A stretch of DNA of 64,000 nt from Devosia sp. Root635 (lineage in GTDB: Bacteria; Pseudomonadota; Alphaproteobacteria; Rhizobiales; Devosiaceae). A model generated the notes under the pieces. The model was not told the origin of the DNA. It searched no databases and worked only from the letters and a program-made list of their open reading frames with translations. The position numbers were made by a program, and so were the translations under genes. Below, in pieces: positions 1-64,000 of the stretch. Positions within the stretch are counted from its first letter, which is position 1; each line of letters starts with the position of its first letter. The DNA lies in assembly GCF_001427605.1 (NCBI RefSeq), contig NZ_LMGZ01000022.1, positions 62,001 through 126,000 on the forward strand. Reading direction: 5' to 3'.

Positions 1-528
1 ATGATTGCGCTGGCGCACCTGCTCGTGATCGATGGCAATGGCGCAGACATGCAGGCAGGTCTGGACAATGCGGCGCTCCATGTCGTTGGGGCCGCGGCGG
101 GTGCGATAGTAGAAGGCAAAGGTGGCCACCACCCGACCGTCGCGGTCGCGAATGGGGCTGGACCAGCAGGCGCGCAGGCCAAGCGGTTCGACCAGCGCCC
201 GATAGTCATCCCAGAGCGGGTTCCGGCTGATGTCGGTGACGATGACGGGCTCGTTGCGAAACGCGGCCGTGCCGCAGGAGCCGGCCCGCGAGCCTGTCGC
301 CGCGCCGTCTATGGCGCTGGAATAGGCCAGCGGCAGGCTGGGCGCCGCCAGTGGATGCAGCAGGCCCTGGCTATCGACGGTCAGGATCGAGCAGACAATG
401 CCGGGCGCCAGATTCTCGGCGCGGCGGCAGAGCAGATCCGCCACGGCCACGAGCGGTTCACCGCAGGCGACCGCCTCCAGCACTTCTGTCTGGAGACGCA
501 ACAACAGACCGGTATCGTCTGGAATCAT
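1..528 (-). CDS. GAF-domain sensor protein, partial (C-terminus outside window)
   Basis: The reading frame is open from an ATG at 528 to the window edge, giving 176 N-terminal residues. The residues form a GAF domain of the kind found in front of GGDEF/EAL or histidine kinase modules: a GSCGTAAFR stretch, then VIVTDI, a PLW..YR segment and GLRACWSSPIRDRDG followed by a TFAFYYRTRR strand. Such domains bind small molecules or act as dimer interfaces in cytoplasmic signalling proteins. There is no signal peptide or membrane segment in the visible part. The output domain lies outside the window, so diguanylate cyclase, phosphodiesterase and kinase are all possible. A GAGG stretch precedes the ATG. 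It follows the autotransporter gene on the same strand after a hairpin, so it is probably a separate transcription unit. Confidence 0.75.
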   Translation of the reverse strand, partial: MIPDDTGLLLRLQTEVLEAVACGEPLVAVADLLCRRAENLAPGIVCSILTVDSQGLLHPLAAPSLPLAYSSAIDGAATGSRAGSCGTAAFRNEPVIVTDISRNPLWDDYRALVEPLGLRACWSSPIRDRDGRVVATFAFYYRTRRGPNDMERRIVQTCLHVCAIAIDHEQVRQRNH

Positions 529-648
529 CGTGGACGCCTCAAACCCCCGGCCTGCAGGCTACGCGGGGCAAATGAAAGCGGCGTTCCGAAGATGGGTCGG
601 ATTGCCGGAAACGCCGAAAGACGGCGTTAAGGATGGGGTGGCGAGCGG

Positions 649-678
649 GATGGCGGCACCGCGAGAGGTACCGCCATC
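649..678 (-). terminator. Hairpin downstream of the autotransporter gene
   Basis: An inverted repeat with perfect 8-bp arms (GATGGCGG / CCGCCATC), extended by three more pairs after one mismatch, lies just past the stop codon of the autotransporter gene. There is no clear T tract, so intrinsic termination is an inference from its position. Confidence 0.5.
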
Positions 679-685
679 CATCGCC

Positions 686-3600
686 TCAGAAATTCACCCC
701 GATCTGTCCGGTCGCGGACAAGGCGCGGAAGGTGCTGCCTTCGAACGTGGCCTTGGCGCTGATGCCCAGCGTCCAGTTGCCGTCTCCGGCGACATCGAAG
801 CCGGCCGAGACATTGCTGAACGCCGATTGGCTGGTGCCGTCGAAGCTCAACCCCAGTTCGGCGCCGATGAACGGCCGCACCACGAAGGTCTCGTAGTCGA
901 GCGTATATTGCAGCACGGCGCCGGCCGACAGGCGCAACTGGTTGAGCGTGAAGGCATCCACGGCGATCGTGGTGCCCAACCCGTCCGAGACGGTGTAGGC
1001 GCCGGCCGCTTCATGCAGATAGAAGGCGTTGGCCGATGGCCGCAGCACCAAGTCCTCGCCCAGCGCCCACTGGCCTTCGAGCCGCATCTTGGCCAGCAGC
1101 CGGTCGGTCTCGAACGTGCCGCGGAACAGGGCGGTCGAGACCTCGTTCCAGCTTCGGCCGTAGAACAAGCTGGCATCGAGGAATACGCCTTCGCCCAGCT
1201 CGGCCGACACATAGGGCCCCGCCAGCACGCCATTGCCGGTAGCGCGGCTGGTGCCGGTGATATCGTCCATCCAGTCGGCATGCAGCGCCACGCCCACCAG
1301 CAGTTGGTCGTTCACCAGCAGATCGGCGCCTCCTGACAGCAGTGCCATGCTGCCCCAGTGGTCGGTGCCGCCATCGGCGCGCATATGCAATGTGGCGGTG
1401 CCGTCGATCCAGAAATTGACCGCGCTGTCATCCACCGGCTGCAGGGCCAGCGACTGCGCCGCGGCGCTGGCCGCGGTGGCGGCCAGGGTGCTGGCGGCAA
1501 AGTTCATGGTCACCGAATTGCCCGATGGCGTGACCTGGACCATGCCGGGCATATTGGCCGAGGCCGCATTGCGGCGATCCCGCAATCCGGGCGCATCGAC
1601 CGCGCCAGCCAGCAGGCCCGCCCGCGCGGACACAAAGCCATTCGACAGATCGCCGAACACCGCTTCCACTCCGACCGGATCGATGGTGGTCGTATAGGAC
1701 ACCTTGGCAGGCTGGGACGTGCCCAGCGCGCTGGCGAGCGTGAAGGTGACAACAGCCGTGCCGCTGAATTGCGGGTTGGGAATGAACTTGAGATAGAGCG
1801 TGCTGGCCGGCGGCGGCACCGGCCCCGCGGCGGCAACCGCAGCGCCCACAATGCTGGCCGTGCCGGCATAGGGCGGCTCGACGCCCACGACATTGGCCGA
1901 GGTGAACGGCCCGCCCGTTGCCCCAACCGTCAGGTCGACGGGAACCGGCGTCGCCCCCGGCGGCACGACCACGGCCTGGTCGGTCGCCGTCACGGCGCGC
2001 GCGCCCACAGCGAGCGTATAGCTGCCGAACTCACTGGCCCCGTCCCCGCTCGATGCGGTGATGGTGAAGGCATAATCGCCCTCGGTTCCCGGATTCAGCG
2101 GCCCGGTCAGTTCACCTGTCGTTATGTTGAGGACCATGCCATCGGGCAGGGCTCCCGCCGTCAGTGCGAAAGTGAGCGGGCCGGGATGGCCGCCGGCCGC
2201 GATGGCGCTCGAATAGGCCTCGCCGGCCATGGCGGATGGCAAGGCGCCGCCTGCCGGGGTCAGGGTGATCGTCCCGGCCGCATCGACCTGCAGCGTATAG
2301 GCTGCGCTGGCAGTGAAGCCGTTGTCATCGGTCGCCGTCACGGTGAAGCTCGACGATCCCGCCGTGGTCGGCGTGCCGGCGAGCGATCCGCCCGAAAGGC
2401 TGAGGCCGGCCGGCAGCGAGCCGGCGGTGATGGCGAAACCATAGGGCGCCACGCCGCCGGTGGCGCCGAAGGTCTGGCCATAGACAGTCCCGGCCGTGCC
2501 CTTGGGCAATGCGCCGGCCACCGGCGCCAGCGCAATGGCCGGCGCCCCGATGTCGAGCGTATAGGCCGCGCTGGCGGTAAAGCCATTGTCATCGGTTGCC
2601 GTTACGGTGAAGGAGAAGGCCCCGGTCGCCGCAGGCGTGCCTGACAGCGTGCCGCCCGCCAGGGTGAGATCGCCGGGCAGTGCGCCCACGGTGATCGCAT
2701 AGCTGTAGGGCGCGGTGCCGCCGGCTGCGGTGAACGCCTGGCTATAGGCGGTGCCGGCAATGGCCGCCGGCAGCGCCCCTGCTGCCGGCGCCAGCGTGAT
2801 GGCGTCGGCCAGGATGGCAAAGCTCTCCGTCGCCGTTGGGGCCGGCTGATAGGTCGGATCGCCCGGCTGATCGGCCGCGATGGTGCAGGTGCCCACCGCC
2901 TGCGGCGTCAACACGCCTGTCGCGGTGATGGTGCAGACGGCCGGCGTGGTGGAGGTGAATGTCGCGGTCAGCCCGGACGTCGCCGTCGCCACCAGCGTCG
3001 GCTGCGCCGAGAACATCTGGTCGCCCGGATTGGTGAAGGCGATGGTCTGCGTCGTGCCCGGTATGACGGCGGCCGACGCTGTCGAAGCCGATCCTTCTCC
3101 CACCGCATTGCTGGCCGCCACCGTAAAGGTATAGGCGGTGCCATTGCTCAGTCCCGGCACGGCGATGGGGCTGCTCGCCCCGCTCGCCGTTGCGCCGCCC
3201 GGCGCGGCGGTCACCGTATAGAGGGTAATGGCGCTGCCGCCGTCGAAGGCCGGAGCGGTGAAGGCGACGGAGGCCGTGCTGGCCCCGCCCGTCGCGCTGA
3301 CGCCCGTGGGTGCGCCCGGCACCACGGCCGCCACCGTGAAACTCTGGCTGACCTGTGCCGCCGGCAGCACCGAACCGTCGCCCGCCTGGTCGGCGAGAAT
3401 GGTGCAGGTGCCCGTCGAAACTGTGGTGAGCACGCCCCCGGCGGTGATGGTGCAGACGCCCGCCGTGGCAGAGGAAAAGCTGACCGTCAGCGCCGACGTG
3501 GCCGTGGCCGTCAATGTCGGCGTCGTGCCAAAATTCTGGGTGCCCGGATTGGCGAACGTGATCGTTTGCGCGCCCTGTGGCGTCACCGCGCCGCTGGCCG

Positions 3601-6238
3601 CCGATGGCGATCCCGCGCCGGCGCTGTTGCTGGCCGTGACTGTGAAGCTGTAGGCCGTGCCATTGGCAAGGCCCGACACCGTTATCGGACTCGCGGCGCC
3701 CGTGGCGGTGAAGCCCCCCGGACTGGACGTCACCTGATAGCTGGTGATGGCGGCGCCGCCATTATGCGCTGGTGCGGTGAAGCTCACCGTGGCGGAGTTC
3801 GGGCCGGCCACCGCCGTTGCGCCGGCCGGCACACCGGGCGCCACGGCCAGCACGGTGAAGGTCTGCGTGACCTGCGACGCCGGCAGGTAGCTGCCATTGC
3901 CCACCTGGTCGGCGTTGATACTGCACGAGCCGGCCGTGATAAAAGTCAATGCGCCGCCCGCGGTAATCGTACACACGCCCGTTGTGCTCGAGGTGAATGT
4001 CGGCGTCAGCAGGGAACTCGACGTAGCCGTCAGCGTCGGTGTGGTGCCGAAATTCTGGCTGCCCGGATTGGCGAAGGTGATCGTCTGCGCCGCGGCCGGG
4101 GTCACGCTGTTGGATGCAGCCGAGGCCGATCCCGTGCCTGCCGTATTGCCGGCCGTGACCGTGAATGTATAGGCCTGCCCATTGGTCAGCCCGGTGACAA
4201 GGATGGGACTGCCGGCACCATTCACCGGCGCCACATCAGCCGGGCTGGTGGTTACGGTATAGCTGGTGATCGCCGCGCCGCCGGTAGAGGCGGGCGCGAC
4301 GAAGGCCACCGATGCCTGCATGTCGCCGGGCGTGGCGGTCGCCATGGTCGGCGCGCCCGGCACGACGGCCGCAACGGTGAACGACTGGCTCACCTGGGGC
4401 GCCGGCAGGAAGCTCAAATCCCCGACCTGGTTGGCATCGATAGTGCAGGTCCCCGCCGACACGAAGGTCAGCGTGCCGCCTGTGGTAATCGTACACACGC
4501 CTGTTGTGGACGAGGTGAAGCTCACCGGGGAGGCGGACGTCGCCGTTGCCGACAAAGTCGGCGTTGTACCGAAATTCTGCGTGCCGGGATTGGCGAAGGT
4601 AATCGTCTGCGGCGCGGCCGGCGTCACGCTGTTGGACGCGCTGGAATCCCCGCCTGTGCCGACAACATTCTCAGCCGCAACCGTGAATGTGTAGGACACG
4701 CCGTTGGTGAGGCCGGTCACGGTGATCGGGCTGGCCGGGCCGACGGCTACCTGACCGCCGGGATTGGCCGTCACGACATACTGGGTAATCGCCGAACCGC
4801 CGCTGCTGGCCGGCGCCGTGAAGGTCACGCTAGCCTGATTGTCGCCGGCAGTTGCCGTGCCTATGGTCGGCGCGCCGGGCACGCCGGCATTGACGGTAAA
4901 AGTCTGCGACACTGTGGCGGCGGCATTATACGCGCTGTTGCCCGCCCGGTCGGCATCGATGGTGCAACTCCCCGCCGTCACGAAGGTCAGCACTCCGCCC
5001 GAGGTGATGGTGCAGACCCCTGTTGTGGACGAGGTGAAGCTCACCGGGAGCGCTGACGTCGCCGTCGCCGTCAATGTCGGCGTCGTGCCGAAGTTCTGGG
5101 CGCCGGGATTATTGAAGGTGATGGTCTGGTTGCCCTTGGGTGTCACGCTGTTCGACGCCGCCGACGGCGTGCTGCTACCCTCCGCATTGGTGGCAACGAC
5201 AGTGAACGTATAGGCCGTACCATTGGTGAGGCCGGTCACCGTGAGCGGGCTGGCCGAGCCTGTCGCGGGGAACGACCCGGGACTGGACGTCACCGTATAG
5301 CTGGTGATCGCCGAGCCGCCGTTGCCATTGGCCGTGAAGCTGACCGAGGCCTGCGCGTCACCGGCCGTCGCCGTGCCGATGGTGGGCGCGTCCGGCACGT
5401 CCACCGCATCGACCAGAACCGCCGTCGTCGATCCGACGCTGTTCAGCGTCAGCGTGGCATTGACGCCGCTCCCGCTGCGCATCGTGCCACCATTGGCGCT
5501 CATCGTCCCGACGACAATGCCATCGGTATCCAGGTCTCCCGCGCTCACATCATAGCGGAACGTCAGAGCGCTGGTCCCGCTTCCCGAGACATAGTCCGCA
5601 TACCGCGTCGTCGAGCCCACCGTCAGGCGGATATAGGGAGTCCCGGTCACGGTCACGGGGTTATCGAAATTGACCTTGAAATCCAGATTGTCGGCGGCCG
5701 TGTATGTTCCATTCGCCGGCACCTCAACCGAGGTTACGGTCGGCGCGGCGGTGCTGGTGCTGGTGAAACTGAAGATCGCCGTCCCATTGTCCTGATCGAC
5801 ATCCGACACGAAGAATGTGATCGTCTTGCCCGACGCGCTTGCCGAATAGCTGCTCAGGTTGGCTGCCGTTCCGCCTATGCGGGTAACACCTGTTATCGCG
5901 CCCAGATTGCCGCCCGAAAAGACCACCTCGAACTGGGTGACACCCCACGCGTTGGAAAAATTGGTGCTTAGCGTGATGATTTTGTTGACCGGATCGATGT
6001 CGATCAGTTTGGTCCCGGCACCGCCGCCGAGGTCGATCTGGGTGCCGACCGGAATGTCAGAAATGCTTGCCAAGGGGACCGACACCGTCGTTCCGGTCAC
6101 ATCGGCCTGGGCCAGGCCGGAAGCGCCGGCCCACAGCAGCAGCACCGCCGCGACCTTGAGCAAATTCTGTATCCGGGGCGCAGCCCAACGCACGCGCCTG
6201 CCGATCGCCCCCAAAAGGGCTTCCCCCCAGATACCCAT
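686..6238 (-). CDS. Giant autotransporter with alternating fibronectin-III-like and cysteine-pair repeats
   Basis: This 1850-residue protein begins with an extended signal peptide (hydrophobic core around residues 28-42, likely cleavage after AQA at 45). Residues of about 279-1139 hold five tandem units of about 170 residues. Each unit is a fibronectin-III-like segment (V-P-G-A-P-T start, GLTNGTAYTFTV) followed by a segment starting QTITFANPG.QNFGTTPTL that contains one pair of cysteines (VCTI and SCTI/TCTI). Three putative Ig-like (He_PIG-type) domains follow at about 1144-1412, marked by ALPAA.AGTAYSQ. The last 230-270 residues read as an autotransporter beta-barrel ending in the usual aromatic residue (GVNF). 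Autotransporters insert the barrel in the outer membrane and expose or release the passenger, usually for adhesion. The cysteine pairs are unusual, as passengers tend to be cysteine-poor. The ATG at 6238 is preceded by GGCGGG. Confidence 0.85.
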   Translation of the reverse strand: MGIWGEALLGAIGRRVRWAAPRIQNLLKVAAVLLLWAGASGLAQADVTGTTVSVPLASISDIPVGTQIDLGGGAGTKLIDIDPVNKIITLSTNFSNAWGVTQFEVVFSGGNLGAITGVTRIGGTAANLSSYSASASGKTITFFVSDVDQDNGTAIFSFTSTSTAAPTVTSVEVPANGTYTAADNLDFKVNFDNPVTVTGTPYIRLTVGSTTRYADYVSGSGTSALTFRYDVSAGDLDTDGIVVGTMSANGGTMRSGSGVNATLTLNSVGSTTAVLVDAVDVPDAPTIGTATAGDAQASVSFTANGNGGSAITSYTVTSSPGSFPATGSASPLTVTGLTNGTAYTFTVVATNAEGSSTPSAASNSVTPKGNQTITFNNPGAQNFGTTPTLTATATSALPVSFTSSTTGVCTITSGGVLTFVTAGSCTIDADRAGNSAYNAAATVSQTFTVNAGVPGAPTIGTATAGDNQASVTFTAPASSGGSAITQYVVTANPGGQVAVGPASPITVTGLTNGVSYTFTVAAENVVGTGGDSSASNSVTPAAPQTITFANPGTQNFGTTPTLSATATSASPVSFTSSTTGVCTITTGGTLTFVSAGTCTIDANQVGDLSFLPAPQVSQSFTVAAVVPGAPTMATATPGDMQASVAFVAPASTGGAAITSYTVTTSPADVAPVNGAGSPILVTGLTNGQAYTFTVTAGNTAGTGSASAASNSVTPAAAQTITFANPGSQNFGTTPTLTATSSSLLTPTFTSSTTGVCTITAGGALTFITAGSCSINADQVGNGSYLPASQVTQTFTVLAVAPGVPAGATAVAGPNSATVSFTAPAHNGGAAITSYQVTSSPGGFTATGAASPITVSGLANGTAYSFTVTASNSAGAGSPSAASGAVTPQGAQTITFANPGTQNFGTTPTLTATATSALTVSFSSATAGVCTITAGGVLTTVSTGTCTILADQAGDGSVLPAAQVSQSFTVAAVVPGAPTGVSATGGASTASVAFTAPAFDGGSAITLYTVTAAPGGATASGASSPIAVPGLSNGTAYTFTVAASNAVGEGSASTASAAVIPGTTQTIAFTNPGDQMFSAQPTLVATATSGLTATFTSTTPAVCTITATGVLTPQAVGTCTIAADQPGDPTYQPAPTATESFAILADAITLAPAAGALPAAIAGTAYSQAFTAAGGTAPYSYAITVGALPGDLTLAGGTLSGTPAATGAFSFTVTATDDNGFTASAAYTLDIGAPAIALAPVAGALPKGTAGTVYGQTFGATGGVAPYGFAITAGSLPAGLSLSGGSLAGTPTTAGSSSFTVTATDDNGFTASAAYTLQVDAAGTITLTPAGGALPSAMAGEAYSSAIAAGGHPGPLTFALTAGALPDGMVLNITTGELTGPLNPGTEGDYAFTITASSGDGASEFGSYTLAVGARAVTATDQAVVVPPGATPVPVDLTVGATGGPFTSANVVGVEPPYAGTASIVGAAVAAAGPVPPPASTLYLKFIPNPQFSGTAVVTFTLASALGTSQPAKVSYTTTIDPVGVEAVFGDLSNGFVSARAGLLAGAVDAPGLRDRRNAASANMPGMVQVTPSGNSVTMNFAASTLAATAASAAAQSLALQPVDDSAVNFWIDGTATLHMRADGGTDHWGSMALLSGGADLLVNDQLLVGVALHADWMDDITGTSRATGNGVLAGPYVSAELGEGVFLDASLFYGRSWNEVSTALFRGTFETDRLLAKMRLEGQWALGEDLVLRPSANAFYLHEAAGAYTVSDGLGTTIAVDAFTLNQLRLSAGAVLQYTLDYETFVVRPFIGAELGLSFDGTSQSAFSNVSAGFDVAGDGNWTLGISAKATFEGSTFRALSATGQIGVNF

Positions 6239-6584
6239 GAACCCGCCAGAATCAAAGAATTAACAAATTGTTCGCGAGCGACGCTATCAGGCCCTTCGGC
6301 GTCGTTCTATCCCTGCACCGCATTTCGCCAAAATTCGTTGCGCCGCGGTGACATGAGGATTTCTTCCAAGCTACAGAAAAACTTCGGTTCGGAGCCGGAC
6401 AAAATATTGACCGGGCGTATTTTACCAGTGATTTCAATATGACGTCGGATTGTTCTGGCCCAGGCTTCCGAAAGTTCTGGCGAAGCAGCCAGATATGCGT
6501 AACATCGAAAAACAACTGACTGCGGTATCGGCCGATTCTAGAAAATACTCTTTATAATTACTCATCAAAGGAGGAGAAATAACA
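6239..6584. other. Intergenic region between divergent genes
   Basis: This AT-richer stretch separates the leftward autotransporter gene and the rightward small secreted protein gene, so it should hold promoters for both. I see no reliable promoter boxes or conserved RNA element. It ends in a very strong ribosome binding site (AAAGGAGGAG) for the gene at 6585. Confidence 0.4.
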
Positions 6585-6914
6585 ATGAAGAGGCGATCGC
6601 TGCTGCTCGCAATTGCCGGAACTCTGTTGGTGGCGGGAAGTGCCCTGGCGGCGGACGTGACCTTCGCGGTGAAGGCCGGCAATGCCCCGGCCGCGGCCTT
6701 CCAGTATGTGATGACCTCTGGCGGATTGCCCAAGACGAAGCTGGTGAATACCGCAACGGTGATCGACGGCGTCTCCTACTATACCTGGAAAACCTCGCTG
6801 CGCGGGATCGCCCATGTCTGCGGCCTCCCCGACCTGCCCACGGCTTCCTCCAAATGTGTCGGCGAATTCGGCAAGCAGCTTGAGATCGCCGGCAACTTTG
6901 TTGTGCTGAAGTAG
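6585..6914 (+). CDS. Small secreted protein of unknown function
   Basis: The 109-residue product has a clear Sec signal peptide: a basic MKRR start, a hydrophobic core and an ALAA cleavage site near residue 22. The mature part has about 87 residues with two cysteines (HVCGLPD and SKCVGE) that could form a disulfide bridge in the periplasm. I do not recognise the family. The start is secure because AAAGGAGGAG lies 10 bases upstream of the ATG. It is transcribed away from the autotransporter and followed by a strong hairpin, so it is probably monocistronic. It is the last gene before the tRNA-derived repeat that marks the left edge of the island. Confidence 0.75.
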   Translation: MKRRSLLLAIAGTLLVAGSALAADVTFAVKAGNAPAAAFQYVMTSGGLPKTKLVNTATVIDGVSYYTWKTSLRGIAHVCGLPDLPTASSKCVGEFGKQLEIAGNFVVLK

Positions 6915-6940
6915 CCTGCCGTTTCGGATCGAGCAGGGCG

Positions 6941-6967
6941 CGGCACGATGCCGAAGGCGTCGTGCCG
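6941..6967 (+). terminator. Strong hairpin after the small secreted protein gene
   Basis: CGGCACGATGCC and GGCGTCGTGCCG pair over 12 bases with one G-T wobble around a GAA loop, 27 bases past the stop codon at 6914. No T tract follows. Confidence 0.55.
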
Positions 6968-7049
6968 GCGCGTCAATCACGGACATGCGACCTCAGCATA
7001 GCGGCCGCGCCACCGATCTGCGTAGTCTATTGATTTTACTGTGAAAGAA

Positions 7050-7065
7050 TGGTGCCCGGGACCGG
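7050..7065 (-). repeat. Remnant of the tRNA-Phe 3' end (decayed att site, left edge of island)
   Basis: TGGTGCCCGGGACCGG matches the first 16 bases of the tRNA-derived repeats at 31226 and 41615, that is, the CCA end, acceptor strand and part of the T arm read on the minus strand. The flank on its left (TTGATTTTACTGTGAAAGAA) also resembles the flank of the 41615 copy (TTGATTTTATTAAGGAAAAA). This supports shared origin rather than chance. The rest of the repeat is lost. Confidence 0.6.
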
Positions 7066-7669
7066 GAAACCTAAATTGAGCGATTTCAATTAGTTGAGTT
7101 CTGGCTGGACCATATAGCGTTCCACGCAATCACTAGGCTTTTCGCCACTGTGTCCAGCCCTGGAAAAGTCGGATACCTTCGTCTTGAACGTCGCACAGCC
7201 AAGTCACGCCGCTTCAGCGTGGCCTCACCAGGAGAACGCCAACTACGCAGACAACACCAACGCATCGCCGATAGCGTTGACCTATGTCGATGTGGCTGGA
7301 GCCACCAATCTGGATACGCCCACCGCCGGTCTCCTCAAGCCCAGTAATTCGATCCCGGCTACCTCCTACGCCAACGCAAGGGGCTGAGGCGCGATCCAGC
7401 TCGATCACCGTCTACTCCGTGGGCATCGTGGCCGGGATTATTGCCAACTTGGGGGATGGTAGCGAAACACTAGGATCGGCCAACAGGATCGATCTAGCCG
7501 CCTCAGTCGGGAATGGCGAATACATCCGATTCAATTTCGGCTCCGGGTGAAGAAATACCTCGACGAAGTTGACCACAGGACCTCGAGCGTACCGGGCGCA
7601 GGCTCACCTCGTCCACGCCGATTTTAGCATGCGGGTGTCGAGACAGCCGATACCAGTGCGCCTCGATGG
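7066..7669. other. Gene-poor island edge with possible decayed reading frames
   Basis: No intact gene is convincing here. Two short plus-strand frames (7184-7387 and the second half of 7284-7550) have protein-like composition, such as TYVDVAGATNLDTP and then IIANLGDGSETLG. They may be one frameshifted remnant of a lost gene. Neither has a ribosome binding site. Confidence 0.3.
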
Positions 7670-8548
7670 TCAATGCTGCTGTACAATAATGATCACCGAT
7701 TTGAATGGAGTGCGAGGCTTGGAAAGATCCCGCTCAAAGCCACGAGGATTCTGAATGAATTTGCCGGGATCATAAACAAAGAAAATTAGCGTCTCGGCCT
7801 TATCCTCATAAAGGAGGAAGTCGTCTGCGATTTGCTTTCGCAAACCCGCATTCTTAGTGCCGGTCCTCGTCATTTTGTACTCTATGACGACATTCTCAAT
7901 GGGCAAGAACGTGTCTGCTCTAGATCCGCCTCCAGCCACGCTCTTTCCGCCTTCTTCCGGTCGAATGTCATCAAAGTACAATTCCAATAGACCTTGAAAA
8001 AGGTGCTGCACATCGTATTCGTCATCAATCTTGATCGGGGACTTTGCCTTACGCGACTTCGCCAATCTTGCAACTACGGACGGGAAACGCGCCGCTATCT
8101 GCTGGATGCGATGGCTGGCGGTATCGCGATCATGGCTAGCACCTGACTGGTCGATTTGTGCGAGAGTTGCGGAAACGGCTGAACGACAGCTTTCTAGATG
8201 CGGAAGAACCATTTGCACCGTTCCCGGTACAACTCCCTCATAATCGTCTGTTAAGAATATCCCTAGCTTGGTGATGTCGCGCGTTAGCGCCAAATCCAAA
8301 GTCTTGAGAGACTCCTCGAAATGCGCGGGTGACGCAAAATCTTGGGGGATACGACAACTCGAGAATTGGTCCGAAAGGTAGTGGTAAAGGAAAAGAGCCG
8401 CGTTATGTGCGCCTGCAGCGGCCTCACCGTTACCATAACCCTCCGCAGGATTCACCGCCCTCGCAATGCCGCCAAATCGAGGTATGTTAGCTTCCGTGTA
8501 ATCTTGAAAGTAACGCCCCGCAGCACGCACTTTTTCTAGTTCATCCAT
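7670..8548 (-). CDS. PD-(D/E)XK nuclease-domain protein, DpnII/MboI-like
   Basis: The 292-residue protein has a helical N-terminal half and a C-terminal nuclease-like domain. The motif run is DVQHLFQGLLELYFDD, then GGGSRADTFL, then NVVIEYKMTR, then FFVYDP. The D in SRAD and the E-Y-K triplet match the catalytic D...ExK of PD-(D/E)XK nucleases, in particular the REase_DpnII-MboI group often seen in phage-defence loci. No methyltransferase is adjacent, so it is unlikely to be an ordinary type II restriction enzyme. It is transcribed leftward, 279 bases beyond the four-gene operon ending at 8828. It could be an accessory effector of that operon or a stand-alone gene. The ATG at 8548 has a GAGCGGA upstream. 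Confidence 0.7.
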   Translation of the reverse strand: MDELEKVRAAGRYFQDYTEANIPRFGGIARAVNPAEGYGNGEAAAGAHNAALFLYHYLSDQFSSCRIPQDFASPAHFEESLKTLDLALTRDITKLGIFLTDDYEGVVPGTVQMVLPHLESCRSAVSATLAQIDQSGASHDRDTASHRIQQIAARFPSVVARLAKSRKAKSPIKIDDEYDVQHLFQGLLELYFDDIRPEEGGKSVAGGGSRADTFLPIENVVIEYKMTRTGTKNAGLRKQIADDFLLYEDKAETLIFFVYDPGKFIQNPRGFERDLSKPRTPFKSVIIIVQQH

Positions 8549-8827
8549 TTATCCGCTCAACTTAGTGGGGCCGTTTTTCCAACGCTAGCTTAACAGCGCC
8601 GTCCTGGCGCAGGAACAAAGCAAATAGCCGTTTCAGACCGAATATATGAATTCTGCGCAATGTTCGCCCGATTTCGGGTGGATTCTCCGAGCGGGCCGAG
8701 AATGGCCCGGAAACACTGGGAACTGTTCATCGTGTCGCCGCTCAAAATGCGGACCGCGGTTGCCTCGCTTAGAAAGCTCAGCCCTATTGACTAGCGCAGC
8801 CAGTTCCAAATGCTCGAGCCAGAATTC

Positions 8828-9562
8828 TCAAGTTGCACCGTGTAGCCAGACATTGTGATTGGACCAACGAGCACAAAACTCGGCGGCGCGATCAGCGAGC
8901 GACTGATCGGGATTTACGATGAAGAATGTCCGACAACTGTATGCGTTTGCCCTGATTGCCAGAGCTTTGGGACCGAGCTGGGCGAGCCAGTGATCGACTT
9001 CCTTATGATGTCCACCTTTGAAGCGCGTATTGTGGTGGTAAATGACCGCCGGACGGCCGGCCGCCAGGGAAAGAACCTCCGATAGAGGCATCTGCTTTCC
9101 AAATGACGGCTGTTTTCTTCGATGCTCGGAATCATCAATGATGCCGTTGTCAGGATCTGCGAAGACAAGGTCGCAGGTTGCAAGCGCTTCCAGGTTTTGC
9201 GCGAACCAAGCGGCTCTCGCCAGACTGCGGCCCTTGGAGAGTGTACCTTCGACTATGGGAATGCTAAAGGCTGCCGCTGCTGAAATCGCGCCGGATGCCT
9301 GGAGCGCAGCAACGGACCTCCCTTCATTGGCTACGGCCTGCAACGCATCAAAGAGGAATGGGTCGAGGTCACGCCATCTTTCCGGATCCGAAAGATACTT
9401 TATGTGCTTGCCGTCGCCGTTGTGACCCTCGTCAGGGTAGAGATACCAAGCGATGCCCAACTGGCGACCAACAGCGAGATGGCGAAGCAACGCGAGCTTT
9501 ACATAGTCGCCTATGTCGGCCGCATACCTATTCTGCAAGGACTGGCTCTGCCCCAACTTCAC
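8828..9562 (-). CDS. Conserved protein of unknown family (DPDNG motif), last gene of the PurZ-like operon
   Basis: The 244-residue soluble protein starts with an NRY..DIGDYVKLALLRHL segment and contains WYLYPDEGHNGDGKH, an acidic LVFADPDNGI motif, a YHHNTRFKGGHH segment and a RANAYSCRTFF strand. Clustered Asp, Glu and His in these motifs would suit metal-dependent chemistry on a nucleotide or nucleic acid, but that is only inference. I know this architecture only as a conserved hypothetical protein. The GTG start at 9562 overlaps the end of the preceding gene by 35 bases, so translation is probably coupled. A TTG just before Gln-Asn-Arg-Tyr is an alternative start. Gene order makes it the fourth member of the cassette that begins at 13607. 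Confidence 0.7.
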   Translation of the reverse strand: MKLGQSQSLQNRYAADIGDYVKLALLRHLAVGRQLGIAWYLYPDEGHNGDGKHIKYLSDPERWRDLDPFLFDALQAVANEGRSVAALQASGAISAAAAFSIPIVEGTLSKGRSLARAAWFAQNLEALATCDLVFADPDNGIIDDSEHRRKQPSFGKQMPLSEVLSLAAGRPAVIYHHNTRFKGGHHKEVDHWLAQLGPKALAIRANAYSCRTFFIVNPDQSLADRAAEFCARWSNHNVWLHGAT

Positions 9563-10676
9563 CTGGGGGAACTAGAGTCACCGTCGATAAGCCAAAAATC
9601 TGACTTTCAAGCGCGTCGATGCGGCTATTCGCGTCCTCAAGCTGCTCCCGTGCTAGATTGAGCTGCGTTGTATTTATCGCGGTGGTATTCAATGTGCTAG
9701 AAAGCAAATCTTGCGCTTGACGCAAACTGTCTTTCAGCTCCGCTATCTCTGGTCTCATCTCAGAATACTGTTGGTCCATGTCGCTGTAGTAATTCCATGA
9801 CAGCGAAACCAGACCGAGCAGCAATGCAGCTACTGCCAAGCCGCCACCAACCATTCCCCAAAACGTTTGACGAACGACCCGCTGTTTCGATCTCGCTGCC
9901 GCGAACGCGGATCGCTCTGCAGCAATCTTCGCCTCCTCGGCAGATTTCTCAACAGATCGGAACACAGAAGGGATTGCACTGCGTATCCCGACGGGGTGAC
10001 TTGACGCATCGACGGACGTTGTAGCCTTAATCAAAAATTCTTTGACATCCCAAAAGGGCTTTGAGAGTGGAGGACGCCCCAGTCGCTCAGTGTCCAAATC
10101 TACCTTGGACGTGGTCTTAGTGAATTCAAGCCAAATCGATCCTTCAGACTTCTTAATCAGGTAGTCTTCATCAGTTAGATTGTGGAGTGGAATACAGAGC
10201 TTACCCCAGTACCCCGGATCAACTAGCGGGCCCGTCCCAAGGAGGAGTCCACGATGAACGTGTTTGATTTGCAAGTTGAAACGCAGGGCAATAAACTCTG
10301 GAAGCCTAAAATCCAAATCACACTCGACAAAAACTATTGAATTCTTCGGTATTACGAGGAATTCGTCGAGGCTAGTGAATATGATTTTGGGGAAGTTCTC
10401 TCCAGCCATATACTGGTAGGCTACGTTGCCTATTCTGCCTTCATAGGCAGCATCCTTTAGTCGCGAAGTTTTCCCCCCCTTTATATAGAAGGGCGCGATT
10501 AAACCTGTCGTTTCGACATAATCGAGAATGTGTTCCGCAGAAAGAAGTGAGTATGGAATACTCGGTCTGGGATCGACCTTAGCGGGACGCCCGTTGTAGC
10601 GAGAGTAATCAATGGCAAGAGCTTCAGCTTCGTGACGCTGAAGCTTACAGACTTCTACATCATCATCACTAATCAC
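9528..10676 (-). CDS. dCTP-deaminase/dUTPase-fold protein with transmembrane helix and coiled coil
   Basis: Residues of about 45-190 match the dCTP deaminase fold: LKDAAYEGRIG stands where deaminases have A-S-Y-D-L-R-L-G, and LLLGTGPLVDPGYWGKL matches the G-x-I-D-P-G-x-x-G strand. The usual R-S-S catalytic stretch is replaced by NLQIKHVHRG, and the catalytic Glu after the DPG motif appears to be Pro (CIPLHN). Deaminase activity is therefore doubtful, while nucleotide binding could remain. A single membrane helix lies at about 271-294, followed by a coiled coil at about 300-360. This suggests a nucleotide-sensing membrane effector. The GTG start overlaps the end of the PurZ-like gene by 8 bases (GTGATTAG), which implies translational coupling. 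Confidence 0.75.
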   Translation of the reverse strand: MISDDDVEVCKLQRHEAEALAIDYSRYNGRPAKVDPRPSIPYSLLSAEHILDYVETTGLIAPFYIKGGKTSRLKDAAYEGRIGNVAYQYMAGENFPKIIFTSLDEFLVIPKNSIVFVECDLDFRLPEFIALRFNLQIKHVHRGLLLGTGPLVDPGYWGKLCIPLHNLTDEDYLIKKSEGSIWLEFTKTTSKVDLDTERLGRPPLSKPFWDVKEFLIKATTSVDASSHPVGIRSAIPSVFRSVEKSAEEAKIAAERSAFAAARSKQRVVRQTFWGMVGGGLAVAALLLGLVSLSWNYYSDMDQQYSEMRPEIAELKDSLRQAQDLLSSTLNTTAINTTQLNLAREQLEDANSRIDALESQIFGLSTVTLVPPGEVGAEPVLAE

Positions 10677-11730
10677 TTAGAAGAGCTTTTCTAACTTCAA
10701 CAACATCCAACTCACTAAAGGCGACGCAGTCGACTACTCGTCCAATCGCTTCTTCCGCAAAATACAGAAATTTTTGCACATCGCTTTCAGGGCATTTTAG
10801 CTGTTCTTTTCCACCGACGTAATCCAAATGATTCATTACAATTCGGTTCGGTCGATTAGCCGCAATTGCGGCACGGACCAGTGCGGGGTCGAATTTACCA
10901 ACACGCCGCAGTTTTTTAGTGACCGTGGTGTACTCTTGAATATCAATTGCCTTACGTGCGGTGAGCGAAGCCACGTACTCCCAAGAGACTTCATTCGGCA
11001 GAGGGCCTGAATCTCCGGCCACCCTTATTGGAAATGACCGGATCACCAAAGTGACGTCATCAACGTCCATGGGGCTCAACCCTGCCTCAGCCAGCGCGGC
11101 AGCCGCCGTGGTTGAACGCGCCGTCGCTTTAGGCCAATAACCGCCATCGAGCAGAGACAGGCCAAACCCCTGCGTCCCCTCGATAATCACACGGTGATCT
11201 CGATCGAGTTTTCCACGCAGAAGTTCTGTTGAGTTCGCAATGAAGGGCTGAAGCGACGCGTTGTCTTGGGCTACCAAGGAATCCAGAGAAAAGTTCGTTG
11301 ACTGTCTGGCGACTGCGGCCATGACAGCCGCACCAACGCCTGAACCTGTCGAGCCGATCGACTGGACCAACTCGCCGTTGCGCTCCCAATCCTTATGCTC
11401 TTGGGTGATCAGCCGTGCGTGGTGGCTAATTTTGATACGATCTTGCGGGAAGTTGAGTTCGGAGACTTCCTGGAACAAAAGATCGACGTCAATGTAGGAT
11501 CCGGCCGGGAACACCACGTCGACGTCACAATCAATACATCCCGCGGGAAGCTGACGAAGTGCGAATTTTTTGCCGGACTTGTTGTAACCCGTATGCCCAG
11601 AGTTCGGTCCGCCGACGCGAACGACGGTTGTCGGAATATCGGCGCGGCGAGCGCGCCGGGCAAGTTCAAGAGATACTTTCCCTTTGCCTTCGGACCCAAA
11701 CTGGCCGCCGACTACGATGGATACTGGCAT
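10669..11730 (-). CDS. PurZ-like adenylosuccinate synthetase homologue
   Basis: The 353-residue protein is a short member of the adenylosuccinate synthetase family; housekeeping PurA has about 430 residues. The N-terminal P-loop reads GGQFGSEGKGK where PurA has W-G-D-E-G-K-G-K, so the catalytic Asp13 is Ser13. The second catalytic residue, His of GHT, is kept (GGPNSGHT, His46), and GSTGSGVGA matches the IMP loop. Asp-to-Ser/Thr at this site and the shorter length are hallmarks of PurZ, which joins dGMP and aspartate on the way to 2-aminoadenine nucleotides in Z-genome phages. Here it sits in a bacterial island operon, not with phage replication genes. The ATG at 11730 has GAGAGGG just upstream and lies inside the end of the preceding gene (19-base overlap). 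The substrate is inferred. Confidence 0.8.
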   Translation of the reverse strand: MPVSIVVGGQFGSEGKGKVSLELARRARRADIPTTVVRVGGPNSGHTGYNKSGKKFALRQLPAGCIDCDVDVVFPAGSYIDVDLLFQEVSELNFPQDRIKISHHARLITQEHKDWERNGELVQSIGSTGSGVGAAVMAAVARQSTNFSLDSLVAQDNASLQPFIANSTELLRGKLDRDHRVIIEGTQGFGLSLLDGGYWPKATARSTTAAAALAEAGLSPMDVDDVTLVIRSFPIRVAGDSGPLPNEVSWEYVASLTARKAIDIQEYTTVTKKLRRVGKFDPALVRAAIAANRPNRIVMNHLDYVGGKEQLKCPESDVQKFLYFAEEAIGRVVDCVAFSELDVVEVRKALLSD

Positions 11731-13607
11731 ATTCCCTCTCCGCGAATGTCGCCGAATAACTCGTCAACACGCACTTGAACAGCACTAAAGTCAGCATGAT
11801 TCAGGAAGTGCTGATGCGCAAGCGGAATGAGTTCCGTGACACGCCTTTCAACCACTGACGCAATGGCCTGGTCGAAACCACTGTCCGCCGTACGTTTAAG
11901 ATAGCGCAGGCGTCTGATATGCTCTTCGGCGTCCACGTACACATGGACGAAGCGGTTGCCAAAAGTTTCGACAAGAAATGCGTGGTCCTCTGGAAATCGC
12001 AAGCCGTCGACCACGACACGAGAACAGCCTGCAACCCGCTTGATCGTTTGCTCGGCAAGCCAGCGCTGTCGTCCTGTTACATTGATCTCTGTGCCGAGCG
12101 CCTGTCGATTGGCACGATTGAGCTCCAGACCGTCTCTGGTGAGCAAGTCATCAATTGCCAAGCTAAAGCGGGTATAGGCGAAGCCTTTGGCGGCGAGCGC
12201 CTCGGCAAAGGTTGTCTTTCCCGCTGCGATCGGGCCGCTCACGCCGACAACAAATGGTCCAGGTAAGGCATCAAGCTTCGGAATCACCAATGGTGCCTCC
12301 GCCTCTGTTCCCAAGGCCTCAGACAGGCCGGCCAGATGGAATGTCCCAACGAGGGCCGACGTGATCGCGTCAAGCTCATCATGGGTCACTTTTTCCGTTT
12401 GGAAGTTTCCGGAAATTCCAAAGTCACGGAGACCCAGATGCAGCCACTCAACACCGGCACCCTTACGGGGAATGCGCATAATGTCTTGAGCTGCTCCCGG
12501 ATAACTTTCGATAACGGGAACACCCTTCTGTCTGAAGATCGCCGCAAGCCGCATCCCACGGGCGGTGAGCTTCTGCATGCTGGGCAGCAGGCATGGGTAT
12601 ACGTTAATGCCGCGCCGTTTCAGCTCCCGCTCGGATTGCCGCATAATGCCGAACAGATCGCGCCCTGGGTCGGTGTCTTCAACGGTAATGCGCCCTGCTG
12701 GCAGGCAAAGTGGCGAGTCTATGGAGACCAGATCGGGGTTCGCATCCAACGTGGCGGCGATGATGTCTTCATCGCTGGAAATCGACCTCGTCTGCGCCAC
12801 AGAGCCGTCCAGCAGGCACCAGCCAGTGGGTCGCTTTTCTGAGCCAGTGAGATCAATGCCGACGATGCGTGCTTGTTTGGCCGACGTCGACGCAAATAGT
12901 TCGTCAAAGTGCGGGGCGTGCAAAAGATGGCTCGGTGCGGGTTGCAGCCCAGAGGGCGGCACGTTCCAGCCGAGCGGCGCTGACCAATCAACGAAACGGA
13001 CCGGATTGGAAAACAGATCTGCCTCAACCGAAAATCCAGTCATCGCCTTGTCGAAGATCGCGCCCATTGCCGCGATGTCTGCACGATTATATCTGATCAG
13101 CCTGGAGAGCGCCTCGACGTCTCCGCGAAGATACCTGTGCCAGAGAAGCACGGCGGCAAAGCCGTCGACGTCCTCAAGCTCTTGTCGGAAATTGAGACCA
13201 AGCTCAGTTTCAATGGACTTTTGACCTCCCTTTAGGCCGAGGCGCCTGCAAAGGTACATGAGGTCAATATGCACGCTCGGCAGCGCAATTTCGGGAAACT
13301 CCTGCCGCAAAAAACGAGCATCAAATCGAATGCCGTTAAAAGTCACCAAAACCTTAGCGTGGCCCGCATCTCTCAGGAGATGGCGTGGATCGCCGCCTTT
13401 TATGAAGGTTTCGGCCCGACCGTCGATGGACCAACCAACGGTAGTAATTTCGTCATAATAGTGGCTAAGGCCAGTTGTCTCGATATCCAGGAACATGATG
13501 CGATCCGGAAAGGCAGCACATAACGCAAGCTGCTCTCGCAAAATGGGCGATAGCAACCGGCCGTTTGCCAGCCAGGTCGGAAGTTCAGATTTACGCAGCG
13601 CCGGCAT
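11712..13607 (-). CDS. DEDD exonuclease / DUF429 / P-loop nucleotide kinase fusion
   Basis: Three enzymes appear fused in 631 residues. Residues of about 37-195 form an RNase_H_2/DnaQ-like 3'-5' exonuclease: FLDIETTGLS, VTFNGIRFDARFL and a YNRADI end carry the acidic metal ligands. Residues of about 248-430 match DUF429, a predicted RNase-H-like nuclease (VGIDLTGSE, SIDSPL, HDELDAITSAL). Residues of about 450-630 are a P-loop kinase resembling dephospho-CoA or deoxynucleotide kinases (GVSGPIAAGKTTF at the start, VVDGLRFPED further on). It heads the operon that continues with the PurZ-like gene, which starts inside its 3' end. The open frame extends to a TTG at 13676, but the ATG at 13607 fits the family better. 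A perfect palindrome lies about 60 bases upstream of that ATG. Confidence 0.75.
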   Translation of the reverse strand: MPALRKSELPTWLANGRLLSPILREQLALCAAFPDRIMFLDIETTGLSHYYDEITTVGWSIDGRAETFIKGGDPRHLLRDAGHAKVLVTFNGIRFDARFLRQEFPEIALPSVHIDLMYLCRRLGLKGGQKSIETELGLNFRQELEDVDGFAAVLLWHRYLRGDVEALSRLIRYNRADIAAMGAIFDKAMTGFSVEADLFSNPVRFVDWSAPLGWNVPPSGLQPAPSHLLHAPHFDELFASTSAKQARIVGIDLTGSEKRPTGWCLLDGSVAQTRSISSDEDIIAATLDANPDLVSIDSPLCLPAGRITVEDTDPGRDLFGIMRQSERELKRRGINVYPCLLPSMQKLTARGMRLAAIFRQKGVPVIESYPGAAQDIMRIPRKGAGVEWLHLGLRDFGISGNFQTEKVTHDELDAITSALVGTFHLAGLSEALGTEAEAPLVIPKLDALPGPFVVGVSGPIAAGKTTFAEALAAKGFAYTRFSLAIDDLLTRDGLELNRANRQALGTEINVTGRQRWLAEQTIKRVAGCSRVVVDGLRFPEDHAFLVETFGNRFVHVYVDAEEHIRRLRYLKRTADSGFDQAIASVVERRVTELIPLAHQHFLNHADFSAVQVRVDELFGDIRGEGICQYPS

Positions 13608-13668
13608 CAAATGGGCCCAGTTAATCTGCCGGAACGCCGGTCCATGACACAACCGTTTAACGATACGA

Positions 13669-13688
13669 TGACGCAAGATATTGCGTCA
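13669..13688. promoter_or_regulatory. Perfect palindrome upstream of the PurZ-like operon (candidate operator)
   Basis: TGACGCAA and TTGCGTCA are perfect 8-bp arms around GATA. The site lies 62-81 bases upstream of the likely start codon of the first operon gene. Its size and symmetry suit a dimeric regulator. No regulator gene is adjacent. Confidence 0.4.
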
Positions 13689-14211
13689 CCACCCAAATTG
13701 GTCATCGCAGGGTTATGGATCCGAGGAACTAACGGCACTACTTTCTCCAAAGGGCATCTTTCTCCCGTCAGCCCAAGCGGGTACCCATGAGCCGATTCCT
13801 GAAGTGCTCTGGTTGTAACACCGATGGCGAGGCACGTAAGCATCCCTTGGTGCCTGAAAACGGCGCTTCCGGACGGGCAATTGGACGGGGGCTCTGCGGG
13901 TGCTCGCATGGAAATCTGCGATTTGGAGGTTGAACCTTGATCTTCTTGCCACACCCGCGACGGTGATATCGTCGTTTCCGTCCTGCAAAGTTGCGGTCAT
14001 GCAAACCGGCGTCAATCAGTCTCACCCGAACTTTCTCTCGTTGCACCAAGAGGCCAGCATAAGCTTGGTGCTGTGTGGCGCCCTGCCGGATCATCTGCAG
14101 CCGCGGTGCGAACCGCGCACCGTCGATGATCGCGGCCCGTTCGAGGTCGAGCATCTAGAAAGAAAGCCAGCTAGCTAGCAAAGTGCGCAGTCACAGACTT
14201 ACTGCGCCTGG
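13689..14211. other. Intergenic region between hsdR end and the PurZ-like operon
   Basis: This stretch of about 520 bases should contain the promoter of the leftward operon and the 3' end region of hsdR. Overlapping short frames on both strands (13768-14154 minus, 13900-14178 plus) show no family I recognise and no ribosome binding site. I see no further clear structure. Confidence 0.3.
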
Positions 14212-17200
14212 TCAAGGTACGTGAAAATCGCTACGCCCACGGCTCAGGATATGAGCAAAAACGGCTTGGGCCTTGAGGTCCACTTCGTCGGCCTGGTAAC
14301 TGGGTGGCAGCCCGGTCCGATCATCGTATAGGAAATCAGCAATGGCGACGCGGATGGCGTCGCGGGTGGCTTGTTTGCCGGCAAAGTCCTGCATTGTGCC
14401 GAGCTGTAGCTTGAGGGTCTGATAGAGCTCGGCCGCCACCTTCTTGAGCTTGGCGATGTCGGACTTTTCCAGGTCCGGCTTTATCAGAAGGTCGAACAGC
14501 GCCAGCGTCTCCTCGTCGAGGCCCTCGCGCATGGCGCGCTTTTGTTCGTGATCCAGTTCCTCCACCAGGATCAGCAGGGCGGCAAAGGTGCGTTCGATGT
14601 TCACCGCATCCTTCTCGCTGTTGTAGCTGGCTACCAGGTCCTCGTAATGCTGCTGGAAATTGGTTCTCAGGGGGTTCTGGCGCAGCATCAGTTCCAGCTT
14701 CTTCTGGATCGCGTCCTTGAGGCTTTGCACTGTGGTGTTTTTGGCCGGGCTGCGCTCGAATTCCTTGCGCAGCTTGATGAAATCGATCTGGCTGATGTCG
14801 TAGGGGCGCGGGTCGCGCTCGCCCATACCCCGGGTTTCGATGCTGGCATCGACCAGTTCGTGCAGCTGCAGCATGATGTCGGTGATGTCGGCCTGGCGGA
14901 CATCGTCTTCGAGGCTATTGTATATAACGCGGATGGCGGCGAAGCGCTGGCGATAGGCATTGACGGCGCGGAAGTTGACGCAGGCGGTGAACTTCTTGAA
15001 CACCTCGCGCGCCATGATCTGGAAGCGCTTGCGGCTTTCGTCGTTCCCATTGACGGCTTCCTTGGCGTCGATGATGGCCCGATTGCGCTCGAAGCCGGTC
15101 TTGTCGAGGATGTCGAGCAGGCGAAAGTCGCGGTCGGCCAGGAACGCTTCGGCGGCGGTGATGGCCTCCTCCAGATCGCCGAGCAGTTCCTCGGGCGGGC
15201 GGACGGGATCGACTTCGGGGGGCAGGTCTTCCTCGCCGCCCAGTGCGCCCCCGGGGGTGCCGGCATAGGTGGCCAGGGCCTGGCGCAGGTTTTTCAAGAT
15301 GCCGCAATAGTCGACGATCAGCCCGTTATTCTTGCCGGCATATACGCGGTTGGCGCGGGCGATGGCCTGCATCAGCGTGTGCGCTTTCAAAGGCTTGTCG
15401 AGATACAGGGTGGACAGGCTCGGCACGTCAAAGCCGGTGAGCCACATGGCGCAGACAATGGCGATGCGGAAGGGGTGATCTTCCTTTTTGAAGGCCGATT
15501 CCAGGTCGAGGCGCTTGCCGTCCTCGGTATCAAAACCGTGCTTTATCAGCGCCCGGTGCGGATTGATGTCGAGGCCCCATTTGCGGAAGCGGTCGACCTC
15601 GCCCTGCTCCTCTGAGACCACGACGGCTGCCTTGGTTGCCTTGACCCAGGCGAGTTGCCGGCTGCGGTCGGCGATGTCCTGCTCGTCGGTCGCCCTGGCC
15701 AGTTGTTTTTCCAGCGTGCCGATGCGGGCGGTCCAGTGCTTGGCGATCAGTGCGTGCATGCGGACGCAGGTCACCTTGTCGATGCAGACCAGCATGGCTT
15801 TGCCGCTCTGCCAGGCAGTGGTGTAGTGCTCGACGAAATCGGCAGCCACCGCATCGAGCCGGGTCTCGGCGGTGATGATGTGGTATTCGCGCTTGAGTTC
15901 TTTTTCCAGCCGCTCGGTGACGTTGGGATCGTCGAGGTCCAGCTCTTCGAGCTTGGCAGCGATCTGCTCGTTGAGGTCGGTGGTGGAAATGCCCAGCATG
16001 TCGCCGCGCGCATCGTAGTAGAGCGGCACCGTCGCCTTGTCCTGCACGGCGCGCTGGAAATCATAGGTAGAAACATAGTCGCCGAAGGTGCGCTTAGTGG
16101 TCTCGTCGCCACTCATCAGCGGGGTGCCGGTAAAGCCCAGGAAACTGGCATTGGGCAGGGCATTGCGCATGTTAAGCGATAGTAGGCCGTTCTGGGTGCG
16201 GTGCGCCTCGTCGGTGATGACGATGATGTCGCTGCGCCCCGAATAGGGCTCGTCGGGGTTCACGTCCTGGTTGAAGCGATGGATCAGGGTGAAGACATAA
16301 GGCTTCTGCAGCGCCAGCAGAGATTTCAACTCGGCGCCTGTCCCTGCCCTGACCTGCGACTTGTCGTTGTTGACGAGGCCACAGCCGGCGAAAGTGCCGT
16401 AGATCTGGCCATCGAGATCGACGCGATCGGTGCAGATCAGGAAGGTGAAATTGGCGCCGATCTTTCGGTGCACCTTTTGCGTCAGGAAGGCGATGGAATA
16501 GCTCTTGCCCGAGCCCTGGGTGTGCCAGAACACGCCCAACTTGCCGTCCCGCGCTTCCCGGCCGCGAACTGCGGCAATGGCCCGGTTGACGCCGAGGAAC
16601 TGGTGGTTGCGCGCCACGACCTTGACCATGCGCTCGCCGCCGTCATCGAACAGGATGAAGTTCTCGAGGATGTCGATGAAATTGGCCTTGCTGCAGACGC
16701 CCTTGAGCATGGTCTCCAGGTCGACCACGCCAGGCTCGTCTTCCTCCAGCCGGGTCCAGTCGTTGAAATGCTCGTAGCGGCTCGACAGCGAACCGATCTT
16801 GGCAGCGTGGCCATTGGTCAGGATGATGAAGGCGTTGTGGTGAAAGAGATGTGGGATAGTGTCTTTATAGTCGGACAGGTTCTGCTCGAAGGCGTGGCGA
16901 ATGTCCTTGTGCAGCGCCTTGCATTCGACGAACAGCAGCGGCAGGCCGTTGACATAGCCGATGATGTCGGGTCGCCGCCGATAAAGGTCGCCCCTGACCC
17001 AGAGTTCTCGCACGCAGAGGAAATGGTTATTTTCAGGATTATCGAAATCGACGAGGCGAAGACGCTGCCGGACCAGATCGCCCTTGGCGTCGCGGAAGCT
17101 GGCGAGCACGCCGTGCTTGACCAGGCTATAAGCATCGCGGTTGATCGTCAGCAGGTCCGAACCCAGCGGCGCATCGGTGGCTTGGCGCAAGGCATCGGCA

Positions 17201-17412
17201 TAGGCGGTGTCTGGCAGGCCGGGATTGAGGCGGATCAGTGCCTCACCCAGGTGGCGGGTGAGGATGACATCGCTTTCGGACGCCCGGCCCAGCGTGCCCT
17301 CGGGACCAAAGGTTTCAGAGTTGAACGCCAGAACACTATTCCAGCCAAGCGCCGTGGCCAGATAGTCGGCCATGGTCTGCTGAACCAGCGTGTCCTCGTT
17401 CATCGGGGTCAT
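14212..17412 (-). CDS. hsdR: Type I restriction enzyme, R subunit
   Basis: The 1066-residue protein has the usual size and layout of HsdR: an N-terminal PD-(D/E)XK endonuclease domain (PDIIGYVNGLPLLFVECKA at about 148-166, with Asp149 and Glu163-x-Lys165), a Walker A motif (HTQGSGKS, about 297-304), a DEAH box (about 401-404), a FTGTPL motif III, and a helicase C-terminal lobe with a QAIARANRVY arginine-finger motif. It translocates DNA with ATP and cleaves it when the HsdM-HsdS complex meets an unmethylated target. The ATG overlaps the hsdS stop (ATGA), making it the third gene of the hsdM-hsdS-hsdR operon. All catalytic motifs are present, so it should be active. Confidence 0.95.
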   Translation of the reverse strand: MTPMNEDTLVQQTMADYLATALGWNSVLAFNSETFGPEGTLGRASESDVILTRHLGEALIRLNPGLPDTAYADALRQATDAPLGSDLLTINRDAYSLVKHGVLASFRDAKGDLVRQRLRLVDFDNPENNHFLCVRELWVRGDLYRRRPDIIGYVNGLPLLFVECKALHKDIRHAFEQNLSDYKDTIPHLFHHNAFIILTNGHAAKIGSLSSRYEHFNDWTRLEEDEPGVVDLETMLKGVCSKANFIDILENFILFDDGGERMVKVVARNHQFLGVNRAIAAVRGREARDGKLGVFWHTQGSGKSYSIAFLTQKVHRKIGANFTFLICTDRVDLDGQIYGTFAGCGLVNNDKSQVRAGTGAELKSLLALQKPYVFTLIHRFNQDVNPDEPYSGRSDIIVITDEAHRTQNGLLSLNMRNALPNASFLGFTGTPLMSGDETTKRTFGDYVSTYDFQRAVQDKATVPLYYDARGDMLGISTTDLNEQIAAKLEELDLDDPNVTERLEKELKREYHIITAETRLDAVAADFVEHYTTAWQSGKAMLVCIDKVTCVRMHALIAKHWTARIGTLEKQLARATDEQDIADRSRQLAWVKATKAAVVVSEEQGEVDRFRKWGLDINPHRALIKHGFDTEDGKRLDLESAFKKEDHPFRIAIVCAMWLTGFDVPSLSTLYLDKPLKAHTLMQAIARANRVYAGKNNGLIVDYCGILKNLRQALATYAGTPGGALGGEEDLPPEVDPVRPPEELLGDLEEAITAAEAFLADRDFRLLDILDKTGFERNRAIIDAKEAVNGNDESRKRFQIMAREVFKKFTACVNFRAVNAYRQRFAAIRVIYNSLEDDVRQADITDIMLQLHELVDASIETRGMGERDPRPYDISQIDFIKLRKEFERSPAKNTTVQSLKDAIQKKLELMLRQNPLRTNFQQHYEDLVASYNSEKDAVNIERTFAALLILVEELDHEQKRAMREGLDEETLALFDLLIKPDLEKSDIAKLKKVAAELYQTLKLQLGTMQDFAGKQATRDAIRVAIADFLYDDRTGLPPSYQADEVDLKAQAVFAHILSRGRSDFHVP

Positions 17413-18608
17413 ACCGCGATGGCCCCGCTCATCAGCCTGGGGAGGAGGAGATCACGGGCTCTGGCGAGCTGGGTGTTTTGGCGGTCGAGAGACCCTATAA
17501 GCTTGAACATTGGGCGGACCTCCTCATCGAAACCTTCGCCAATGCTCTTCGGCGGAATGGCAATCATGTATTTGTCAAAGCAACTCGGTTGTACGCGTTG
17601 ACGGCCGGACGAGCCGATCATGCTCTTTATCGCATTCGCCCTGAAGCTATCTTCTCTTGCCAGCAGGTAAATTGCAAAGCGGCTTATGGCGCGTTCTCGA
17701 AGTACAATGAATTCACTCGAACCGCACGCAACCTCGCCCTCAGCGAGAAAATTGACGAATGCCGTCTTGCCATTTTCAAGGCATGGCGTAATCCGAGCAA
17801 ACAGAGTGTCGCCGTCTACAAATCGCACTGAAGTAGATTTCAACCTCAGCTCGAACGCCTTTTCGTCGCAGCACATGCCGATTTCTGAAACTGCAGCCAT
17901 GGGAACAGAGCGGATTTCACCGTCGCTAAGCCAACGTGTTGTGGGGTTTATGGATATCGCTGCAGAGGCAGGCATGCGCTCCCACCCCTCCGGCGCACCG
18001 TCGATGATCCTGACATGTTCGTGTCCGGGAAAGCGAAAGCTAACGAACCATTCCTTGTAAAGCTGTCGCGCGGCCTGCTCCAACAAGGCCATCCGCCGCC
18101 GGTTGTTTTCGATCAGGTCGTCGTAGGCGGAGAGGATGGATGCGATGCGCTCCTGCTCTTTTTGCGGAGGAAAGGCGACTTCAATTTTCGCCAGCTTTTC
18201 CTTGGGAAGGTGTTTGATGGTCGAGCCGGTGAACAAGCCGCCAAAGCCGCCAGTTCGTCCTTTTTGAAGGAAGCTGTAATAGAGAAATCGGCTATCCAGA
18301 CCGTCATGTGGGCGAATGCGATGCAGCGCCTTCTGGAACATCATGCCAGGCCTTTCGTCCCTCCAGATGGCGCAACGGCCGGGCTCTCCACCTTCGCACA
18401 TGAGGATGTCGCCAGCTCGCAGTCCATAGCGATCGACTTCATGATCTTCGAACCGCATCTCGCGCAGATCATCCAATTCAAATTCGCCCCACCGAACGTT
18501 GACGTTCGCCAAGTAAGGACGCAGTTCGCCCTTATTTTTCTTCTGATCCAGCATCTTGCCGAGATTGAAGTCAGCAATATCTGCCAGCTTGCGGACCTCC
18601 CAGCTCAC
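17409..18608 (-). CDS. hsdS: Type I restriction enzyme, specificity subunit
   Basis: The 399-residue protein has two target recognition domains, each followed by a conserved helix. The first repeat ends with FPPQKEQERIASILSAYDDL and the N-N-R-R-R central helix; the second ends with a similar SLDRQNTQLARARDLLLPRL. HsdS chooses the bipartite DNA target for methylation and cleavage. The target sequence cannot be read from the protein. The GTG start overlaps the hsdM stop codon (GTGA), and the stop overlaps the hsdR start. Both recognition domains seem intact and there is no sign of inverted partial hsdS copies that would allow phase variation. Confidence 0.93.
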   Translation of the reverse strand: MSWEVRKLADIADFNLGKMLDQKKNKGELRPYLANVNVRWGEFELDDLREMRFEDHEVDRYGLRAGDILMCEGGEPGRCAIWRDERPGMMFQKALHRIRPHDGLDSRFLYYSFLQKGRTGGFGGLFTGSTIKHLPKEKLAKIEVAFPPQKEQERIASILSAYDDLIENNRRRMALLEQAARQLYKEWFVSFRFPGHEHVRIIDGAPEGWERMPASAAISINPTTRWLSDGEIRSVPMAAVSEIGMCCDEKAFELRLKSTSVRFVDGDTLFARITPCLENGKTAFVNFLAEGEVACGSSEFIVLRERAISRFAIYLLAREDSFRANAIKSMIGSSGRQRVQPSCFDKYMIAIPPKSIGEGFDEEVRPMFKLIGSLDRQNTQLARARDLLLPRLMSGAIAV

Positions 18609-20599
18609 AACCCCATTCCCTCGAAATGCGCCTGAACCTGTTTGGCCAGCGCCGCCGCCTCCTCGTTCAATCCGGCCAGCTCGACATGAATATCGCGCAT
18701 GACGCCCTCGAAGTCGAAATCCTCATCTTCCTCTTCCGGCGCCACGCCGACATAGCGGCCGGGGGTGAGGGACCAGTCGTTGGCGGCCAGTTCGACATGG
18801 TCCACCAGCTTGACCAGGCCCGGCACCGCGACCAGTTGTGCATCGGGGAAGCGGGACAGCAGCCAATGGGCCTGGCGGTGGAAATAGCGCGCCAGTTTGA
18901 GCTGGTTGACGGCCCCTGCCCGCGCCTCTTCGAGTGCCTTGACCGGATTGGCCTTGCCGCGCTTGCCCCCCGCGTCGCGATGCGCCTTGTTGGCCAGCTT
19001 ATAGAGCTGGTCGATCTGGCGGATCAGATCGCGCGATTGCTCGGCCAGTGGCTGCAGGGCATCGTGGTGCTGATGCAGCGCGGTGATATCAGCACCGAAA
19101 GCGCCCTCGAACGTCTTGGCTACAACCGCAAAGGCATCCCAGTCGGCCTTGAAGGTGGCGATGGCATCGGAAAGATCGGCGTCGGGCTCAATGTCGTTTA
19201 TTACTGCTTCCAGGGCCGCCAGAAGCACTGGCCCCAGCGCGAGGCTGGCCAGCGCCTCATCGGCTGACTGCCGCAGCCAGGACTGGACCAGCGCCCGGAA
19301 TCGCTCGCCCTGGCCGCGATAGAGCCAGAAGATGGCCGTCAGGCTGGCCAACTGCTCGGGCGAAAAATCAAAAACCTTGCGCGTGACCTTGCGGAAAACC
19401 TGGCGCGCATCGAGCATCAGCACCTTGTCGGCATGTTCGGGCGCCTTGGCCTTGTCAAACATCCACAGTTCGCAGGGCACGCTGCGGGTATAGAAGAAGT
19501 TGCCTCGGATCGCGATCATGGCATCGACATGGCCGGTCTCGACCAGCTTCTGGCGCACCTTGGCCTCCTCACCACCGGCGCTGGAAGCCTGTGAGGACAT
19601 GACGAAGCCGGCGCGGCCGGTATCAGACAGATAGCTGTAGAAATAGCTGATCCAGAGATAATTGCCGTTCGAGACCTTCTTGGCCTTGTTGACGCCGGGC
19701 AAGCCGAAGGGCAGCCGCGGGTCTTTGCGGATCTTTTCGGCATCGACCTCATCGACGTTGAAGGGCGGATTGGCCATGACGAAATCGGCCTTGCCGACCA
19801 GCTCATGGGCATCGGTATAATAGGTGATGCCGGGCTCGATCCTCCCTTCGAGCCCATGCACGGCCAAGTTCATCTTGGCGAGGCGAATGGTGGTGGCGTT
19901 CTTTTCCTGGCCATAGAAGGTGGCGACCTTGGTGGGGTCCTGCTGCATCTTTTCAATGAAGTGGGCGCTCTGCACGAACATGCCGCCAGAGCCGCAGGCC
20001 GGGTCCAGCACGCTGCCATGATCGGGCTCGATGGCATTGACGATCATCTGCACGATGGAGGGCGGGGTGAAGAACTCGCCGCCATCATGGGCGCTCTGAT
20101 CGGCAAACTGGGTGAGGAAATATTCGTAGATGCGGCCGAAAACGTCGCCCTTGGCGCTTTGCAGCGCCGGGTCATTGAAGATGCGCAGCACGTCGCCGAG
20201 CACATCGTTTTCCAGGCTCTGATATTCGCTCTTGGGCAAGACGCCCTTGAGCGCGGGATAGTCAGCCTCCACCGCCTCCATGGCCGCAATGATCGCCGCC
20301 GCGCGATCGGCACCGCCAGGCAGGCTGGCGAGATGGTCGAACTGAGCCTGCGGCTGCAGGAAAATGGCGCCGCGGCTGGTGAAGTCCTCCTTCTTCAACG
20401 GCCGGACCATGCCGCCCCGGCTCGGCAGCCCTGCTTCGATTTCCGGCTTCACCATCAGATACCGGCTATAGGCATGGCGCAGGAAGATCAGGCCCATGAC
20501 GGGCAGGAAATATTCGTTGCTGGCAAAGTCACTATTGGCGCGGAGCTGGTCCGCCGCCGTCCAGAGGCGCTTCTCGACGGCTTCGATATTGGATTCCAT
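18605..20599 (-). CDS. hsdM: Type I restriction enzyme, methyltransferase subunit
   Basis: The 664-residue protein carries an N-terminal helical HsdM domain and an N6-adenine methyltransferase domain with the SAM-binding motif DPACGSGGM (about 199-207) and the catalytic NPPF (about 277-280). A C-terminal extension with coiled-coil character and an acidic EEEDEDFDFEG stretch makes it longer than the classical enzyme of about 520 residues. Together with HsdS it methylates host DNA, and all three subunits form the restriction complex. It is the first gene of the operon. Its ATG at 20599 faces the inverted-repeat region that separates it from the mobilisation gene, so the promoter should lie in 20600-20700. 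Confidence 0.94.
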   Translation of the reverse strand: MESNIEAVEKRLWTAADQLRANSDFASNEYFLPVMGLIFLRHAYSRYLMVKPEIEAGLPSRGGMVRPLKKEDFTSRGAIFLQPQAQFDHLASLPGGADRAAAIIAAMEAVEADYPALKGVLPKSEYQSLENDVLGDVLRIFNDPALQSAKGDVFGRIYEYFLTQFADQSAHDGGEFFTPPSIVQMIVNAIEPDHGSVLDPACGSGGMFVQSAHFIEKMQQDPTKVATFYGQEKNATTIRLAKMNLAVHGLEGRIEPGITYYTDAHELVGKADFVMANPPFNVDEVDAEKIRKDPRLPFGLPGVNKAKKVSNGNYLWISYFYSYLSDTGRAGFVMSSQASSAGGEEAKVRQKLVETGHVDAMIAIRGNFFYTRSVPCELWMFDKAKAPEHADKVLMLDARQVFRKVTRKVFDFSPEQLASLTAIFWLYRGQGERFRALVQSWLRQSADEALASLALGPVLLAALEAVINDIEPDADLSDAIATFKADWDAFAVVAKTFEGAFGADITALHQHHDALQPLAEQSRDLIRQIDQLYKLANKAHRDAGGKRGKANPVKALEEARAGAVNQLKLARYFHRQAHWLLSRFPDAQLVAVPGLVKLVDHVELAANDWSLTPGRYVGVAPEEEDEDFDFEGVMRDIHVELAGLNEEAAALAKQVQAHFEGMGL

Positions 20600-20931
20600 C
20601 AGGCTGGCATGCTCCCCAAGTCAGGTGGGAGGAGTAGCAGCCGGGTGCCCTTTGGGACAAGGGCAGGCTTACTTCAGAACATCGGCAAACCAACCTGATC
20701 CGAGCCGCAGGCTCTACCCCCCTGCCAGAGGCGAAGGGGGGTCGGATCAACAAAAAACCGCACCGCCAGTATCCGCAAAAAGGCCCCGCCGGGCCCTCGG
20801 AGAGCTCACGCACTTTTGGGGTGGCGCAGCCGGGGCCCAAAAAGTGCAAAGTGAGTTCCCGCTTTTCTACCGAAGCGGGAATCTGGATTTGGACGATTTT
20901 GAATTTTCATCCAGTTGCCTGACCATCGGCT
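20600..20931. other. Inverted-repeat cluster upstream of the relaxase gene (candidate oriT)
   Basis: Four inverted repeats crowd into this gap. At 20696-20749, TGATCCGA and TCGGATCA enclose a second pair, ACCCCCC and GGGGGGT. At 20782-20797, GGCCC pairs with GGGCC. At 20810-20847, GCACTTTTGGG pairs with CCCAAAAAGTGC with one bulge and is flanked by GAGCTCAC / GTGAGTTC. At 20856-20881, TTCCCGCTT pairs perfectly with AAGCGGGAA. Relaxases of the MobV type nick within inverted repeats next to their own gene, so this is the natural place for an origin of transfer. It must also hold the promoters of hsdM and the relaxase gene. Confidence 0.5.
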
Positions 20932-22236
20932 ATGGAAAAACACTACGCCATCATCCGCATTGCCTCACGCTGCAGTCGTACCGCCATTGGCCAGGCCAAT
21001 GCGCATGGCAACCGCTCGGACGTCAGCGCTCACGTCGATCGCACCCGCTCCCACCTCAACCAGTTCTGGGTGCCGAGCCTCGGGCTCGAGGACCCGAAAA
21101 ATCTGGTTGCAGCTGTTGATCGCGTCACTGAAGTGCTCGGCGCCCGGCGGCGTTCGGACAATGCCGGTCTGCTCGCAGAATTTCACGTGGGGGCAACGCC
21201 TGAGTTCTTCCTCTACGACGACGGACGCGATGGTTTTGATCCCGACAAGATTCAGCGCTGGACCGACCACAACATCCAAGTGTTCAAGCGGAAATTTCCT
21301 GGCCAGGTCGCCCAGGTCCGTTTGGATATGGATGAGAAGACTCCGCATCTGGCAGTCTTTGTTGTCCCCACATACGTGAAAACGACCAAGCGCGGTGAGG
21401 CACTATGGGTGTCGTATCGCAAAGTGTTTGGTGGCAAGAAAATTGAAGCCTCAGAGAAGTGTATTGCGCTGCAGGATTGGTATGCCGCTGAAATGGCCTG
21501 TTTCGGCTTGCACAGGGGCGAACCGAAGGAGGTCACTGGCGCGGTTCATACCCACCACAACACGTACCGCCAGATAGAAGCGAAAAAGTCTGCAGAGACC
21601 CAGTTGGCCAAGGAAAAGGCTGAGGCTGAAGCAGCCAGTGCCGAACGCGCGTCACTTGCTGCACTGCTGTTCGTCCTGCAGCTGCAGAGTGGGCTGGACG
21701 CCCTCAACAAAGAGAAGTCGGACCTCGAGCAGAAGCTGCAGCAGCTCAAGGCCGAACAGTCAGCCTTGGATCAGCAGAAGATCGCCCACGAGACGACCTT
21801 CCAGAAGATGGTCGCCGGCCTTTCACGAGCGGTTGAGCTGATCGCCAACGGCCAAATCACTCGTCATATTAAGCCTGACAGGTCGTCCACATATCGAGTG
21901 AATGGGTCTGAGCAAGATCAAGCCGCGCTCACTCCGATTTGGAAAATGGTGCAGCCAATGCTCAAGTCGGCCCAAAGCCTCCTTGAAAAATTGGATGCCG
22001 AACGCAAAGCGGCGCAGAGCGAAAGGGAGAGACTCGCGGCTGAACGTGAGCGGATCAAGTTGGAGAACGCGGCTATGGCAACCGAATTTGAGGCGCTGAC
22101 GGCGGAGACGTCTGTCCAGCTGAATGCATTCAAAGACGCTGTTTCCGATCTCATGGGGTTGCGGCATGAAATGACTACGGAACAGCTCCAACGGTTGAAC
22201 GCCGCAGTTGGTGATGACGGGCTTACGCCATTCTGA
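20932..22236 (+). CDS. MobV-type (Mob_Pre) relaxase / plasmid mobilisation protein
   Basis: The 434-residue protein has an N-terminal relaxase domain and a long C-terminal coiled coil (about residues 205-420, rich in Glu, Lys, Gln and Ala). Early residues read ANAHGNRSDVSAHVDRTRS, corresponding to the motif with the catalytic His of MobV enzymes. The metal-binding motif, normally H-x-D-E-x-T-P-H-x-H, is LDMDEKTPHLAV (about 130-141), so two of its histidines are replaced. The fold is recognisable but activity may be altered. Such enzymes nick oriT and pilot DNA transfer with help from another conjugative element. The inverted repeats just upstream are the likely target. It indicates that the island, or an ancestor plasmid, was mobilisable. 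Confidence 0.78.
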   Translation: MEKHYAIIRIASRCSRTAIGQANAHGNRSDVSAHVDRTRSHLNQFWVPSLGLEDPKNLVAAVDRVTEVLGARRRSDNAGLLAEFHVGATPEFFLYDDGRDGFDPDKIQRWTDHNIQVFKRKFPGQVAQVRLDMDEKTPHLAVFVVPTYVKTTKRGEALWVSYRKVFGGKKIEASEKCIALQDWYAAEMACFGLHRGEPKEVTGAVHTHHNTYRQIEAKKSAETQLAKEKAEAEAASAERASLAALLFVLQLQSGLDALNKEKSDLEQKLQQLKAEQSALDQQKIAHETTFQKMVAGLSRAVELIANGQITRHIKPDRSSTYRVNGSEQDQAALTPIWKMVQPMLKSAQSLLEKLDAERKAAQSERERLAAERERIKLENAAMATEFEALTAETSVQLNAFKDAVSDLMGLRHEMTTEQLQRLNAAVGDDGLTPF

Positions 22237-22310
22237 GCGCAAGCCGAAATCGTCTTTGGATGAACAGAATTAGCCAATGGATTGCTGGTAAATCACGCTC
22301 GCGCGCGGTC

Positions 22311-23243
22311 TCAGGCGCCAGCTGGGCGGTCGGGTGGCATTATGCGCCAATTGGGATCAAAGCCGTCTCTCCATGACACCAAGGCTTGGTCGGCATAGTA
22401 GGCAGTGCGTCTGTTAAGTGCCGCTACAGTGGCGGCACTCGCCCTTATGTATCTCGCCGGCTTGTCGAGTGGTGTCACCGGATGGTGCAACATGATCGTG
22501 TGGCGCGGCGAAAGTGGCATTACCACCTCGATGCCTCGGTCTAAAAGCGAGCTCTTGTGCGTTAGAAACTTGTCCCTTGGCACGGTGGGGTCCAACCAGG
22601 TCACCGGGCTGTCTGAGGTGATGAAGCCGGGCTCATCGGAGCACATTATGGTCATTGTCATTTGGCTCATCATCGGGAGCCCATCGACCGTGGCACCGGG
22701 CAGCAAGAACTGCATGGGCGACTCTAACGCTCGTCGAAGGATATCAAGCTCCATCTCAGAGACTGAACGTGAACCTAAGCCTACGGCGGCTCCCTCCCCG
22801 TCAGCGGCGTGCGATGCTAAAAGCTCTCGTTCTTGACGCTCGGCATCATCCAAGGTGCCCTGCCAGAGAGTTCGTTGGATCTCTCGCGCCTGGGGCGTAC
22901 GCCCGTGCATCGCGGCGATGAATTCTACTAACCTCGATTGCCTAGGCCCAGGCAGCTGGCGGTGCTTTGCCACAAAGTCCTTAACCAGTGTGATCAGGCC
23001 TTTTTCCAATTTCGATAGTTCGAGCTCAAGTCGCAGATCTCGAGAACCGTCAGGCATGAAGACAGTGTAGATATCTGTCTCTGTGAAGAGCTTTTTGGGG
23101 GCCCGCTTTCGGCCCGGACCGCCGCGGGGATCAAATGTCCAAACATATGGCTGCATTCCAGCCGGCGTATTCGGATCGCACCAAGCTGAAAGGTAGCTCT
23201 TCGGGACATAATGCTGCGATTTGTGAGTGCCTGACTTAGGCAC
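22311..23243 (-). CDS. DUF4238 family protein
   Basis: The 310-residue protein begins with the family signature SQHYVPKSYLSAW and contains the later FITSDSPVTW and MPLSPRHTIMLHH motifs of DUF4238. These proteins are common in mobile and defence-rich regions, and their biochemical role is unknown. The protein is soluble, with no signal peptide or membrane segment. The start is GTG with a poor ribosome binding site. It is transcribed towards the relaxase gene and away from the DUF262 gene, which begins 212 bases upstream on the other strand. No partner gene is obvious. Confidence 0.75.
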   Translation of the reverse strand: MPKSGTHKSQHYVPKSYLSAWCDPNTPAGMQPYVWTFDPRGGPGRKRAPKKLFTETDIYTVFMPDGSRDLRLELELSKLEKGLITLVKDFVAKHRQLPGPRQSRLVEFIAAMHGRTPQAREIQRTLWQGTLDDAERQERELLASHAADGEGAAVGLGSRSVSEMELDILRRALESPMQFLLPGATVDGLPMMSQMTMTIMCSDEPGFITSDSPVTWLDPTVPRDKFLTHKSSLLDRGIEVVMPLSPRHTIMLHHPVTPLDKPARYIRASAATVAALNRRTAYYADQALVSWRDGFDPNWRIMPPDRPAGA

Positions 23244-23455
23244 CGGCCGTCACCATGAACTTCGCATCAAGTACGATGTCGCCTTTTTCGGAAGTCATAC
23301 TCGCCTCTTGCACACGCCCAATGGCTTCCGACACTACTGAAATCGCAATGCCCGAATACTTCACCCAAACCAGGTAGTCCGCCCTGTGGGTAAGCCATTC
23401 AATACATTTGGGAAAGCCATTAGCCTTCTCTAGGGTATGGGAAAGAGGGGCCACC

Positions 23456-25600
23456 ATGCAAATCCGGCAGATCATCGACAAAATCAACGACAGCCAACTA
23501 TTCGTTCCGGCGTTTCAGCGCGAATATGTCTGGAAACGCGCGGACGCGAAGGCCCTATTCACCTCACTTATCCGGAAATACCCGACCGGCACGCTGTTGA
23601 CCTGGGAAACTACGAAGCCTCCGGAGCTGAAAGGGAAAACCAAGTATACGCCGGAAATGGGCGCCGTGAAGCTAATCCTCGATGGCCAGCAGCGCATCAC
23701 CACGATCTACATGCTCCTGGAGGGAAAGCTGCCGCCCTACTACGAGCAGATGGAAATCACCAACGACATAACCGGCCTTTACGTAAACCTTGAGACTCTC
23801 GACCTGGAGTATTTCAGGAAACAAGCGATGCAGAACAATCCTCTATGGGTTGATCTGACCGATATATTTCAGGGCAACGTCAAAAGCTCCGACGTACGCA
23901 AAAGTCTGAAAGCAAAAGAGGCGCTCTCGGACGAGTTGGAAAACCTGATCGACGAAAATTTCGAAGCGGTGAAATCCATCAAAGAGCGTGAGTTTCCAGA
24001 GCAGATCATTCCCGTCACAGCGGCGATCAAGGAAGCGATCGACATTTTCTACATCGTCAACGCCAGCGGCGTGAATTTGACTGATGCAGAGCTCGCTTTA
24101 GCCCAAATCAGCGGCTACTGGCCGGAAGCCAGAGATCTGTTCAAGGCGAAGCTATTCGCCATGGAGAAACACGGCTTCGTGTTCAAGCTCGACTTCCTGA
24201 TATTTGCCCTGCTCGCAGTCACCTATGGAATCGGTTCGGAGATGAAGCGCTTGCACAGCAGCGACAACGCGCAGGCGATTAAAGACGCCTGGCGCCAGCT
24301 GGACGAGCAAGTGCTGGACTATGTCATCAACATCATGCGGACTCATGCCTTCGTCGACCACAGCGACGAGATCAATTCCGTGTTCGCTCTGATCCCGATC
24401 ATCGCTTACGTCTTTAAGGCTCCCAAGGCGAAGCTGACCGAGATCGAGATCAAGAAGGCGGTGAAGTGGTTCTACTACTCACAGCTCAGGCAGCGCTATG
24501 TTAGCCAGACACCGCAGAAGCTCGACAAAGATCTGGGCGTGATACGCAATTCCGCGGAGCCTTTCGATGAGCTGCTCGGGCTGATCGAACAAGAGCGCTC
24601 ACTGGAAATCTCAGAAGGGGAATTCGTCGGCCGCGACATCCGGCATCCATTGTTTAGTTTGATGAGATGGTACTTCAAGAGCCAGGGTGCCGTGTGCCTA
24701 GGTACAGGCGTCTCCATCCGGCAGAACATGGGCAAGAAGTACACGCTGGAGAAGGACCATATCTTCCCTTACGCCGCCCTCAAGGCCAACGGCTACAACG
24801 TTGACGACCGATTCAAGTATGCGCTTGCCCAGGAGATCACCAATCGTGCGATCCTGACGCAGGTGGAAAATCGCGGCAAATCGGACACGGCCGCGAAGGA
24901 GTACCTTCTCGACGCGAAGCAGAAATTTCCCAGCTCCCTCAAAAAGCAATGCATCCCAAGTGATGAAGCCCTTTGGGATCTTTCGCGTTTCGAAGAGTTT
25001 CTTGCTGCCCGCCGCGCCATGCTGGCGCAAGGGCTGAATGGGTTCCTTCGTGATATAACGGCCATGGAGGCCAAACACGGCACTGTCAGCATCGAAGACA
25101 TTATCGCCGAAGGCGAGCATGACGGCCTCGAGTTCAAATCGAGTCTTCGATGGGACACCAAGGAAAGCGTGCCGAACAAGGATCTGGAGAAGGTGGTTCT
25201 CAAGACCCTTGCCGCCTTCAATAACGGCTACGGCGATGGCGGCCGTCTCATCATCGGCGTTGATGATCGCCAAAACATACTGGGGCTCGAAAACGACTAT
25301 GGCACCCTGGATGGCAATGACCGCGATGGGTTTCAGCTGCATCTGCGGAATCTCATCAAGGCGGAATGGGGAGCAGAGTATGCTGCTGCCAATGTCACTG
25401 TGACTTTCCATGAGATTGATGGGCAGGACATCTGCATTGTCGATGTCACCCGAGGCACAAAGCCGCTCTTTATGAAAATCCCCGACAAGAACGGCGCCAA
25501 GCAGGAGCGTTTCTTTGTCCGGTCCGGCAATCTTTCCTCGCCGATCGAGAATGCCAGTGAAATCTCTGCCTATATCCAGTCCCGTTTTACAAAGGGGTGA
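23456..25600 (+). CDS. DUF262 - HNH - AlbA_2 (Schlafen-like) fusion protein
   Basis: The 714-residue protein joins three modules. The N-terminal DUF262 domain, a ParB-like NTPase as in the GmrS part of GmrSD type IV restriction enzymes, shows FVPAFQREYVW and the diagnostic DGQQR (residues 76-80). A helical middle leads to an HNH-like segment (LEKDHIFPYAAL near residue 428, then EITNRAILTQVENRG). The last 165 residues form an AlbA_2/Schlafen-like domain (EHDGLEFKSSLRWD near 550, then IIGVDDRQNILGL). GmrSD enzymes cut DNA with modified cytosines, and AlbA_2 domains bind or cut nucleic acids, so a role in defence is likely. The ATG at 23456 is preceded by AGAGGGG. It is probably a single-gene system. 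Confidence 0.82.
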   Translation: MQIRQIIDKINDSQLFVPAFQREYVWKRADAKALFTSLIRKYPTGTLLTWETTKPPELKGKTKYTPEMGAVKLILDGQQRITTIYMLLEGKLPPYYEQMEITNDITGLYVNLETLDLEYFRKQAMQNNPLWVDLTDIFQGNVKSSDVRKSLKAKEALSDELENLIDENFEAVKSIKEREFPEQIIPVTAAIKEAIDIFYIVNASGVNLTDAELALAQISGYWPEARDLFKAKLFAMEKHGFVFKLDFLIFALLAVTYGIGSEMKRLHSSDNAQAIKDAWRQLDEQVLDYVINIMRTHAFVDHSDEINSVFALIPIIAYVFKAPKAKLTEIEIKKAVKWFYYSQLRQRYVSQTPQKLDKDLGVIRNSAEPFDELLGLIEQERSLEISEGEFVGRDIRHPLFSLMRWYFKSQGAVCLGTGVSIRQNMGKKYTLEKDHIFPYAALKANGYNVDDRFKYALAQEITNRAILTQVENRGKSDTAAKEYLLDAKQKFPSSLKKQCIPSDEALWDLSRFEEFLAARRAMLAQGLNGFLRDITAMEAKHGTVSIEDIIAEGEHDGLEFKSSLRWDTKESVPNKDLEKVVLKTLAAFNNGYGDGGRLIIGVDDRQNILGLENDYGTLDGNDRDGFQLHLRNLIKAEWGAEYAAANVTVTFHEIDGQDICIVDVTRGTKPLFMKIPDKNGAKQERFFVRSGNLSSPIENASEISAYIQSRFTKG

Positions 25601-26251
25601 TACGCCTGTCCTCCAGCCCTAAGACCAGCATGTCGGCTGACGGCCGCATTTCGGAGTTAGGTTCTGTTTTAGCTAGCTAGCTAGATAGCCATACAATCTT
25701 GGCGAGCTAAGAAACTTGGAAGGGGATGCTGCAGGGGCCCTCGATGCGGAACGAGGTGCCCCCTGCGCCAATTTCTGGGAGCAGATTCAGGGACACCGTT
25801 AACCATTGTTCACATCGCAGCGTGACTTTTTGAGAGCACCTGTCAGACTAAACGCAGGATTCCACCCTGGAATCTTTGGTTGCCTATCAAGGCGGCCGCC
25901 AGCGTTGCTTCAACAACGCCAGCGACCTGACCAGGCAGCCATCATCCTGCTCACACAGGAGAGGCTACATGGCTGATCACTTCTATTGCCGCGACCGGAT
26001 TCGTCGCAACAATTTCCTCCACATTTCTGACCCGCTTGGGATAATCGGATGGTTGGGCGTCGCCGCCTCGTGCGACGCCTGCCTGGTATAGCGCGGGCGA
26101 TTTAGCGCCCCTGCCCCATCCCGATGGCCACCGGACTTTGACCTCGCGCTGACAGCGCGAGCCTGAGCCCCTGCGCGATTGATCCTTTGTCCGAGCTTGC
26201 CGCTGCACCTGACCGTGCCACGGACCCGCTCGCCCTCAGAATGTGGAAATC
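25601..26251. other. Gap with imperfect hairpin and short tandem repeat
   Basis: Past the DUF262 gene lies a short CTAG-CTAG repeat (about 25672-25684) and an imperfect hairpin at 25731-25766 (GCAGGGGCCCTCG against CGAGGTGCCCCCTGC) that could end transcription. The only plausible gene is the 40-codon frame at 25969, listed separately. The remainder must hold the promoter of the AAA+ gene. Confidence 0.35.
25969..26091 (+). CDS. Possible 40-residue protein
   Basis: An ATG at 25969 follows a strong AGGAGAGG ribosome binding site at good spacing. The short frame ends at 26091, 160 bases before the AAA+ gene. The product has a basic start (CRDRIRRNN) and a hydrophobic end with two cysteines (SCDACLV). 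A hairpin (GGCGTCG / CGACGCC) lies at its 3' end. It may be a small protein or a leader; I do not recognise it. Confidence 0.35.
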   Translation: MADHFYCRDRIRRNNFLHISDPLGIIGWLGVAASCDACLV

Positions 26252-27292
26252 ATGAAAAACTGGAAAATGACGTCCGGGCTGGGCCCGGAACCTGACGACG
26301 ACGAGGCTTTGCGTGACCTCATGCGCAGTGACTTCGTGCTCGAAGCCCATGATCGCGCAGCCGTGGGAAAACCCCGCTCTTTAATGCTGGAAGGCTTCGA
26401 TCGGCCATTCGTGCGTCTGGCGCAGAGCGTTGGTCGCGACGAGCAAGACGCCCGGCGCGGCGCCAGTGACCGGCGCGACGGAATGGCGGTCAATCGGTTG
26501 ATCGGCCGGGTGGGCGAAATCAAATCGCTGACCGGGCCCGCGAACACCCACGCTGTGGACGAGCTCGCCGCTGCCCTGTTTGAAGAAGCGCGCAACTTTG
26601 CTCCCGCCATAGAGGCTATTCGCCGGTCAGCGCAGGTAATCATCCGTGGTGGTGCGCAGTGGTTGCAATTCCGCCCATTGGTCATCGAGTCTGCCGCCGG
26701 CGCAGGCAAAACCCGGTTCGTGCATCGGCTGGCGGCGCTCAGTGGCCTCAAACTGGTCTATCTCGACTGCGCGACCATGACCAATATGAGCCCGATCGTG
26801 AGCCAGGATGCGACCTGGTCGGGTGCGCGTCACAGCGAGATCATCGAGGGCCTGGCGAACTCGACCTCGGCAAACCTGCTCGTGTGCCTCGATGAGCTCG
26901 ACAAGATCCGGGATTATAGCCGCCACAGCAGCCCACAGCCCAGCCAGGCGCTGGTTGGGCTGTTGGAGAAGCGGAGCGCCGCAAGCCACCTCGACAACTA
27001 TCTCCAGCTGACTGTGGACCTGAGCTTCATCAACTGGGTCATTTTGGTCAACGACCTCAGCCGGATCTCGCAGCCCTTGTTGGATCGCTGCCAGGTCATC
27101 CGCATGGCGCCGCCCTCGCCCAGCGAGATCGCGCATATCGCTTCTCTCGAGATCGAGCGGAGGGGCCTCGAACCTGCACTTGTGGACGCCATTACCACGG
27201 GCGTGCGCAAGGGCAGGATCAAAAGCCTGCGCACTTTGCACAAACTGCTCGACGCTGCCTCGGCAGCGTCCGCGCGGTCCATCCTCAACTGA
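26252..27292 (+). CDS. AAA+ ATPase (Lon/MoxR-like ATPase core)
   Basis: The 346-residue protein has an N-terminal helical region of about 135 residues and one AAA+ module: Walker A in ESAAGAGKTRF (about 146-155), Walker B in LLVCLDELDKI, a sensor-type INWVILVNDLS strand and an arginine-finger-like LLDRCQVIRM. The order resembles the ATPase core of Lon, but no protease domain follows. It is followed after 44 bases by a CoiA-like gene on the same strand, so the two likely form a unit in which the ATPase remodels or delivers a substrate to the partner. The ATG at 26252 is preferred; a GTG nine bases upstream is in frame. Confidence 0.7.
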   Translation: MKNWKMTSGLGPEPDDDEALRDLMRSDFVLEAHDRAAVGKPRSLMLEGFDRPFVRLAQSVGRDEQDARRGASDRRDGMAVNRLIGRVGEIKSLTGPANTHAVDELAAALFEEARNFAPAIEAIRRSAQVIIRGGAQWLQFRPLVIESAAGAGKTRFVHRLAALSGLKLVYLDCATMTNMSPIVSQDATWSGARHSEIIEGLANSTSANLLVCLDELDKIRDYSRHSSPQPSQALVGLLEKRSAASHLDNYLQLTVDLSFINWVILVNDLSRISQPLLDRCQVIRMAPPSPSEIAHIASLEIERRGLEPALVDAITTGVRKGRIKSLRTLHKLLDAASAASARSILN

Positions 27293-27336
27293 TTTTTCTC
27301 AACAATTCCAAAAACGCAAAAAAGGACGCTTCTCTG

Positions 27337-28785
27337 ATGACTGACATCACCAATCCCCCCGCCCCAATGTCGCCCGCAGCTGATGGCCAGACTGACGGCA
27401 GTGGCGATTACCGTGCCATCGCCATGGTCATCGACACCCGTTTCCCTGCGGGTGAGCAGCTGCGCACCACGCAGAGCGTGCTCGATCCGCTGACGCCAGT
27501 GGGGCTGGCCGAACTGCGCGCCGAGGTGCACACTGCCAAGGCAGCCGGAACCCCGCTCTTTCTCTGCGCCGCGTGCCAGCGCCCCGTCCATCTGGCCCAG
27601 CGCCCTGCCGGTCCCGGCGTCACCCGCAATGGTCTGGCGGCCTTCTTCCGCCATGTTGCCGCTGCGGATGCACCGCCCTGCCCCTGCCGCACCGTGCCCG
27701 GTGTGCACAATGTCGGGGCGGTCCAGTTTGCTGGTTTGCAGGAGGGTCTTGATCACCACACCCTCAAGCTTGCCCTGGCTGACTGCCTGGTCCACGACCC
27801 GCGCTTTTCCGACGTGCAGGTGGAAAAGCGCATCACCAGCGCCGAAGGCAGCTGGCGCGTGCCGGACGTGAGCGCGATGTTCGAGGGCAAGCGCATCGCC
27901 TACGATCTGCAGCTCGCCACCCTGCCCATTGCCACCATCCGGGAGCGGGACACATTCTATCCGTCCAATGACGCACATCACGTCTGGCTCACCGACGCCG
28001 CCGACCTGTCGCGCTTGTCCCATCAGGCTTTTTGCGATCTGCACCTCAACATGGCGGGACGGATCTTCGCCATCGATGACACGTCGATCGGGCGCTCCCT
28101 CCGGGATGGGCAGTTCCAGTTGCAGGAGCTCAGCATCTTGCCGCGTCTGGTCGAAGACCGGCCGATCCACAACATCTGGGAGACGTCGCTGGTCGGGACG
28201 GACGTTATCATGATGGCCCCCAATCTGCGCACGGCCGAAGGGGAGCGCCGCTATCGCCGCGAGCTTGCGGCCCAGGTCAGTGCCAGCCTGAGCGTGGAGC
28301 GCCAGGCCATTTGCCGGGCGGCGACGATGAACCAGGGGCTAGCACCTGTCGGGCTGCAGTGGACGCGCCTGGCGCGCTTCATCTGTGGACCCCGTGTCGA
28401 CGCTGCCATCGCCAGCGATGTCGGCAAGGTGCTGGCGTTCCTGGCGCAGGTAGAGGTCTTCGTTACCCACCAGTCCGGCTCGCGTCCCAGCATCGAACGC
28501 GAGCTGCAGCGCCGGCTCGGCACGCTGCTCGCCAGCCGCCATGCTCTGCACTGGGCGCCGCTGGTGCTGATGGTGTTCAGCACCCTGCCCTCGATCAAGG
28601 CGGCGGTAGACCCCGCCACCATGACCCGCCTCAACACCCTCCTCACCAGCACGGAGACGGTGCGCCCCCTGCTCCGCCTGCATGCCGGGATGATTGCGGC
28701 GCTTTATCCCTGGCTCGGGCGCCGGCTCTTGATGAAAGCCCCCAAGTTCGGCCCGAAGATGCGCCTGCCGGCGAGCCGCGCTTAG
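27337..28785 (+). CDS. CoiA-like protein with zinc-finger and nuclease-like segment
   Basis: The 482-residue protein has an N-terminal cysteine cluster (FLCAACQRPVHL, then PPCPCRT) typical of the zinc ribbon of the competence CoiA-like/DUF6035 group. A segment follows with the layout of a PD-(D/E)XK nuclease: HHTLKLALADCL, VEKRITSAEGSWRVPDVSA and RIAYDLQLATLP, where V-P-D and D-L-Q-L stand for the catalytic D and (D/E)xQ. The C-terminal 200 residues are helical and of unknown role. It lies directly downstream of the AAA+ ATPase gene and ends at a strong hairpin, so they probably form a two-gene operon. Nuclease activity is inferred from motif spacing only. Confidence 0.6.
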   Translation: MTDITNPPAPMSPAADGQTDGSGDYRAIAMVIDTRFPAGEQLRTTQSVLDPLTPVGLAELRAEVHTAKAAGTPLFLCAACQRPVHLAQRPAGPGVTRNGLAAFFRHVAAADAPPCPCRTVPGVHNVGAVQFAGLQEGLDHHTLKLALADCLVHDPRFSDVQVEKRITSAEGSWRVPDVSAMFEGKRIAYDLQLATLPIATIRERDTFYPSNDAHHVWLTDAADLSRLSHQAFCDLHLNMAGRIFAIDDTSIGRSLRDGQFQLQELSILPRLVEDRPIHNIWETSLVGTDVIMMAPNLRTAEGERRYRRELAAQVSASLSVERQAICRAATMNQGLAPVGLQWTRLARFICGPRVDAAIASDVGKVLAFLAQVEVFVTHQSGSRPSIERELQRRLGTLLASRHALHWAPLVLMVFSTLPSIKAAVDPATMTRLNTLLTSTETVRPLLRLHAGMIAALYPWLGRRLLMKAPKFGPKMRLPASRA

Positions 28786-28796
28786 TCGAAAGCGAG

Positions 28797-28828
28797 GCAT
28801 GGATGGACCCTGCGAGGTCCATCCATGC
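28797..28828 (+). terminator. Perfect 13-bp hairpin after the CoiA-like gene
   Basis: GCATGGATGGACC and GGTCCATCCATGC pair perfectly around a six-base loop (CTGCGA), 12 bases beyond the stop codon at 28785. There is no T tract, but position and strength suit termination. Confidence 0.65.
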
Positions 28829-29479
28829 CGGCGTCCACTTACTCCACTCGCAAGAGCTCGGGGTAAGTGCTCCGCCAAGTGGCCGCCCAAGGGCGTCCAA
28901 TCTCAATGACAAAAGAAAGGAAAAGAAGAAAGAGGGGTTCGTTGGACGGTCCGGGAGCACCTTATGTCCCCAGGCTCAGACAACCGAGCCCGACGTTGAC
29001 GCAGAAACAGGCCGCCCATCATCACATCCCCCAGTGCCACCGGCACTGGGGCAACGCCGAAGGCGTCCGCGGCCTGCTTCTGGGTCAAGGCCACCGCCAG
29101 GCTCCCTTCTCCAATGCGCGCGCAGCGCAGCGATCGCAGTTTTGGTTTTACCGACCCAGCACTAGCGGGTCGGGAGCAAAGTCAGCGGCATTTGAGACGG
29201 GACAAGGTGGCCGGACTGAGTGGCGATTTCAAAGAGGCGGGGCTCTTGGAAAGGAAATACTTTTTCCAAACCCCACCTAAAATACCAATGTTATAACAAA
29301 GGCTTGCACTCAATTTGTGAAAAATCCACAAGGGCAAAAGTCGCAACCTAAATATCGCTCGAGATCTGCGTTTTCCCGATTTTTATTGAGCGTTTTTGTC
29401 CCATGTAATTCACGGCGAACCCGGGCACCGGCTGTCAAGAGGCGCGCGCACGAACTGTATCAGTTGGGAAAGAGATCGA
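28829..29479. other. Non-coding stretch with a perfect hairpin
   Basis: No frame here has both a ribosome binding site and protein-like composition. A perfect 10-bp hairpin sits at 29029-29051 (CCCCAGTGCC, loop ACC, GGCACTGGGG). The region from 29280 is AT-richer than its surroundings and probably holds the promoter for the excisionase-integrase genes. Confidence 0.35.
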
Positions 29480-29659
29480 ATGAGGGAGTTCATAGCGTCC
29501 GAAGAGACACAAAAGCGACTCCCGAAATCAGACTTGCCGCACGGCGTGCACTTTGCGGAAACGCTGATCCCACCGCGCCGATTTGCAGACGGTACACAAC
29601 TGAATGCCGACAGCGACATTGGGGCTGCTGACCTCTTTGCGATGGAAATACAGCCATGA
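29480..29659 (+). CDS. Small protein upstream of the excisionase
   Basis: A 59-residue frame starts at an ATG preceded by GGGAAAGAGA and its stop overlaps the start of the excisionase gene (ATGA). The overlap is the main evidence that it is translated. The product is acidic at its C-terminus and has no recognisable domain. It would be the first gene of a small-protein/excisionase/integrase operon and may regulate excision. Confidence 0.5.
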   Translation: MREFIASEETQKRLPKSDLPHGVHFAETLIPPRRFADGTQLNADSDIGAADLFAMEIQP

Positions 29660-29904
29660 GCGGGTCACCGCGGATCATGGACTGCTCACCCCCAACCACC
29701 AGGGGCCTCAGTCGCGAAGGCGCAGCCGCTTATATCGGCGTATCCGCATCGCTATTCGACCTGATGGTAAAAGACGGTCGTATGCCCCAGCCAAAGCGCA
29801 TCAATAGTCGGACAGTTTGGGATATTCGGGCCGTTGACCGCGCATTCGATCGCTTGCCAGGAGGCGCCACTGATACTGCCGATGAATGGGCGGTGGAAAC
29901 CTGA
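29656..29904 (+). CDS. AlpA-type excisionase / DNA-binding protein
   Basis: The 82-residue protein contains a winged helix-turn-helix of the AlpA/MerR-like type: LSREGAAAYIGVSASLFDLM, then the wing DGRMPQPKRINSRTVWD and a final AVDRAFDRL helix. Such proteins bend DNA at att sites and favour excision, or control integrase expression. It overlaps the upstream small gene by four bases and the integrase start by one base (TGATG), which indicates translational coupling to the integrase. Confidence 0.8.
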   Translation: MSGSPRIMDCSPPTTRGLSREGAAAYIGVSASLFDLMVKDGRMPQPKRINSRTVWDIRAVDRAFDRLPGGATDTADEWAVET

Positions 29905-30986
29905 TGCCTAAGAAATTTTCAAAAAAGTACATTGTTGAAGACCGGACCGATGGTGTGTTGCGGTTCTATTTTCGGAAACGCGGGCAACGAAAAATCCGTC
30001 TCTATGGCATGCCAGGCACTGACGAGTTTAATGCGGAGTACTATCGGGCTCTGAATGGGGTCGAAGTTCCCAAGACCATCGGTCCCAAACTGGCGCTGCG
30101 CGGAACTCTCCGTTGGCTCTGCGAGCAATATTTCGGATCAGCCGAATACAAAATGCTCGATACGAAAACCCGCACTGTTCGTCGGTCTATCCTAGAGAAA
30201 TGCTGGGCGGAGCCCACCAAACCAAACTCCGATCGCACCTTCGAAGACATGCCGCTTTCTGCATTCACATCCAAATCGGTAAGGGTACTGCGCGATCGCA
30301 AGGCAGAATATCCTGAAGCAGCTAACAGTCGCGTCAAGGCGCTCCGACAGGTTTTCAGTTGGGCGGTGGATGATACCGTGGAGTTGGCTGCTACGAACCC
30401 TGCACGCGATGTCGCCTACTTCCCTTCAAAAGGAGGAGGTTTTCATTCTTGGACCATCGAGGAAGTCAAGAAATACGAGACCCAGCACCCAGTTGGCACG
30501 AAAGCTCGCCTCGCTTTCGGGCTTCTGTTTTTCCTCGCACAACGCAGGAGTGACATAGTCCGACTTGGACCGCAGCACCGCACCGGTCACTTGCTTACAT
30601 TCACTCAGTTTAAAGGCAGAAACAAAAGTCCGGTCACACTGCAACTGCCTATCCCACGGGACCTTGCCACCATTCTGGATGCCACTCCCAGTGGAGAGAC
30701 CACCTACCTAATCAACGATCTTAGCAGACCCTTCACGGCGAATGGCTTCGGCAATAAAATGCGAGACTGGTGCAATGAGGCTGGTCTGCCAGCATGCACT
30801 TCCCATGGTTTGCGCAAAGCGCGGTCCGCTCGCATGGCCGACCGCGGCGCGACGGGACACCAGATAATGTCAATTACCGGCCATCAGACACTGAAAGAAG
30901 TTGATCGCTATACTAAGGCGGCAAACCAGAAGCGACTAGCCAAGAGCACTACTGCCTTGATGGATTCGCCGGACGAGGATGAATAA
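29904..30986 (+). CDS. Tyrosine recombinase (integrase) of the left island
   Basis: The 360-residue protein has an N-terminal SAM-like binding region and a C-terminal catalytic domain. Visible active-site motifs are the first Arg in FFLAQRRSDIV (about 211), the H-x-x-R in SHGLRKAR (about 300) and the G-H-Q...Tyr segment ITGHQTLKEVDRYTKAA (about 325-341). It ends 239 bases before the tRNA-derived repeat at 31226, the usual position for an integrase next to its att site. It probably inserted the island, using the tRNA-Phe 3' end. Start chosen at the ATG that overlaps the excisionase stop; an upstream in-frame start would lie inside that gene. Confidence 0.9.
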   Translation: MPKKFSKKYIVEDRTDGVLRFYFRKRGQRKIRLYGMPGTDEFNAEYYRALNGVEVPKTIGPKLALRGTLRWLCEQYFGSAEYKMLDTKTRTVRRSILEKCWAEPTKPNSDRTFEDMPLSAFTSKSVRVLRDRKAEYPEAANSRVKALRQVFSWAVDDTVELAATNPARDVAYFPSKGGGFHSWTIEEVKKYETQHPVGTKARLAFGLLFFLAQRRSDIVRLGPQHRTGHLLTFTQFKGRNKSPVTLQLPIPRDLATILDATPSGETTYLINDLSRPFTANGFGNKMRDWCNEAGLPACTSHGLRKARSARMADRGATGHQIMSITGHQTLKEVDRYTKAANQKRLAKSTTALMDSPDEDE

Positions 30987-31225
30987 ATGGCTCACATAGG
31001 CCATCAGAGACAAGCCGCAGAACAGGTTGTCACAGGGCCTGACGCACTTCATCCAGCGCCATTGATTGTGGGGAAGCGCACAGAAAAAAGATTAGAATAA
31101 AATTCTAAGCTAACCGCCCCGGCCAACGAACAATTTGACAATTGTGTCCAGCCAAAACGCCATCTGACATAGGCTGGACATCTGCACCAAGAAACCACAA
31201 CGAAATCAACGCTATGGGAAAGTGG
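30987..31225. other. Integrase-to-att gap
   Basis: This short stretch between integrase and att repeat contains an imperfect inverted repeat (ACAATTTG / CAATTGT near 31130) and two oppositely oriented copies of GTGTCCAGCC / GGCTGGAC (31144 and 31171). Such paired arms could be integrase or excisionase arm-binding sites. Confidence 0.3.
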
Positions 31226-31275
31226 TGGTGCCCGGGACCGGAATCGAACCAGTGACACGCGGATTTTCAATCCGC
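31226..31275 (-). repeat. tRNA-Phe 3' fragment, att site shared by the island and the satellite
   Basis: Read on the minus strand, the 50 bases give the anticodon arm with GAA (stem GCGGA/TCCGC), variable loop, T arm (ACTGG TTCGATT CCGGT), acceptor 3' strand and CCA of a tRNA-Phe. The first 49 bases are identical to 41615-41663. The copy marks the right end of the 24-kb island and the left end of the 10.4-kb element. Confidence 0.85.
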
Positions 31276-31299
31276 ATAAGGGGGCCGTATCTCCTGGGC
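31226..31299 (-). tRNA. tRNA-Phe-like pseudo-tRNA with abnormal D arm
   Basis: The tRNA fragment continues upstream into GCCCAGG, which pairs with the acceptor strand CCCGGGC at six of seven positions, so a 74-base cloverleaf can be drawn. The D region (AGATACGGCCCCCTTAT) is only 17 bases, with a 3-bp stem and no normal G18-G19. I regard it as a tRNA-like pseudogene formed by integration, not as a working tRNA-Phe. Confidence 0.4.
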
Positions 31300-31319
31300 A
31301 CTTCGCTTGTATGTTGCGT

Positions 31320-32021
31320 CTATGTCGCGCTCGCGGTGGACACCTGTCGCCACTTTCGCGCGCTGCGATCCTCCACGACATCGAAGGTCCGATGCGCTGG
31401 CCTAGCCTTCCGGACTGTGACACCCGGATGACCTTTTAGAAGCGCGGACAAGCGATCTGGCGTCAGCGTGGACCGGTGGCCTACAATCACCTCACTAAGT
31501 GTCAACGTCGCTCTGAATTCATCGAAATAGAGCTGAGAGACATGGTCTAGATTGCCGTCGAGCGGGCAAAATAGCCTCCACTCCCTCTCATACTCCCAAG
31601 CTCGGAACTTCAAGGCCATCAGCTTCACGTAAGGAGCAGAGAATTGGCGCGTATCGTCCTGATCTGAGACCACGAGCGGGTCCACGAGGTTGAGATCTTG
31701 GGCGTTTGGCCTGGTCTCGACATACTGCACCTTCGTCAGGCCGGAATGTTCAATATCAAAGCCCAAGCAAATGCCTTCATGAGATTTGGCGTAGTGGGCC
31801 CAAAGGAGAGGCTCTCGCCAAGTTTCGCTGAAGCAAAGCAGTCCGACCCTTTTATTCAGATAGTCCTTCCAGTGGCGAGCATACCGCCGAACGCCTCTGT
31901 CCATGATGGCGCCGGCAAACTCAAAGGGATCGTTCAACTGCGTAATGCGCGCCAGTTTGAGACGCCGGTCCCTAATCGCGGCCAAGCCGTGAGGGGTCGT
32001 CGTGAAGTGATACAGGCGCAC
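31320..32021 (-). CDS. DUF2971 family protein
   Basis: The 233-residue protein has the family layout: LYHFTTTPHGLAAIRDRRLK at the start, LNDPFEFAG, a CFSETWREPLLWAHYAKSHE core and a KFRAWEYEREWRLFC segment. DUF2971 proteins are frequent cargo of integrated elements and have an unknown activity. The GTG start overlaps the integrase stop by one base (TAGTG), so the gene is probably co-translated with the integrase. It lies between the integrase and the att site. A second DUF2971-like gene lies on the integrase's other side. Confidence 0.75.
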   Translation of the reverse strand: MRLYHFTTTPHGLAAIRDRRLKLARITQLNDPFEFAGAIMDRGVRRYARHWKDYLNKRVGLLCFSETWREPLLWAHYAKSHEGICLGFDIEHSGLTKVQYVETRPNAQDLNLVDPLVVSDQDDTRQFSAPYVKLMALKFRAWEYEREWRLFCPLDGNLDHVSQLYFDEFRATLTLSEVIVGHRSTLTPDRLSALLKGHPGVTVRKARPAHRTFDVVEDRSARKWRQVSTASAT

Positions 32022-33253
32022 TAGCTCAACAGGCGGCCTTCAGCCGCCGCCAGTTCATCCTGATCTTCGCCCCTGGGGAACAGGTGCGAATAGGTGTCCA
32101 TCGTCAGGTTGATGGTGGCATGGCCAAGGCGCTCTTGGACGACCTTAGGCGGCAGACCCAGCCCGCCATCCTGGGGGCGGTTGATGCACCAGGACGCATA
32201 GAAGTGGCGAAGGGCATGCATGCCGGTATAGCGGGCGGCAAGGATCGGCTGGCCTTCGGGGTCGATCCCGCCGGTCTCCACCGTCACCCCTGCCCTGACT
32301 TGGACCGGCAGCAGGCCGCGGTTGATCATGTTGGCCAGGCTCTCGACCTTTCCCCGGCCGTTCGGGAATACCAGGTCCAGTTCCTTGATCGGCTCGCCCT
32401 GGCCGTCCTTGCGGCCGGTATCGCGCCGGGGGCAGATCAGGCGCCATTCGCGCAGCGTGTTGACCACGATCGGCGGCAAGGGCACCTCGCGTTCGCCTGC
32501 CTCCGACTTCGGCTGGCCAATATCGTTGAAGCGATCGGCGCGCTGGCGGACGTGCAGGACCTTCCGATCCAGATCCACATCTGCCCAGCGAAGGCCCCGC
32601 AGCTCGGACGCGCGCAGACCGGTGAAGATCGCCGTAAGCAGAACCGGACGCCAGCGGCCCCGTAGAGCCCCTACAATGGCTTTGACCTCTCCCGGCGCGG
32701 GAATGTCCACCCCAACCCGTAGCCTGCCCTTGGCTCGCTTCTCAGCCCGTCTGTCGGACGATCCGCGGCGGCCCCTCATCTCCCGCACCACGTTACGCGC
32801 CACCAGGCCGCGTTCCTGAGCGTCGGCAATGAGCGAGCCGAGGCTGACCACCACCTTGCGGACCATAGCCGGCGAGCGGCCCTCGTCCAGCAAGCGTTCC
32901 TCGAATTGGCGCAGCGCCGGCAGCGTCAGGGCGTTGAGCCGAGTGGTGCCGATGAAGGGCGCGATGTGTAGCTCGAGGTGCTGCCGGTATTGGTCAATGG
33001 TCGAGCGCTCCCGCCCTGCCCTGTCCTTGGCAGCAATCCAGAGGCGACCGGCCTGCAGCACAGTGGCGCTGGCGGCATCAGCAACGTGCACCCCTTCCCG
33101 CACCTCGATCGTGGCGGTGGCGGCGAACTGGTCGGCGTCCTTCTTGAGCTTGAAGGTCTTCAGCCGGCGCCGGTCCTGGCTGTCGATGTAGTCGACCACC
33201 CAAGCGGTTTTCTCGACGCCTTTGCTGGTCCAGGTGCGCTTACGAACGGACAT
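32021..33253 (-). CDS. Tyrosine recombinase (integrase) of the satellite-like element
   Basis: The 410-residue phage-type integrase has an N-terminal AP2-like arm-binding region (VDYIDSQDRRRLKTF), a SAM-like core-binding domain and a catalytic domain with the active-site Arg in TGLRASELRGL, the H-x-x-R in MHALRHFYASW and the G-H...Tyr motif LGHATINLTMDTYSHLF. It differs clearly from the integrase at 29904, so two separate insertions used the same tRNA site. It lies about 720 bases from the att copy at 31226 and is flanked by DUF2971-family genes on both sides. The ATG start lies just beyond the stop of the upstream gene at 33258. Confidence 0.92.
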   Translation of the reverse strand: MSVRKRTWTSKGVEKTAWVVDYIDSQDRRRLKTFKLKKDADQFAATATIEVREGVHVADAASATVLQAGRLWIAAKDRAGRERSTIDQYRQHLELHIAPFIGTTRLNALTLPALRQFEERLLDEGRSPAMVRKVVVSLGSLIADAQERGLVARNVVREMRGRRGSSDRRAEKRAKGRLRVGVDIPAPGEVKAIVGALRGRWRPVLLTAIFTGLRASELRGLRWADVDLDRKVLHVRQRADRFNDIGQPKSEAGEREVPLPPIVVNTLREWRLICPRRDTGRKDGQGEPIKELDLVFPNGRGKVESLANMINRGLLPVQVRAGVTVETGGIDPEGQPILAARYTGMHALRHFYASWCINRPQDGGLGLPPKVVQERLGHATINLTMDTYSHLFPRGEDQDELAAAEGRLLS

Positions 33254-33257
33254 TGGG

Positions 33258-34220
33258 TCACCTCACAGGAATGTCGGAAACAACCACCTTCGACGCCGCG
33301 TCTTCTACGCCCAAGTCCGTCAGGACCTGACGAAAAGCGTCGTATAGAGCCAAGCCGCTCTCTGACGGACCAATGATAATGTGGCTCAGAATGTCTCTAA
33401 CGTCGGTGCTGAAGTCTTCACCCTCAAAGCGGCGCAGCGGCAACTTATGGACTATCTGCGGCACACCTCGGACAACTTTTACTGCAGATTCTATTACATC
33501 CGACCCTCCCATCTTTGGTGTGTAGGCAATGCGCCATTCACGCTCCTCTTCAAAACCGGGATGCTTCACGGCCAAGGCGGCCCACTTGTACATGTTGAAC
33601 AAGTGGCCTTTGACTGCCTCTCGACCCAAGCCCGCAAGCAGTTGGGGGCTAGCTCCAAAGCTCGCGGATAATTGCAGGAAGTCCGCTTCCAGCCCTGCAC
33701 TTGACGCGTACCGGACTGGCGTGGAGTAGGCCTTAAGAACCTGGCTATCGCTGCGGAAAGGCGCGGCTTTGACAACGAGGGCAACACCAGTCGTCGATCC
33801 ATAGGCTCGCCACATCGATAGCCGGCCAACCTTGTCCTCCCCCGGCCGGTGCTCCGACATGCAGGTGATATAGGTCTCAAACTTCAGGGCGTCTTGCCAG
33901 CCATTGAACAAGTCTTCCACCTCCTTGCAGAGACCATCGAAAACACCGTTCACGGCGCCCTGGAAGGCCTGCCCATTCTCTGAAGAGTAAGCCGCAAAGA
34001 GGGCGTCAAGACCATGCTGCACTTCGGTGTAGTCATTCATCACCGTCGTATTGCGGAGCCAGATTTCTTGGTTCTGAAGAATGGCCAGAGCCGCCTCGGC
34101 GCTTGAGTAATGAGCGAGGCTGCCCTCAACACCAACTGCGTTCATCCGCTCCCAGTGGTGAGGATAGAATAGTTTGATGACTGCATGCTGCTCCGGTGTA
34201 CCGCTTGCTAGGACGTCCAT
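33258..34220 (-). CDS. DUF2971-like protein (second copy by the integrase)
   Basis: The 320-residue protein carries the family pattern: LAHYSSAEAALAILQNQEIW, NTTVMNDYTEV, YITCMSEHRPG, LSMWRAYG and a HPGFEEEREWRIAY segment equivalent to the E-R-E-W motif of its neighbour. It is longer than the gene at 31320 and diverged from it, so this is not a recent duplication. The ATG at 34220 has GGGGAG eight bases upstream; an ATG fifteen bases further up is in frame. It forms an operon with the integrase (4-base gap). Like other DUF2971 proteins it may be an effector or exclusion factor of the element; no activity is known. Confidence 0.7.
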   Translation of the reverse strand: MDVLASGTPEQHAVIKLFYPHHWERMNAVGVEGSLAHYSSAEAALAILQNQEIWLRNTTVMNDYTEVQHGLDALFAAYSSENGQAFQGAVNGVFDGLCKEVEDLFNGWQDALKFETYITCMSEHRPGEDKVGRLSMWRAYGSTTGVALVVKAAPFRSDSQVLKAYSTPVRYASSAGLEADFLQLSASFGASPQLLAGLGREAVKGHLFNMYKWAALAVKHPGFEEEREWRIAYTPKMGGSDVIESAVKVVRGVPQIVHKLPLRRFEGEDFSTDVRDILSHIIIGPSESGLALYDAFRQVLTDLGVEDAASKVVVSDIPVR

Positions 34221-34299
34221 CGAGGCGCTCCCCATTCTTGAACCGTGGTTCGTTGGGCCTCGCGTGCGTGCACGCGCATACGCATGAGGAAGGCGGTGG

Positions 34300-34776
34300 T
34301 CATTGGTCGCTCCGGGGGTGCTTCCCCGTTGCTCGAAGCAGGTCACCCAACTGGTCGCGCCCTTTTCGATCGGAGACGCTGGCGGCATAGAAGCGGGCCA
34401 TAAACTCAAAGCCGTCCCCGAACTTCTCAACCAGATGGCTCAGGGCTGCCTGTTCCGATTCGGCGATGCTGCGCTGGATCGCTCGAAGTTCGTCAATTTG
34501 AGCCAGGTCAGCATCGAGCTTCCTGCGTTCGTCGTAGGCCATGTTCAACGCCAGCCTCAGTGCCTCAACTTCCGTTTCGAGCATCTTGTTGGCTTCGGAC
34601 AATTTGCCGACGATCGCCGTAACATCCCGCCCGACCTCACCCAGAGTGATGGATTCTTCAAGTCGCGCGACGATCTCGGCCTTGAAGGATCGCCCAGCCT
34701 GCAGGGCTTCTGCCTCAAGGATTTCCTTGAGTTTCGCCGGGAGACGAATGTTCACTTGGGGGTCTGTGCGTGCCAT
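34300..34776 (-). CDS. Arc-family ribbon-helix-helix regulator with coiled coil
   Basis: The 158-residue protein starts with an Arc-like DNA-binding fold (TDPQVNIRLPAKLKEILEAE, then GRSFKAEIVARLEES), followed by a long helical, coiled-coil region (about 55-120). Arc-type proteins bind palindromic operators as dimers of dimers. It is transcribed leftward and faces a second Arc-like gene at 34871, with two copies of one palindrome between them. It is therefore the likely lysogeny-type repressor of this element, controlling both directions including its own expression. The ATG at 34776 starts the conserved domain; an upstream in-frame codon would extend across an operator. Confidence 0.8.
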   Translation of the reverse strand: MARTDPQVNIRLPAKLKEILEAEALQAGRSFKAEIVARLEESITLGEVGRDVTAIVGKLSEANKMLETEVEALRLALNMAYDERRKLDADLAQIDELRAIQRSIAESEQAALSHLVEKFGDGFEFMARFYAASVSDRKGRDQLGDLLRATGKHPRSDQ

Positions 34777-34784
34777 GGCGCTGT

Positions 34785-34848
34785 TTAAGCACGGTGCTTG
34801 TTGACAATCAATGCCGCCCATGAAACAAGGTTAAGCACGGTGCTTAAC
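34785..34848. promoter_or_regulatory. Divergent control region with two palindromic operators
   Basis: Two copies of TTAAGCACGGTGCTT lie 45 bases apart: 34785-34799, and 34830-34848, where the palindrome GTTAAGCAC-G-GTGCTTAAC is perfect over 9-bp arms. A TTGACA box lies at 34801-34806 between them. The sites separate two divergent ribbon-helix-helix genes and are the probable operators of one or both. Confidence 0.75.
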
Positions 34849-34870
34849 ATCGCGTCCATGGAGACAACAT

Positions 34871-35068
34871 TTGTCCCGTTCTGACCCACAATTGAACATC
34901 CGGATACCAGCGCTTTTGCGTGACCGACTCCGTGAAAGTGCGGAAGCAAACCGCCGATCGGTGACCGCAGAAATCGTCCACTACCTCGACCGCGCACTCG
35001 CGGCCGAAAATGAAAATGGCCCGGCAAGCGTTCGAGCGCTTCCGGACCAGGAGCCAACCACCCCCTGA
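34871..35068 (+). CDS. Arc-family ribbon-helix-helix protein
   Basis: The 65-residue protein shows the Arc fold: SDPQLNIRIPALLRDRLRES, then RRSVTAEIVHYLDRAL. It lacks the coiled coil of its divergent neighbour. The start is TTG, with GGAG at suitable distance; no ATG is available in frame. It may act like a Cro-type counterpart that opens the rightward operon of the element. Translation of the following genes is closely spaced. Confidence 0.7.
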   Translation: MSRSDPQLNIRIPALLRDRLRESAEANRRSVTAEIVHYLDRALAAENENGPASVRALPDQEPTTP

Positions 35069-35080
35069 AAGGATAGATCA

Positions 35081-35458
35081 ATGCTCAGCAATGAGAATAG
35101 CACCGGCACGACCGGTGAAGCAAGTCGCGGATTGACCAGGCGCGCTGCGCTGGTGGGCTCCCTCGCCACCCTCATCATCCCGCCGGCGATGGCCAGCAGC
35201 CTCATGCAGGAGCTCCCCCAGGCTCCTATGACAGCCAAGGAGCGGGCCGACTTCCACTTGGCAGAGTTCGCCAGGGCGATGGATGAGCTCAAGCCGGCAG
35301 ACGCCCATTCCTGGGGCGCAACGATAGGAGGCGATGGCACGGGCCGGGCCTGGAGCAAGCGTCACGCAATCTTTCGTCTCCCTGATCCCGAAATCGAGCA
35401 ACGACTGAAGCGGCCCTTCCTGATCGACCGCATGGTCTCTCTCGGAGAGACGCCATGA
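35081..35458 (+). CDS. Hypothetical phage-type protein with Tat-like leader
   Basis: The 125-residue product begins with about 17 polar residues, then a twin-arginine-like leader (LTRRAALVGSLATLIIPPAMA) that could direct export or anchor the protein. The rest is polar with an HSWGATIGGDGTG segment. No family is recognised. It belongs to the tightly packed rightward run of genes of the element and its stop overlaps the next start (ATGA). Confidence 0.55.
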   Translation: MLSNENSTGTTGEASRGLTRRAALVGSLATLIIPPAMASSLMQELPQAPMTAKERADFHLAEFARAMDELKPADAHSWGATIGGDGTGRAWSKRHAIFRLPDPEIEQRLKRPFLIDRMVSLGETP

Positions 35459-35631
35459 CGCACCGCGAGCGCCTTGAAGCCCTTATCGAAGATGCCATCG
35501 CCCTGCTCGATGAGCTCGACGGTGACTGCGACCGCGAGGATGACGGCACGGCAGAACCCTGGCTTGGCTGGACGCGCCAAGGCGCCATCGGCAACCGCCT
35601 CGACCTTGAGGAGCCAGACCATGCAGCCTGA
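35455..35631 (+). CDS. Small acidic phage-type protein
   Basis: The 58-residue frame begins at an ATG overlapping the previous stop and ends 11 bases inside the next gene. The product is strongly acidic (LLDELDGDCDREDDG) and ends with a GWTRQGAIGNRLDLEEPD segment of a type common in small genes of alphaproteobacterial prophages. Function unknown. Confidence 0.6.
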   Translation: MTHRERLEALIEDAIALLDELDGDCDREDDGTAEPWLGWTRQGAIGNRLDLEEPDHAA

Positions 35632-35821
35632 CCATCAAGCCCAGCCCCTCGACCTCGTATGGGGCGCCGATGCCATCGGCAAGGCCATCGGCCGCAGTGA
35701 GCGGCAGGCCAAACACATGATGGCCAATGGGCAGATCCCGGCCCGAAAAATTCAGGGGCGCTGGGTCGCGTCTCTGACCAAACTCCGGAAGCACTTTGAG
35801 GCGGAGGTCAGCACCCAATGA
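35621..35821 (+). CDS. Small helix-turn-helix DNA-binding protein
   Basis: The 66-residue product is a compact winged helix-turn-helix: LVWGADAIGKAIGRSERQAK, then the recognition part HMMANGQIPARKIQGRW. It resembles excisionase-like or replication-initiation DNA-binding proteins of phages. It overlaps the upstream gene by 11 bases and the downstream gene by four. It could serve as the excisionase of this element, as none is next to the integrase. Confidence 0.65.
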   Translation: MQPDHQAQPLDLVWGADAIGKAIGRSERQAKHMMANGQIPARKIQGRWVASLTKLRKHFEAEVSTQ

Positions 35822-36126
35822 GCGACCCCGTTCAGGAATACGCCGACGCACTTTTCGACCTGATGAAATCCGGTGGAGCCGCGACTGCCGATGAATGCTT
35901 CGGCATCCAGTTGGCGCTGCCGGAAGGCTCCCCTTCTGAAGCCTATGAAGACGTTTATGGGACAGCGGTCACCACCATGAGCGAGATGGTGCTTGTCATC
36001 GCCCGGCGCCGAAGGGTGCCCGCCGACGTGAAGATAGACCGCATGCTGTTATCGATGGCAATGGAGGCTTTCGACCGGCGCTGGGCTGATCTCAATGCGC
36101 GCCTGGCGCCGGGCGGTGCAGCATGA
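35818..36126 (+). CDS. Hypothetical phage-type protein
   Basis: The 102-residue soluble, helical protein (ADALFDLMKSGGAATADE at its start, IDRMLLSMAMEAFDRRW near the end) is not recognised. Four-base overlaps at both ends place it firmly in the early operon of the element. Confidence 0.55.
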   Translation: MSDPVQEYADALFDLMKSGGAATADECFGIQLALPEGSPSEAYEDVYGTAVTTMSEMVLVIARRRRVPADVKIDRMLLSMAMEAFDRRWADLNARLAPGGAA

Positions 36127-36383
36127 TGCGGAGTAACTTTGCCCACGGCCGCCGCCGCTGGCGCACCCTATGGCCCACAAGGGGCGCGCACAATGTGCGC
36201 ACCCCTCCAGATCCTCACCGCGCCCAATTGGTGGTGGCAGTCGCCATCCGCGATGGCAGGCTTGAGCGCGGCCCCTGCGAGGTCTGTCAGGCGGTGGAAG
36301 GCGTCGAGGCCCATATCCCTGACCCGGCCCAGCCCTTCGCCCTATCCTGGCGCTGCCCACCCCATATGCCGGGGCGCCAATGA
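36123..36383 (+). CDS. Small HNH-like zinc-binding protein
   Basis: The 86-residue protein has a treble-clef-like pattern: CEVCQAVEGVEAHIPDPAQP, then LSWRCPPHM. Two Cys pairs (C-x2-C and C-x2-H) with a central H suit a zinc-bound HNH-like fold of a type common in small phage proteins beside replication genes. The catalytic histidines of true HNH nucleases are incomplete, so DNA binding without cleavage is possible. It overlaps both neighbours by four bases. Confidence 0.55.
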   Translation: MMRSNFAHGRRRWRTLWPTRGAHNVRTPPDPHRAQLVVAVAIRDGRLERGPCEVCQAVEGVEAHIPDPAQPFALSWRCPPHMPGRQ

Positions 36384-37186
36384 CCAGCTCTCAGCCGTGG
36401 GTTCGGCTCTTTCCCGGCGAGTGGCTTGCCACCACGCGGGGGATGACGGCTGCGGAGACCGGGGTGCTCATCACGCTGCGGTGCATGATGTTTGAGCGCC
36501 AGGGCCCGATACCAAGGGACGATGCCCGCCATGCGCGGCTTTGTGGCATGCCGGCAGGCACCTTTAAGCGCATCCTGGCGTCTCTAATCGCTGAGGAAAT
36601 GGTCAGCGCGGACGGCGACAATCTATGGTCCGGCGAGGTTGAAACTGAGCTAAGTCACCGACACAAAATCACGAACGCAGCACGCGAAAAGGCAAACACG
36701 CGGTGGACTGGAAAAGGTAAGAAAATCAATGCTGGAGATGATGCTGTGGCAATGCAAGCGCATAGCGACAGCATTGCAAACCAGAACCAGAATATAACCC
36801 CTATAGGCCCTGAGGGCCATGAGCATGCGATTGACCTGGCTGGAATGTCCCGCAACATCCGAGACTATGCCGCCATGGGAATCAGCCGGGATGCCGCGCT
36901 GGCCGTGCAGTGCCAGCAATGCGGCGCCGAGGCTGGGGCAGGATGTGCCGGCGTTCGAGGCCAAGGCAGGGATGCACCACACATCGAACGCTACCAGCTC
37001 GTCGCCAAGCTGCGGGAAGCGGCGAAGTCCGAAACCGCCACCCTGCCGATAGTGCGAGAGGGCGACCCGCTCGTGCCGTTCTTGGCCAAGGTCAGGGGCA
37101 GGGAGATCATCTTCGGCACTCGTGGCACCGTGACCGCCACAACAGCCGAACTGGAAGCCGCCAAGGCGCTGGCAGGTGCAGCATGA
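36380..37186 (+). CDS. DUF1376-domain protein, probable replication protein
   Basis: The 268-residue protein begins with a DUF1376 domain: PWVRLFPGEWLATTRGMTAA, an ETGVLITLRCMMF helix and a CGMPAGTFKRILASLI winged-helix part. These proteins stand where phages have their replication initiator (lambda O-like). A later C-x2-C...C...H segment (QCQQCGAEAGAGCAG to APHIERYQ) could bind zinc. It follows the HNH-like gene with a four-base overlap. It is the best candidate for the replication function of the element. Confidence 0.65.
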   Translation: MTSSQPWVRLFPGEWLATTRGMTAAETGVLITLRCMMFERQGPIPRDDARHARLCGMPAGTFKRILASLIAEEMVSADGDNLWSGEVETELSHRHKITNAAREKANTRWTGKGKKINAGDDAVAMQAHSDSIANQNQNITPIGPEGHEHAIDLAGMSRNIRDYAAMGISRDAALAVQCQQCGAEAGAGCAGVRGQGRDAPHIERYQLVAKLREAAKSETATLPIVREGDPLVPFLAKVRGREIIFGTRGTVTATTAELEAAKALAGAA

Positions 37187-37308
37187 CCAGGGGCGGGGCC
37201 ATCAGGAACTCGCCAGCGACGGGCCGCTCCACCGGCTGGGGTCTAAATCATCCGTTTTTGCAGATTGATGTTCTGAGAGGTCCAATCTGCAATTGGCGGT
37301 GGCCATGA
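37183..37308 (+). CDS. Possible 41-residue protein
   Basis: A short frame overlaps the stop of the DUF1376 gene (ATGA) and its own stop overlaps the next start (ATGA). This linkage is the only support. The product is basic at the start and Trp-rich at the end (ICNWRWP). Confidence 0.35.
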   Translation: MTRGGAIRNSPATGRSTGWGLNHPFLQIDVLRGPICNWRWP

Positions 37309-37514
37309 AGTCGGCAGCGGAACGGCAGCGGGAGCGTCGGCGCCGGCAGCGGGATGGCGCAATCCTGGTAACGGTCGAGATCAAGCCCAGAGCGCGGGAG
37401 GTATTCACATCCGCCCGGTGGATTCGGGAATGGGACGAGGACAGCCCGGAAGCGGTGGCGGCGGCGGTCCAGCGGCTTGTGGACGAGATGCGCGTCGATG
37501 GTGGCGAGGAATAG
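37305..37514 (+). CDS. Small basic/acidic hypothetical protein
   Basis: The 69-residue product has a very basic N-terminus (RQRERRRRQRD), a beta-rich middle (GAILVTVEIKPRAREV) and an acidic helix. The layout recalls a small nucleic-acid-binding protein of phages, but I do not recognise a family. It is the last gene of the overlapping early run. Confidence 0.5.
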   Translation: MKSAAERQRERRRRQRDGAILVTVEIKPRAREVFTSARWIREWDEDSPEAVAAAVQRLVDEMRVDGGEE

Positions 37515-37587
37515 ACCTGTCACGCCGTGACGCTTCGGCCAAATCGACTTTGCTAGATTCGGCGAAACTGATTTGGAGACCATCATC

Positions 37588-38616
37588 GTGCGAGCAATCG
37601 TTTCTCACCCATCCGCTAAGCCTTCGGCAATTATGGCGCTGGCCGTTGCCAAGTATCGCTCGACAGTTCTCCGTCAGGACATCGAGCCGATGCTGAAAGC
37701 CATTCGCGGTGGCGATGACGCCCTCGCGCTGCTGACCAGGGCCACGGTTGCGCCGGGTAATACCGCCACCAGCGGCTGGGCCGCGCAACTGGCCCATACT
37801 GCCTTCGGCGACTATTTGGGCAGCCTGGCCGGTTCGGCCGCATCCCAGATCATGGCGCTGGGCATGACCGTCCCCTTCATCGCCGCGAACCAATACATCG
37901 CCCCGACACGCAACACCGCACCAGCAACGCTGCCCTGGGTTGGCGAATCCGCGCCGATCCCGGTTCGGGCCTTCGACTTCCAGGGCCTGCTTCTGAAGCC
38001 GAAAAAGATGGGTGCCATCAGCGTCATCAGCCGCGAGCTTGCCAAGCGTGCCGGCGGTCAGTCCGCGGTGCGCCAGATGCTGCATGAGGACGCTGAGCTC
38101 GCGCTCGACAGCGCCTATTTCAGCGATGCAGCCGAGGACAATGTGACCCACGCCGGATTGCTCAACGGCGTGACACCGATCGATGGATATGCCGGTGGTG
38201 ACCTGAGCGCTTTCCAAGAGGACGTTGGCGCAATACTGGCTGTGATCGGCCCGCGAAATTCCGGGCGTATCGTCTATGTGACTGGTCATTACGCGGCCGA
38301 GCGCATCAGCCTCAAGTTCCCCGACTTCAAGGGCGCCGTGATCGGTTCGCCGGCCGTGGCCGACGCCACGCTGATCGGTATCGACGCCGGCAGCCTGGTG
38401 CATTCCTTCGGCGACTTCGACGTTGATGCCTCGACCGACGCGGTGGTGCATATGAACGACGATCCGCTGGAGATCGTGGCAGACAATGGCGCGGTTGCCG
38501 ACCCGACCCGTTCGGTTTTCCAGACCGATTGCGTGGCCCTGCGCATCTTGGGCGATGTGGCCTTTGGCGCCCGCAAGCCGAACGCCGTGGCCGTGGTCGA
38601 AGGCGTCACCTGGTAG
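37588..38616 (+). CDS. HK97-type major capsid protein
   Basis: The 342-residue protein has the features of HK97-fold capsid proteins without the N-terminal delta or protease part: an early helix, an APATLPWVGESAPIPVR segment (N-arm to E-loop), ISVISRELAKRAGG (spine helix), ALDSAYFSDAA and a C-terminal MNDDPLEIVADNG axial strand. The GTG at 37588 with GGAG nine bases upstream is preferred; a TTG 15 bases upstream is in frame. It stands alone, as no portal, protease or large terminase gene is seen in the 10.4-kb element. This is typical of a satellite that redirects capsid assembly, or of a strongly reduced prophage. Confidence 0.8.
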   Translation: MRAIVSHPSAKPSAIMALAVAKYRSTVLRQDIEPMLKAIRGGDDALALLTRATVAPGNTATSGWAAQLAHTAFGDYLGSLAGSAASQIMALGMTVPFIAANQYIAPTRNTAPATLPWVGESAPIPVRAFDFQGLLLKPKKMGAISVISRELAKRAGGQSAVRQMLHEDAELALDSAYFSDAAEDNVTHAGLLNGVTPIDGYAGGDLSAFQEDVGAILAVIGPRNSGRIVYVTGHYAAERISLKFPDFKGAVIGSPAVADATLIGIDAGSLVHSFGDFDVDASTDAVVHMNDDPLEIVADNGAVADPTRSVFQTDCVALRILGDVAFGARKPNAVAVVEGVTW

Positions 38617-38706
38617 TTTCAGAGATCCCGCTCACGCGGGCCTTTCGGGGGATGGCGGCGCTGGTTGCTCACGGCGCCGCCGACCCGGAGAACGGAGACG
38701 ACGATA

Positions 38707-39009
38707 ATGTCGGCAACTAAAGAAGCGGATGGATTTGGAGAGCTGATGGAAAAGCTCACGCCTGCTGCCTTGGACTTGGTTCGAGGGGTGTTGGTCGAGC
38801 GCCAGGCTAAGGCCCCGCAGGTGGTGGCTTACACGCAAGGCACCCATTCGGGCGTAATCCATGCGCTCGCCGAAAGCCTGGTCTTTGCGAAGGCCCTAAA
38901 TGCTGAAGCAATGCAGCGCATCGCCTCACTTGAAGCCAGGATCGCTGGGATCGAGGGTAGGAGCCTCAAGCCCCGCATTCGGGTGCCGGCAAGGGTGATC
39001 TACAAATGA
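38707..39009 (+). CDS. Hypothetical protein after the capsid gene
   Basis: The 100-residue product has a helical N-terminus (FGELMEKLTPAALDLVRGVL) and a central coiled-coil-like part (ALNAEAMQRIASLEARIAGI), ending in a basic tail. It might be a head decoration, scaffold or regulatory protein. A start codon at 38707 is favoured over an upstream in-frame start because it follows GGAGACG. Its stop overlaps the next gene by four bases. Confidence 0.55.
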   Translation: MSATKEADGFGELMEKLTPAALDLVRGVLVERQAKAPQVVAYTQGTHSGVIHALAESLVFAKALNAEAMQRIASLEARIAGIEGRSLKPRIRVPARVIYK

Positions 39010-39218
39010 GCGCGCTGGATCGCGTGCTGGCCGAGGCCGAGCTTGAATTGAACGTTGCCGCTGCTGATGCGCTGATCGCCTATGCGCAGCGCTTGGAGGC
39101 ATCTGGCGACCCCGAGACCGTCACGAAGGTCGATGTCTATGCCCACACGCTCAAGGGCTGGCGAGACGCTGCGATGAACCGCATCGCGCATGCCGCTGCC
39201 GGCCGGGTGCTGCATTGA
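39006..39218 (+). CDS. Small helical hypothetical protein
   Basis: The 70-residue product is almost entirely helical (VLAEAELELNVAAADALIAY). Its start overlaps the previous stop (ATGA). No family is recognised. The position between capsid and terminase small subunit suggests a head-related or packaging role. Confidence 0.5.
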   Translation: MSALDRVLAEAELELNVAAADALIAYAQRLEASGDPETVTKVDVYAHTLKGWRDAAMNRIAHAAAGRVLH

Positions 39219-39321
39219 TGACCGGGGGGGGCATACAGGAAATCCAGCCGGCGGGGAGGGTACACCGGTCTGGGTCAAGCGTTCGCGGTCCGACGAAAAA
39301 TAGAGGGGAGGGTTTGAGCCC

Positions 39322-39756
39322 ATGACCAAAATCACAGCGATCGACGGCGGCGATGGAATGCCACCTGAACCGGACTGGTCGACAACCTACACCGACGTAT
39401 TTGATCTGGCGCTGGCCCATGAAACATGGGGCCAGGTGACCCGTGAGATGAAGGAAGCTGGCACTCTGGCGGTGGTCAATGGCCATGCCATTCAGCGCCT
39501 GGTCAATTTCCGCATCATCTATGAGCGGGCAGCACGGACGGCCGCCGAACAGGGCGCGGTCATCAAGGCTAAGAAAAGCGGCGTGCTGCAGTATTCGCCG
39601 CACTGGATTGTGGCGCGCCAGGCGAGCGACACGATGCGCGCGCTCGAGGCCGATCTCGGCATATCGCCCCTTCGCCGCAGCAAGGCCGGCAAGGCCATGA
39701 AGCGCGCCGCGGCGAAACCATCCGACAAATACCTGGGACGAAAGGATCAGATCTGA
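39322..39756 (+). CDS. Phage terminase small subunit, P27 family-like
   Basis: The 144-residue protein resembles P27-type small terminase subunits: a helical core (ETWGQVTREMKEAGTLAVVN), a RLVNFRIIYERAARTA helix, the GVLQYSPHWIVARQASDTMR segment and a C-terminal LGISPLRRSKAG motif. Small terminases recognise the packaging site and hand DNA to the large subunit. No large subunit is encoded in this element, so it would need one from a helper phage; this is how phage satellites redirect packaging. The ATG follows GGAGGG. Confidence 0.8.
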   Translation: MTKITAIDGGDGMPPEPDWSTTYTDVFDLALAHETWGQVTREMKEAGTLAVVNGHAIQRLVNFRIIYERAARTAAEQGAVIKAKKSGVLQYSPHWIVARQASDTMRALEADLGISPLRRSKAGKAMKRAAAKPSDKYLGRKDQI

Positions 39757-39995
39757 TGAATAGCGCAGCTCGACCACTCTTGATTGCCGCGTTTCTTTTG
39801 GCTTTAGCGGGCCCCGCGCATGCCGAGCCATTGACTTTGTTCTTCACCGGCATCGGCCTTGGAATAACCGGTGGCGGTGCCACCTTGGCCGGCGTATCAC
39901 TGGCAACGGGGGCAATGGGCGCAGGCATTGCAGTGGGGGCTTTCCTACCTCGTAGCCTCCTTGGCAAGCTGATGCGGAAGGCGACTCCGAAATGA
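39756..39995 (+). CDS. Small membrane or secreted protein
   Basis: The 79-residue product has a signal-like N-terminus (LLIAAFLLALAGPAHAE, cleavage near residue 25) and a glycine-rich hydrophobic remainder (ITGGGATLAGVSLATGAMG). It could be a small membrane protein. Its start touches the terminase stop (TGATG) and its stop overlaps the next start, so the three genes are coupled. Confidence 0.55.
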   Translation: MNSAARPLLIAAFLLALAGPAHAEPLTLFFTGIGLGITGGGATLAGVSLATGAMGAGIAVGAFLPRSLLGKLMRKATPK

Positions 39996-40660
39996 CGGTC
40001 ATCAACCTGCACATTGGGGCGGATGCAGCCCATATCGTCACCGACATGGGCGTGGTCGACTACGCCACCGGCATCATCGTGGGCCTAGCTCACAAGGTGA
40101 TCTGGCTGCCTCGGATCAACGCTGCCCTTGCAATCTCCGGCGGCGTCAATGCCAGCGAATACATGCGCGGCTATTTTTACTCCCGCCCTCCGGAGACGCC
40201 TGGCGATGCCGAGTATGGGATGCGGACATACTTGGAGGAGGCGATAGAGCGGCGGGGCAGTGCCGGCATTGATCCTCTCGGTGAATTCGTCCTGATGATC
40301 GCGGGCTGCGACGATGGCCGCCCATTTGGCACGACATGTGTAGTCTCTGACCTGGCCGGCGGCGCGCAGGTGGCGATATTCGCAGGCGACTTCGCCCTTC
40401 CCCCTATGCCGCAACTCCCGCCTGTCTCTGCCTACGATGCAGACTTCATGGCCAGCGCGCTCGACCTGATCACCAAGCAACGCGACACGCCGGCAGAGCT
40501 ACCGGGCGGGGCTATGGGCCGGGTGGCGTCAGGTGCGGCGATCCTCACCACCCTCAGACCTGACAGCATCAACAGCACTGTACTCACGGCATGGCCCGAT
40601 CGGGTCGGCGATAGCGTCAAGCCAGACCATGTTCCTTTGATCACAACGCCGAGCACCTAA
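39992..40660 (+). CDS. Hypothetical protein, possibly Ntn-hydrolase-like
   Basis: The 222-residue protein starts with paired strands (TVINLHIGADAAHIVTDMGV, then KVIWLPRINAALAISGG) that recall the start of proteasome-like N-terminal-nucleophile hydrolases, where a short strand is followed by a D-G/D-M turn and a lysine-bearing strand. No N-terminal Thr/Ser/Cys after the Met is conserved in the classical way (Thr2 is present). The similarity is suggestive only. It is the last rightward gene of the element and overlaps its neighbour by four bases. Confidence 0.45.
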   Translation: MTVINLHIGADAAHIVTDMGVVDYATGIIVGLAHKVIWLPRINAALAISGGVNASEYMRGYFYSRPPETPGDAEYGMRTYLEEAIERRGSAGIDPLGEFVLMIAGCDDGRPFGTTCVVSDLAGGAQVAIFAGDFALPPMPQLPPVSAYDADFMASALDLITKQRDTPAELPGGAMGRVASGAAILTTLRPDSINSTVLTAWPDRVGDSVKPDHVPLITTPST

Positions 40661-40931
40661 CTTATTGCCAAGGCTATGCGGTGGAGACCGCAGAGCCCTG
40701 TAGGGGGGGCGGTCAGAAGTCTGCAAGGCAGCCGGGGGCCGGACCACGTGGGGGCTCACGTAGAGGTTTTTTCCTCTGGTGGAAGTTCGCAAGTGCGAAC
40801 CACTTCTGCGAAACACTCTAAGCCATTGATTTAGCGCAATATGGTGGTTCGCAGTTCGCAGTGGCTTGCACGAAAAGTACGCAGCAGGTTCGCAGTGCGA
40901 ACCAAGGTGCGAACCACGTGGGCCGGCCCAC
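40661..40931. repeat. Cluster of TTCGCA / TGCGAA repeats (iteron-like)
   Basis: Eight copies of the hexamer, in both orientations, lie between 40786 and 40913. Two form palindromes: GTTCGCA-AG-TGCGAAC at 40785-40800 and GGTTCGCA-G-TGCGAACC at 40887-40903. Two more stand in tandem at 40846-40860. The cluster is flanked by two similar blocks starting ACCACGTGGG (40743 and 40914). No gene is present. This could be a replication origin, a packaging site or a multi-site operator. Confidence 0.6.
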
Positions 40932-41120
40932 CTAGAGCCTCCAGAGCAAGATGACGGCGATCGCCACGAGCAGCAGGCAGATGGCTAGCAGCAAGCCCAT
41001 CATTGTCGCGCGCTGTTCCTGCGCAATTCCCAGCAGCTTGTTGGTCCGCTCCGGTGATCCATCAGGTGGATCGGACCGCATCATTTCTTCAAGTCGTCTG
41101 CTCAACGGCCCACCCTCCAA
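40932..41120 (-). CDS. Small single-pass membrane protein
   Basis: The 62-residue product has a charged N-terminal half (SRRLEEMMRSDPPDGSPERT) and one C-terminal membrane helix (MGLLLAICLLLVAIAVILLW). Topology suggests a tail-anchored cytoplasmic domain. It is transcribed leftward towards the repeat cluster. Function unknown. Confidence 0.5.
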   Translation of the reverse strand: MEGGPLSRRLEEMMRSDPPDGSPERTNKLLGIAQEQRATMMGLLLAICLLLVAIAVILLWRL

Positions 41121-41166
41121 TATCGTGCTTGTCGACCATCGCTGTTCGGGACGGCAAGTCTCAGGG

Positions 41167-41454
41167 TTAGGCCTGGGGCTTCTTCGGGATCAGTCGCTCG
41201 AGCAGGTCCGCAGTATCGGCCGTGTTCCGGTCGATCCTCGCCAGGCGGTAAACAACTGCGCCGATAGCAAGCAACAGCAGACCGGAAAACATCAGGCCAA
41301 AGCCTGGCGCCACCGCCATCACCGCGCCAAGTGATGCAGCCCCACTATAGGGCGCTGTTTGATCTATCGACCGCATCGCTCTGACGGTCAGCCCTACCCA
41401 TGCACCGCCAGCAATGATCGTCACCCACCCGAGCAGCGAAAAGACGTATGACAT
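41167..41454 (-). CDS. Small two-helix membrane protein
   Basis: The 95-residue product has two membrane helices (VFSLLGWVTIIAGGAWVGL and GFGLMFSGLLLLAIGAVVY) and a short charged tail (DTADLLERLIPKK). It is followed by the single-helix gene at 41120 on the same strand. Such small membrane proteins are common at the edges of prophages and satellites and may block superinfection, which is only inference. Confidence 0.5.
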   Translation of the reverse strand: MSYVFSLLGWVTIIAGGAWVGLTVRAMRSIDQTAPYSGAASLGAVMAVAPGFGLMFSGLLLLAIGAVVYRLARIDRNTADTADLLERLIPKKPQA

Positions 41455-41614
41455 TAGCCCCTCCCATGTCGCGCCTGTGTCGCGTGGCGCAGCCGTACGA
41501 TAGCGGACGTCCCTGATTCCTCAATGACTTAGCTGGACGCAACAAGCGCGACATGGAAACGATGAGCGCCGTAGTCAGCACTCTCGCAAACCATTGATTT
41601 TATTAAGGAAAAAA

Positions 41615-41663
41615 TGGTGCCCGGGACCGGAATCGAACCAGTGACACGCGGATTTTCAATCCG
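41615..41663 (-). repeat. tRNA-Phe 3' fragment, att site between satellite and prophage
   Basis: The 49 bases are identical to 31226-31274: the CCA end, acceptor strand, T arm, variable loop and GAA anticodon arm of tRNA-Phe on the minus strand. Identity stops inside the 5' strand of the anticodon stem, and no acceptor 5' strand follows. It bounds the 10.4-kb element on the right and is probably the left end of the prophage. Confidence 0.85.
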
Positions 41664-41755
41664 GCTTCATGCCATATATTTCGGGGCTTCCGGCCGTCCA
41701 TGTGCCATCCATGTGTCATGGATGGAGGCGACCAATCGTCACTGAGGCTTGAGTT

Positions 41756-42394
41756 TCAATCATCCCACTCGGCGTAAAGGTGTCCGCCGAACACGGATAC
41801 CACTTTGGCGATGGCCTCATGGCTGACGTGTCGGTCGTTCTGTCCGGAGATGATGCGCTGGCAGCCGAGTGCGCGGGTCAGCGTCTGCAATTTCACACCG
41901 CGGACGCTTGCCTCGGCTATCACGTCGGCGACGACTGGCGTGGCAGCGACCCTGTGAGGCCTCTTTACGATGCCGAGATGTTCGCGACGGCCCTCCACCG
42001 CCGCCACCGTCCGACCAAGCATCAACGCGACCTGCCGATCTGTGTGGGTGGGAGCGAGCCGATCGACGACGTGGTCTTCGGCCTTCGACCACCGCCTCAT
42101 CGTCCGAAGCCCCAACTTGCAGGAGCGATTGTAGATGGAGCACCTGGAGCGACCGGGCAGGCGCAGCTCGGCTTTTGCCAGGTCTGGATGGCACCTGCGC
42201 AATATCTTGTCCTCAGCAAGAGTCCACTCCGCGCCCTTTGCCCGCACCCCCAAGCGTGGTGCTCGGTTGCGCAGCGACTTTGGTTCGCGGTGGGGGAGCA
42301 ATTCCAATAGTAGCTTGCGCCCAGATGCTGATCGCCAGTGCTTGCGGATCAGATCATCCTCCCAGGGCTGATAGCGGTTTTCACGCTTGCCCAT
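41756..42394 (-). CDS. Myb/SANT-like helix-turn-helix protein
   Basis: The 212-residue protein contains repeated W-x-x-x-E-D-x-x-(I/L) units typical of Myb/SANT-like folds: YQPWEDDLIRKHW, AEWTLAEDKILRRC and RRWSKAEDHVVDRL, each followed by a helix ending in R-x-x-x-L-G-(I/V/L). Three tandem DNA-binding units are thus likely. Such proteins are found as regulators in alphaproteobacterial phages. It lies just inside the att site and overlaps the end of the related gene at 42968. The ATG at 42394 is used; a GTG 27 bases upstream is in frame. Confidence 0.6.
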   Translation of the reverse strand: MGKRENRYQPWEDDLIRKHWRSASGRKLLLELLPHREPKSLRNRAPRLGVRAKGAEWTLAEDKILRRCHPDLAKAELRLPGRSRCSIYNRSCKLGLRTMRRWSKAEDHVVDRLAPTHTDRQVALMLGRTVAAVEGRREHLGIVKRPHRVAATPVVADVIAEASVRGVKLQTLTRALGCQRIISGQNDRHVSHEAIAKVVSVFGGHLYAEWDD

Positions 42395-42968
42395 CGGCAA
42401 ATCTCGCACGTAGATGTCCACCTAGGGCGGCGATTGCGCGACCGTGAGCGCCGTGGTCCTGCTTCCGACGCCACTTGCGCCGAGCGAAGTAGCCCTTTCG
42501 CCGGACAATTGCGTCTAAGTTAGTCAGGGACACCCCAAGTAACTGAGCGCGACTATAGATCTGGTCGATCAGATCGATGCCGGAGGTCTGGGCGGGCGGC
42601 TTCTGTCGACGATGACCACGCTTGTTCGCCGCCAAGCCGATTGCACGCCAGCTGCGGCCAGGGAAGGCGGCCAAAACTTCCTCACGCGTGCCGCTGCGAT
42701 AAATGCGCAGCCGTAGGATTTCGTTGTCGCTCCATGGCGCGCGGGACTTCGTGAGGCCAAGCCTAGCAGCCTTGCTGTACACTGCTGGCTTCGTGCGTCT
42801 GGGGAGCACGGGAAACACTGCACCGTACCTGGGGTGGAGATCGACAAGCGGCCCCACCTCCCGATCTTCCCAAAGTGGGTGCCCGTTCGGCGTGATGCCG
42901 CGCAGCGCCATGAGACGGCGCCCGCGCTCAGCACTCGCGGCGCCTCTGGCGATCCATGAAAGTGCCAT
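42381..42968 (-). CDS. Second Myb/SANT-like helix-turn-helix protein
   Basis: The 195-residue protein has the same kind of units as its neighbour (SRAPWSDNEILRLRIY with AFPGRSWRAIGLAANKRGH; ITPNGHPLWEDREVGPLVDL with a KAARLGLTKS end) and a similar C-terminal part with an L-x-x-x-L-x-R-x-x-G core and a GGHLRARFAD end. The two look like diverged paralogues in one operon. The ATG at 42968 follows a very strong AGGAGGG site, so the longer upstream frame is rejected. They probably regulate phage genes. Confidence 0.6.
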   Translation of the reverse strand: MALSWIARGAASAERGRRLMALRGITPNGHPLWEDREVGPLVDLHPRYGAVFPVLPRRTKPAVYSKAARLGLTKSRAPWSDNEILRLRIYRSGTREEVLAAFPGRSWRAIGLAANKRGHRRQKPPAQTSGIDLIDQIYSRAQLLGVSLTNLDAIVRRKGYFARRKWRRKQDHGAHGRAIAALGGHLRARFADGQA

Positions 42969-43141
42969 TGGTCCCTCCTGACACCTAATCGGACACCCGA
43001 CCGGGCCAGTCGACAAGATCGGCGGAGAGAAGTTCCCCCATCATTCACACGCGCTCGTCGCCGGGTCATTAACGAAAGGATAACAGCGGTATTTACCTCG
43101 AGGACTTCCTAGTGTTCACTGAGCCCATTGGGGGACTAATC

Positions 43142-43510
43142 ATGATCAAGAAAACTATCGTCGCGCTCGCCGCGGTTTCGACCCTTGCCGCGTGTGCTAC
43201 GCCGCCGAAGGATATTGCGCCGACCTACGTTTCTACTGGCCTATATGAGAACCTGACCTGTGCGCAGCTCCGAACCGAAGCCGAAGGCGTTTCCGCTCGG
43301 GCAGCAGCCGCCTATGGCAAGCAGGAGCAGAATCGCAACAGCGACGTGGCCATGACCACAGTGAGCCTGGTGCTGTTCTGGCCGGCCGCCTTCTTCATGA
43401 AGGGTGACGGCGCCGCGGCCGCCGAGGTCGCCCGCATCAAGGGTGAAATGCAGGCTATCGAACAGGTCAACCGCATCAAGAACTGCGGGATCCAGTTCGC
43501 AGCGATGTAG
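43142..43510 (+). CDS. Small lipoprotein, prophage-associated
   Basis: The 122-residue product has a lipoprotein signal peptide with an L-A-A-C lipobox (Cys20) and then a C-x-Q-L-R motif (LTCAQLRTEAEGV) followed by a helix and a short hydrophobic hairpin (VSLVLFWPAAFFMKG). Small lipoproteins of this layout occur in prophages and may change the cell envelope after infection. The ATG at 43142 follows GGGGGAC. The hydrophobic hairpin could hold a second membrane contact. Confidence 0.65.
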   Translation: MIKKTIVALAAVSTLAACATPPKDIAPTYVSTGLYENLTCAQLRTEAEGVSARAAAAYGKQEQNRNSDVAMTTVSLVLFWPAAFFMKGDGAAAAEVARIKGEMQAIEQVNRIKNCGIQFAAM

Positions 43511-43583
43511 CGCCGTTTGGCTTCTGGCCAGAGGTGTTCTCTGCCAGAAGCCCTCATGGTGCCGAGATGTAGGAACGAATCTC

Positions 43584-43823
43584 ATGTTTAGCCGTGCCGC
43601 CGCGGTGGCCGTTGCAACCTTGGCCCTTACCATCTCACCCGCCTCGGCTCAGAACGGTGAGTGCAACATCAAGGGCAACGTCAGCACCCAGGGCGAGCGA
43701 ATCTATCATATGCCCGGCGACAAGTATTACGACGAGACCAGGATCAGCGCTTCGCATGGCGAGCGCTGGTTCTGCACCGAGGCGGAAGCGCGGCAGGCCG
43801 GTTGGCGACGGGCTCGCGTTTAG
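43584..43823 (+). CDS. Secreted protein with C-terminal sunset-type domain
   Basis: The 79-residue product has a Sec signal peptide (cleavage after ASA near residue 22) and then a compact domain: CNIKGNVSTQGERIYHMPGD, YYDETRIS and ERWFCTEAEARQAGWRRA. This pattern is the small domain often found at the C-terminus of secreted thermonucleases and related proteins. Here it stands alone. Two cysteines could form a disulfide. Its role in the periplasm is unknown. Confidence 0.65.
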   Translation: MFSRAAAVAVATLALTISPASAQNGECNIKGNVSTQGERIYHMPGDKYYDETRISASHGERWFCTEAEARQAGWRRARV

Positions 43824-43921
43824 TGCAGCAGGCCAAGCCCGATGAGAACCCGGCATATGGCCAGGTGGTGGCCACGGCGCGTGAGCTGATCGAGCAGCAT
43901 TTGAGGCCGGAGGAGCGCTGA
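43823..43921 (+). CDS. Possible 32-residue protein
   Basis: A GTG overlaps the previous stop (TAGTG) and the frame ends at a TGA overlapping the next ATG (TGATG). The product is a charged helix (VVATARELIEQHLRPEER). Only the overlaps support it. Confidence 0.3.
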   Translation: MQQAKPDENPAYGQVVATARELIEQHLRPEER

Positions 43922-44247
43922 TGGCTGGCGAGCCAAGCGGCCTATTGAAAGCAATCGAGACACTGGCCGCTTCAATCAAGAGTCGGCCGGAGGCAGCGCT
44001 GGCCGGTATCGCCATACTGGCCCCTGCCTTGCTTATTCCAATGGGTGTTAACCAATGGATGGCTATGATTGCCCCAATTGGTGTTTATATCATCTACTGC
44101 GGACGGTCGGTGATGGCCGAGCGCCACAAAGAACGGATAGCGGAGATGAAGATTGAAGCTGTCCAGGCTGCCGGCGACAAGCGTATCACCGATTTGGCCG
44201 AAAAGTACCTGAAACGCTTGCCGGAAGGAGGCAAAGACAATGACTGA
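43921..44247 (+). CDS. Small membrane protein with coiled coil
   Basis: The 108-residue product has a central hydrophobic region that reads as two short membrane helices (ALAGIAILAPALLIPMGV and MAMIAPIGVYIIYC) followed by a charged coiled coil (MAERHKERIAEMKIEAVQAA). The layout suits a holin-like or accessory phage membrane protein. It starts on the stop of the preceding short frame and overlaps the next gene by eight bases. Confidence 0.55.
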   Translation: MAGEPSGLLKAIETLAASIKSRPEAALAGIAILAPALLIPMGVNQWMAMIAPIGVYIIYCGRSVMAERHKERIAEMKIEAVQAAGDKRITDLAEKYLKRLPEGGKDND

Positions 44248-44800
44248 TCTCTGGTTCCTCTACCCTGTCGCGGTGCTGGCAACTCTTGCGATCATGTACG
44301 CCACCCACACCATCAATCGCGCGTCGCACCGCCGACAGCACGACCTCGCCGCAGCGGCTGAAGCAATCAAGGCGCACTACGATGCCCTTTACGAGCTTCT
44401 CGACGACGACGATGTGCCGGAAAATCTGAAATCTGCTGCCTATGCCTTTCACAAGTCCGTGACGGACCGGGGTGTGGCCTTGGAGATTGCGAACTTCGTC
44501 TGCTCTGACGCGGAGATTGAACCTACCGATGCCATGGTGCAATTCGACAAGGACGTCGAGGCATTCCGGCTTACCAACCGTCCAGCCTACGATCGGTTCA
44601 GAACGATTATCTCCAGCGGCATGGCGGCGATGCTTCTGCGCTGGCCGGAGACTGCGGACGTATTTGAGCGGGCTGCCTTCGAGGCCGCCATCGAGTCTGA
44701 GCGGCAGCGCGAAATCTCGAATGCCGTTGTGGTACGTAGTGTCAGATCGAACAAGAACCACGACGATCCACACTTCGGCGGCACGTTGGCTACAGCCTAG
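44240..44800 (+). CDS. Membrane-anchored hypothetical protein
   Basis: The 186-residue product has one N-terminal membrane helix (LWFLYPVAVLATLAIMYA) and a cytoplasmic helical domain (KAHYDALYELLDDDDVPENL; DKDVEAFRLTNRP). No family is recognised. It ends 4 bases before a strong terminator, so it closes the operon that starts at 43142 or 43584. Confidence 0.55.
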   Translation: MTDLWFLYPVAVLATLAIMYATHTINRASHRRQHDLAAAAEAIKAHYDALYELLDDDDVPENLKSAAYAFHKSVTDRGVALEIANFVCSDAEIEPTDAMVQFDKDVEAFRLTNRPAYDRFRTIISSGMAAMLLRWPETADVFERAAFEAAIESERQREISNAVVVRSVRSNKNHDDPHFGGTLATA

Positions 44801-44804
44801 CCGA

Positions 44805-44834
44805 GAAAGCTCCGCCGCGGCGGAGCTTTCGTTT
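44805..44834 (+). terminator. Intrinsic terminator
   Basis: GAAAGCTCCGCC and GGCGGAGCTTTC form a perfect stem and are followed by GTTTTCC. It lies right after the stop at 44800. It is the clearest intrinsic terminator in the window. Confidence 0.8.
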
Positions 44835-44890
44835 TCCATGATCGCTCACGCGCGTATTACTCAATACCAATCTCTGAATAGGCTCTGAGT

Positions 44891-45094
44891 TCAGTGATTA
44901 TCGGCGCCCGGTCGTCCACCAATGACGACCGCCGCTGCATGCAACATCATAGCGCCCGCGATTGCGATAGCAGTGACGACGGGTCGCGCCTGACCGCCCG
45001 CCAGGGGCGCCAACACAAGCGTTGCGACCACGGACACAGCTACGCCGTTCAGGAACTGGGCCGCAGTTCGTCTCGTCTCCCGATTAAGCCTCAT
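44891..45094 (-). CDS. Small two-helix membrane protein
   Basis: The 67-residue product has two membrane helices (FLNGVAVSVVATLVLAPLAG and VVTAIAIAGAMMLHAAAVVI) after a basic start (RLNRETRRT). The ATG has an excellent AAGGAGAAG site. It faces the gene at 45181 on the other strand and shares a promoter region with it. Confidence 0.55.
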   Translation of the reverse strand: MRLNRETRRTAAQFLNGVAVSVVATLVLAPLAGGQARPVVTAIAIAGAMMLHAAAVVIGGRPGADNH

Positions 45095-45180
45095 CGCTCT
45101 TCTCCTTGCTGATGTCGCAAGGATACATCCTCTGGCATGAGCGGGGATTATGGGGATAAGCTCAGCTAGCGGAGGTGGCC

Positions 45181-45462
45181 ATGAAAGCACTGGTGGACCG
45201 GCTGAGTGCCGAGCTCTCGACCAAGTACATCCAATATCTGGAAACATTAATGGTCGACCTGTGGAGCGAGGCCGGCTTCGTGGAGTTTCGCGCCGGCTTT
45301 TCCTTGCGCCGAGACCATCAACTCCGGTCGTTCACCGTCAAAGTCGAAGCGGACGCGGGCCAAACTGCCGAAGAGCGAGAGCTGCTAATCGTCGTGGTGT
45401 TCGACGAGATCGAGGAGCAAATCGACATGGCCATCGCCGATGGCCTGGTGGATGCGAACTGA
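45181..45462 (+). CDS. Hypothetical protein
   Basis: The 93-residue product looks like a compact alpha/beta domain (LMVDLWSEAGFVEFRAGF, SFTVKVEADAG, LLIVVVFDEIEEQIDMAIAD). The ATG at 45181 follows GGAGGT; an in-frame GTG lies six bases upstream. The stop overlaps the next ATG by one base (TGATG). Function unknown. Confidence 0.5.
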   Translation: MKALVDRLSAELSTKYIQYLETLMVDLWSEAGFVEFRAGFSLRRDHQLRSFTVKVEADAGQTAEERELLIVVVFDEIEEQIDMAIADGLVDAN

Positions 45463-45662
45463 TGACCAATAAGGTGCCCAGCCGCCCTGCCCGCGTCCCC
45501 AACACCGAATCCGACGAGCGCCGGCGGGAGAGGATCGAGCGCGAGGCCATCCTGACCGAACAGCGCGCGTTCCTCGACAGCTTCGAGCGGCAGGTAGCGG
45601 AGCTTGAGGCTAAAGCCACCGGCCATGCTTGCGATGCGCCCAAGGATTCGGCGGGCCGATAG
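45462..45662 (+). CDS. Small charged helical protein
   Basis: The 66-residue product is mostly a charged helix (DERRRERIEREAILTEQRAF and SFERQVAELEAKA). It is coupled to the preceding gene by a one-base overlap. Function unknown. Confidence 0.5.
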   Translation: MTNKVPSRPARVPNTESDERRRERIEREAILTEQRAFLDSFERQVAELEAKATGHACDAPKDSAGR

Positions 45663-45752
45663 GGTCTCGCCCGGCCTCTCGGTCGCGCTTGGCCTTACGC
45701 TTGGCCTTGATGTTGTCCATGGCCTGAGACTGCACCAGGAGGATCTGCGAGC

Positions 45753-45908
45753 ATGAACATCTTAGAATTCGCCGGAGCTAGCTTTTTTGCCGTAGGCTGC
45801 TGCCTTGTATTCGCATGCTGGAGACTTGGAGCGGCAGGTGACATCGCCTTGCTGTTTGCTGCAGCTGGCATACCGCTGGCGATGGTAGGCACTGCCTATC
45901 TCACCTGA
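45753..45908 (+). CDS. Very small two-helix membrane protein
   Basis: A 51-residue frame starts at an ATG ten bases after AGGAGG. The product is almost entirely hydrophobic with two helices (FAGASFFAVGCCLVFACW and IALLFAAAGIPLAMVGTA). The ribosome binding site and hydrophobic pattern support translation. Confidence 0.5.
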   Translation: MNILEFAGASFFAVGCCLVFACWRLGAAGDIALLFAAAGIPLAMVGTAYLT

Positions 45909-46021
45909 TGGCGGCCAACGCTAAGCCGCGAAAGCGACATTGGCGCGTCTTATGGGCTACAAGCCCCCGCACCTTGATAGGTCGATTCCTGCTCATTTGG
46001 CGGGCGGTGTTGGTTGGCCGC

Positions 46022-46234
46022 TCAGAAGCTGTCGTCGGATAACTCGTCGTCGATCTCCGCGTCTTGCTCTCCGGCTCGCCGAAGGAATAGAAACAGGACC
46101 AAACCGATAAGAAGGAGCGTCATCATTATGACGCTGTACGGCACTATCAGATCATATCCATAGGAAAGAACCATCAACGCCAGGATTATCGCGGTTACCA
46201 GCACTACATAGATATCCTGTCTCGTCCCGCTCAT
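46022..46234 (-). CDS. Small two-helix membrane protein with acidic tail
   Basis: The 70-residue product has two membrane helices (IYVVLVTAIILALMVLSYGY and SVIMMTLLLIGLVLFLFL) and an acidic tail (EQDAEIDDELSDDSF). The ATG at 46234 follows GGAGGAG at good distance. It is divergent from the polysaccharide operon. Confidence 0.6.
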   Translation of the reverse strand: MSGTRQDIYVVLVTAIILALMVLSYGYDLIVPYSVIMMTLLLIGLVLFLFLRRAGEQDAEIDDELSDDSF

Positions 46235-46324
46235 GTCCAAACTCCTCCAAACCATTACTTTTAACTGAAACCGAGAAATCGTCAGCGTTGTGGATTGCGC
46301 AATTAAGTAACGATTGATCTAGCA

Positions 46325-46648
46325 ATGGACGTCCGTCGCGCATTCTGGCAGAGCACGATCCTATTTTGGTTCAATACGTCGCGAGCGCACCTGATGCAAC
46401 AAATGCAACGCCGGGTTTTCGAACTGCACCGACCGGATGGCGGCCTCAAAATGGTAACCGTAGGCTACAGCGATGGGGTGGCTGACGTGATTGTCGAGGA
46501 AGTCGACCCGATAGGAGGAAAGCTGGCGGAGCGGCGGCAACAACTCACCTACTCAGGCAAGCTTGGCTTCAAGGTATACGCCTTTGATGTCGAGGTTATA
46601 AGCAGGGGACGTTTCGGATTGGCGAAAAAGACGGTTTGGCGCTTTTAG
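46325..46648 (+). CDS. Hypothetical protein at the head of the polysaccharide operon
   Basis: The 107-residue frame encodes a beta-rich product (LKMVTVGYSDGVADVIVEEV; GFKVYAFDVEVISRGR) with no recognised domain. It lacks a clear ribosome binding site, and an internal ATG at 46391 is an alternative start. It overlaps the start of the acyltransferase frame. It may be a genuine small gene or the end of a lost one. Confidence 0.4.
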   Translation: MDVRRAFWQSTILFWFNTSRAHLMQQMQRRVFELHRPDGGLKMVTVGYSDGVADVIVEEVDPIGGKLAERRQQLTYSGKLGFKVYAFDVEVISRGRFGLAKKTVWRF

Positions 46649-47253
46649 CTGAGTTGTTAGGCATAGTTCTTCAATCAAAATACCATGGTGTCGCGTTGAA
46701 GCGGTTTGCAGCAAAAGCCTTCCAGGCGCTCTCTAGGCTCTACAGCATTCGTGGCAATGTGCACGTGGGTAAGAACGTTCATATTGGCATTCTGTCCCTC
46801 CTGTGGGCGCCAACGCGCTTGGAGGTGGGAGACCAAACTTATATCGGAAAGCACTGTACCATTCAGGTAAATGGGCGGATTGGTCGAGGGGTAGTCATAG
46901 CCAACAACGTGGGTATCGTTGGTCGGATCGACCATGAATATCGTGAACCCGGGGTACCTGTACGAGACGGGCGCTGGGTTGGGACGGATACGCACCTCGC
47001 GCAACTGCCAGAAAATCGGGTAGAGGTAGGCGACGATGTCTGGATCGGCTTTGGAGCCATCGTGCTCTCCGGCGTTTCCATCGGGACAGGCGCCATTATC
47101 GCGGCAGGCTCAGTTGTGACGAAGAGCGTTCCTGCTTTCGCCATCGCAGCGGGTGTTCCCGCTCGGGAAGTAGCAAAACGTTTCGATGGCAACGCCGCCG
47201 ACATCGAAAAACACTTGGCAATGCTGAATTACCGCTACGGAGTGGCACAATAA
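46636..47253 (+). CDS. Left-handed beta-helix acyltransferase (CysE/LacA/WbbJ-type)
   Basis: The 205-residue protein is a hexapeptide-repeat acetyltransferase: RGNVHVGKNVHIGILSL, EVGDQTYIGKHCTIQVNGRI, and the C-terminal DDVWIGFGAIVLSGVSIGTG followed by AAGSVVTKSVP and AAGVPAREVAKR. A GRIDHEY segment sits where the loop with the catalytic His is expected. It probably O-acetylates a sugar of the polysaccharide. The start is uncertain: no ATG is available near the N-terminus and a TTG at 46636, or another at 46654, must be used. It is the first clear gene of an eight-gene operon with 0-4-base gaps or overlaps. Confidence 0.8.
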   Translation: MALLAELLGIVLQSKYHGVALKRFAAKAFQALSRLYSIRGNVHVGKNVHIGILSLLWAPTRLEVGDQTYIGKHCTIQVNGRIGRGVVIANNVGIVGRIDHEYREPGVPVRDGRWVGTDTHLAQLPENRVEVGDDVWIGFGAIVLSGVSIGTGAIIAAGSVVTKSVPAFAIAAGVPAREVAKRFDGNAADIEKHLAMLNYRYGVAQ

Positions 47254-47256
47254 ATT

Positions 47257-48399
47257 ATGCGACCAAGCGTTTCCTACGTGTTTCCTACATCGCACAAGTT
47301 TCGTGTGCCCTTTCACGAGCGACTTCGTGAGGAGCTAGACGCGCGCGGTATAGATTACAAATACATCTATTCGGAAAACGACACTAATGACGGTAAGGGA
47401 GACGTACAAGCACCGCTAGGGGCAATTTCGGTCCCGTTGATCACCTGGCGGTGGGGGCGGCGTCGCATATCGTTCCAACGCGCGATGGCTGCCACCAAAA
47501 ATGACGACTTGGTGATCCTGCAGCAGCAGAACAATCTGCTCGGAAACTACCCCATCCTCTTGAGCCGGCGCGTACAAGGAAAGAAGGTTGCACTTTTTGG
47601 GCATGGCAAAAACTTCCAGTCCTCGAGTCCCAATGGGTTGGCTGAGACGTTTAAGCGCTGGTGGTCACGGCGAGTAGATTGGTGGTTTGCATACACAGTG
47701 GAATGCGCCCGCGTCGTCCAACATATGGGATTCCCCGCCGACAAAATAACGGTGTTCAACAACGCCATCGATGTGTCTTCAATTTCCGCTGAGATGGCTA
47801 GTCTCAGCAAGGAACATCTCTCCAAACGGAGGGATGCCGACTTTCATGGATCGCAAAACATCGGCGTTTATGTCGGAAGTCTCTATGCCGGTAAACGCAT
47901 CCAGCTTCTGCTGGACTCGGCTGACAAAATCAGAGAGGCCATACCCGACTTCCACCTGATTGTGATCGGTGGCGGGCCAGAAACGGCACTCGTTGAACGG
48001 GCTGCACTATCGCGGCCATGGCTGCATTATGTTGGACCGAAGTTCGGTCTCGCTAAAACCGAACTTGTGGCCTTGGGGGACGTCGTTCTCATGCCCGGAG
48101 CGGTTGGGCTCGTCGTTTTGGATGCTTTTGCATACGGGTTGCCGCTCGTTACCACCCGCAGCGCCAAACACGGACCAGAGATTGCATATCTGGTCGACGG
48201 AGAAAACGGCGTGATTGTCGAGAATGACACCGACTATCCTGCGGCCGTAGTTCATTTGCTAAAAAACTCGGATGAACGAATGAGGCTCGCGGAAAATGCG
48301 GCGAGCTGTTTGCAAATTTATAACATCGAGAACATGGCCAAAGCCTTTTGCAATGGCATCCTGGCCGCCCTCTCTCACGATGGAAAGACCCATGATTAA
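47257..48399 (+). CDS. Glycosyltransferase, GT4-type
   Basis: The 380-residue protein has two Rossmann-like halves. The C-terminal half shows NIGVYVGSLYAGKRIQLLLD, then FHLIVIGGGPE and the GT4 E-x7-E-like region VGLVVLDAFAYGLPLVTT. GT4 enzymes are retaining transferases that add a sugar from a nucleotide donor to the lipid-linked repeat unit at the inner membrane. No membrane helix is seen. It starts three bases after the acyltransferase gene and its end overlaps the dehydrogenase start by eight bases. Linkage and sugar cannot be predicted. Confidence 0.85.
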   Translation: MRPSVSYVFPTSHKFRVPFHERLREELDARGIDYKYIYSENDTNDGKGDVQAPLGAISVPLITWRWGRRRISFQRAMAATKNDDLVILQQQNNLLGNYPILLSRRVQGKKVALFGHGKNFQSSSPNGLAETFKRWWSRRVDWWFAYTVECARVVQHMGFPADKITVFNNAIDVSSISAEMASLSKEHLSKRRDADFHGSQNIGVYVGSLYAGKRIQLLLDSADKIREAIPDFHLIVIGGGPETALVERAALSRPWLHYVGPKFGLAKTELVALGDVVLMPGAVGLVVLDAFAYGLPLVTTRSAKHGPEIAYLVDGENGVIVENDTDYPAAVVHLLKNSDERMRLAENAASCLQIYNIENMAKAFCNGILAALSHDGKTHD

Positions 48400-49744
48400 T
48401 ATGCAGTTTGTCAAAAGCGACTTATTGGCATCTCTTCAGAGCACCATAAGCAATCGGACAGCAAAGGTGGGTGTAATTGGCCTGGGTTACGTCGGGCTTC
48501 CCTTAGCTGCCGCGGCGGCGCGCGCCGGCTTCCCGACATTGGGTTTCGACGTAGATCCCGCGAAGATTGACGAGATTGCCGCTGGGCGATCGTACATCGG
48601 GGCAGTAACCGACGACGAGCTGACCCAACTGGTCGAAACAGGACGGCTCGCGGCAACATCGGCCATGACAAGGCTAACCGAGGTTGACCTCATTGTTATC
48701 TGTGTGCCGACGCCGCTAACGAAGCATCGAGAGCCGGACACTTCCTATATCGAGAAGACTGGCGCGCAGATCGCGTCCATCCTGCGCCCGGGGCAAGTAG
48801 TCGTGCTTGAGTCCACGACCTATCCCGGTACAACGACGCAACTTCTACGACCAATCCTAGAATCCGGAGGGCTGCAATCAGGAAGGGACTTCTTCCTAGG
48901 ATTCTCACCTGAGCGCGAGGATCCAGGTAACGCTACGCACCGAACCGCTACCATTCCGAAGATTGTCTCTGGCGACGGGGACGAAGCTAGCGCGGCGATC
49001 CATGACTTCTATGCAAGCATTGTGGACAAGGTTGTGTCGGTAAGTTCGCCAGACACCGCCGAGGCCACAAAACTTACTGAAAACATATTCAGGGCAGTGA
49101 ACATTGCCTTGGTAAATGAGCTCAAGGTTGTCTACGACGCCATGGGAATTGACATCTGGGAAGTTATCGACGCAGCAGCAACAAAGCCCTTTGGATTCAT
49201 GCCGTTCTATCCAGGGCCGGGACTTGGCGGGCACTGCATCCCGATTGACCCGTTCTATCTTACTTGGGCATCAAGGGCATACGATCTTCCTACCAAGTTT
49301 ATCGAACTCGCAGGCGAGATCAATGTGGCGATGCCTCGGTACGTCATTGGCAAGGTGGAGGAAGCACTCGGAGACAGGTTCAAAAAGTCACTGCACGGTG
49401 CCTCGATCTTGATCATCGGACTCGCTTACAAGAAGAACGTAAGCGACATTCGCGAGAGCCCCAGCCTAAAGCTGATGGAACTCATCGAGGACCGCGGGAG
49501 TCACGTAGACTTCGCAGATCCTCATGTACCGATCATCGGCATGAGCCGGGAACATGCAAATTTGGCGGGAAAGGAGGCAATACCGATCACTCCGGAAACG
49601 ATCTCCAGGTACGATGCAATACTCATCGCTACGGATCATGATAGCATCGACTATAGCGTGATTAGCGGAGCCCGCTTGATCATCGACACCAGGAACGCGA
49701 TGGCGCGACGGAACCTTTCCGGCGATAACGTAGTAAAGGCCTAA
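48392..49744 (+). CDS. UDP-N-acetylhexosamine (UDP-GlcNAc/ManNAc) 6-dehydrogenase
   Basis: The 450-residue protein belongs to the UDP-glucose/GDP-mannose dehydrogenase family. An N-terminal NAD-binding motif (VGVIGLGYVGLPLA), ICVPTPL, ESTTYPGTT, FSPEREDPGN, the KLTENIFRAVNIALVNEL helix and the active-site Cys in GPGLGGHCIPIDPFYL are all present. FSPER(E/V)DPGN and the sequence around the Cys fit the WbpA/TviB branch, which oxidises UDP-GlcNAc or UDP-ManNAc to the uronic acid. The product polysaccharide is therefore probably acidic. The ATG at 48392 overlaps the GT4 stop; an ATG nine bases later is also in frame. Confidence 0.88.
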   Translation: MINMQFVKSDLLASLQSTISNRTAKVGVIGLGYVGLPLAAAAARAGFPTLGFDVDPAKIDEIAAGRSYIGAVTDDELTQLVETGRLAATSAMTRLTEVDLIVICVPTPLTKHREPDTSYIEKTGAQIASILRPGQVVVLESTTYPGTTTQLLRPILESGGLQSGRDFFLGFSPEREDPGNATHRTATIPKIVSGDGDEASAAIHDFYASIVDKVVSVSSPDTAEATKLTENIFRAVNIALVNELKVVYDAMGIDIWEVIDAAATKPFGFMPFYPGPGLGGHCIPIDPFYLTWASRAYDLPTKFIELAGEINVAMPRYVIGKVEEALGDRFKKSLHGASILIIGLAYKKNVSDIRESPSLKLMELIEDRGSHVDFADPHVPIIGMSREHANLAGKEAIPITPETISRYDAILIATDHDSIDYSVISGARLIIDTRNAMARRNLSGDNVVKA

Positions 49745-50539
49745 GTGTCGATGACCTCAAATTTGGTAGAACCTCAAAGCGAAATCGCTCGATTTCGCGT
49801 GCTGGGGGTGCCGGTGAGTGTCGTAAACATGCGGCGCGCCGTTGACGTCGCCGTTGCATGGGCAAGAGAAAACAGTCCGCGTACTATTTTTGTGCGCGAT
49901 GTGGCGAGCCTCATGCTGGCGGTTGATCAACCGAAATTCTGTGCTTTGCACGGTGAAGCTTCGCTGGTAGTGCCAGACGGACAGCCGCTTGTGTGGCTGG
50001 GCAAAATTAGCAGCCACAGTGCAATCGGCCGGGTCGCTGGTGCGGATTTTGTAGACGCGGTCTGTTCGGCTACGAGCCGAACAGACCTGACCCACTTCTT
50101 CTATGGAGGCAAGCCCGGGGTTGCGGAAAAAGCGGCGGACAAACTTCGCGCGAAATACCCCGGCCTCAAAATAGCCGGGACACTGACCCCGCCCATGCGC
50201 GACATCGACGCGACAACGACCTTCGACGAAAGCCAACTCGCCGAACTGGCTACGATACGTGACGCACACCCAGACTTCGTCTGGATAGGAATCTCTAGCC
50301 CAAAGCAGGACTACTGGATGATGAAGGCCGCGCCACTAATTGGTCGCGGGGTCTTCGCCGGCGTGGGTGCTGCCTTCGATTTCCACGCGGGCACAGTCAA
50401 ACGCGCGCCAGCATTCATGAGAAATAGCGGGTTGGAATGGCTACATCGTTTGCTTAGTGAGCCTAGGCGCCTATGGCGGCGGTACTTGCTTCTTGCGCCC
50501 CGGTTTGTCTGGCTTTTGCTCCGATCCAGGAACTCGTGA
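49745..50539 (+). CDS. WecG/TagA/CpsF family glycosyltransferase (GT26)
   Basis: The 264-residue protein shows the family signature: VPVSVVNMRRAV, VVPDGQPLVWLGK, THFFYGGKPGVAEKAADKL, DFVWIGISSPKQDYWM and GVGAAFDFHAGTVKRAP, with a basic C-terminus ending in a membrane-seeking LLAPRFVWLLLRS. These enzymes transfer ManNAc(A) or related sugars to undecaprenyl-linked GlcNAc. The presence of a UDP-HexNAc dehydrogenase just upstream suits a ManNAcA-type donor. The frame begins with GTG directly after the dehydrogenase stop; an ATG six bases later is in frame. Confidence 0.88.
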   Translation: MSMTSNLVEPQSEIARFRVLGVPVSVVNMRRAVDVAVAWARENSPRTIFVRDVASLMLAVDQPKFCALHGEASLVVPDGQPLVWLGKISSHSAIGRVAGADFVDAVCSATSRTDLTHFFYGGKPGVAEKAADKLRAKYPGLKIAGTLTPPMRDIDATTTFDESQLAELATIRDAHPDFVWIGISSPKQDYWMMKAAPLIGRGVFAGVGAAFDFHAGTVKRAPAFMRNSGLEWLHRLLSEPRRLWRRYLLLAPRFVWLLLRSRNS

Positions 50540-51139
50540 ATGCAGATCCTGCAGAAAGTGCTTAGCGCCAGGGATCAGGTGATGGGCTTGGCTATTTGTC
50601 GGGCTGCAGGGGTGTCTTTGGGAACACGCGTCAGGTTTCATGGCTCCCCCATCGTGACGCGCGTTGAGCATTCAACTATATCGGTCGGCGCCCGCTCGGT
50701 TCTTATTTCGGACAGTAGATACACCGCCCTCGGTGTACGCAGTCCCACCATCCTTCGAACATTAATGCGCGGCGCCCACCTGCGTATTGGCGAAGACGTA
50801 GGCCTAAGCGGCGCGGTCGTTTGCGCAGCGCTCGCCGTGGTAATTGGGAATGGGTGCCTCATTGGTGCCGATGTCATGATCTTCGACAACGACTTTCATC
50901 CTGTAGATCATCCGGCACGCAGATATTCCACCCAAGATGACGCATCGCAGTTTGCTCCGGTGGTCATTGAAAGCAACGTCTTCATCGGAGCTCGATCGAT
51001 AATCTGCAAAGGAGTGACGATTGGGCAAAATTCTGTCATCGGTGCAGGCAGTGTCGTCACGCGATCGGTGCCGGAGAATAGCGTTTATGCTGGCTCTCCT
51101 GCAAAGTTTATCCGTAAGTTAGGCCCGATCCCGGCATGA
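50540..51139 (+). CDS. Left-handed beta-helix acyltransferase (WcaF-like)
   Basis: The 199-residue protein has hexapeptide repeats (EHSTISVGARSVLIS, LRIGEDVGLSGAVVCAALAV, VIGNGCLIGADVMIFDNDFH) and the typical end FIGARSIICKGVTIGQNSVI, AGSVVTRSVPENSVYAGSPA. DNDFH contains the His expected for catalysis in this fold. It probably acetylates a second position in the repeat unit. It is a different subfamily from the acyltransferase at 46636. It follows the GT26 gene directly (stop and ATG adjoin) and overlaps the GT2 gene by four bases. Confidence 0.85.
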   Translation: MQILQKVLSARDQVMGLAICRAAGVSLGTRVRFHGSPIVTRVEHSTISVGARSVLISDSRYTALGVRSPTILRTLMRGAHLRIGEDVGLSGAVVCAALAVVIGNGCLIGADVMIFDNDFHPVDHPARRYSTQDDASQFAPVVIESNVFIGARSIICKGVTIGQNSVIGAGSVVTRSVPENSVYAGSPAKFIRKLGPIPA

Positions 51140-52020
51140 TTACCGAAACCCTCCCTACCATCGCTGTTGTCCTTGCGTGCTACAATCGAAGAGCCTTAAC
51201 CCTTCGATGCCTTGCGTCAATAGAGTCGGCAGGATCCGACCGGGCACGCTTGGTGGTCTACTTGTTTGACGATGCTAGCAGCGACGGCACGTCGGACGCA
51301 GTGCGCGAGAATTTCCCATCAACCAACATCATGGCTGGTGACGGCGAACAGTTCTGGTGTGGCGGCATGCGACAGGCGATGGCGGCCGCTGAGGCCGCCG
51401 GGTACGATTACCTGCTTTGGCTAAATGACGACGTGGAACTGGCACCCGATTTCCTAGATATTCTCCTCAACTCCCACGCCGAGGCACTCCAAAGCCACGG
51501 GCCTGGCCCCCATGTGATTGTCGGCCCGGTGGTAGACCCGGTAAGCAGGGAAATAACGTATTCAGGCTTTCGCAGGACGTCACGCGTACATCCCGCCAAA
51601 CTTGAGCGCGTGGCGCCTTCTGGCACTCTTCAGCAGTGCGACACGATGAACGGAAACTGCGTGCTCTTTCCCGCCTCGATTGTCAGCAAAGTGGGCGAGA
51701 TCGATCGTGCCTACTCACAGCAGATTGGCGATGCTGACTATGGCTATCGATGCATCGAAGAGGGGGCCATGCTCTGGGTCGCCCGGCGGTGGGTCGGAAG
51801 CTGTGTATCAAACAACAGGCGTCTTCGTTGGTCAAATCCGTCGCTAACATTTGGCGAGCGACTGCGTATCCTCAATACGCCCCACGGGCTCCCCATCCGT
51901 CCTTGGCTGCATTTCATGTGGCGCTTTGGTGGACCTCTGGGGGCCGCTCTCCTGACACTTAGCTACGCCAAGTGGTTCGCGCAGAGCCTGCTCCCGAAGA
52001 AGGGGGGCGAAGCTTCGTGA
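51136..52020 (+). CDS. Glycosyltransferase family 2 (rhamnosyltransferase-like)
   Basis: The 294-residue protein is a GT-A fold enzyme: TIAVVLACYNRRALTLRCLA, the donor-binding VYLFDDASSDGTSDAV and the D-x-D equivalent LLWLNDDVELAPDF, followed by MNGNCVLFPASIV and the QQIGDADYGYR catalytic region. It transfers a sugar with inversion onto the growing repeat. A hydrophobic C-terminal segment may contact the membrane. It overlaps both neighbours by four bases. Confidence 0.88.
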   Translation: MITETLPTIAVVLACYNRRALTLRCLASIESAGSDRARLVVYLFDDASSDGTSDAVRENFPSTNIMAGDGEQFWCGGMRQAMAAAEAAGYDYLLWLNDDVELAPDFLDILLNSHAEALQSHGPGPHVIVGPVVDPVSREITYSGFRRTSRVHPAKLERVAPSGTLQQCDTMNGNCVLFPASIVSKVGEIDRAYSQQIGDADYGYRCIEEGAMLWVARRWVGSCVSNNRRLRWSNPSLTFGERLRILNTPHGLPIRPWLHFMWRFGGPLGAALLTLSYAKWFAQSLLPKKGGEAS

Positions 52021-53414
52021 GCTCTGGCCACAGCGCCGTGCGCAGCGTTCTCTTGTATGGTTCGTCCATCGCGCTGGTGAGCGCTTCAAATTTCGCAAGC
52101 GTACCTATCCTCCTCGCGCTGCTGGGCGAAACTGAGTTCGGCATATGGGCGCTGCTCGAGCCTGCACTCCTAGCCTCAATTCCATTGGCGGGGCTCGGTA
52201 TACAGATCGGACTGTTACGGCTGATCAATGGAGGCGGTAGCGATCAAGCTACTGTAGCCGCTCTACTACCAGTCCATGCCGCATTGGCTCTGTGTGTTGG
52301 ATCGGCGGCCGCTATGGTGACCTGGTTCCTAGGTTTCGACGCCTATGTGTGCGCTCTTCTGGGCGCGGCCGTCGCTCTGGAAGGAACAATCTCGTTCTTC
52401 AGCAGCTTGTGGCGAGCCCAAGGAAGACCAAGTCGATTTGCAATGGTGGAGGGAGGGCGAGCGGCGATCCTAGTCGCTGTCCTGACCTGCATATTGTTGT
52501 TCGGGGCACATTTGAGCACCGTTGGCACTTATTTCGAGTTGCGCGTGGGCATGGCACTGCTAGCCCTGCTAGCAGCCGTTGCCGTCGTACGGCCGCATCT
52601 GAGTCCAAACATGTCGGCGGCGTGGTCTGCCTCCTGCTACGGCGTACCTATTGTGCTGGCGTCAGCCTTGTCTGCGCTATTGATTGGGGCTGACCGATAC
52701 GCGGTGGCGTTTTACGAGCCAGAAGCGATTTCCACGTATGTCGCCCATATGAAGCTGGCACAGCTGGTCGCACTTGTCGCAACCGCCTATTTCACTTGGT
52801 TCGGCCCAGTCGCCATTCGCCTCGTAAACGACGATGTCCGCGGATCAAGCGCCTTGTTGGTGAACAGCACCTCGGTATTTTTGCTTGCTCTCCTGATAGT
52901 TTGCGCCAACCTTTTTCTGGTTGCCCCACCGGCTTGGTCGTTGCTGTTTCCGCAGGTAATGTTCAACCAACAGCTGCTCGCGGTGCATTTGGCCGGCACT
53001 GCATTGTTTGCCATGGGAAATCCCCTAAGCATCGGAACTCTGCGAGCCGGACACACCTATCAGGCCGTGATCGTTGCTCTGATCGCAATTTCCGTAGGCA
53101 TGTTTGCCAGTTTTGTGCTGGGCGCTAGCTTTGGCCTGTTGGGCGCAGCATGGGGCCGAATGATGGGTTTAGCCACCTACGTCTTTGCATTCGCGTTGCT
53201 CACACTGCGATCTCTCCCGCTCTCCTACCCCTGGCTAACCTATGCAATTGCAACGGCAATGTGCATATTGGTGGTGTCTGGACTGACAATCATTCTACCC
53301 GGCGACGGGTGGTATGCAGCGTCCGCGAGGATAGCAGTTGCCAATGTTCTCATGGTGCCCCTCTTCGGGTACCTTGCCCTCGCCTTCATAAGAAAGTCCG
53401 ACCGAACCCAATGA
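52017..53414 (+). CDS. Polysaccharide flippase (Wzx-like)
   Basis: The 465-residue protein has 12 or more predicted membrane helices spread evenly along its length, beginning with SVLLYGSSIALVSASNFASV, as in MATE/MOP-superfamily Wzx flippases. It carries undecaprenyl-linked repeat units across the inner membrane. The GTG start overlaps the GT2 stop (GTGA) and its end overlaps the polymerase start (ATGA). Longer open frames upstream lie inside the GT2 gene and are rejected. Confidence 0.85.
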   Translation: MSSGHSAVRSVLLYGSSIALVSASNFASVPILLALLGETEFGIWALLEPALLASIPLAGLGIQIGLLRLINGGGSDQATVAALLPVHAALALCVGSAAAMVTWFLGFDAYVCALLGAAVALEGTISFFSSLWRAQGRPSRFAMVEGGRAAILVAVLTCILLFGAHLSTVGTYFELRVGMALLALLAAVAVVRPHLSPNMSAAWSASCYGVPIVLASALSALLIGADRYAVAFYEPEAISTYVAHMKLAQLVALVATAYFTWFGPVAIRLVNDDVRGSSALLVNSTSVFLLALLIVCANLFLVAPPAWSLLFPQVMFNQQLLAVHLAGTALFAMGNPLSIGTLRAGHTYQAVIVALIAISVGMFASFVLGASFGLLGAAWGRMMGLATYVFAFALLTLRSLPLSYPWLTYAIATAMCILVVSGLTIILPGDGWYAASARIAVANVLMVPLFGYLALAFIRKSDRTQ

Positions 53415-54796
53415 AGGTAAACCGATTACTCTTTTGGGTACTGCTGGCATGCTTGCTGCTCGCTGTTGTCGGGCCACAGGCTGTCTCGGACGACTTCGTG
53501 GCCGCACGGTACCTGCCCTCTCCTCTCAACTACACGCTTTTTTTCTTGTGCATCGTGCTGGTGTGCTTCATTCGCGACCCCCTGTCACGCATTGTAGCGG
53601 CCGGGTGGGCGCTGTGGCTCGTGGTCGGCAATCTATTCATCTTTGGGAGCCACTTTCGACGCAGGCTCGCCGCGCCACTCTACGTTCAAGACGCGAACAC
53701 GTTGTTCCTGATTGCAACAGCGTGCTTTTGCGGCGGAATTGTCGCCTTTGAATTTCTTCGAAGGCCGCAAGTAGAGGGAAAACCAAGAGAACTCTCGAAA
53801 TTAGCAACTCCGGCTGCGCTGGCCTTGTACGCCTTTCCCGTCGTGTACGCCCTCTCGTTGGTGGTGTGGCGGGTGCCCACAATCCTATCCGGCGAGAACA
53901 TCGTTGATTTGATGTACGAGGTTGATAGGGGTCCAGTTTATGCATTGCGCACCGTCCTAATAATGACAACTATCGCAATTGTGGCGTCCACTAAGAGGCT
54001 CGCTCGCCTTGAGCACACCTTTTTCTTGGTAGCTGTTGTTGTCGCTCTTCTCCTGCTGAGCATTTTGGACGGAAAGCGCGATCTGGCGCTAGCTGCCGTA
54101 ATCGGCATGGGAGCGCACTTCCTCATCGTACGGAACGGCAACGTTAGATTTTTTCATATCGTTGCCGTACTAGCCACGGCAATTGCTTATTCAATAATTT
54201 CGGATGTTCGAGCGGCTCGTGTCTCGGGCAATGAGCCAGCAATCCTCTATATCATTACCGCGCTAGGCGTTGAGTACAAGGATTTCGTCCATAGCATAAA
54301 CTACCTTTCTATCGAGAAAATGCAATCTATCGGCTACGATTGGTGGAAATCATCTGTCGCGAGCTTATTGAATCGGAGCCTCTTAGGCGTCTTCGGTGTT
54401 GACAAAGACGCCTGGGTACAAATGGACAGCGCAAGGGCATGGATGCGCGCATACGGAATTACCCTTGGCATTCGAACCGGCATCGTCTCCGAGATGTACT
54501 ACGCCTTTGGGTATTTCGTATTTGCCGCTACCGCTATTCTCGGTTTCCTCCTAGCGTTCATTGTTCGGCGCATCCGGAAAGCTAAGAGCGTGCTCGGCTA
54601 TGTATACTGGCTGGCGATGTTTGCTACCTTCTCAATGTCGATTATGGGCCAGACCACGTCGGTGTTGGGGGCATTTGTTACCCTGACATACGCGGTAGTG
54701 GGTGTTTTCCTTCTGTCGCGTGTTTTCGCTCCTCGGCTACTCTTCGCGCCGAATCCTTATCAGCAACCAACCCCAATACAGGTCGAAGAAGAGTAA
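53411..54796 (+). CDS. O-antigen / oligosaccharide polymerase (Wzy-like)
   Basis: The 461-residue protein has about 11 membrane helices and a large periplasmic loop in its second half (about 265-360, with NYLSIEKMQSIGYDWWKSSV and a following stretch rich in Trp and charged residues). This is the layout of Wzy polymerases. It would join repeat units on the outer face of the inner membrane. It is the last gene of the operon. No chain-length regulator (Wzz/Wzc), exporter (Wza) or initiating transferase (WecA/WbaP) is found, so these must come from the host. The ATG at 53411 is chosen; upstream frame extension lies inside the flippase gene. Confidence 0.82.
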   Translation: MKVNRLLFWVLLACLLLAVVGPQAVSDDFVAARYLPSPLNYTLFFLCIVLVCFIRDPLSRIVAAGWALWLVVGNLFIFGSHFRRRLAAPLYVQDANTLFLIATACFCGGIVAFEFLRRPQVEGKPRELSKLATPAALALYAFPVVYALSLVVWRVPTILSGENIVDLMYEVDRGPVYALRTVLIMTTIAIVASTKRLARLEHTFFLVAVVVALLLLSILDGKRDLALAAVIGMGAHFLIVRNGNVRFFHIVAVLATAIAYSIISDVRAARVSGNEPAILYIITALGVEYKDFVHSINYLSIEKMQSIGYDWWKSSVASLLNRSLLGVFGVDKDAWVQMDSARAWMRAYGITLGIRTGIVSEMYYAFGYFVFAATAILGFLLAFIVRRIRKAKSVLGYVYWLAMFATFSMSIMGQTTSVLGAFVTLTYAVVGVFLLSRVFAPRLLFAPNPYQQPTPIQVEEE

Positions 54797-54843
54797 TCAG
54801 CACGACTGCAGTTCATATCCGCCTCCAAGATGTAAACGCGGGG

Positions 54844-55209
54844 CTACATTGCGCGCCATGCGTTCAACCCAGCGTTGACCAGCCAGATGGTACCCCCCAC
54901 AAAGGCGGCAATCACCAGCCAGCCAATGGCGGCCGCGAGGCCATTCACGCCTGTCCGGAGCCAGCGCAGAAACATGAAGTCCTTCCGGGCCTCGTCCTGC
55001 TGCTGATCACTTTCGACCCTCAGCCCGGCATCGGCCAGAACATCGGCCATGGCGGAACGCATCTGTTTCATTTGCTCGTCGGTGAAGCTCTTGCTGGATT
55101 CGACCAAAGCCGTGAGAACGCGCGACTGATCCTCGCGGTCCTTTTCGAGCAGATCTACGCGCTTTGCCAGGGTCATGCGGGCACGGCCCAGGGTATCGGG
55201 GTTGGACAT
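54844..55209 (-). CDS. Phage membrane protein, holin-like or accessory lysis protein
   Basis: The 121-residue product has a coiled-coil N-terminal half (LAKRVDLLEKDREDQSRVLT and MKQMRSAMADVLADAG) and a C-terminal membrane helix (AIGWLVIAAFVGGTIWLV). It is the last gene of the leftward lysis cluster and might be a holin, antiholin or superinfection protein. The ATG at 55209 follows GGAG. It converges with the polymerase gene. Confidence 0.55.
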   Translation of the reverse strand: MSNPDTLGRARMTLAKRVDLLEKDREDQSRVLTALVESSKSFTDEQMKQMRSAMADVLADAGLRVESDQQQDEARKDFMFLRWLRTGVNGLAAAIGWLVIAAFVGGTIWLVNAGLNAWRAM

Positions 55210-55238
55210 TGGTGCTCCAGTCTTGAGCGGAAGTGAGA

Positions 55239-55457
55239 TCAGGCCGCGCGGCAGGCGGTGAGCTTTTGATAGTGCCGATCCAATTCGACCGCCCAAGCAT
55301 CGACGGCGCTATCGTCAGCAGCTTGCAGGGCGTCCACAGCGGCCACGGGCGGCGGGGCCAGTGCTGGGCAGCTACCGACTATGCGCGTCGTCTGACAGGC
55401 CCCTAAGCCGGTCATAGCTGCGATCAGGATCAATAGCCTGGCGGTCGATTTCATCAT
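55239..55457 (-). CDS. Outer-membrane spanin subunit (Rz1-like lipoprotein)
   Basis: The 72-residue product has a lipoprotein signal with an L-G-A-C lipobox (Cys21), then GSCPALAPPPVAA, a proline-rich stretch usual for Rz1, and a short helix. Rz1 sits in the outer membrane and joins Rz across the periplasm to fuse membranes at lysis. Its first 86 bases overlap the end of the Rz-like gene in another frame, the classical nested arrangement. The start ATG-ATG follows CAGGAG. Confidence 0.75.
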   Translation of the reverse strand: MMKSTARLLILIAAMTGLGACQTTRIVGSCPALAPPPVAAVDALQAADDSAVDAWAVELDRHYQKLTACRAA

Positions 55458-55620
55458 AATGCTCCTGAAGGTTGTCGCGGGCCTTGGCCTGCTCAAGGCG
55501 GGCGGCGTTCTTGCCGTCCTCGCGGATGCGCCAATAGGCGGCGAAGATGGTAGCGATGAACGCACCGGCCGCCAGCAGGTAGAACTTGGTCTTACCGAAG
55601 AATGCCGTGAGCCAGGTCAT
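55372..55620 (-). CDS. Inner-membrane spanin subunit (Rz-like)
   Basis: The 82-residue product has one N-terminal membrane helix (KFYLLAAGAFIATIFAAYW) and a periplasmic coiled coil (GKNAARLEQAKARDNLQEHY). It would be the partner of the Rz1-like lipoprotein encoded in part within it. Its ATG overlaps the endolysin stop by one base (TGATG), placing it in the endolysin-Rz-Rz1 lysis cassette. Confidence 0.75.
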   Translation of the reverse strand: MTWLTAFFGKTKFYLLAAGAFIATIFAAYWRIREDGKNAARLEQAKARDNLQEHYDEIDRQAIDPDRSYDRLRGLSDDAHSR

Positions 55621-56303
55621 CAGCGTGTCGCCTTCCGGATCACGAGGAAGGCAATGGTGACGGCCGCAATGACCATAAGGGCGGCAATGGCGTACTGAAC
55701 CGGACCATTGCCCGAGGCGACAGCCGCTGCGCCGCCCAGCAGCCCGCCACCGGCCGCCATATTCTCGGGCGTCACCAAATCCTTGATCGGATTGCCGGGC
55801 TTGGCCTCGACGGTGCTGGTCGAGACGAATGCGCCACGCGCCCAAAGCCCCGCCTCGGCAGCGCGGCGGTTGATGAGCCCCTGCATGACCTTGCCGTCAT
55901 TGTATTTCCAGCGTGCCAGTTGGCCCGGCACGGCGTTGTAGTCGCCAGCGTTGAGCTTCTTGAGCAGGGTGGAGTTCGAGAAGCCCGGCTTCGACCCGCC
56001 GCCCATGCCGATATTATCGGCAAAGGCTACCAGCGCGCCGAACTGGTTGTCGCTCAGGTCCACCTTGACCAGCCGCTCCACCTGCGCCGCCGTCTCGGCC
56101 AGGCGCGCGGTCAGCAGCGCGGCGGCCTCGCCCTCCGTGATCGTGTCGCCCTTGCGCACCGCCCTGCCCTTGATGCGGGTCTGGCCATAGCCAATGGTCC
56201 ATGGCGTCCCGTCGCGGGAGCCCGGATCGGGATAAGCATTGGGGCGAAACCCCTCCCACTGTTTGACGAGCGAAAGCGTCTCCGCGTTTACCGCGCGAGC
56301 CAT
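55620..56303 (-). CDS. Phage endolysin (GH24 lysozyme) with C-terminal membrane helix
   Basis: The 227-residue protein has a T4/P22-type lysozyme domain: VKQWEGFRPNAYPDPGSRDG with the catalytic Glu (about 17), TPWTIGYGQT with the Asp/Thr pair, GDTITEGEAAALL, LSDNQFGALVAFADNIG and LINRRAAEAGLW. It cleaves the glycan strand of peptidoglycan. After the enzyme domain comes a linker and a membrane helix (YAIAALMVIAAVTIAFLVI), which is unusual in classical endolysins and suggests membrane tethering until lysis. The ATG at 56303 has AGGAGA in front. Confidence 0.85.
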   Translation of the reverse strand: MARAVNAETLSLVKQWEGFRPNAYPDPGSRDGTPWTIGYGQTRIKGRAVRKGDTITEGEAAALLTARLAETAAQVERLVKVDLSDNQFGALVAFADNIGMGGGSKPGFSNSTLLKKLNAGDYNAVPGQLARWKYNDGKVMQGLINRRAAEAGLWARGAFVSTSTVEAKPGNPIKDLVTPENMAAGGGLLGGAAAVASGNGPVQYAIAALMVIAAVTIAFLVIRKATR

Positions 56304-56370
56304 GGTGGTCTCCTATCGATGTTGGAAGTGAGTTACGCTCGCCGGCAGGATTGCTGGCGAGGTGGATCAG

Positions 56371-56508
56371 ATGGCGAAGCGAGAAGTGCGCGAGGGCGAC
56401 CGAATACTGGTCTGGCTCGACGTGACGCGGGTTGCCGCGAACGCTCTAGAGGAACAGGTAGTGACGGTGGACGTGCCGGGTCAGAAGGTCACGGCACCGC
56501 TCAAGTAA
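56371..56508 (+). CDS. Small 45-residue protein, opposite strand
   Basis: A frame of 45 residues starts at an ATG after GAGGTGG. The product is beta-rich and charged (EVREGDRILVWLDVTRVAAN; QVVTVDVPGQKVTAPLK). It runs against the direction of the phage late genes and overlaps the end of the SGNH-type gene by eight bases. It may be a small regulator or moron gene. Confidence 0.45.
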   Translation: MAKREVREGDRILVWLDVTRVAANALEEQVVTVDVPGQKVTAPLK

Positions 56509-57091
56509 TCAGCGGTCCGATGGCGGCCTGCGCCTGAGGAAGTGTAACTCGTTGAATGCCGGCCAAGAGCGGATGCACCGGCTCTGCGGGGTCAAACTCC
56601 TCCGGGTGCAGTGCGGGATCGCCCCAGGCCGTGTAGGCGTCGATGATACCGACATTCGACCGATTGGCTGCCGCAGTTGCATAGGACGCCCAATAGCTCG
56701 CTAGCGAGGGGAACGTCGACGCTTCCGTCGCGGCCTCCAACCGCCACGTTTTGAGCAGGAAAATGGCGGTGTCGGAACGCGCTGCGCGAACGGCATCAAT
56801 CGTTGTGTACATGTTCGTCAGCGACTGTGCCGCCGAAATCCCCAATGACGGCGCCGCGTCCTTGTAGAACGACAGCATCACGGCATCGCAACGCATAGCC
56901 GCCAGTTTCGCGACTACCCCACTTGATATGTCGAGTGATGAGCCGAGCGACGTGCCAAAGCCAATGCGGCGGATGAAGGATCTGCGGCCCGCCTGGAGGT
57001 TGCGGCACATGCGCAGCGGCCAGTCGCGGCAGTTATAGCTTTGCACGTCGCTGGAGCCGAGCAGACCAACGGTGTAGACGGTCTGGGTCAC
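56501..57091 (-). CDS. Phage tail-associated SGNH-hydrolase-like protein
   Basis: The 196-residue protein begins with VGLLGSSDVQSYN, where G-S-S-D stands in the place of the G-D-S nucleophile block, and ends with an EPVHPLLAGIQRV segment that resembles the D-x-x-H block III of SGNH/GDSL hydrolases. Such enzymes in phage tails deacetylate surface glycans. The Ser/Asp order is unusual, so activity is uncertain. The GTG start overlaps the stop of the tail fibre gene by four bases or less. Confidence 0.5.
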   Translation of the reverse strand: MTQTVYTVGLLGSSDVQSYNCRDWPLRMCRNLQAGRRSFIRRIGFGTSLGSSLDISSGVVAKLAAMRCDAVMLSFYKDAAPSLGISAAQSLTNMYTTIDAVRAARSDTAIFLLKTWRLEAATEASTFPSLASYWASYATAAANRSNVGIIDAYTAWGDPALHPEEFDPAEPVHPLLAGIQRVTLPQAQAAIGPLIT

Positions 57092-58236
57092 GCGAACTCC
57101 TCTCGCAGATCAACCCACCCTTGCAGGTAGATATAGATCAGGTTGGTGGCGGTCCGAGGATAAGCGACGTGATAGATTTGGCCCGAGGTGTCGGTCCATG
57201 CGTCGAACCGGCTCCCATCGTTCGAGCCGATCTTTTTGTAGACCTGCGCATCGTACCATTGGGTCGAAACATTGGCGATCGGCCCTACATCTGGATCTCG
57301 GATGATGATCCAGAAGCCCACGTCGGGAGAGGCGGCGCCGAACGCCTGACCGAAGACATTGAGCTTCACGCCCAACGGAACAGGCAGGGCCTTGAGAGTG
57401 AGGTTGTCACCCGCGGCAGCTTCAACGACCGCAAAAGCGTCCAGAAAACGGAACTCGCCGTTCGCATACCAGGTGCCTTTTTTGATGACCCCAGACGCCC
57501 CCGTTGCGAACGCCCCTATCCGCCTGCGCTTCGTAAAGCCTGATGGCATGACGGGGGAGGTCGCGCTCAAGGAGCACAAGAAATCATATGCTCCAGAGGT
57601 GGGATTGTAGATCAGAAAGAGATGGTATCCTGCATTAGCGACGGTTTGCGACCCCACATCGACCATACCGTTTCCGGTGCCAACTGACCACGCAAGGAAG
57701 TTCTTGGTCCAGCCAGTCGGGAGGACCATGTCCATCGTTTGATCCGTAGATCGGCATGACCCAGGGCTGATGTGGATCACGGTGTTCGGCGTAGTTGGGC
57801 TGTTGGAAATCAAAAGCCCGTTGATGGCTCGACCTATCGCGCTGACCATCTCCGTCTTGGGGACCGTGGTCAGTGCTCCTGGGCCACTGAACATTAGGAG
57901 CCGGTTCGCCGATCCAGCCAAGCCCGCAACCGCCTGCAGGTTGCCGTTGGCCAGCTCCGTCAACAGCGCCGTCAGCTTCTGGCTAAACGTCGCCTGCTCA
58001 TTGCGCGGCTCGTAGACGAATGGCTTGGCCCCGGTGTTGGCACCCTGCCATGCCACCTGACCAACGGCGGCCGTGTCGCTGACGGGGTCGGCTGCGAGTT
58101 GCATGCTGCCCAAGCCGGGGATGTTGATGATGCTGCCGGCGCGGTAGCTGGTGAAGGTCGTGCCGACGCCGGCAATGGCCGTCGAACCGTTGGTGAAGGC
58201 GACGGTGCCGGAATTGTTGGGCTCGAAAATGCTCAT
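57088..58236 (-). CDS. Phage tail fibre-like protein
   Basis: The 382-residue protein starts with a tail-fibre N-terminus common in siphophages (FTNGSTAIAGVGTTFTSYRA, with SGTVAFTNGS as a hinge and LGSMQLAADPVSDT following). The middle and C-terminal parts are beta-rich with no recognised enzyme domain. It probably binds a host surface structure. The ATG at 58236 follows GAGCGG. Next in the operon is the SGNH-like gene. Confidence 0.65.
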   Translation of the reverse strand: MSIFEPNNSGTVAFTNGSTAIAGVGTTFTSYRAGSIINIPGLGSMQLAADPVSDTAAVGQVAWQGANTGAKPFVYEPRNEQATFSQKLTALLTELANGNLQAVAGLAGSANRLLMFSGPGALTTVPKTEMVSAIGRAINGLLISNSPTTPNTVIHISPGSCRSTDQTMDMVLPTGWTKNFLAWSVGTGNGMVDVGSQTVANAGYHLFLIYNPTSGAYDFLCSLSATSPVMPSGFTKRRRIGAFATGASGVIKKGTWYANGEFRFLDAFAVVEAAAGDNLTLKALPVPLGVKLNVFGQAFGAASPDVGFWIIIRDPDVGPIANVSTQWYDAQVYKKIGSNDGSRFDAWTDTSGQIYHVAYPRTATNLIYIYLQGWVDLREEFA

Positions 58237-58254
58237 TGGCCGCTCATAGTTTGA

Positions 58255-59082
58255 TCAGGCATCGATGAAGCCCGGCTTGATGATGATGTCGCCGGTCCAG
58301 GTGGAGGCGTAGCTGATGCCGGCATGGCTCATTGAACACGGCACATTGCTGGCCGAGCCGGCTTCCTTGCCCGATGGCCTGTGGGTCGGAATGTTCCTGT
58401 CCGGCCCGAGTTGCTGGATCATCTGGCCGTAGATTGCATACTTGGACCCATCTTCCGGCGCGTTCGTGCCGGCATAGAAGAAGGTCGCGTTTCCTATGTC
58501 TTCCGATGGATTGACCCGCGTTGTGCCGGGCAGGAGGCCGCCATCCTTGTTCACGGATTGGTACCGGCGAAGTTTGACACTGGTGCCATCGAGGACGAAT
58601 TCAAACTGACGCGCTACACCGCCAAACTCTTCCACGACGCAGGAATAGCCATCGAGCTTCACCCACTCCCCTTCCGGAAAGTTGGAGGCCAGCGCCAGGT
58701 CGAGGATCTTGGCCGGATTGACCGTCCGGGACAGATTGACCCATATCTCCAGGTAGTCCGTCCCCGCCGGCACGGTGCCCAGGGAGATATCGGCCAATGT
58801 GCGCGGCGAAGGCTCGGACGGCCCCCACTCCTGCTCGACCAGCCCTATCCATGTCGAGCAGCCGAAGTAATCGTTGAACACGCTCGGCGGCGACTCGATG
58901 GTCTGGCGCACCTGCTCAAAGATTGTACCGCTGAACAGATCGGGCCAACTGATCGCGTAATCGGTCAGCGTGATCGCGGCAGAGGGTACGAGGTTCAGCA
59001 TCGGCACCGAGGTATCGAGCGCCTTCCGCCCGCCCATTTCGGCGATGATGTGACCGGCGCTGTATTCGAAATAGTCAGCCAT
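58255..59082 (-). CDS. Phage tail protein of unknown role
   Basis: The 275-residue protein is beta-rich with few charged clusters; it starts MADYFEYSAGH and includes AITLTDYAISWPDLFSGTIF. It is unrelated to known enzymes as far as I can see. Position between the tail tip and fibre genes suggests a tail tip or distal fibre part. The ATG at 59082 is preferred; the longer open frame would overlap the upstream gene. Confidence 0.55.
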   Translation of the reverse strand: MADYFEYSAGHIIAEMGGRKALDTSVPMLNLVPSAAITLTDYAISWPDLFSGTIFEQVRQTIESPPSVFNDYFGCSTWIGLVEQEWGPSEPSPRTLADISLGTVPAGTDYLEIWVNLSRTVNPAKILDLALASNFPEGEWVKLDGYSCVVEEFGGVARQFEFVLDGTSVKLRRYQSVNKDGGLLPGTTRVNPSEDIGNATFFYAGTNAPEDGSKYAIYGQMIQQLGPDRNIPTHRPSGKEAGSASNVPCSMSHAGISYASTWTGDIIIKPGFIDA

Positions 59083-59086
59083 CCGC

Positions 59087-59863
59087 CTACTCCACGCTGC
59101 ACTGGATGGAGGCCGAACCGGCAAACGATCCGTCATAGCCCGATGAGGTGAACACCGTGCCGTCAGCCAGCACGGTCCGACTCGTGCCATTCCTGATATC
59201 TGACGTGCGGCCCAGCGGCACATCAAAGGGACTGGCGTCGGCCAGGACGGCTTGGCGCAGCTGCTTCAGGTCACCGCGCCACTTTCCGTAGCCCATGCTG
59301 AGTACACCAGCATCAAGATCGATGTCGGCCATGTAGGAGTCGGTCTCCACTGGTTGCTTGAACACGATCACCCGATAGGTTTTGCTCAACGCCGCCAGAG
59401 ATGAGGCCGATGAAATGCCGACATCGAGTAGCCCGATATGCGTAGAATTGGCCCAGGGGCTGACGCGCCGGCTGCGGCCGGATGCCACCTGGATCAAAGA
59501 GGACTGCCCGATCAGGCCATCATTGCTGACGATCATGTAGGCGGGAGCATATGGCAGGCCGTGCGCCAACAGATTGATGTTGGTTTTGACGACCTGGCCG
59601 ACCCTCGTGATCACGGGCTGCGATGACACAGCCGTCGATGCGCTCGCCACCAGGGCGTGGTTCACGACGATGCCCGATGTGTCGGAGTCTACCTGGTAGT
59701 AGTCGAAGGCATTGTGGAAGCGCACCTTTGCCAGATGCGTCACCGGATCGTTCAGCGGCGCATTGCGCGTGCTGTTGGGGTCTTCCGGGTCGCCGGAGGT
59801 CCCGTTCTCTTCGAACACAGCGACATTGCCTGTGGCCGGGTCATTCATGAACACATAGGCCAT
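59087..59863 (-). CDS. Phage tail tip-associated protein
   Basis: The 258-residue protein is beta-rich (VVNHALVASASTAVSS; TYRVIVFKQPVETDSYMADI) and starts at an ATG touching the stop of the tail tip gene (TGATG). I do not recognise a family. Place in the operon suggests a tail or receptor-binding component. Confidence 0.55.
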   Translation of the reverse strand: MAYVFMNDPATGNVAVFEENGTSGDPEDPNSTRNAPLNDPVTHLAKVRFHNAFDYYQVDSDTSGIVVNHALVASASTAVSSQPVITRVGQVVKTNINLLAHGLPYAPAYMIVSNDGLIGQSSLIQVASGRSRRVSPWANSTHIGLLDVGISSASSLAALSKTYRVIVFKQPVETDSYMADIDLDAGVLSMGYGKWRGDLKQLRQAVLADASPFDVPLGRTSDIRNGTSRTVLADGTVFTSSGYDGSFAGSASIQCSVE

Positions 59864-62400
59864 CAGCCTGCGAGCCTCATGGCACCAGTGTCCCAGTCGA
59901 TAAAAGACAGCCCACTGACGGAACGCTGTTTCCCCACGGTCACCAGTTCGTCTGCGTCAAGAACGATGCGCGACGTGCCGTCCGACTTGGCGTCAAGGTA
60001 GATGCCCGCGATCGTGAAGCTGACGCCTGTCGTCGCCCTTACTGCCAGCGCGGCGCGAGCATCCCAGCCGCCTGGCGCCGACACAGCCTCAATGGTGAAC
60101 AACCCACCAGCAAACCTGCCGTCCACGTCTGCTTCTACAGCGATGACCGCGGCAGCGTTGGCGGTAATGGCACTGCCCTGCGTAGTGACGGTTGACGACA
60201 GCGATGATAGAGCCGCCGCCGTCGCGTCGACGCCTGTCGTGGGATCATTGACGGTCGCTTCAAGGTTCTCTGTGCGCGTTACCAAGGCGCCCTGACCAGT
60301 GGAGAGCGTCGTGATCTGACCCTCGAATGTCGCCTTGCTGGTCTGATACTCGGCGCTCAGCGTCTCGGTCACCTGCGCCAGTGCGCCAAGGTCCGTGGCC
60401 ACCACCTCGATTGCAAGGACATACGCAGCTGTGGTCGTTTCAAACCGTGCCGTGATCTCGGTGCGCAACGTCTGACGATCGACGGCATTGCCCATCATGG
60501 CATCGCCCAGCAGTGCCAGCATGGCATCGCTGTCGGCCATGATCTGCTCGATGGTCCTCGACGCCCAGGCGCGCGAGTTGTTGACTTCGTCTGTCAGGTC
60601 TCCAGGCCCGATACCCACGACGCCGATTGTCACTTCCATCCATGCACTGGCGACCATTTCACGGCCCGAGAGCGCGATGTATTCGATCTGCACCTCGATC
60701 GTCTCACCCGACAGGCTCAGGGGCACCGGGATTCGGGCTGAACCAGTCAGAAGGTCCGGCTTGGGAACAACAACCGTATACTGTGAATCTGTCTCAGGTG
60801 GCACCCGGTGCGAGATGCGGACGAAATCAACATCCACCGCAACGGATGGAGCGGACCAGAACACGTCATAAGCCAGCTCGCCGGGCACCGGGGCGACGCT
60901 CGGTCCCGACACCTCTTGCGGCGCCGGGCGATTGGTCACGACTGGTGCAAAGCTCAGCGGCTGCTCGTCGGTGCCTGGCGTCCAGTCATGGTCCGCAGGG
61001 TCTATCTCCTGCAGGCCAAACACCACCTGCCCCCAAGGCGTGCGCGTGCGGGCCGTGATCAGGAACAGCTTGGCCGAATAGTCGAAGCGCTCCGAAGTCC
61101 ACGCCAGCACCTGCAACGGCCGGAACTGCGCGTACTCTGGTGGCAGGGCCACAACATGCGTCTTGAACCGGCGGCCCTCTTCAACAACGGCCTTGATGAT
61201 GCGCTGCGCCTGGGTGCCGGAGAACGTCGTGCCCAGGTCAAGCCCCTCCACCTGGCGGCGGCCATCATCCTCTGTCTCCAGATCGCTGCGATAGTACGGC
61301 GCGGTCTCCTTGTCTTCCCAGGCCTGCAGTGGCTCGCGATAGGTCGCCGTGGCGCCGTTGATGATGCTGTCGAGGTTCGGGAACGGAATCGAGCCCAGCG
61401 GCTCGCTGGCCAACACGTCGGCGTCCGAGAATGCGCCGTCGGGTTCGTCCGGCACGCCTACCAGGACATAGATCGTCCCGTCGCTGGCGTGGCTGATACG
61501 GGCATTCGCACCGATCAGCAGTTCCTTGATGACATCGGCCGGGCGCTCATTGAGATTGATGCGGCGGCCGGCGCGGAAGCGCTTCTCAGTCCCGCCCGCT
61601 TCTAGAGTGACGGGCTCGTCGCAGGCGTCCATCGCCGCGGCCCAGACGTCATAGGGCAACTGCGCTTCGGTGGCCGACCCACCCCACACCTTGGCGCCGT
61701 CGTAGTAGATGCCGCGCTCGATGTTGTAGATGATGACCGCGTTGTTGTCGGAGAACGCCCATGTCGACGGGTTATCCCAGCGCTGCGAGCCGCTGCCGCC
61801 TGCCGTGGTGTCCAGCCGGGGGTCATAGAGCTTGATGCCCTGAAACTCGCCCATGATCTTCGGGAAGGCGGTCCACAGGGTTTCATCCCAAAGCGAGGTG
61901 GTAACGAGATACGGCAGGCCGCGGCCAATCTTGTCGCTGGTCCACGGGCGATCTGCCTTGGCCCCGAACTTGCTGACCAGAAAGGCGTCGGCTGTGGTCT
62001 GGTTGCCGTCGTAGAACTTCCACCAGAACTTGCCGCTTAGGTCGGCAACGGGATAGCCTTGATCAACCGCTCCAGTGGCCGGGATCGCAACCTTCACCCC
62101 GTTGACGAAGAGGCCGGAGAGGCCGGTGATCGGCAGATCGCCGAACGAATGGACGTCGGTGGTGAAGGCGTTCGGCACTTCGCCGTCATTGCCCCATTCG
62201 CCGCCATCTTCAAACTTGCCGGGCTCGCCGACCGTGCCGACGAGGAAGTATTGCGGCACCTTCCCACCCACCTGAGCGCTCCCGCGCGTTCCGGTGCTCT
62301 TCTGCTCCTTGGGCGCGAAGGCCTGCTTCAGCAGCGTCGATGCGGCCGAGAGGACAATCCCAATGATCAGGTTGATGAGGAAGCCGGTAATGGGGTCCAT
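59863..62400 (-). CDS. Phage tail tip / host specificity protein (lambda J-like)
   Basis: The 845-residue protein has an N-terminal hydrophobic helix (FLINLIIGIVLSAASTLLKQ) and then a tail tip layout: YFLVGTVGEPGKFEDGGEWG, the repeated strands of the central hub (RRINLNERPADVIKELLIGA; GTTFSGTQAQRIIKAVVEEG), fibronectin-like beta domains around residues 490-600, and a coiled region near 620-760 (ITARFETTTAAYVLAIEVVA) that recalls the C-terminal stalk of J-like proteins. It contacts the receptor at adsorption. The start overlaps the stop of the upstream gene by one base. Confidence 0.8.
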   Translation of the reverse strand: MDPITGFLINLIIGIVLSAASTLLKQAFAPKEQKSTGTRGSAQVGGKVPQYFLVGTVGEPGKFEDGGEWGNDGEVPNAFTTDVHSFGDLPITGLSGLFVNGVKVAIPATGAVDQGYPVADLSGKFWWKFYDGNQTTADAFLVSKFGAKADRPWTSDKIGRGLPYLVTTSLWDETLWTAFPKIMGEFQGIKLYDPRLDTTAGGSGSQRWDNPSTWAFSDNNAVIIYNIERGIYYDGAKVWGGSATEAQLPYDVWAAAMDACDEPVTLEAGGTEKRFRAGRRINLNERPADVIKELLIGANARISHASDGTIYVLVGVPDEPDGAFSDADVLASEPLGSIPFPNLDSIINGATATYREPLQAWEDKETAPYYRSDLETEDDGRRQVEGLDLGTTFSGTQAQRIIKAVVEEGRRFKTHVVALPPEYAQFRPLQVLAWTSERFDYSAKLFLITARTRTPWGQVVFGLQEIDPADHDWTPGTDEQPLSFAPVVTNRPAPQEVSGPSVAPVPGELAYDVFWSAPSVAVDVDFVRISHRVPPETDSQYTVVVPKPDLLTGSARIPVPLSLSGETIEVQIEYIALSGREMVASAWMEVTIGVVGIGPGDLTDEVNNSRAWASRTIEQIMADSDAMLALLGDAMMGNAVDRQTLRTEITARFETTTAAYVLAIEVVATDLGALAQVTETLSAEYQTSKATFEGQITTLSTGQGALVTRTENLEATVNDPTTGVDATAAALSSLSSTVTTQGSAITANAAAVIAVEADVDGRFAGGLFTIEAVSAPGGWDARAALAVRATTGVSFTIAGIYLDAKSDGTSRIVLDADELVTVGKQRSVSGLSFIDWDTGAMRLAG

Positions 62401-63026
62401 CAGGTATTGCCCTTTGCCTGGCCCCACCACCGTTCAATCTGGCCGGCGGTATCGCTATCTTTGCGGAAGCGGTCGCCATCCCGGCGCCGCTGCTGCTCAT
62501 CCGATTCCATTGCCGGGTTGGTGCGCGTCAGGTCGATCGCGCTACTGATGGCGTCGAGCGACAGCCCGCCTTCCCCACCGGCCGCGGCATCATCGACTGC
62601 AGCGCCATCGACGCGGCCAGCGAAGATCAGGACTGGCGTTGCGACCAGGTTCCATGTTGCCGGGTCGAATAGAGCCCGGTGCATTTCGACCCGAGCAACG
62701 CGCACGTTGTTGCCGTAGACCATGTCCATCGGCCCGCCAGCGGCATCGGTGATGTGGTCCAGGCCGAAGGCAACGGATCGAGCCTCGATGCCGATGGCGT
62801 CGACAATAGCCGGGACGTTGAGCAGAGTGCCTCCCCCGACCACATTGCGGCTCACCGGCGTCGTTTCGCCCAGCGGCAGGAGGTTGACCGCCACATTGTC
62901 TTCGCCGGTCCAGAAGGCCCATTCTGCGGGCGAGCCGCCGAGCGTCTTGCCAGCGACGGTCAGGATGTCGCGCACGACTATGGCGCCACTGGCCAAGGCC
63001 GTGACGGTATCGACATCATAGGGCAT
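62400..63026 (-). CDS. Phage tail assembly protein, beta-rich
   Basis: The 208-residue protein precedes the tail tip gene, the place of minor tail or L/K-type genes. Motifs include MDMVYGNNVRVARVEMHRAL, TPVLIFAGRVDGAAVD and a final DRFRKDSDTAGQIERWWG, a C-terminal pattern I associate with small siphophage tail proteins of alphaproteobacteria. It has no enzyme motif. The TGATG overlap couples it to the tail tip gene. Confidence 0.65.
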   Translation of the reverse strand: MPYDVDTVTALASGAIVVRDILTVAGKTLGGSPAEWAFWTGEDNVAVNLLPLGETTPVSRNVVGGGTLLNVPAIVDAIGIEARSVAFGLDHITDAAGGPMDMVYGNNVRVARVEMHRALFDPATWNLVATPVLIFAGRVDGAAVDDAAAGGEGGLSLDAISSAIDLTRTNPAMESDEQQRRRDGDRFRKDSDTAGQIERWWGQAKGNT

Positions 63027-63032
63027 GTGCGG

Positions 63033-64000
63033 TTACCGGCTGTAGGTCTGTTCGGCGCTGAACTTGATGGTGGAGTGCAGCCCACCCTCTTTGGCGGGAT
63101 ACGCCGAGCCTGGTTCGATACGGAACTTGGCAGGTGGCTTGATGATGGTGATGTCAGGAGTGCCAGCGATCGAAGCCGGCAGCGGCGGCCAGATCTCAGT
63201 CATAGCAACCGTCCCGGTGATCGGGTTGGCGGTCCGGGCTTCGGCGAACTGGCCAAGATAGTACCGGCTGGTGTCGAAGATGATGCTGAAGTAGGTGCCG
63301 AGCGGGATCACATAGCCCGCGGGGAAGCCAGTGAAGGCCACATGCAGCCGATCGGTGATAGTCCCTAACGCTGGGCCGGCCGGGCTGGCCGGCGCCGGGC
63401 TTGTCTTGACGGCCGTCACGCCCTCCAGCGTGGAGGCTGCGGCGTTAGGCACCACATAAGCTCCGCTTCTTCCTGCGACGGCCTGGGGTCCGCTCAGATA
63501 GTCCAGCGAAAGATCATGCGTTCCAGGCGGCAAGGCAAGCGTGATGACATCAGCGGCCCGTGTAACCGCAGCACCGGCCGTGACGATGGGCGAGGTTGCC
63601 ACCGCGCCCGCCTCGATTTGCGCACCCCAAAGATAGATCGTATTTCCATCGGCACCGCTCACATTGGCTACGTGACGATCGGGATAAACCCGAATCTGCG
63701 TGCAGCCCGCAGGCGTCGTGAAGGTGACGGCTACACGCGTCCAGGTGCTCGCATTGGCGCCAGCAGCGATCGTCTCGCTGACGATGAAGCTGCTGGCCGT
63801 GTGATTGTAGATCGCATAGCGATTGTTGAGCTTGGTGCCCAACTTCACAAAATAACTCCAGGTGTACTGGGTGAGCTCGGCAACATCGACCAACTGGTAG
63901 GTCGTGTATGCAGCCGCTCCAGATGGATAGGCGAACAAGTCGGCGGTCATCGTGCCGTCGGGAGCGAGAGCCGCGTTCGGCGTGCGAACGATGACCGAGC
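63033..64000 (-). CDS. Phage tail or fibre protein, partial (N-terminus outside window)
   Basis: The frame is open from the stop at 63033 to the window end, so at least 322 codons are present and the start lies beyond 64000. Near the edge, PNAALAPDGTMTADLFAYPS is a motif seen in phage carbohydrate-binding jelly-roll repeats, and a beta-sandwich follows (TWSYFVKLGTKL, then AGCTQIRVYPDRHVANVSGA). The C-terminal part resembles tail assembly proteins. An ATG at 63950 exists but is internal to this pattern, so it is not taken as the start. Confidence 0.65.
   Translation of the reverse strand, partial: SVIVRTPNAALAPDGTMTADLFAYPSGAAAYTTYQLVDVAELTQYTWSYFVKLGTKLNNRYAIYNHTASSFIVSETIAAGANASTWTRVAVTFTTPAGCTQIRVYPDRHVANVSGADGNTIYLWGAQIEAGAVATSPIVTAGAAVTRAADVITLALPPGTHDLSLDYLSGPQAVAGRSGAYVVPNAAASTLEGVTAVKTSPAPASPAGPALGTITDRLHVAFTGFPAGYVIPLGTYFSIIFDTSRYYLGQFAEARTANPITGTVAMTEIWPPLPASIAGTPDITIIKPPAKFRIEPGSAYPAKEGGLHSTIKFSAEQTYSR

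Follow-up and report, generated by a model that had tools for sequence, protein, structure and literature searches.

A Wzx/Wzy-type polysaccharide operon as probable lysogenic-conversion cargo of a complete-looking prophage in a tRNA-Phe gene

Introduction

The targets of the known converting phages are, according to the available text, surface glycans used as receptors (PMC11436027). The serotype-converting unit of the Pseudomonas phage D3 comprises iap, wzy-beta and oac, and in the portions of the two sources at hand D3 is described as a temperate phage that changes the surface polymer by means of a Wzy polymerase and an O-acetyltransferase (PMC4815439, PMC11436027). Acinetobacter prophages carrying wzy1Ph/wzy2Ph or epaA-epaB, one of which resides in a tRNA-Gly gene, are likewise described in the available text as altering capsule structure by their Wzy cargo (PMC9241936, PMC13228068), and the P22-type gtrABC genes form a lysogenic conversion cassette (PMC11436027, same portion). 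A large phage-borne surface-polysaccharide set, with 24 LPS genes in two clusters, is reported for the cyanophage P-SSM2 in the accessible part of its description (PMC2984593).

Here we analyzed a 64,000-nucleotide stretch of DNA from Devosia sp. Root635 (the window; its coordinates are continued beyond its right end where necessary), in which the original prediction had placed a complete Wzx/Wzy operon within a prophage.

Results and discussion

The operon and its predicted products

The features of the region are listed in Table 1. The eight-gene operon is located on the + strand between attL and the lysis genes (46654-54796), opposite in strand to the late genes, and all of its frames are open over their full length, with intergenic gaps of -8 to +3 bp. 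All the functions originally named are predicted here, the polymerase only as probable: two hexapeptide acyltransferases, an NDP-sugar dehydrogenase, a Wzx-like flippase, a probable Wzy, and three glycosyltransferases belonging to three Pfam families (GT group 1, WecG/TagA/CpsF and GT family 2).

Table 1. Features predicted between the left prophage end and the right end of the window.
Feature	Position	Strand	Evidence
attL	41614..41663	.	50-bp copy of the tRNA-Phe 3' half; exact direct repeat with 91341
Two ORFs, D5-like transcription regulator family	41756..43016	-	phrog_323, PHROGs E 9e-11 and 3.7e-5
Two small phage-group genes	43142-43510 and 43584-43823	+	Homologues in related prophages
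Small genes, function unassigned	43921..45662	+	No significant PHROGs/Pfam match where scanned; no homologue in 166 loci compared
107-aa ORF heading the operon interval (ninth ORF)	46325..46648	+	Open frame; no family match
Hexapeptide acyltransferase 1	46654..47253	+	PF00132 8.1e-13 on longer frame from 46636
GT4-type glycosyltransferase	47257..48399	+	PF13692 1.2e-17
Nucleotide-sugar 6-dehydrogenase (UDPG_MGDP_dh)	48392..49744	+	TIGR03026 2.6e-126, over cut-off; best PDB relative 4r16
WecG/TagA/CpsF glycosyltransferase	49745..50539	+	PF03808 1.6e-57; best PDB relative 7mpk (ManNAc transferase)
Hexapeptide acyltransferase 2	50540..51139	+	PF00132 7.6e-13
GT2-type glycosyltransferase	51136..52020	+	PF00535 1.6e-10
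Wzx-type flippase	52017..53414	+	hhalign to host PF01943 proteins; Polysacc_synt homologues; 11 predicted TM segments
Probable Wzy polymerase	53408..54796	+	TIGR04370, below cut-off; 10 predicted TM segments
Lysis-side small genes, convergent to the operon	54844..55620	-	Homologues in other prophages, some near endolysin
Endolysin	55620..56303	-	phrog_7 7.3e-51; 91% in G022, 94% in L183
SGNH/GDSL-like hydrolase, weak	56501..57091	-	PF13472 0.0022, below cut-off
Tail genes including J-like protein (59863-62430); module continues past the window	57088..64000	-	PHROGs tail families in 4 of 6 ORFs scanned

The best PDB relatives of the first acyltransferase are Vat, DapD-type, galactoside and maltose acetyltransferases; the GT2-type protein has neither a PDB relative nor a predicted TM segment. 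UDP-ManNAc/TviB/WecC models outscored UDP-Glc dehydrogenase models with the dehydrogenase, all of them under their own cut-offs, and by its sequence the enzyme appears closest to the UDP-HexNAc dehydrogenases.

The flippase has no direct Pfam match. A profile of this protein and three remote homologues was aligned by hhalign with a profile of three flippase-type proteins of the host (probability 94%, E 1.3e-7), and three of the four members of the alignment match Polysacc_synt families, the exception being the window protein itself; a search of solved structures with the same alignment yielded no relative. The last protein of the operon matches TIGR04370 with an E value of 1.8e-7 and 30.5 bits, under the curated cut-off of 40 bits, and is considered a probable Wzy polymerase. 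Single-sequence AF2 models of Wzy and Wzx reached pLDDT values of 43.7 and 47.9, respectively; both are uninformative and were left out of the fold search.

A scan for sigma-70-like promoters upstream of the operon gave none, against a chance expectation of 0.9, and a terminator scan between the operon and the lysis genes gave none either (0.4 expected), so that independent transcription of the operon is a presumption; an Rfam scan of positions 41000-58000 also gave no match. The lack of a promoter motif and the sub-threshold Wzy match would both suit a silent cargo, whose genes are never expressed or whose pathway is blocked at polymerization as the last protein is not a polymerase. We consider this improbable, given that eight open frames with close or overlapping starts would be unexpected in genes long silent.

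Boundaries and completeness of the prophage

The ends of the prophage are exact 50-bp direct repeats of the tRNA-Phe 3' half, attL at 41614 and attR at 91341, enclosing 49.7 kb; the right end thus lies beyond the window, and there the tRNA-Phe gene is intact (L006:7342-7417). With an integrase at 89225 (phrog_1, 2.3e-62), the integrase and both att sites at the tRNA are all present. Genes for the tape measure, connectors, portal, capsid and terminase are located to the right of the window (L005), and each of the terminase, portal, capsid, tail and lysis genes is a single open frame. The gene families were assigned by PHROGs and Pfam scans that included part of the prophage genes; no replication gene was identified, the genes at 82-87 kb having been scanned in part, with 83313-84755 (across a locus boundary) left out. 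The predicted location of the operon inside a prophage is borne out by the structural, lysis and integration genes and by the attR found right of 64000. By its sequence, the element has the look of a complete temperate phage that has integrated into tRNA-Phe.

The original prediction had also counted, on the left side of the operon, an att copy and small accessory genes among its phage-like surroundings. The att copy at 41614 is indeed the prophage's own left end, but the genes to the left of it do not form one unit with the prophage: everything left of 41614, with the phage-like genes and att copy at 31226-41614, is assigned to a second, satellite-like element of 10.4 kb. The tRNA-Phe gene carries tandem elements, two of which are merged as one provirus in IMG/VR.

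Such an arrangement lends some support to the possibility that the phage genes on the two sides of the operon derive from two different elements, which the original prediction had named as its refuting case. The junction, however, is located at 41614, before the start of the operon, and between the operon and the lysis genes there is no further att copy (the att core has no exact match of at least 14 bp between 41663 and 91340). In addition, related prophages contain homologues of the left-flank genes at 43142 and 43584, which, where an endolysin gene was also found, lie 153-203 bp from it (82% in L183, 79% in L184, 34% in L035). We therefore regard a mixed origin of the flanks as very improbable. 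Such homologues place two out of ten left-flank ORFs in the phage group; for eight of the ten ORFs compared in the interval from attL to the lysis genes, no homologue occurred in the loci examined.

Related prophages and searches for similar operons

Related phages lacking the operon do exist, as anticipated: it is absent from four related prophages with mapped ends (38.1-60.0 kb, a range that includes the 49.7 kb of the present one), and in the relatives the attL-lysis stretch is occupied by other genes. The operon is thus a variable cargo outside the essential modules, without counterpart in the relatives examined, and the possibility that it is a common module of the phage group was ruled out. 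Among 54 relative and flanking loci (0.94 Mb) a single match to an operon gene was detected, a WecG gene on the same contig as a phage terminase gene (G044), at a distance of about 37 kb; because an integrase-like gene lies between the two, this WecG was placed outside the prophage. Smaller cassettes for glycan or acyl modification occur in the region of the lysis and tail genes in three relatives: an MBOAT gene near the endolysin gene in L016 and L184, and a GT2 and VTT set downstream of the tail genes in L037, which may work like gtrABC.

Outside the phage group, the WecG profile detected two other records among the viral contigs. One of them (L141) was rejected as a second viral operon, as its polysaccharide cluster at the contig end beside phage genes looks like host flank; in the other (L142) the terminase family phrog_9 was not detected. 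The dehydrogenase profile detected 10 other viral records, in which, among proteins of more than 120 aa and with flanks below 10 kb for several records, only L170 contained a protein with at least 8 TM segments; the start of this protein resembles a uracil-type permease. In the donor search the best dehydrogenase matches (64%) were records of Rhizobium and Xaviernesmea, and neither Wzx nor Wzy was shared by any of the 80 loci compared (tblastn, 1e-6). The chromosomal polysaccharide loci of the host family are alike in the kinds of genes, and WecG relatives occur in 79 of 136 genomes, the own genome included, with an identity of about 50% at best; Wzy was found in no other genome, beyond one weak partial match. 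The operon was found in one prophage only, and conservation thus provides no argument for its function.

The GC content of the operon (0.553) differs from that of the phage late genes (0.623) and of the host genes (0.653). This composition, unlike both phage and host, would fit a bacterial island inserted into a resident prophage that is now stuck, and so would the finding of the operon in no other phage of the collections searched; in that case phage mobility would be incidental and the operon would never have been spread by the phage. However, no damage is apparent in the phage modules or at either att site, the total size falls inside the range of the relatives, other genes fill the attL-lysis stretch of those relatives, and polysaccharide loci in general usually have a low GC content. 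A stranded island is thus unlikely, if less so than silent genes.

Host functions and proposed pathway

The suggestion that initiating and export functions are missing and host-derived agrees with the gene content: the prophage contig encodes neither a PF02397 initiator nor an exporter; elsewhere the host genome has three PF02397 initiators (contigs C6, C18 and C2), one Poly_export protein and three ligase-like proteins with a Wzy_C domain. Initiator and flippase genes of the host's own are also retained (L040). In E. coli, Und-PP-GlcNAc is common to two pathways, as stated in the available part of the source (PMC11813082).

We propose, with a probability of roughly 0.7, that the operon is a moron-cassette cargo of the complete-looking tRNA-Phe phage that would give the lysogen a new surface glycan. 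The operon would be transcribed in the lysogen from its own promoter. Since it lacks a PF02397 initiator, synthesis would start on an undecaprenyl-PP-sugar made by a host transferase, and the WecG-, GT4- and GT2-type transferases would build on this a repeat unit of some four sugars that contains a HexNAc-uronic acid and bears acyl groups. Wzx would flip the repeat, Wzy would polymerize it, and host export or ligation would bring the polymer to the surface. Lipid carrier would probably be diverted from the host's own polymer, and phage adsorption would change.

Alternatively, the operon could add a second, secreted polymer of benefit to the host in biofilm formation or adhesion, with the host glycan not displaced and phages unaffected. 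The retained host initiator and flippase genes, and the single Poly_export gene, which could serve a secreted polymer, are compatible with this. Nothing specific opposes it, but the converting phages described in the available text act on receptor glycans (PMC11436027), and the cassettes of the three relatives are of glycan- or acyl-modifying type; we hold this alternative to be possible but doubtful.

Within the preferred reading, that of a conversion cargo, a more tentative extension can be suggested. By tapping host undecaprenyl-PP-sugar, the initiator-less operon might both make a foreign polymer and starve the host receptor polymer, with no need for an Iap-like inhibitor, and the surroundings of the lysis genes might be a swap site where related phages exchange surface cassettes as small as a single acyltransferase or as large as a complete operon. 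If the operon is active, one infection could exchange the outer polysaccharide of a bacterium, on which its attachment, its recognition and its sensitivity to phages depend, and surface-polysaccharide loci would have a direct route by which to spread patchily among bacteria.

Comparison with known systems

The present case is known in part, through phage-borne Wzy proteins (D3, Acinetobacter phages) and the LPS genes of P-SSM2. P-SSM2 is a cyanomyovirus and is not known as an att-bounded prophage. The gtr cassettes put a side sugar on a finished glycan, and no GtrA-type family is among the Pfam matches of 46325-54796. In the available text, the one or two genes of the Acinetobacter prophages act on host K-units, with no flippase or transferase set described (PMC9241936, PMC13228068). 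A whole Wzx/Wzy operon on another temperate phage was not encountered in the available text of the literature searched, where conversion cases involve few genes; two candidate precedents (PMC3835674 and PMC3493377) were rejected, as the portions at hand do not place the O-antigen cluster in a prophage. The three D3 genes, as far as described, re-link and acetylate the host's own repeat, whereas the operon of the window adds transferases, a sugar dehydrogenase and a flippase, so that the repeat unit itself would be new. Infection could then supply a new surface, beyond decorating the old one, and the locus most likely represents lysogenic conversion scaled up, in which, to judge from the predicted functions, synthesis of a whole glycan would take the place of glycan modification.

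Gene content of the operon

The window is part of a 344,637-base contig (G000:C22:62001-126000). The region 46325-54796 is occupied by nine ORFs, all on the + strand and separated by -8 to +5 bp, a tight, partly overlapping spacing as in one putative operon. Eight of the nine are of a recognisable kind; the leading 107-aa ORF had no match in the family searches. In comparison with the mechanical ORF list, the starts of three genes (46654, 52017 and 53408) were shifted, because short overlaps or gaps and the gene calls on an identical IMG/VR copy (L031) agree better. Families were assigned on longer frames, since a simple gene caller had truncated several of the genes. GC content is 0.553 in the operon (8 genes), 0.623 in the phage (32 genes) and 0.653 in the host (22 genes), the operon being distinct from both. 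Promoter and terminator scans revealed nothing above chance at its start or end.

Coordinates of the features (window coordinates, continuing past 64000 to the right, unless a locus is named).
Feature	Coordinates	Size or strand	Content or remark
Element A	31226-41614	10.4 kb	Separate element beside the prophage, in tandem; satellite-like
Element B	41614 to about 91390	49.7 kb	att repeats and intact tRNA-Phe
Leading ORF	46325-46648	+	107 aa
Operon	46654-54796	+	In order: hexapeptide acyltransferase, GT4, NDP-sugar dehydrogenase, WecG/TagA/CpsF transferase, second hexapeptide acyltransferase, GT2, Wzx-like and Wzy-like membrane proteins
Element B phage genes, window part			Endolysin, tail genes, J-like tail gene
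Endolysin	55620-56303	-	
J-like tail protein	59863-62430	-	
Element B phage genes, L005 (right of the window)			Tape measure, tail terminator, head-tail connectors, portal, capsid
Element B phage genes, rightmost			Large terminase, Arc-like regulator, integrase
Integrase	89225-90457		Close to attR of element B
Element B proteins unmatched in PHROGs	54844, 55239, 56501, 58255, 59087, L005:11731, L005:18993, L006:2262, L006:4518		
Cassette, L016	10778-12238		MBOAT; between endolysin and tail genes
Cassette, L184	3871-7379		AMP-binding enzyme and MBOAT; adjoins endolysin
Cassette, L037	17456-20810		GT2, VTT and 606-aa protein; downstream of tail genes

The window Wzx has no direct match in Pfam or NCBIfam. 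Weak homologues were found in four genomes besides its own among 385 genomes of the class (E 5.8e-10 to 6.3e-4), and three of them were aligned with it (alignment A2). The A2 profile matched that of three host flippase-type proteins across 374 columns (probability 94%, E 1.3e-7); PF13440 and PF01943 were each matched by three of the four A2 members, the window Wzx matching neither. The Wzy-like protein, with 10 predicted TM segments, matched TIGR04370 (oligosaccharide repeat unit polymerase; E 1.8e-7, below the curated cut-off). The Wzx identity is accordingly well supported and that of Wzy probable. Single-sequence AlphaFold models of the two membrane proteins were discarded (pLDDT 43.7 and 47.9).

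A Pfam scan detected no initiator, exporter, co-polymerase or ligase in the operon. In the host genome, PF02397 was matched at three places; a single Poly_export gene lies on contig C6, about 2.4 kb from one of them, and three Wzy_C-domain proteins are encoded as well. The operon would tap the Und-PP-sugar of the host. In E. coli, a primer common to several pathways is documented to be diverted from one to another (PMC11813082). The dehydrogenase scored higher with UDP-ManNAc/GlcNAc-type than with UDP-glucose models, all under their own cut-offs, a preference that makes a HexNAc-uronic acid likely in the product. Solved-structure relatives of the WecG-type protein are ManNAc transferases.

The prophage and its neighbours at tRNA-Phe

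An exact 50-base repeat, corresponding to the 3' half of tRNA-Phe, is located at 41614 (attL) and 91341 (attR), and an intact tRNA-Phe gene lies at 91342-91417 (L006:7342-7417, right of the window); these therefore bound element B. A third copy, 50 bases in register, begins at 31226, where ARAGORN also calls a tRNA-Phe (31226-31299); we interpret this call as an att copy bearing a tRNA-like arm. The 25-base att core occurs, with at most two mismatches, at three places in the genome, and an exact 14-base seed search found no further copy within 41663-91340. IMG/VR record UViG_2643221580_000003 (59,068 bp; 32021-91088, ending beyond the window) covers the same locus and merges satellite-like element A and the element B prophage as a single provirus.

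Of the 29 element B proteins scanned from position 54844 to the right, nine were unmatched in PHROGs. No replication gene was recognised in the scanned part of element B, which leaves out several genes, 83313-84755 among them. Between the endolysin and a tail protein lies an SGNH/GDSL-like hydrolase gene (56501-57091; PF13472, sub-cut-off), and the head region contains a gene of esterase/lipase type (phrog_19622; L005:8411-9664). These two genes may encode deacylases, carried by the phage alongside an operon with two acyltransferases.

The element A integrase is 65% identical to that of element B. The element A genes scanned include a capsid protein (PF05065, phrog_617), a small terminase (phrog_83) and a primosomal protein, and no large terminase, portal or tail gene. 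Element A is possibly a capsid-forming satellite of the element B phage or of a related phage. A third integrative element (7048-31226) may occupy this tRNA too, to judge from a partial att copy of 18 bases at 7048 and from an integrase (29886-30986) adjoining the 31226 att copy; large - strand genes lie within it at 14212-20599.

Related prophages and the operon flanks

Among the 136 genomes of the host family, 39 (its own included) encode relatives of the J-like tail protein, many of them weak. Apart from its own neighbourhood, the 20 best were taken for comparison (three are only 3-4 kb, ended by contig ends); six were extended and viral records were added. Ends were mapped in four of the six (53.9, 52.8, 60.0 and 38.1 kb, at tRNA-Pro, -Asp, -Tyr and -Met). 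The closest relative, the 60.0-kb prophage of genome G022, shares with element B the endolysin (91%), four connector/tail genes (85-90%) and the order attL-accessory genes-lysis-tail-head-integrase-attR, its portal- and capsid-region genes being just 28-29% identical. The operon genes are absent from all six; across 54 loci (942,666 bases, flanks and genome G044 included) the sole operon-like match was a WecG in G044, judged to lie outside the G044 prophage. At least three relatives carry surface- or acyl-modifying cassettes (see table; the lysis genes of L037 were not located), a lower bound and not a rate, because cargo was annotated selectively. In a sibling prophage, UViG_2643221674_000003 (L183, L181), the integrase is 81% and the endolysin 94% identical to those of element B, but the tail genes form a different set; the 1.1 kb covered beyond its endolysin contains none of the operon genes. 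The pair is an apparent example of module exchange.

The right flank of the operon consists of lysis and tail genes. For the left flank, the ten ORFs between attL and the lysis genes (107-aa ORF included) were compared with 166 loci, and two had homologues: 43142-43510 in five loci (four records, L035 and L187 being the same contig) and 43584-43823 in four (three records, L013 and L038 being the same prophage). Where the endolysin was also located, its distance from these homologues is 153, 169 and 203 bp. None of the remaining eight ORFs, the two phrog_323 ORFs among them, had a homologue in the 166 loci. Together with the att evidence, the left-flank homologues indicate that the operon sits within one phage genome. 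The original prediction of an operon in a prophage was thus correct, except that its left boundary was misplaced: attL is at 41614, and 31226-41614 is element A.

Rarity of the operon genes

The pattern-based scans among the searches below will miss distant relatives. Wzy was found in two of 136 family genomes (its own and a weak 61-residue match) and in one of 398 genomes of a phylum sample, its own. WecG was present in 79 of the 136, own included (best identity about 50%); the dehydrogenase had 113 relatives (best 64%), with Wzx/Wzy homologues at none of the best 80 of the 113 loci. Plasmids gave no near match. WecG occurred in 14 phage records, all below 60% identity, and viral contigs yielded three WecG and 11 dehydrogenase records, own included. 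One viral record, 3300010278_000241 (L141, 37.8 kb), has a polysaccharide cluster (791-12644) at the contig edge beside phage genes, and its terminase match passes through two stops; the cluster could be either host flank or phage cargo.

Comparison with known phage systems

Among known systems, the cargo of phage D3 is iap, wzy-beta and an O-acetylase gene (PMC4815439, PMC11436027), that of Acinetobacter prophages single wzy genes or epaAB (PMC9241936, PMC13228068), that of P22 gtrABC (PMC11436027), and that of P-SSM2 24 LPS genes in two clusters, for which a surface change during pseudolysogeny was proposed (PMC2984593). No comparable temperate phage with the whole set was found in the part of the literature covered. 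The element B operon would work like these systems, as a variant of lysogenic conversion with a putative function. It differs from them in that an att-bounded temperate phage unites transferases, a sugar-nucleotide enzyme, a flippase and a probable polymerase.
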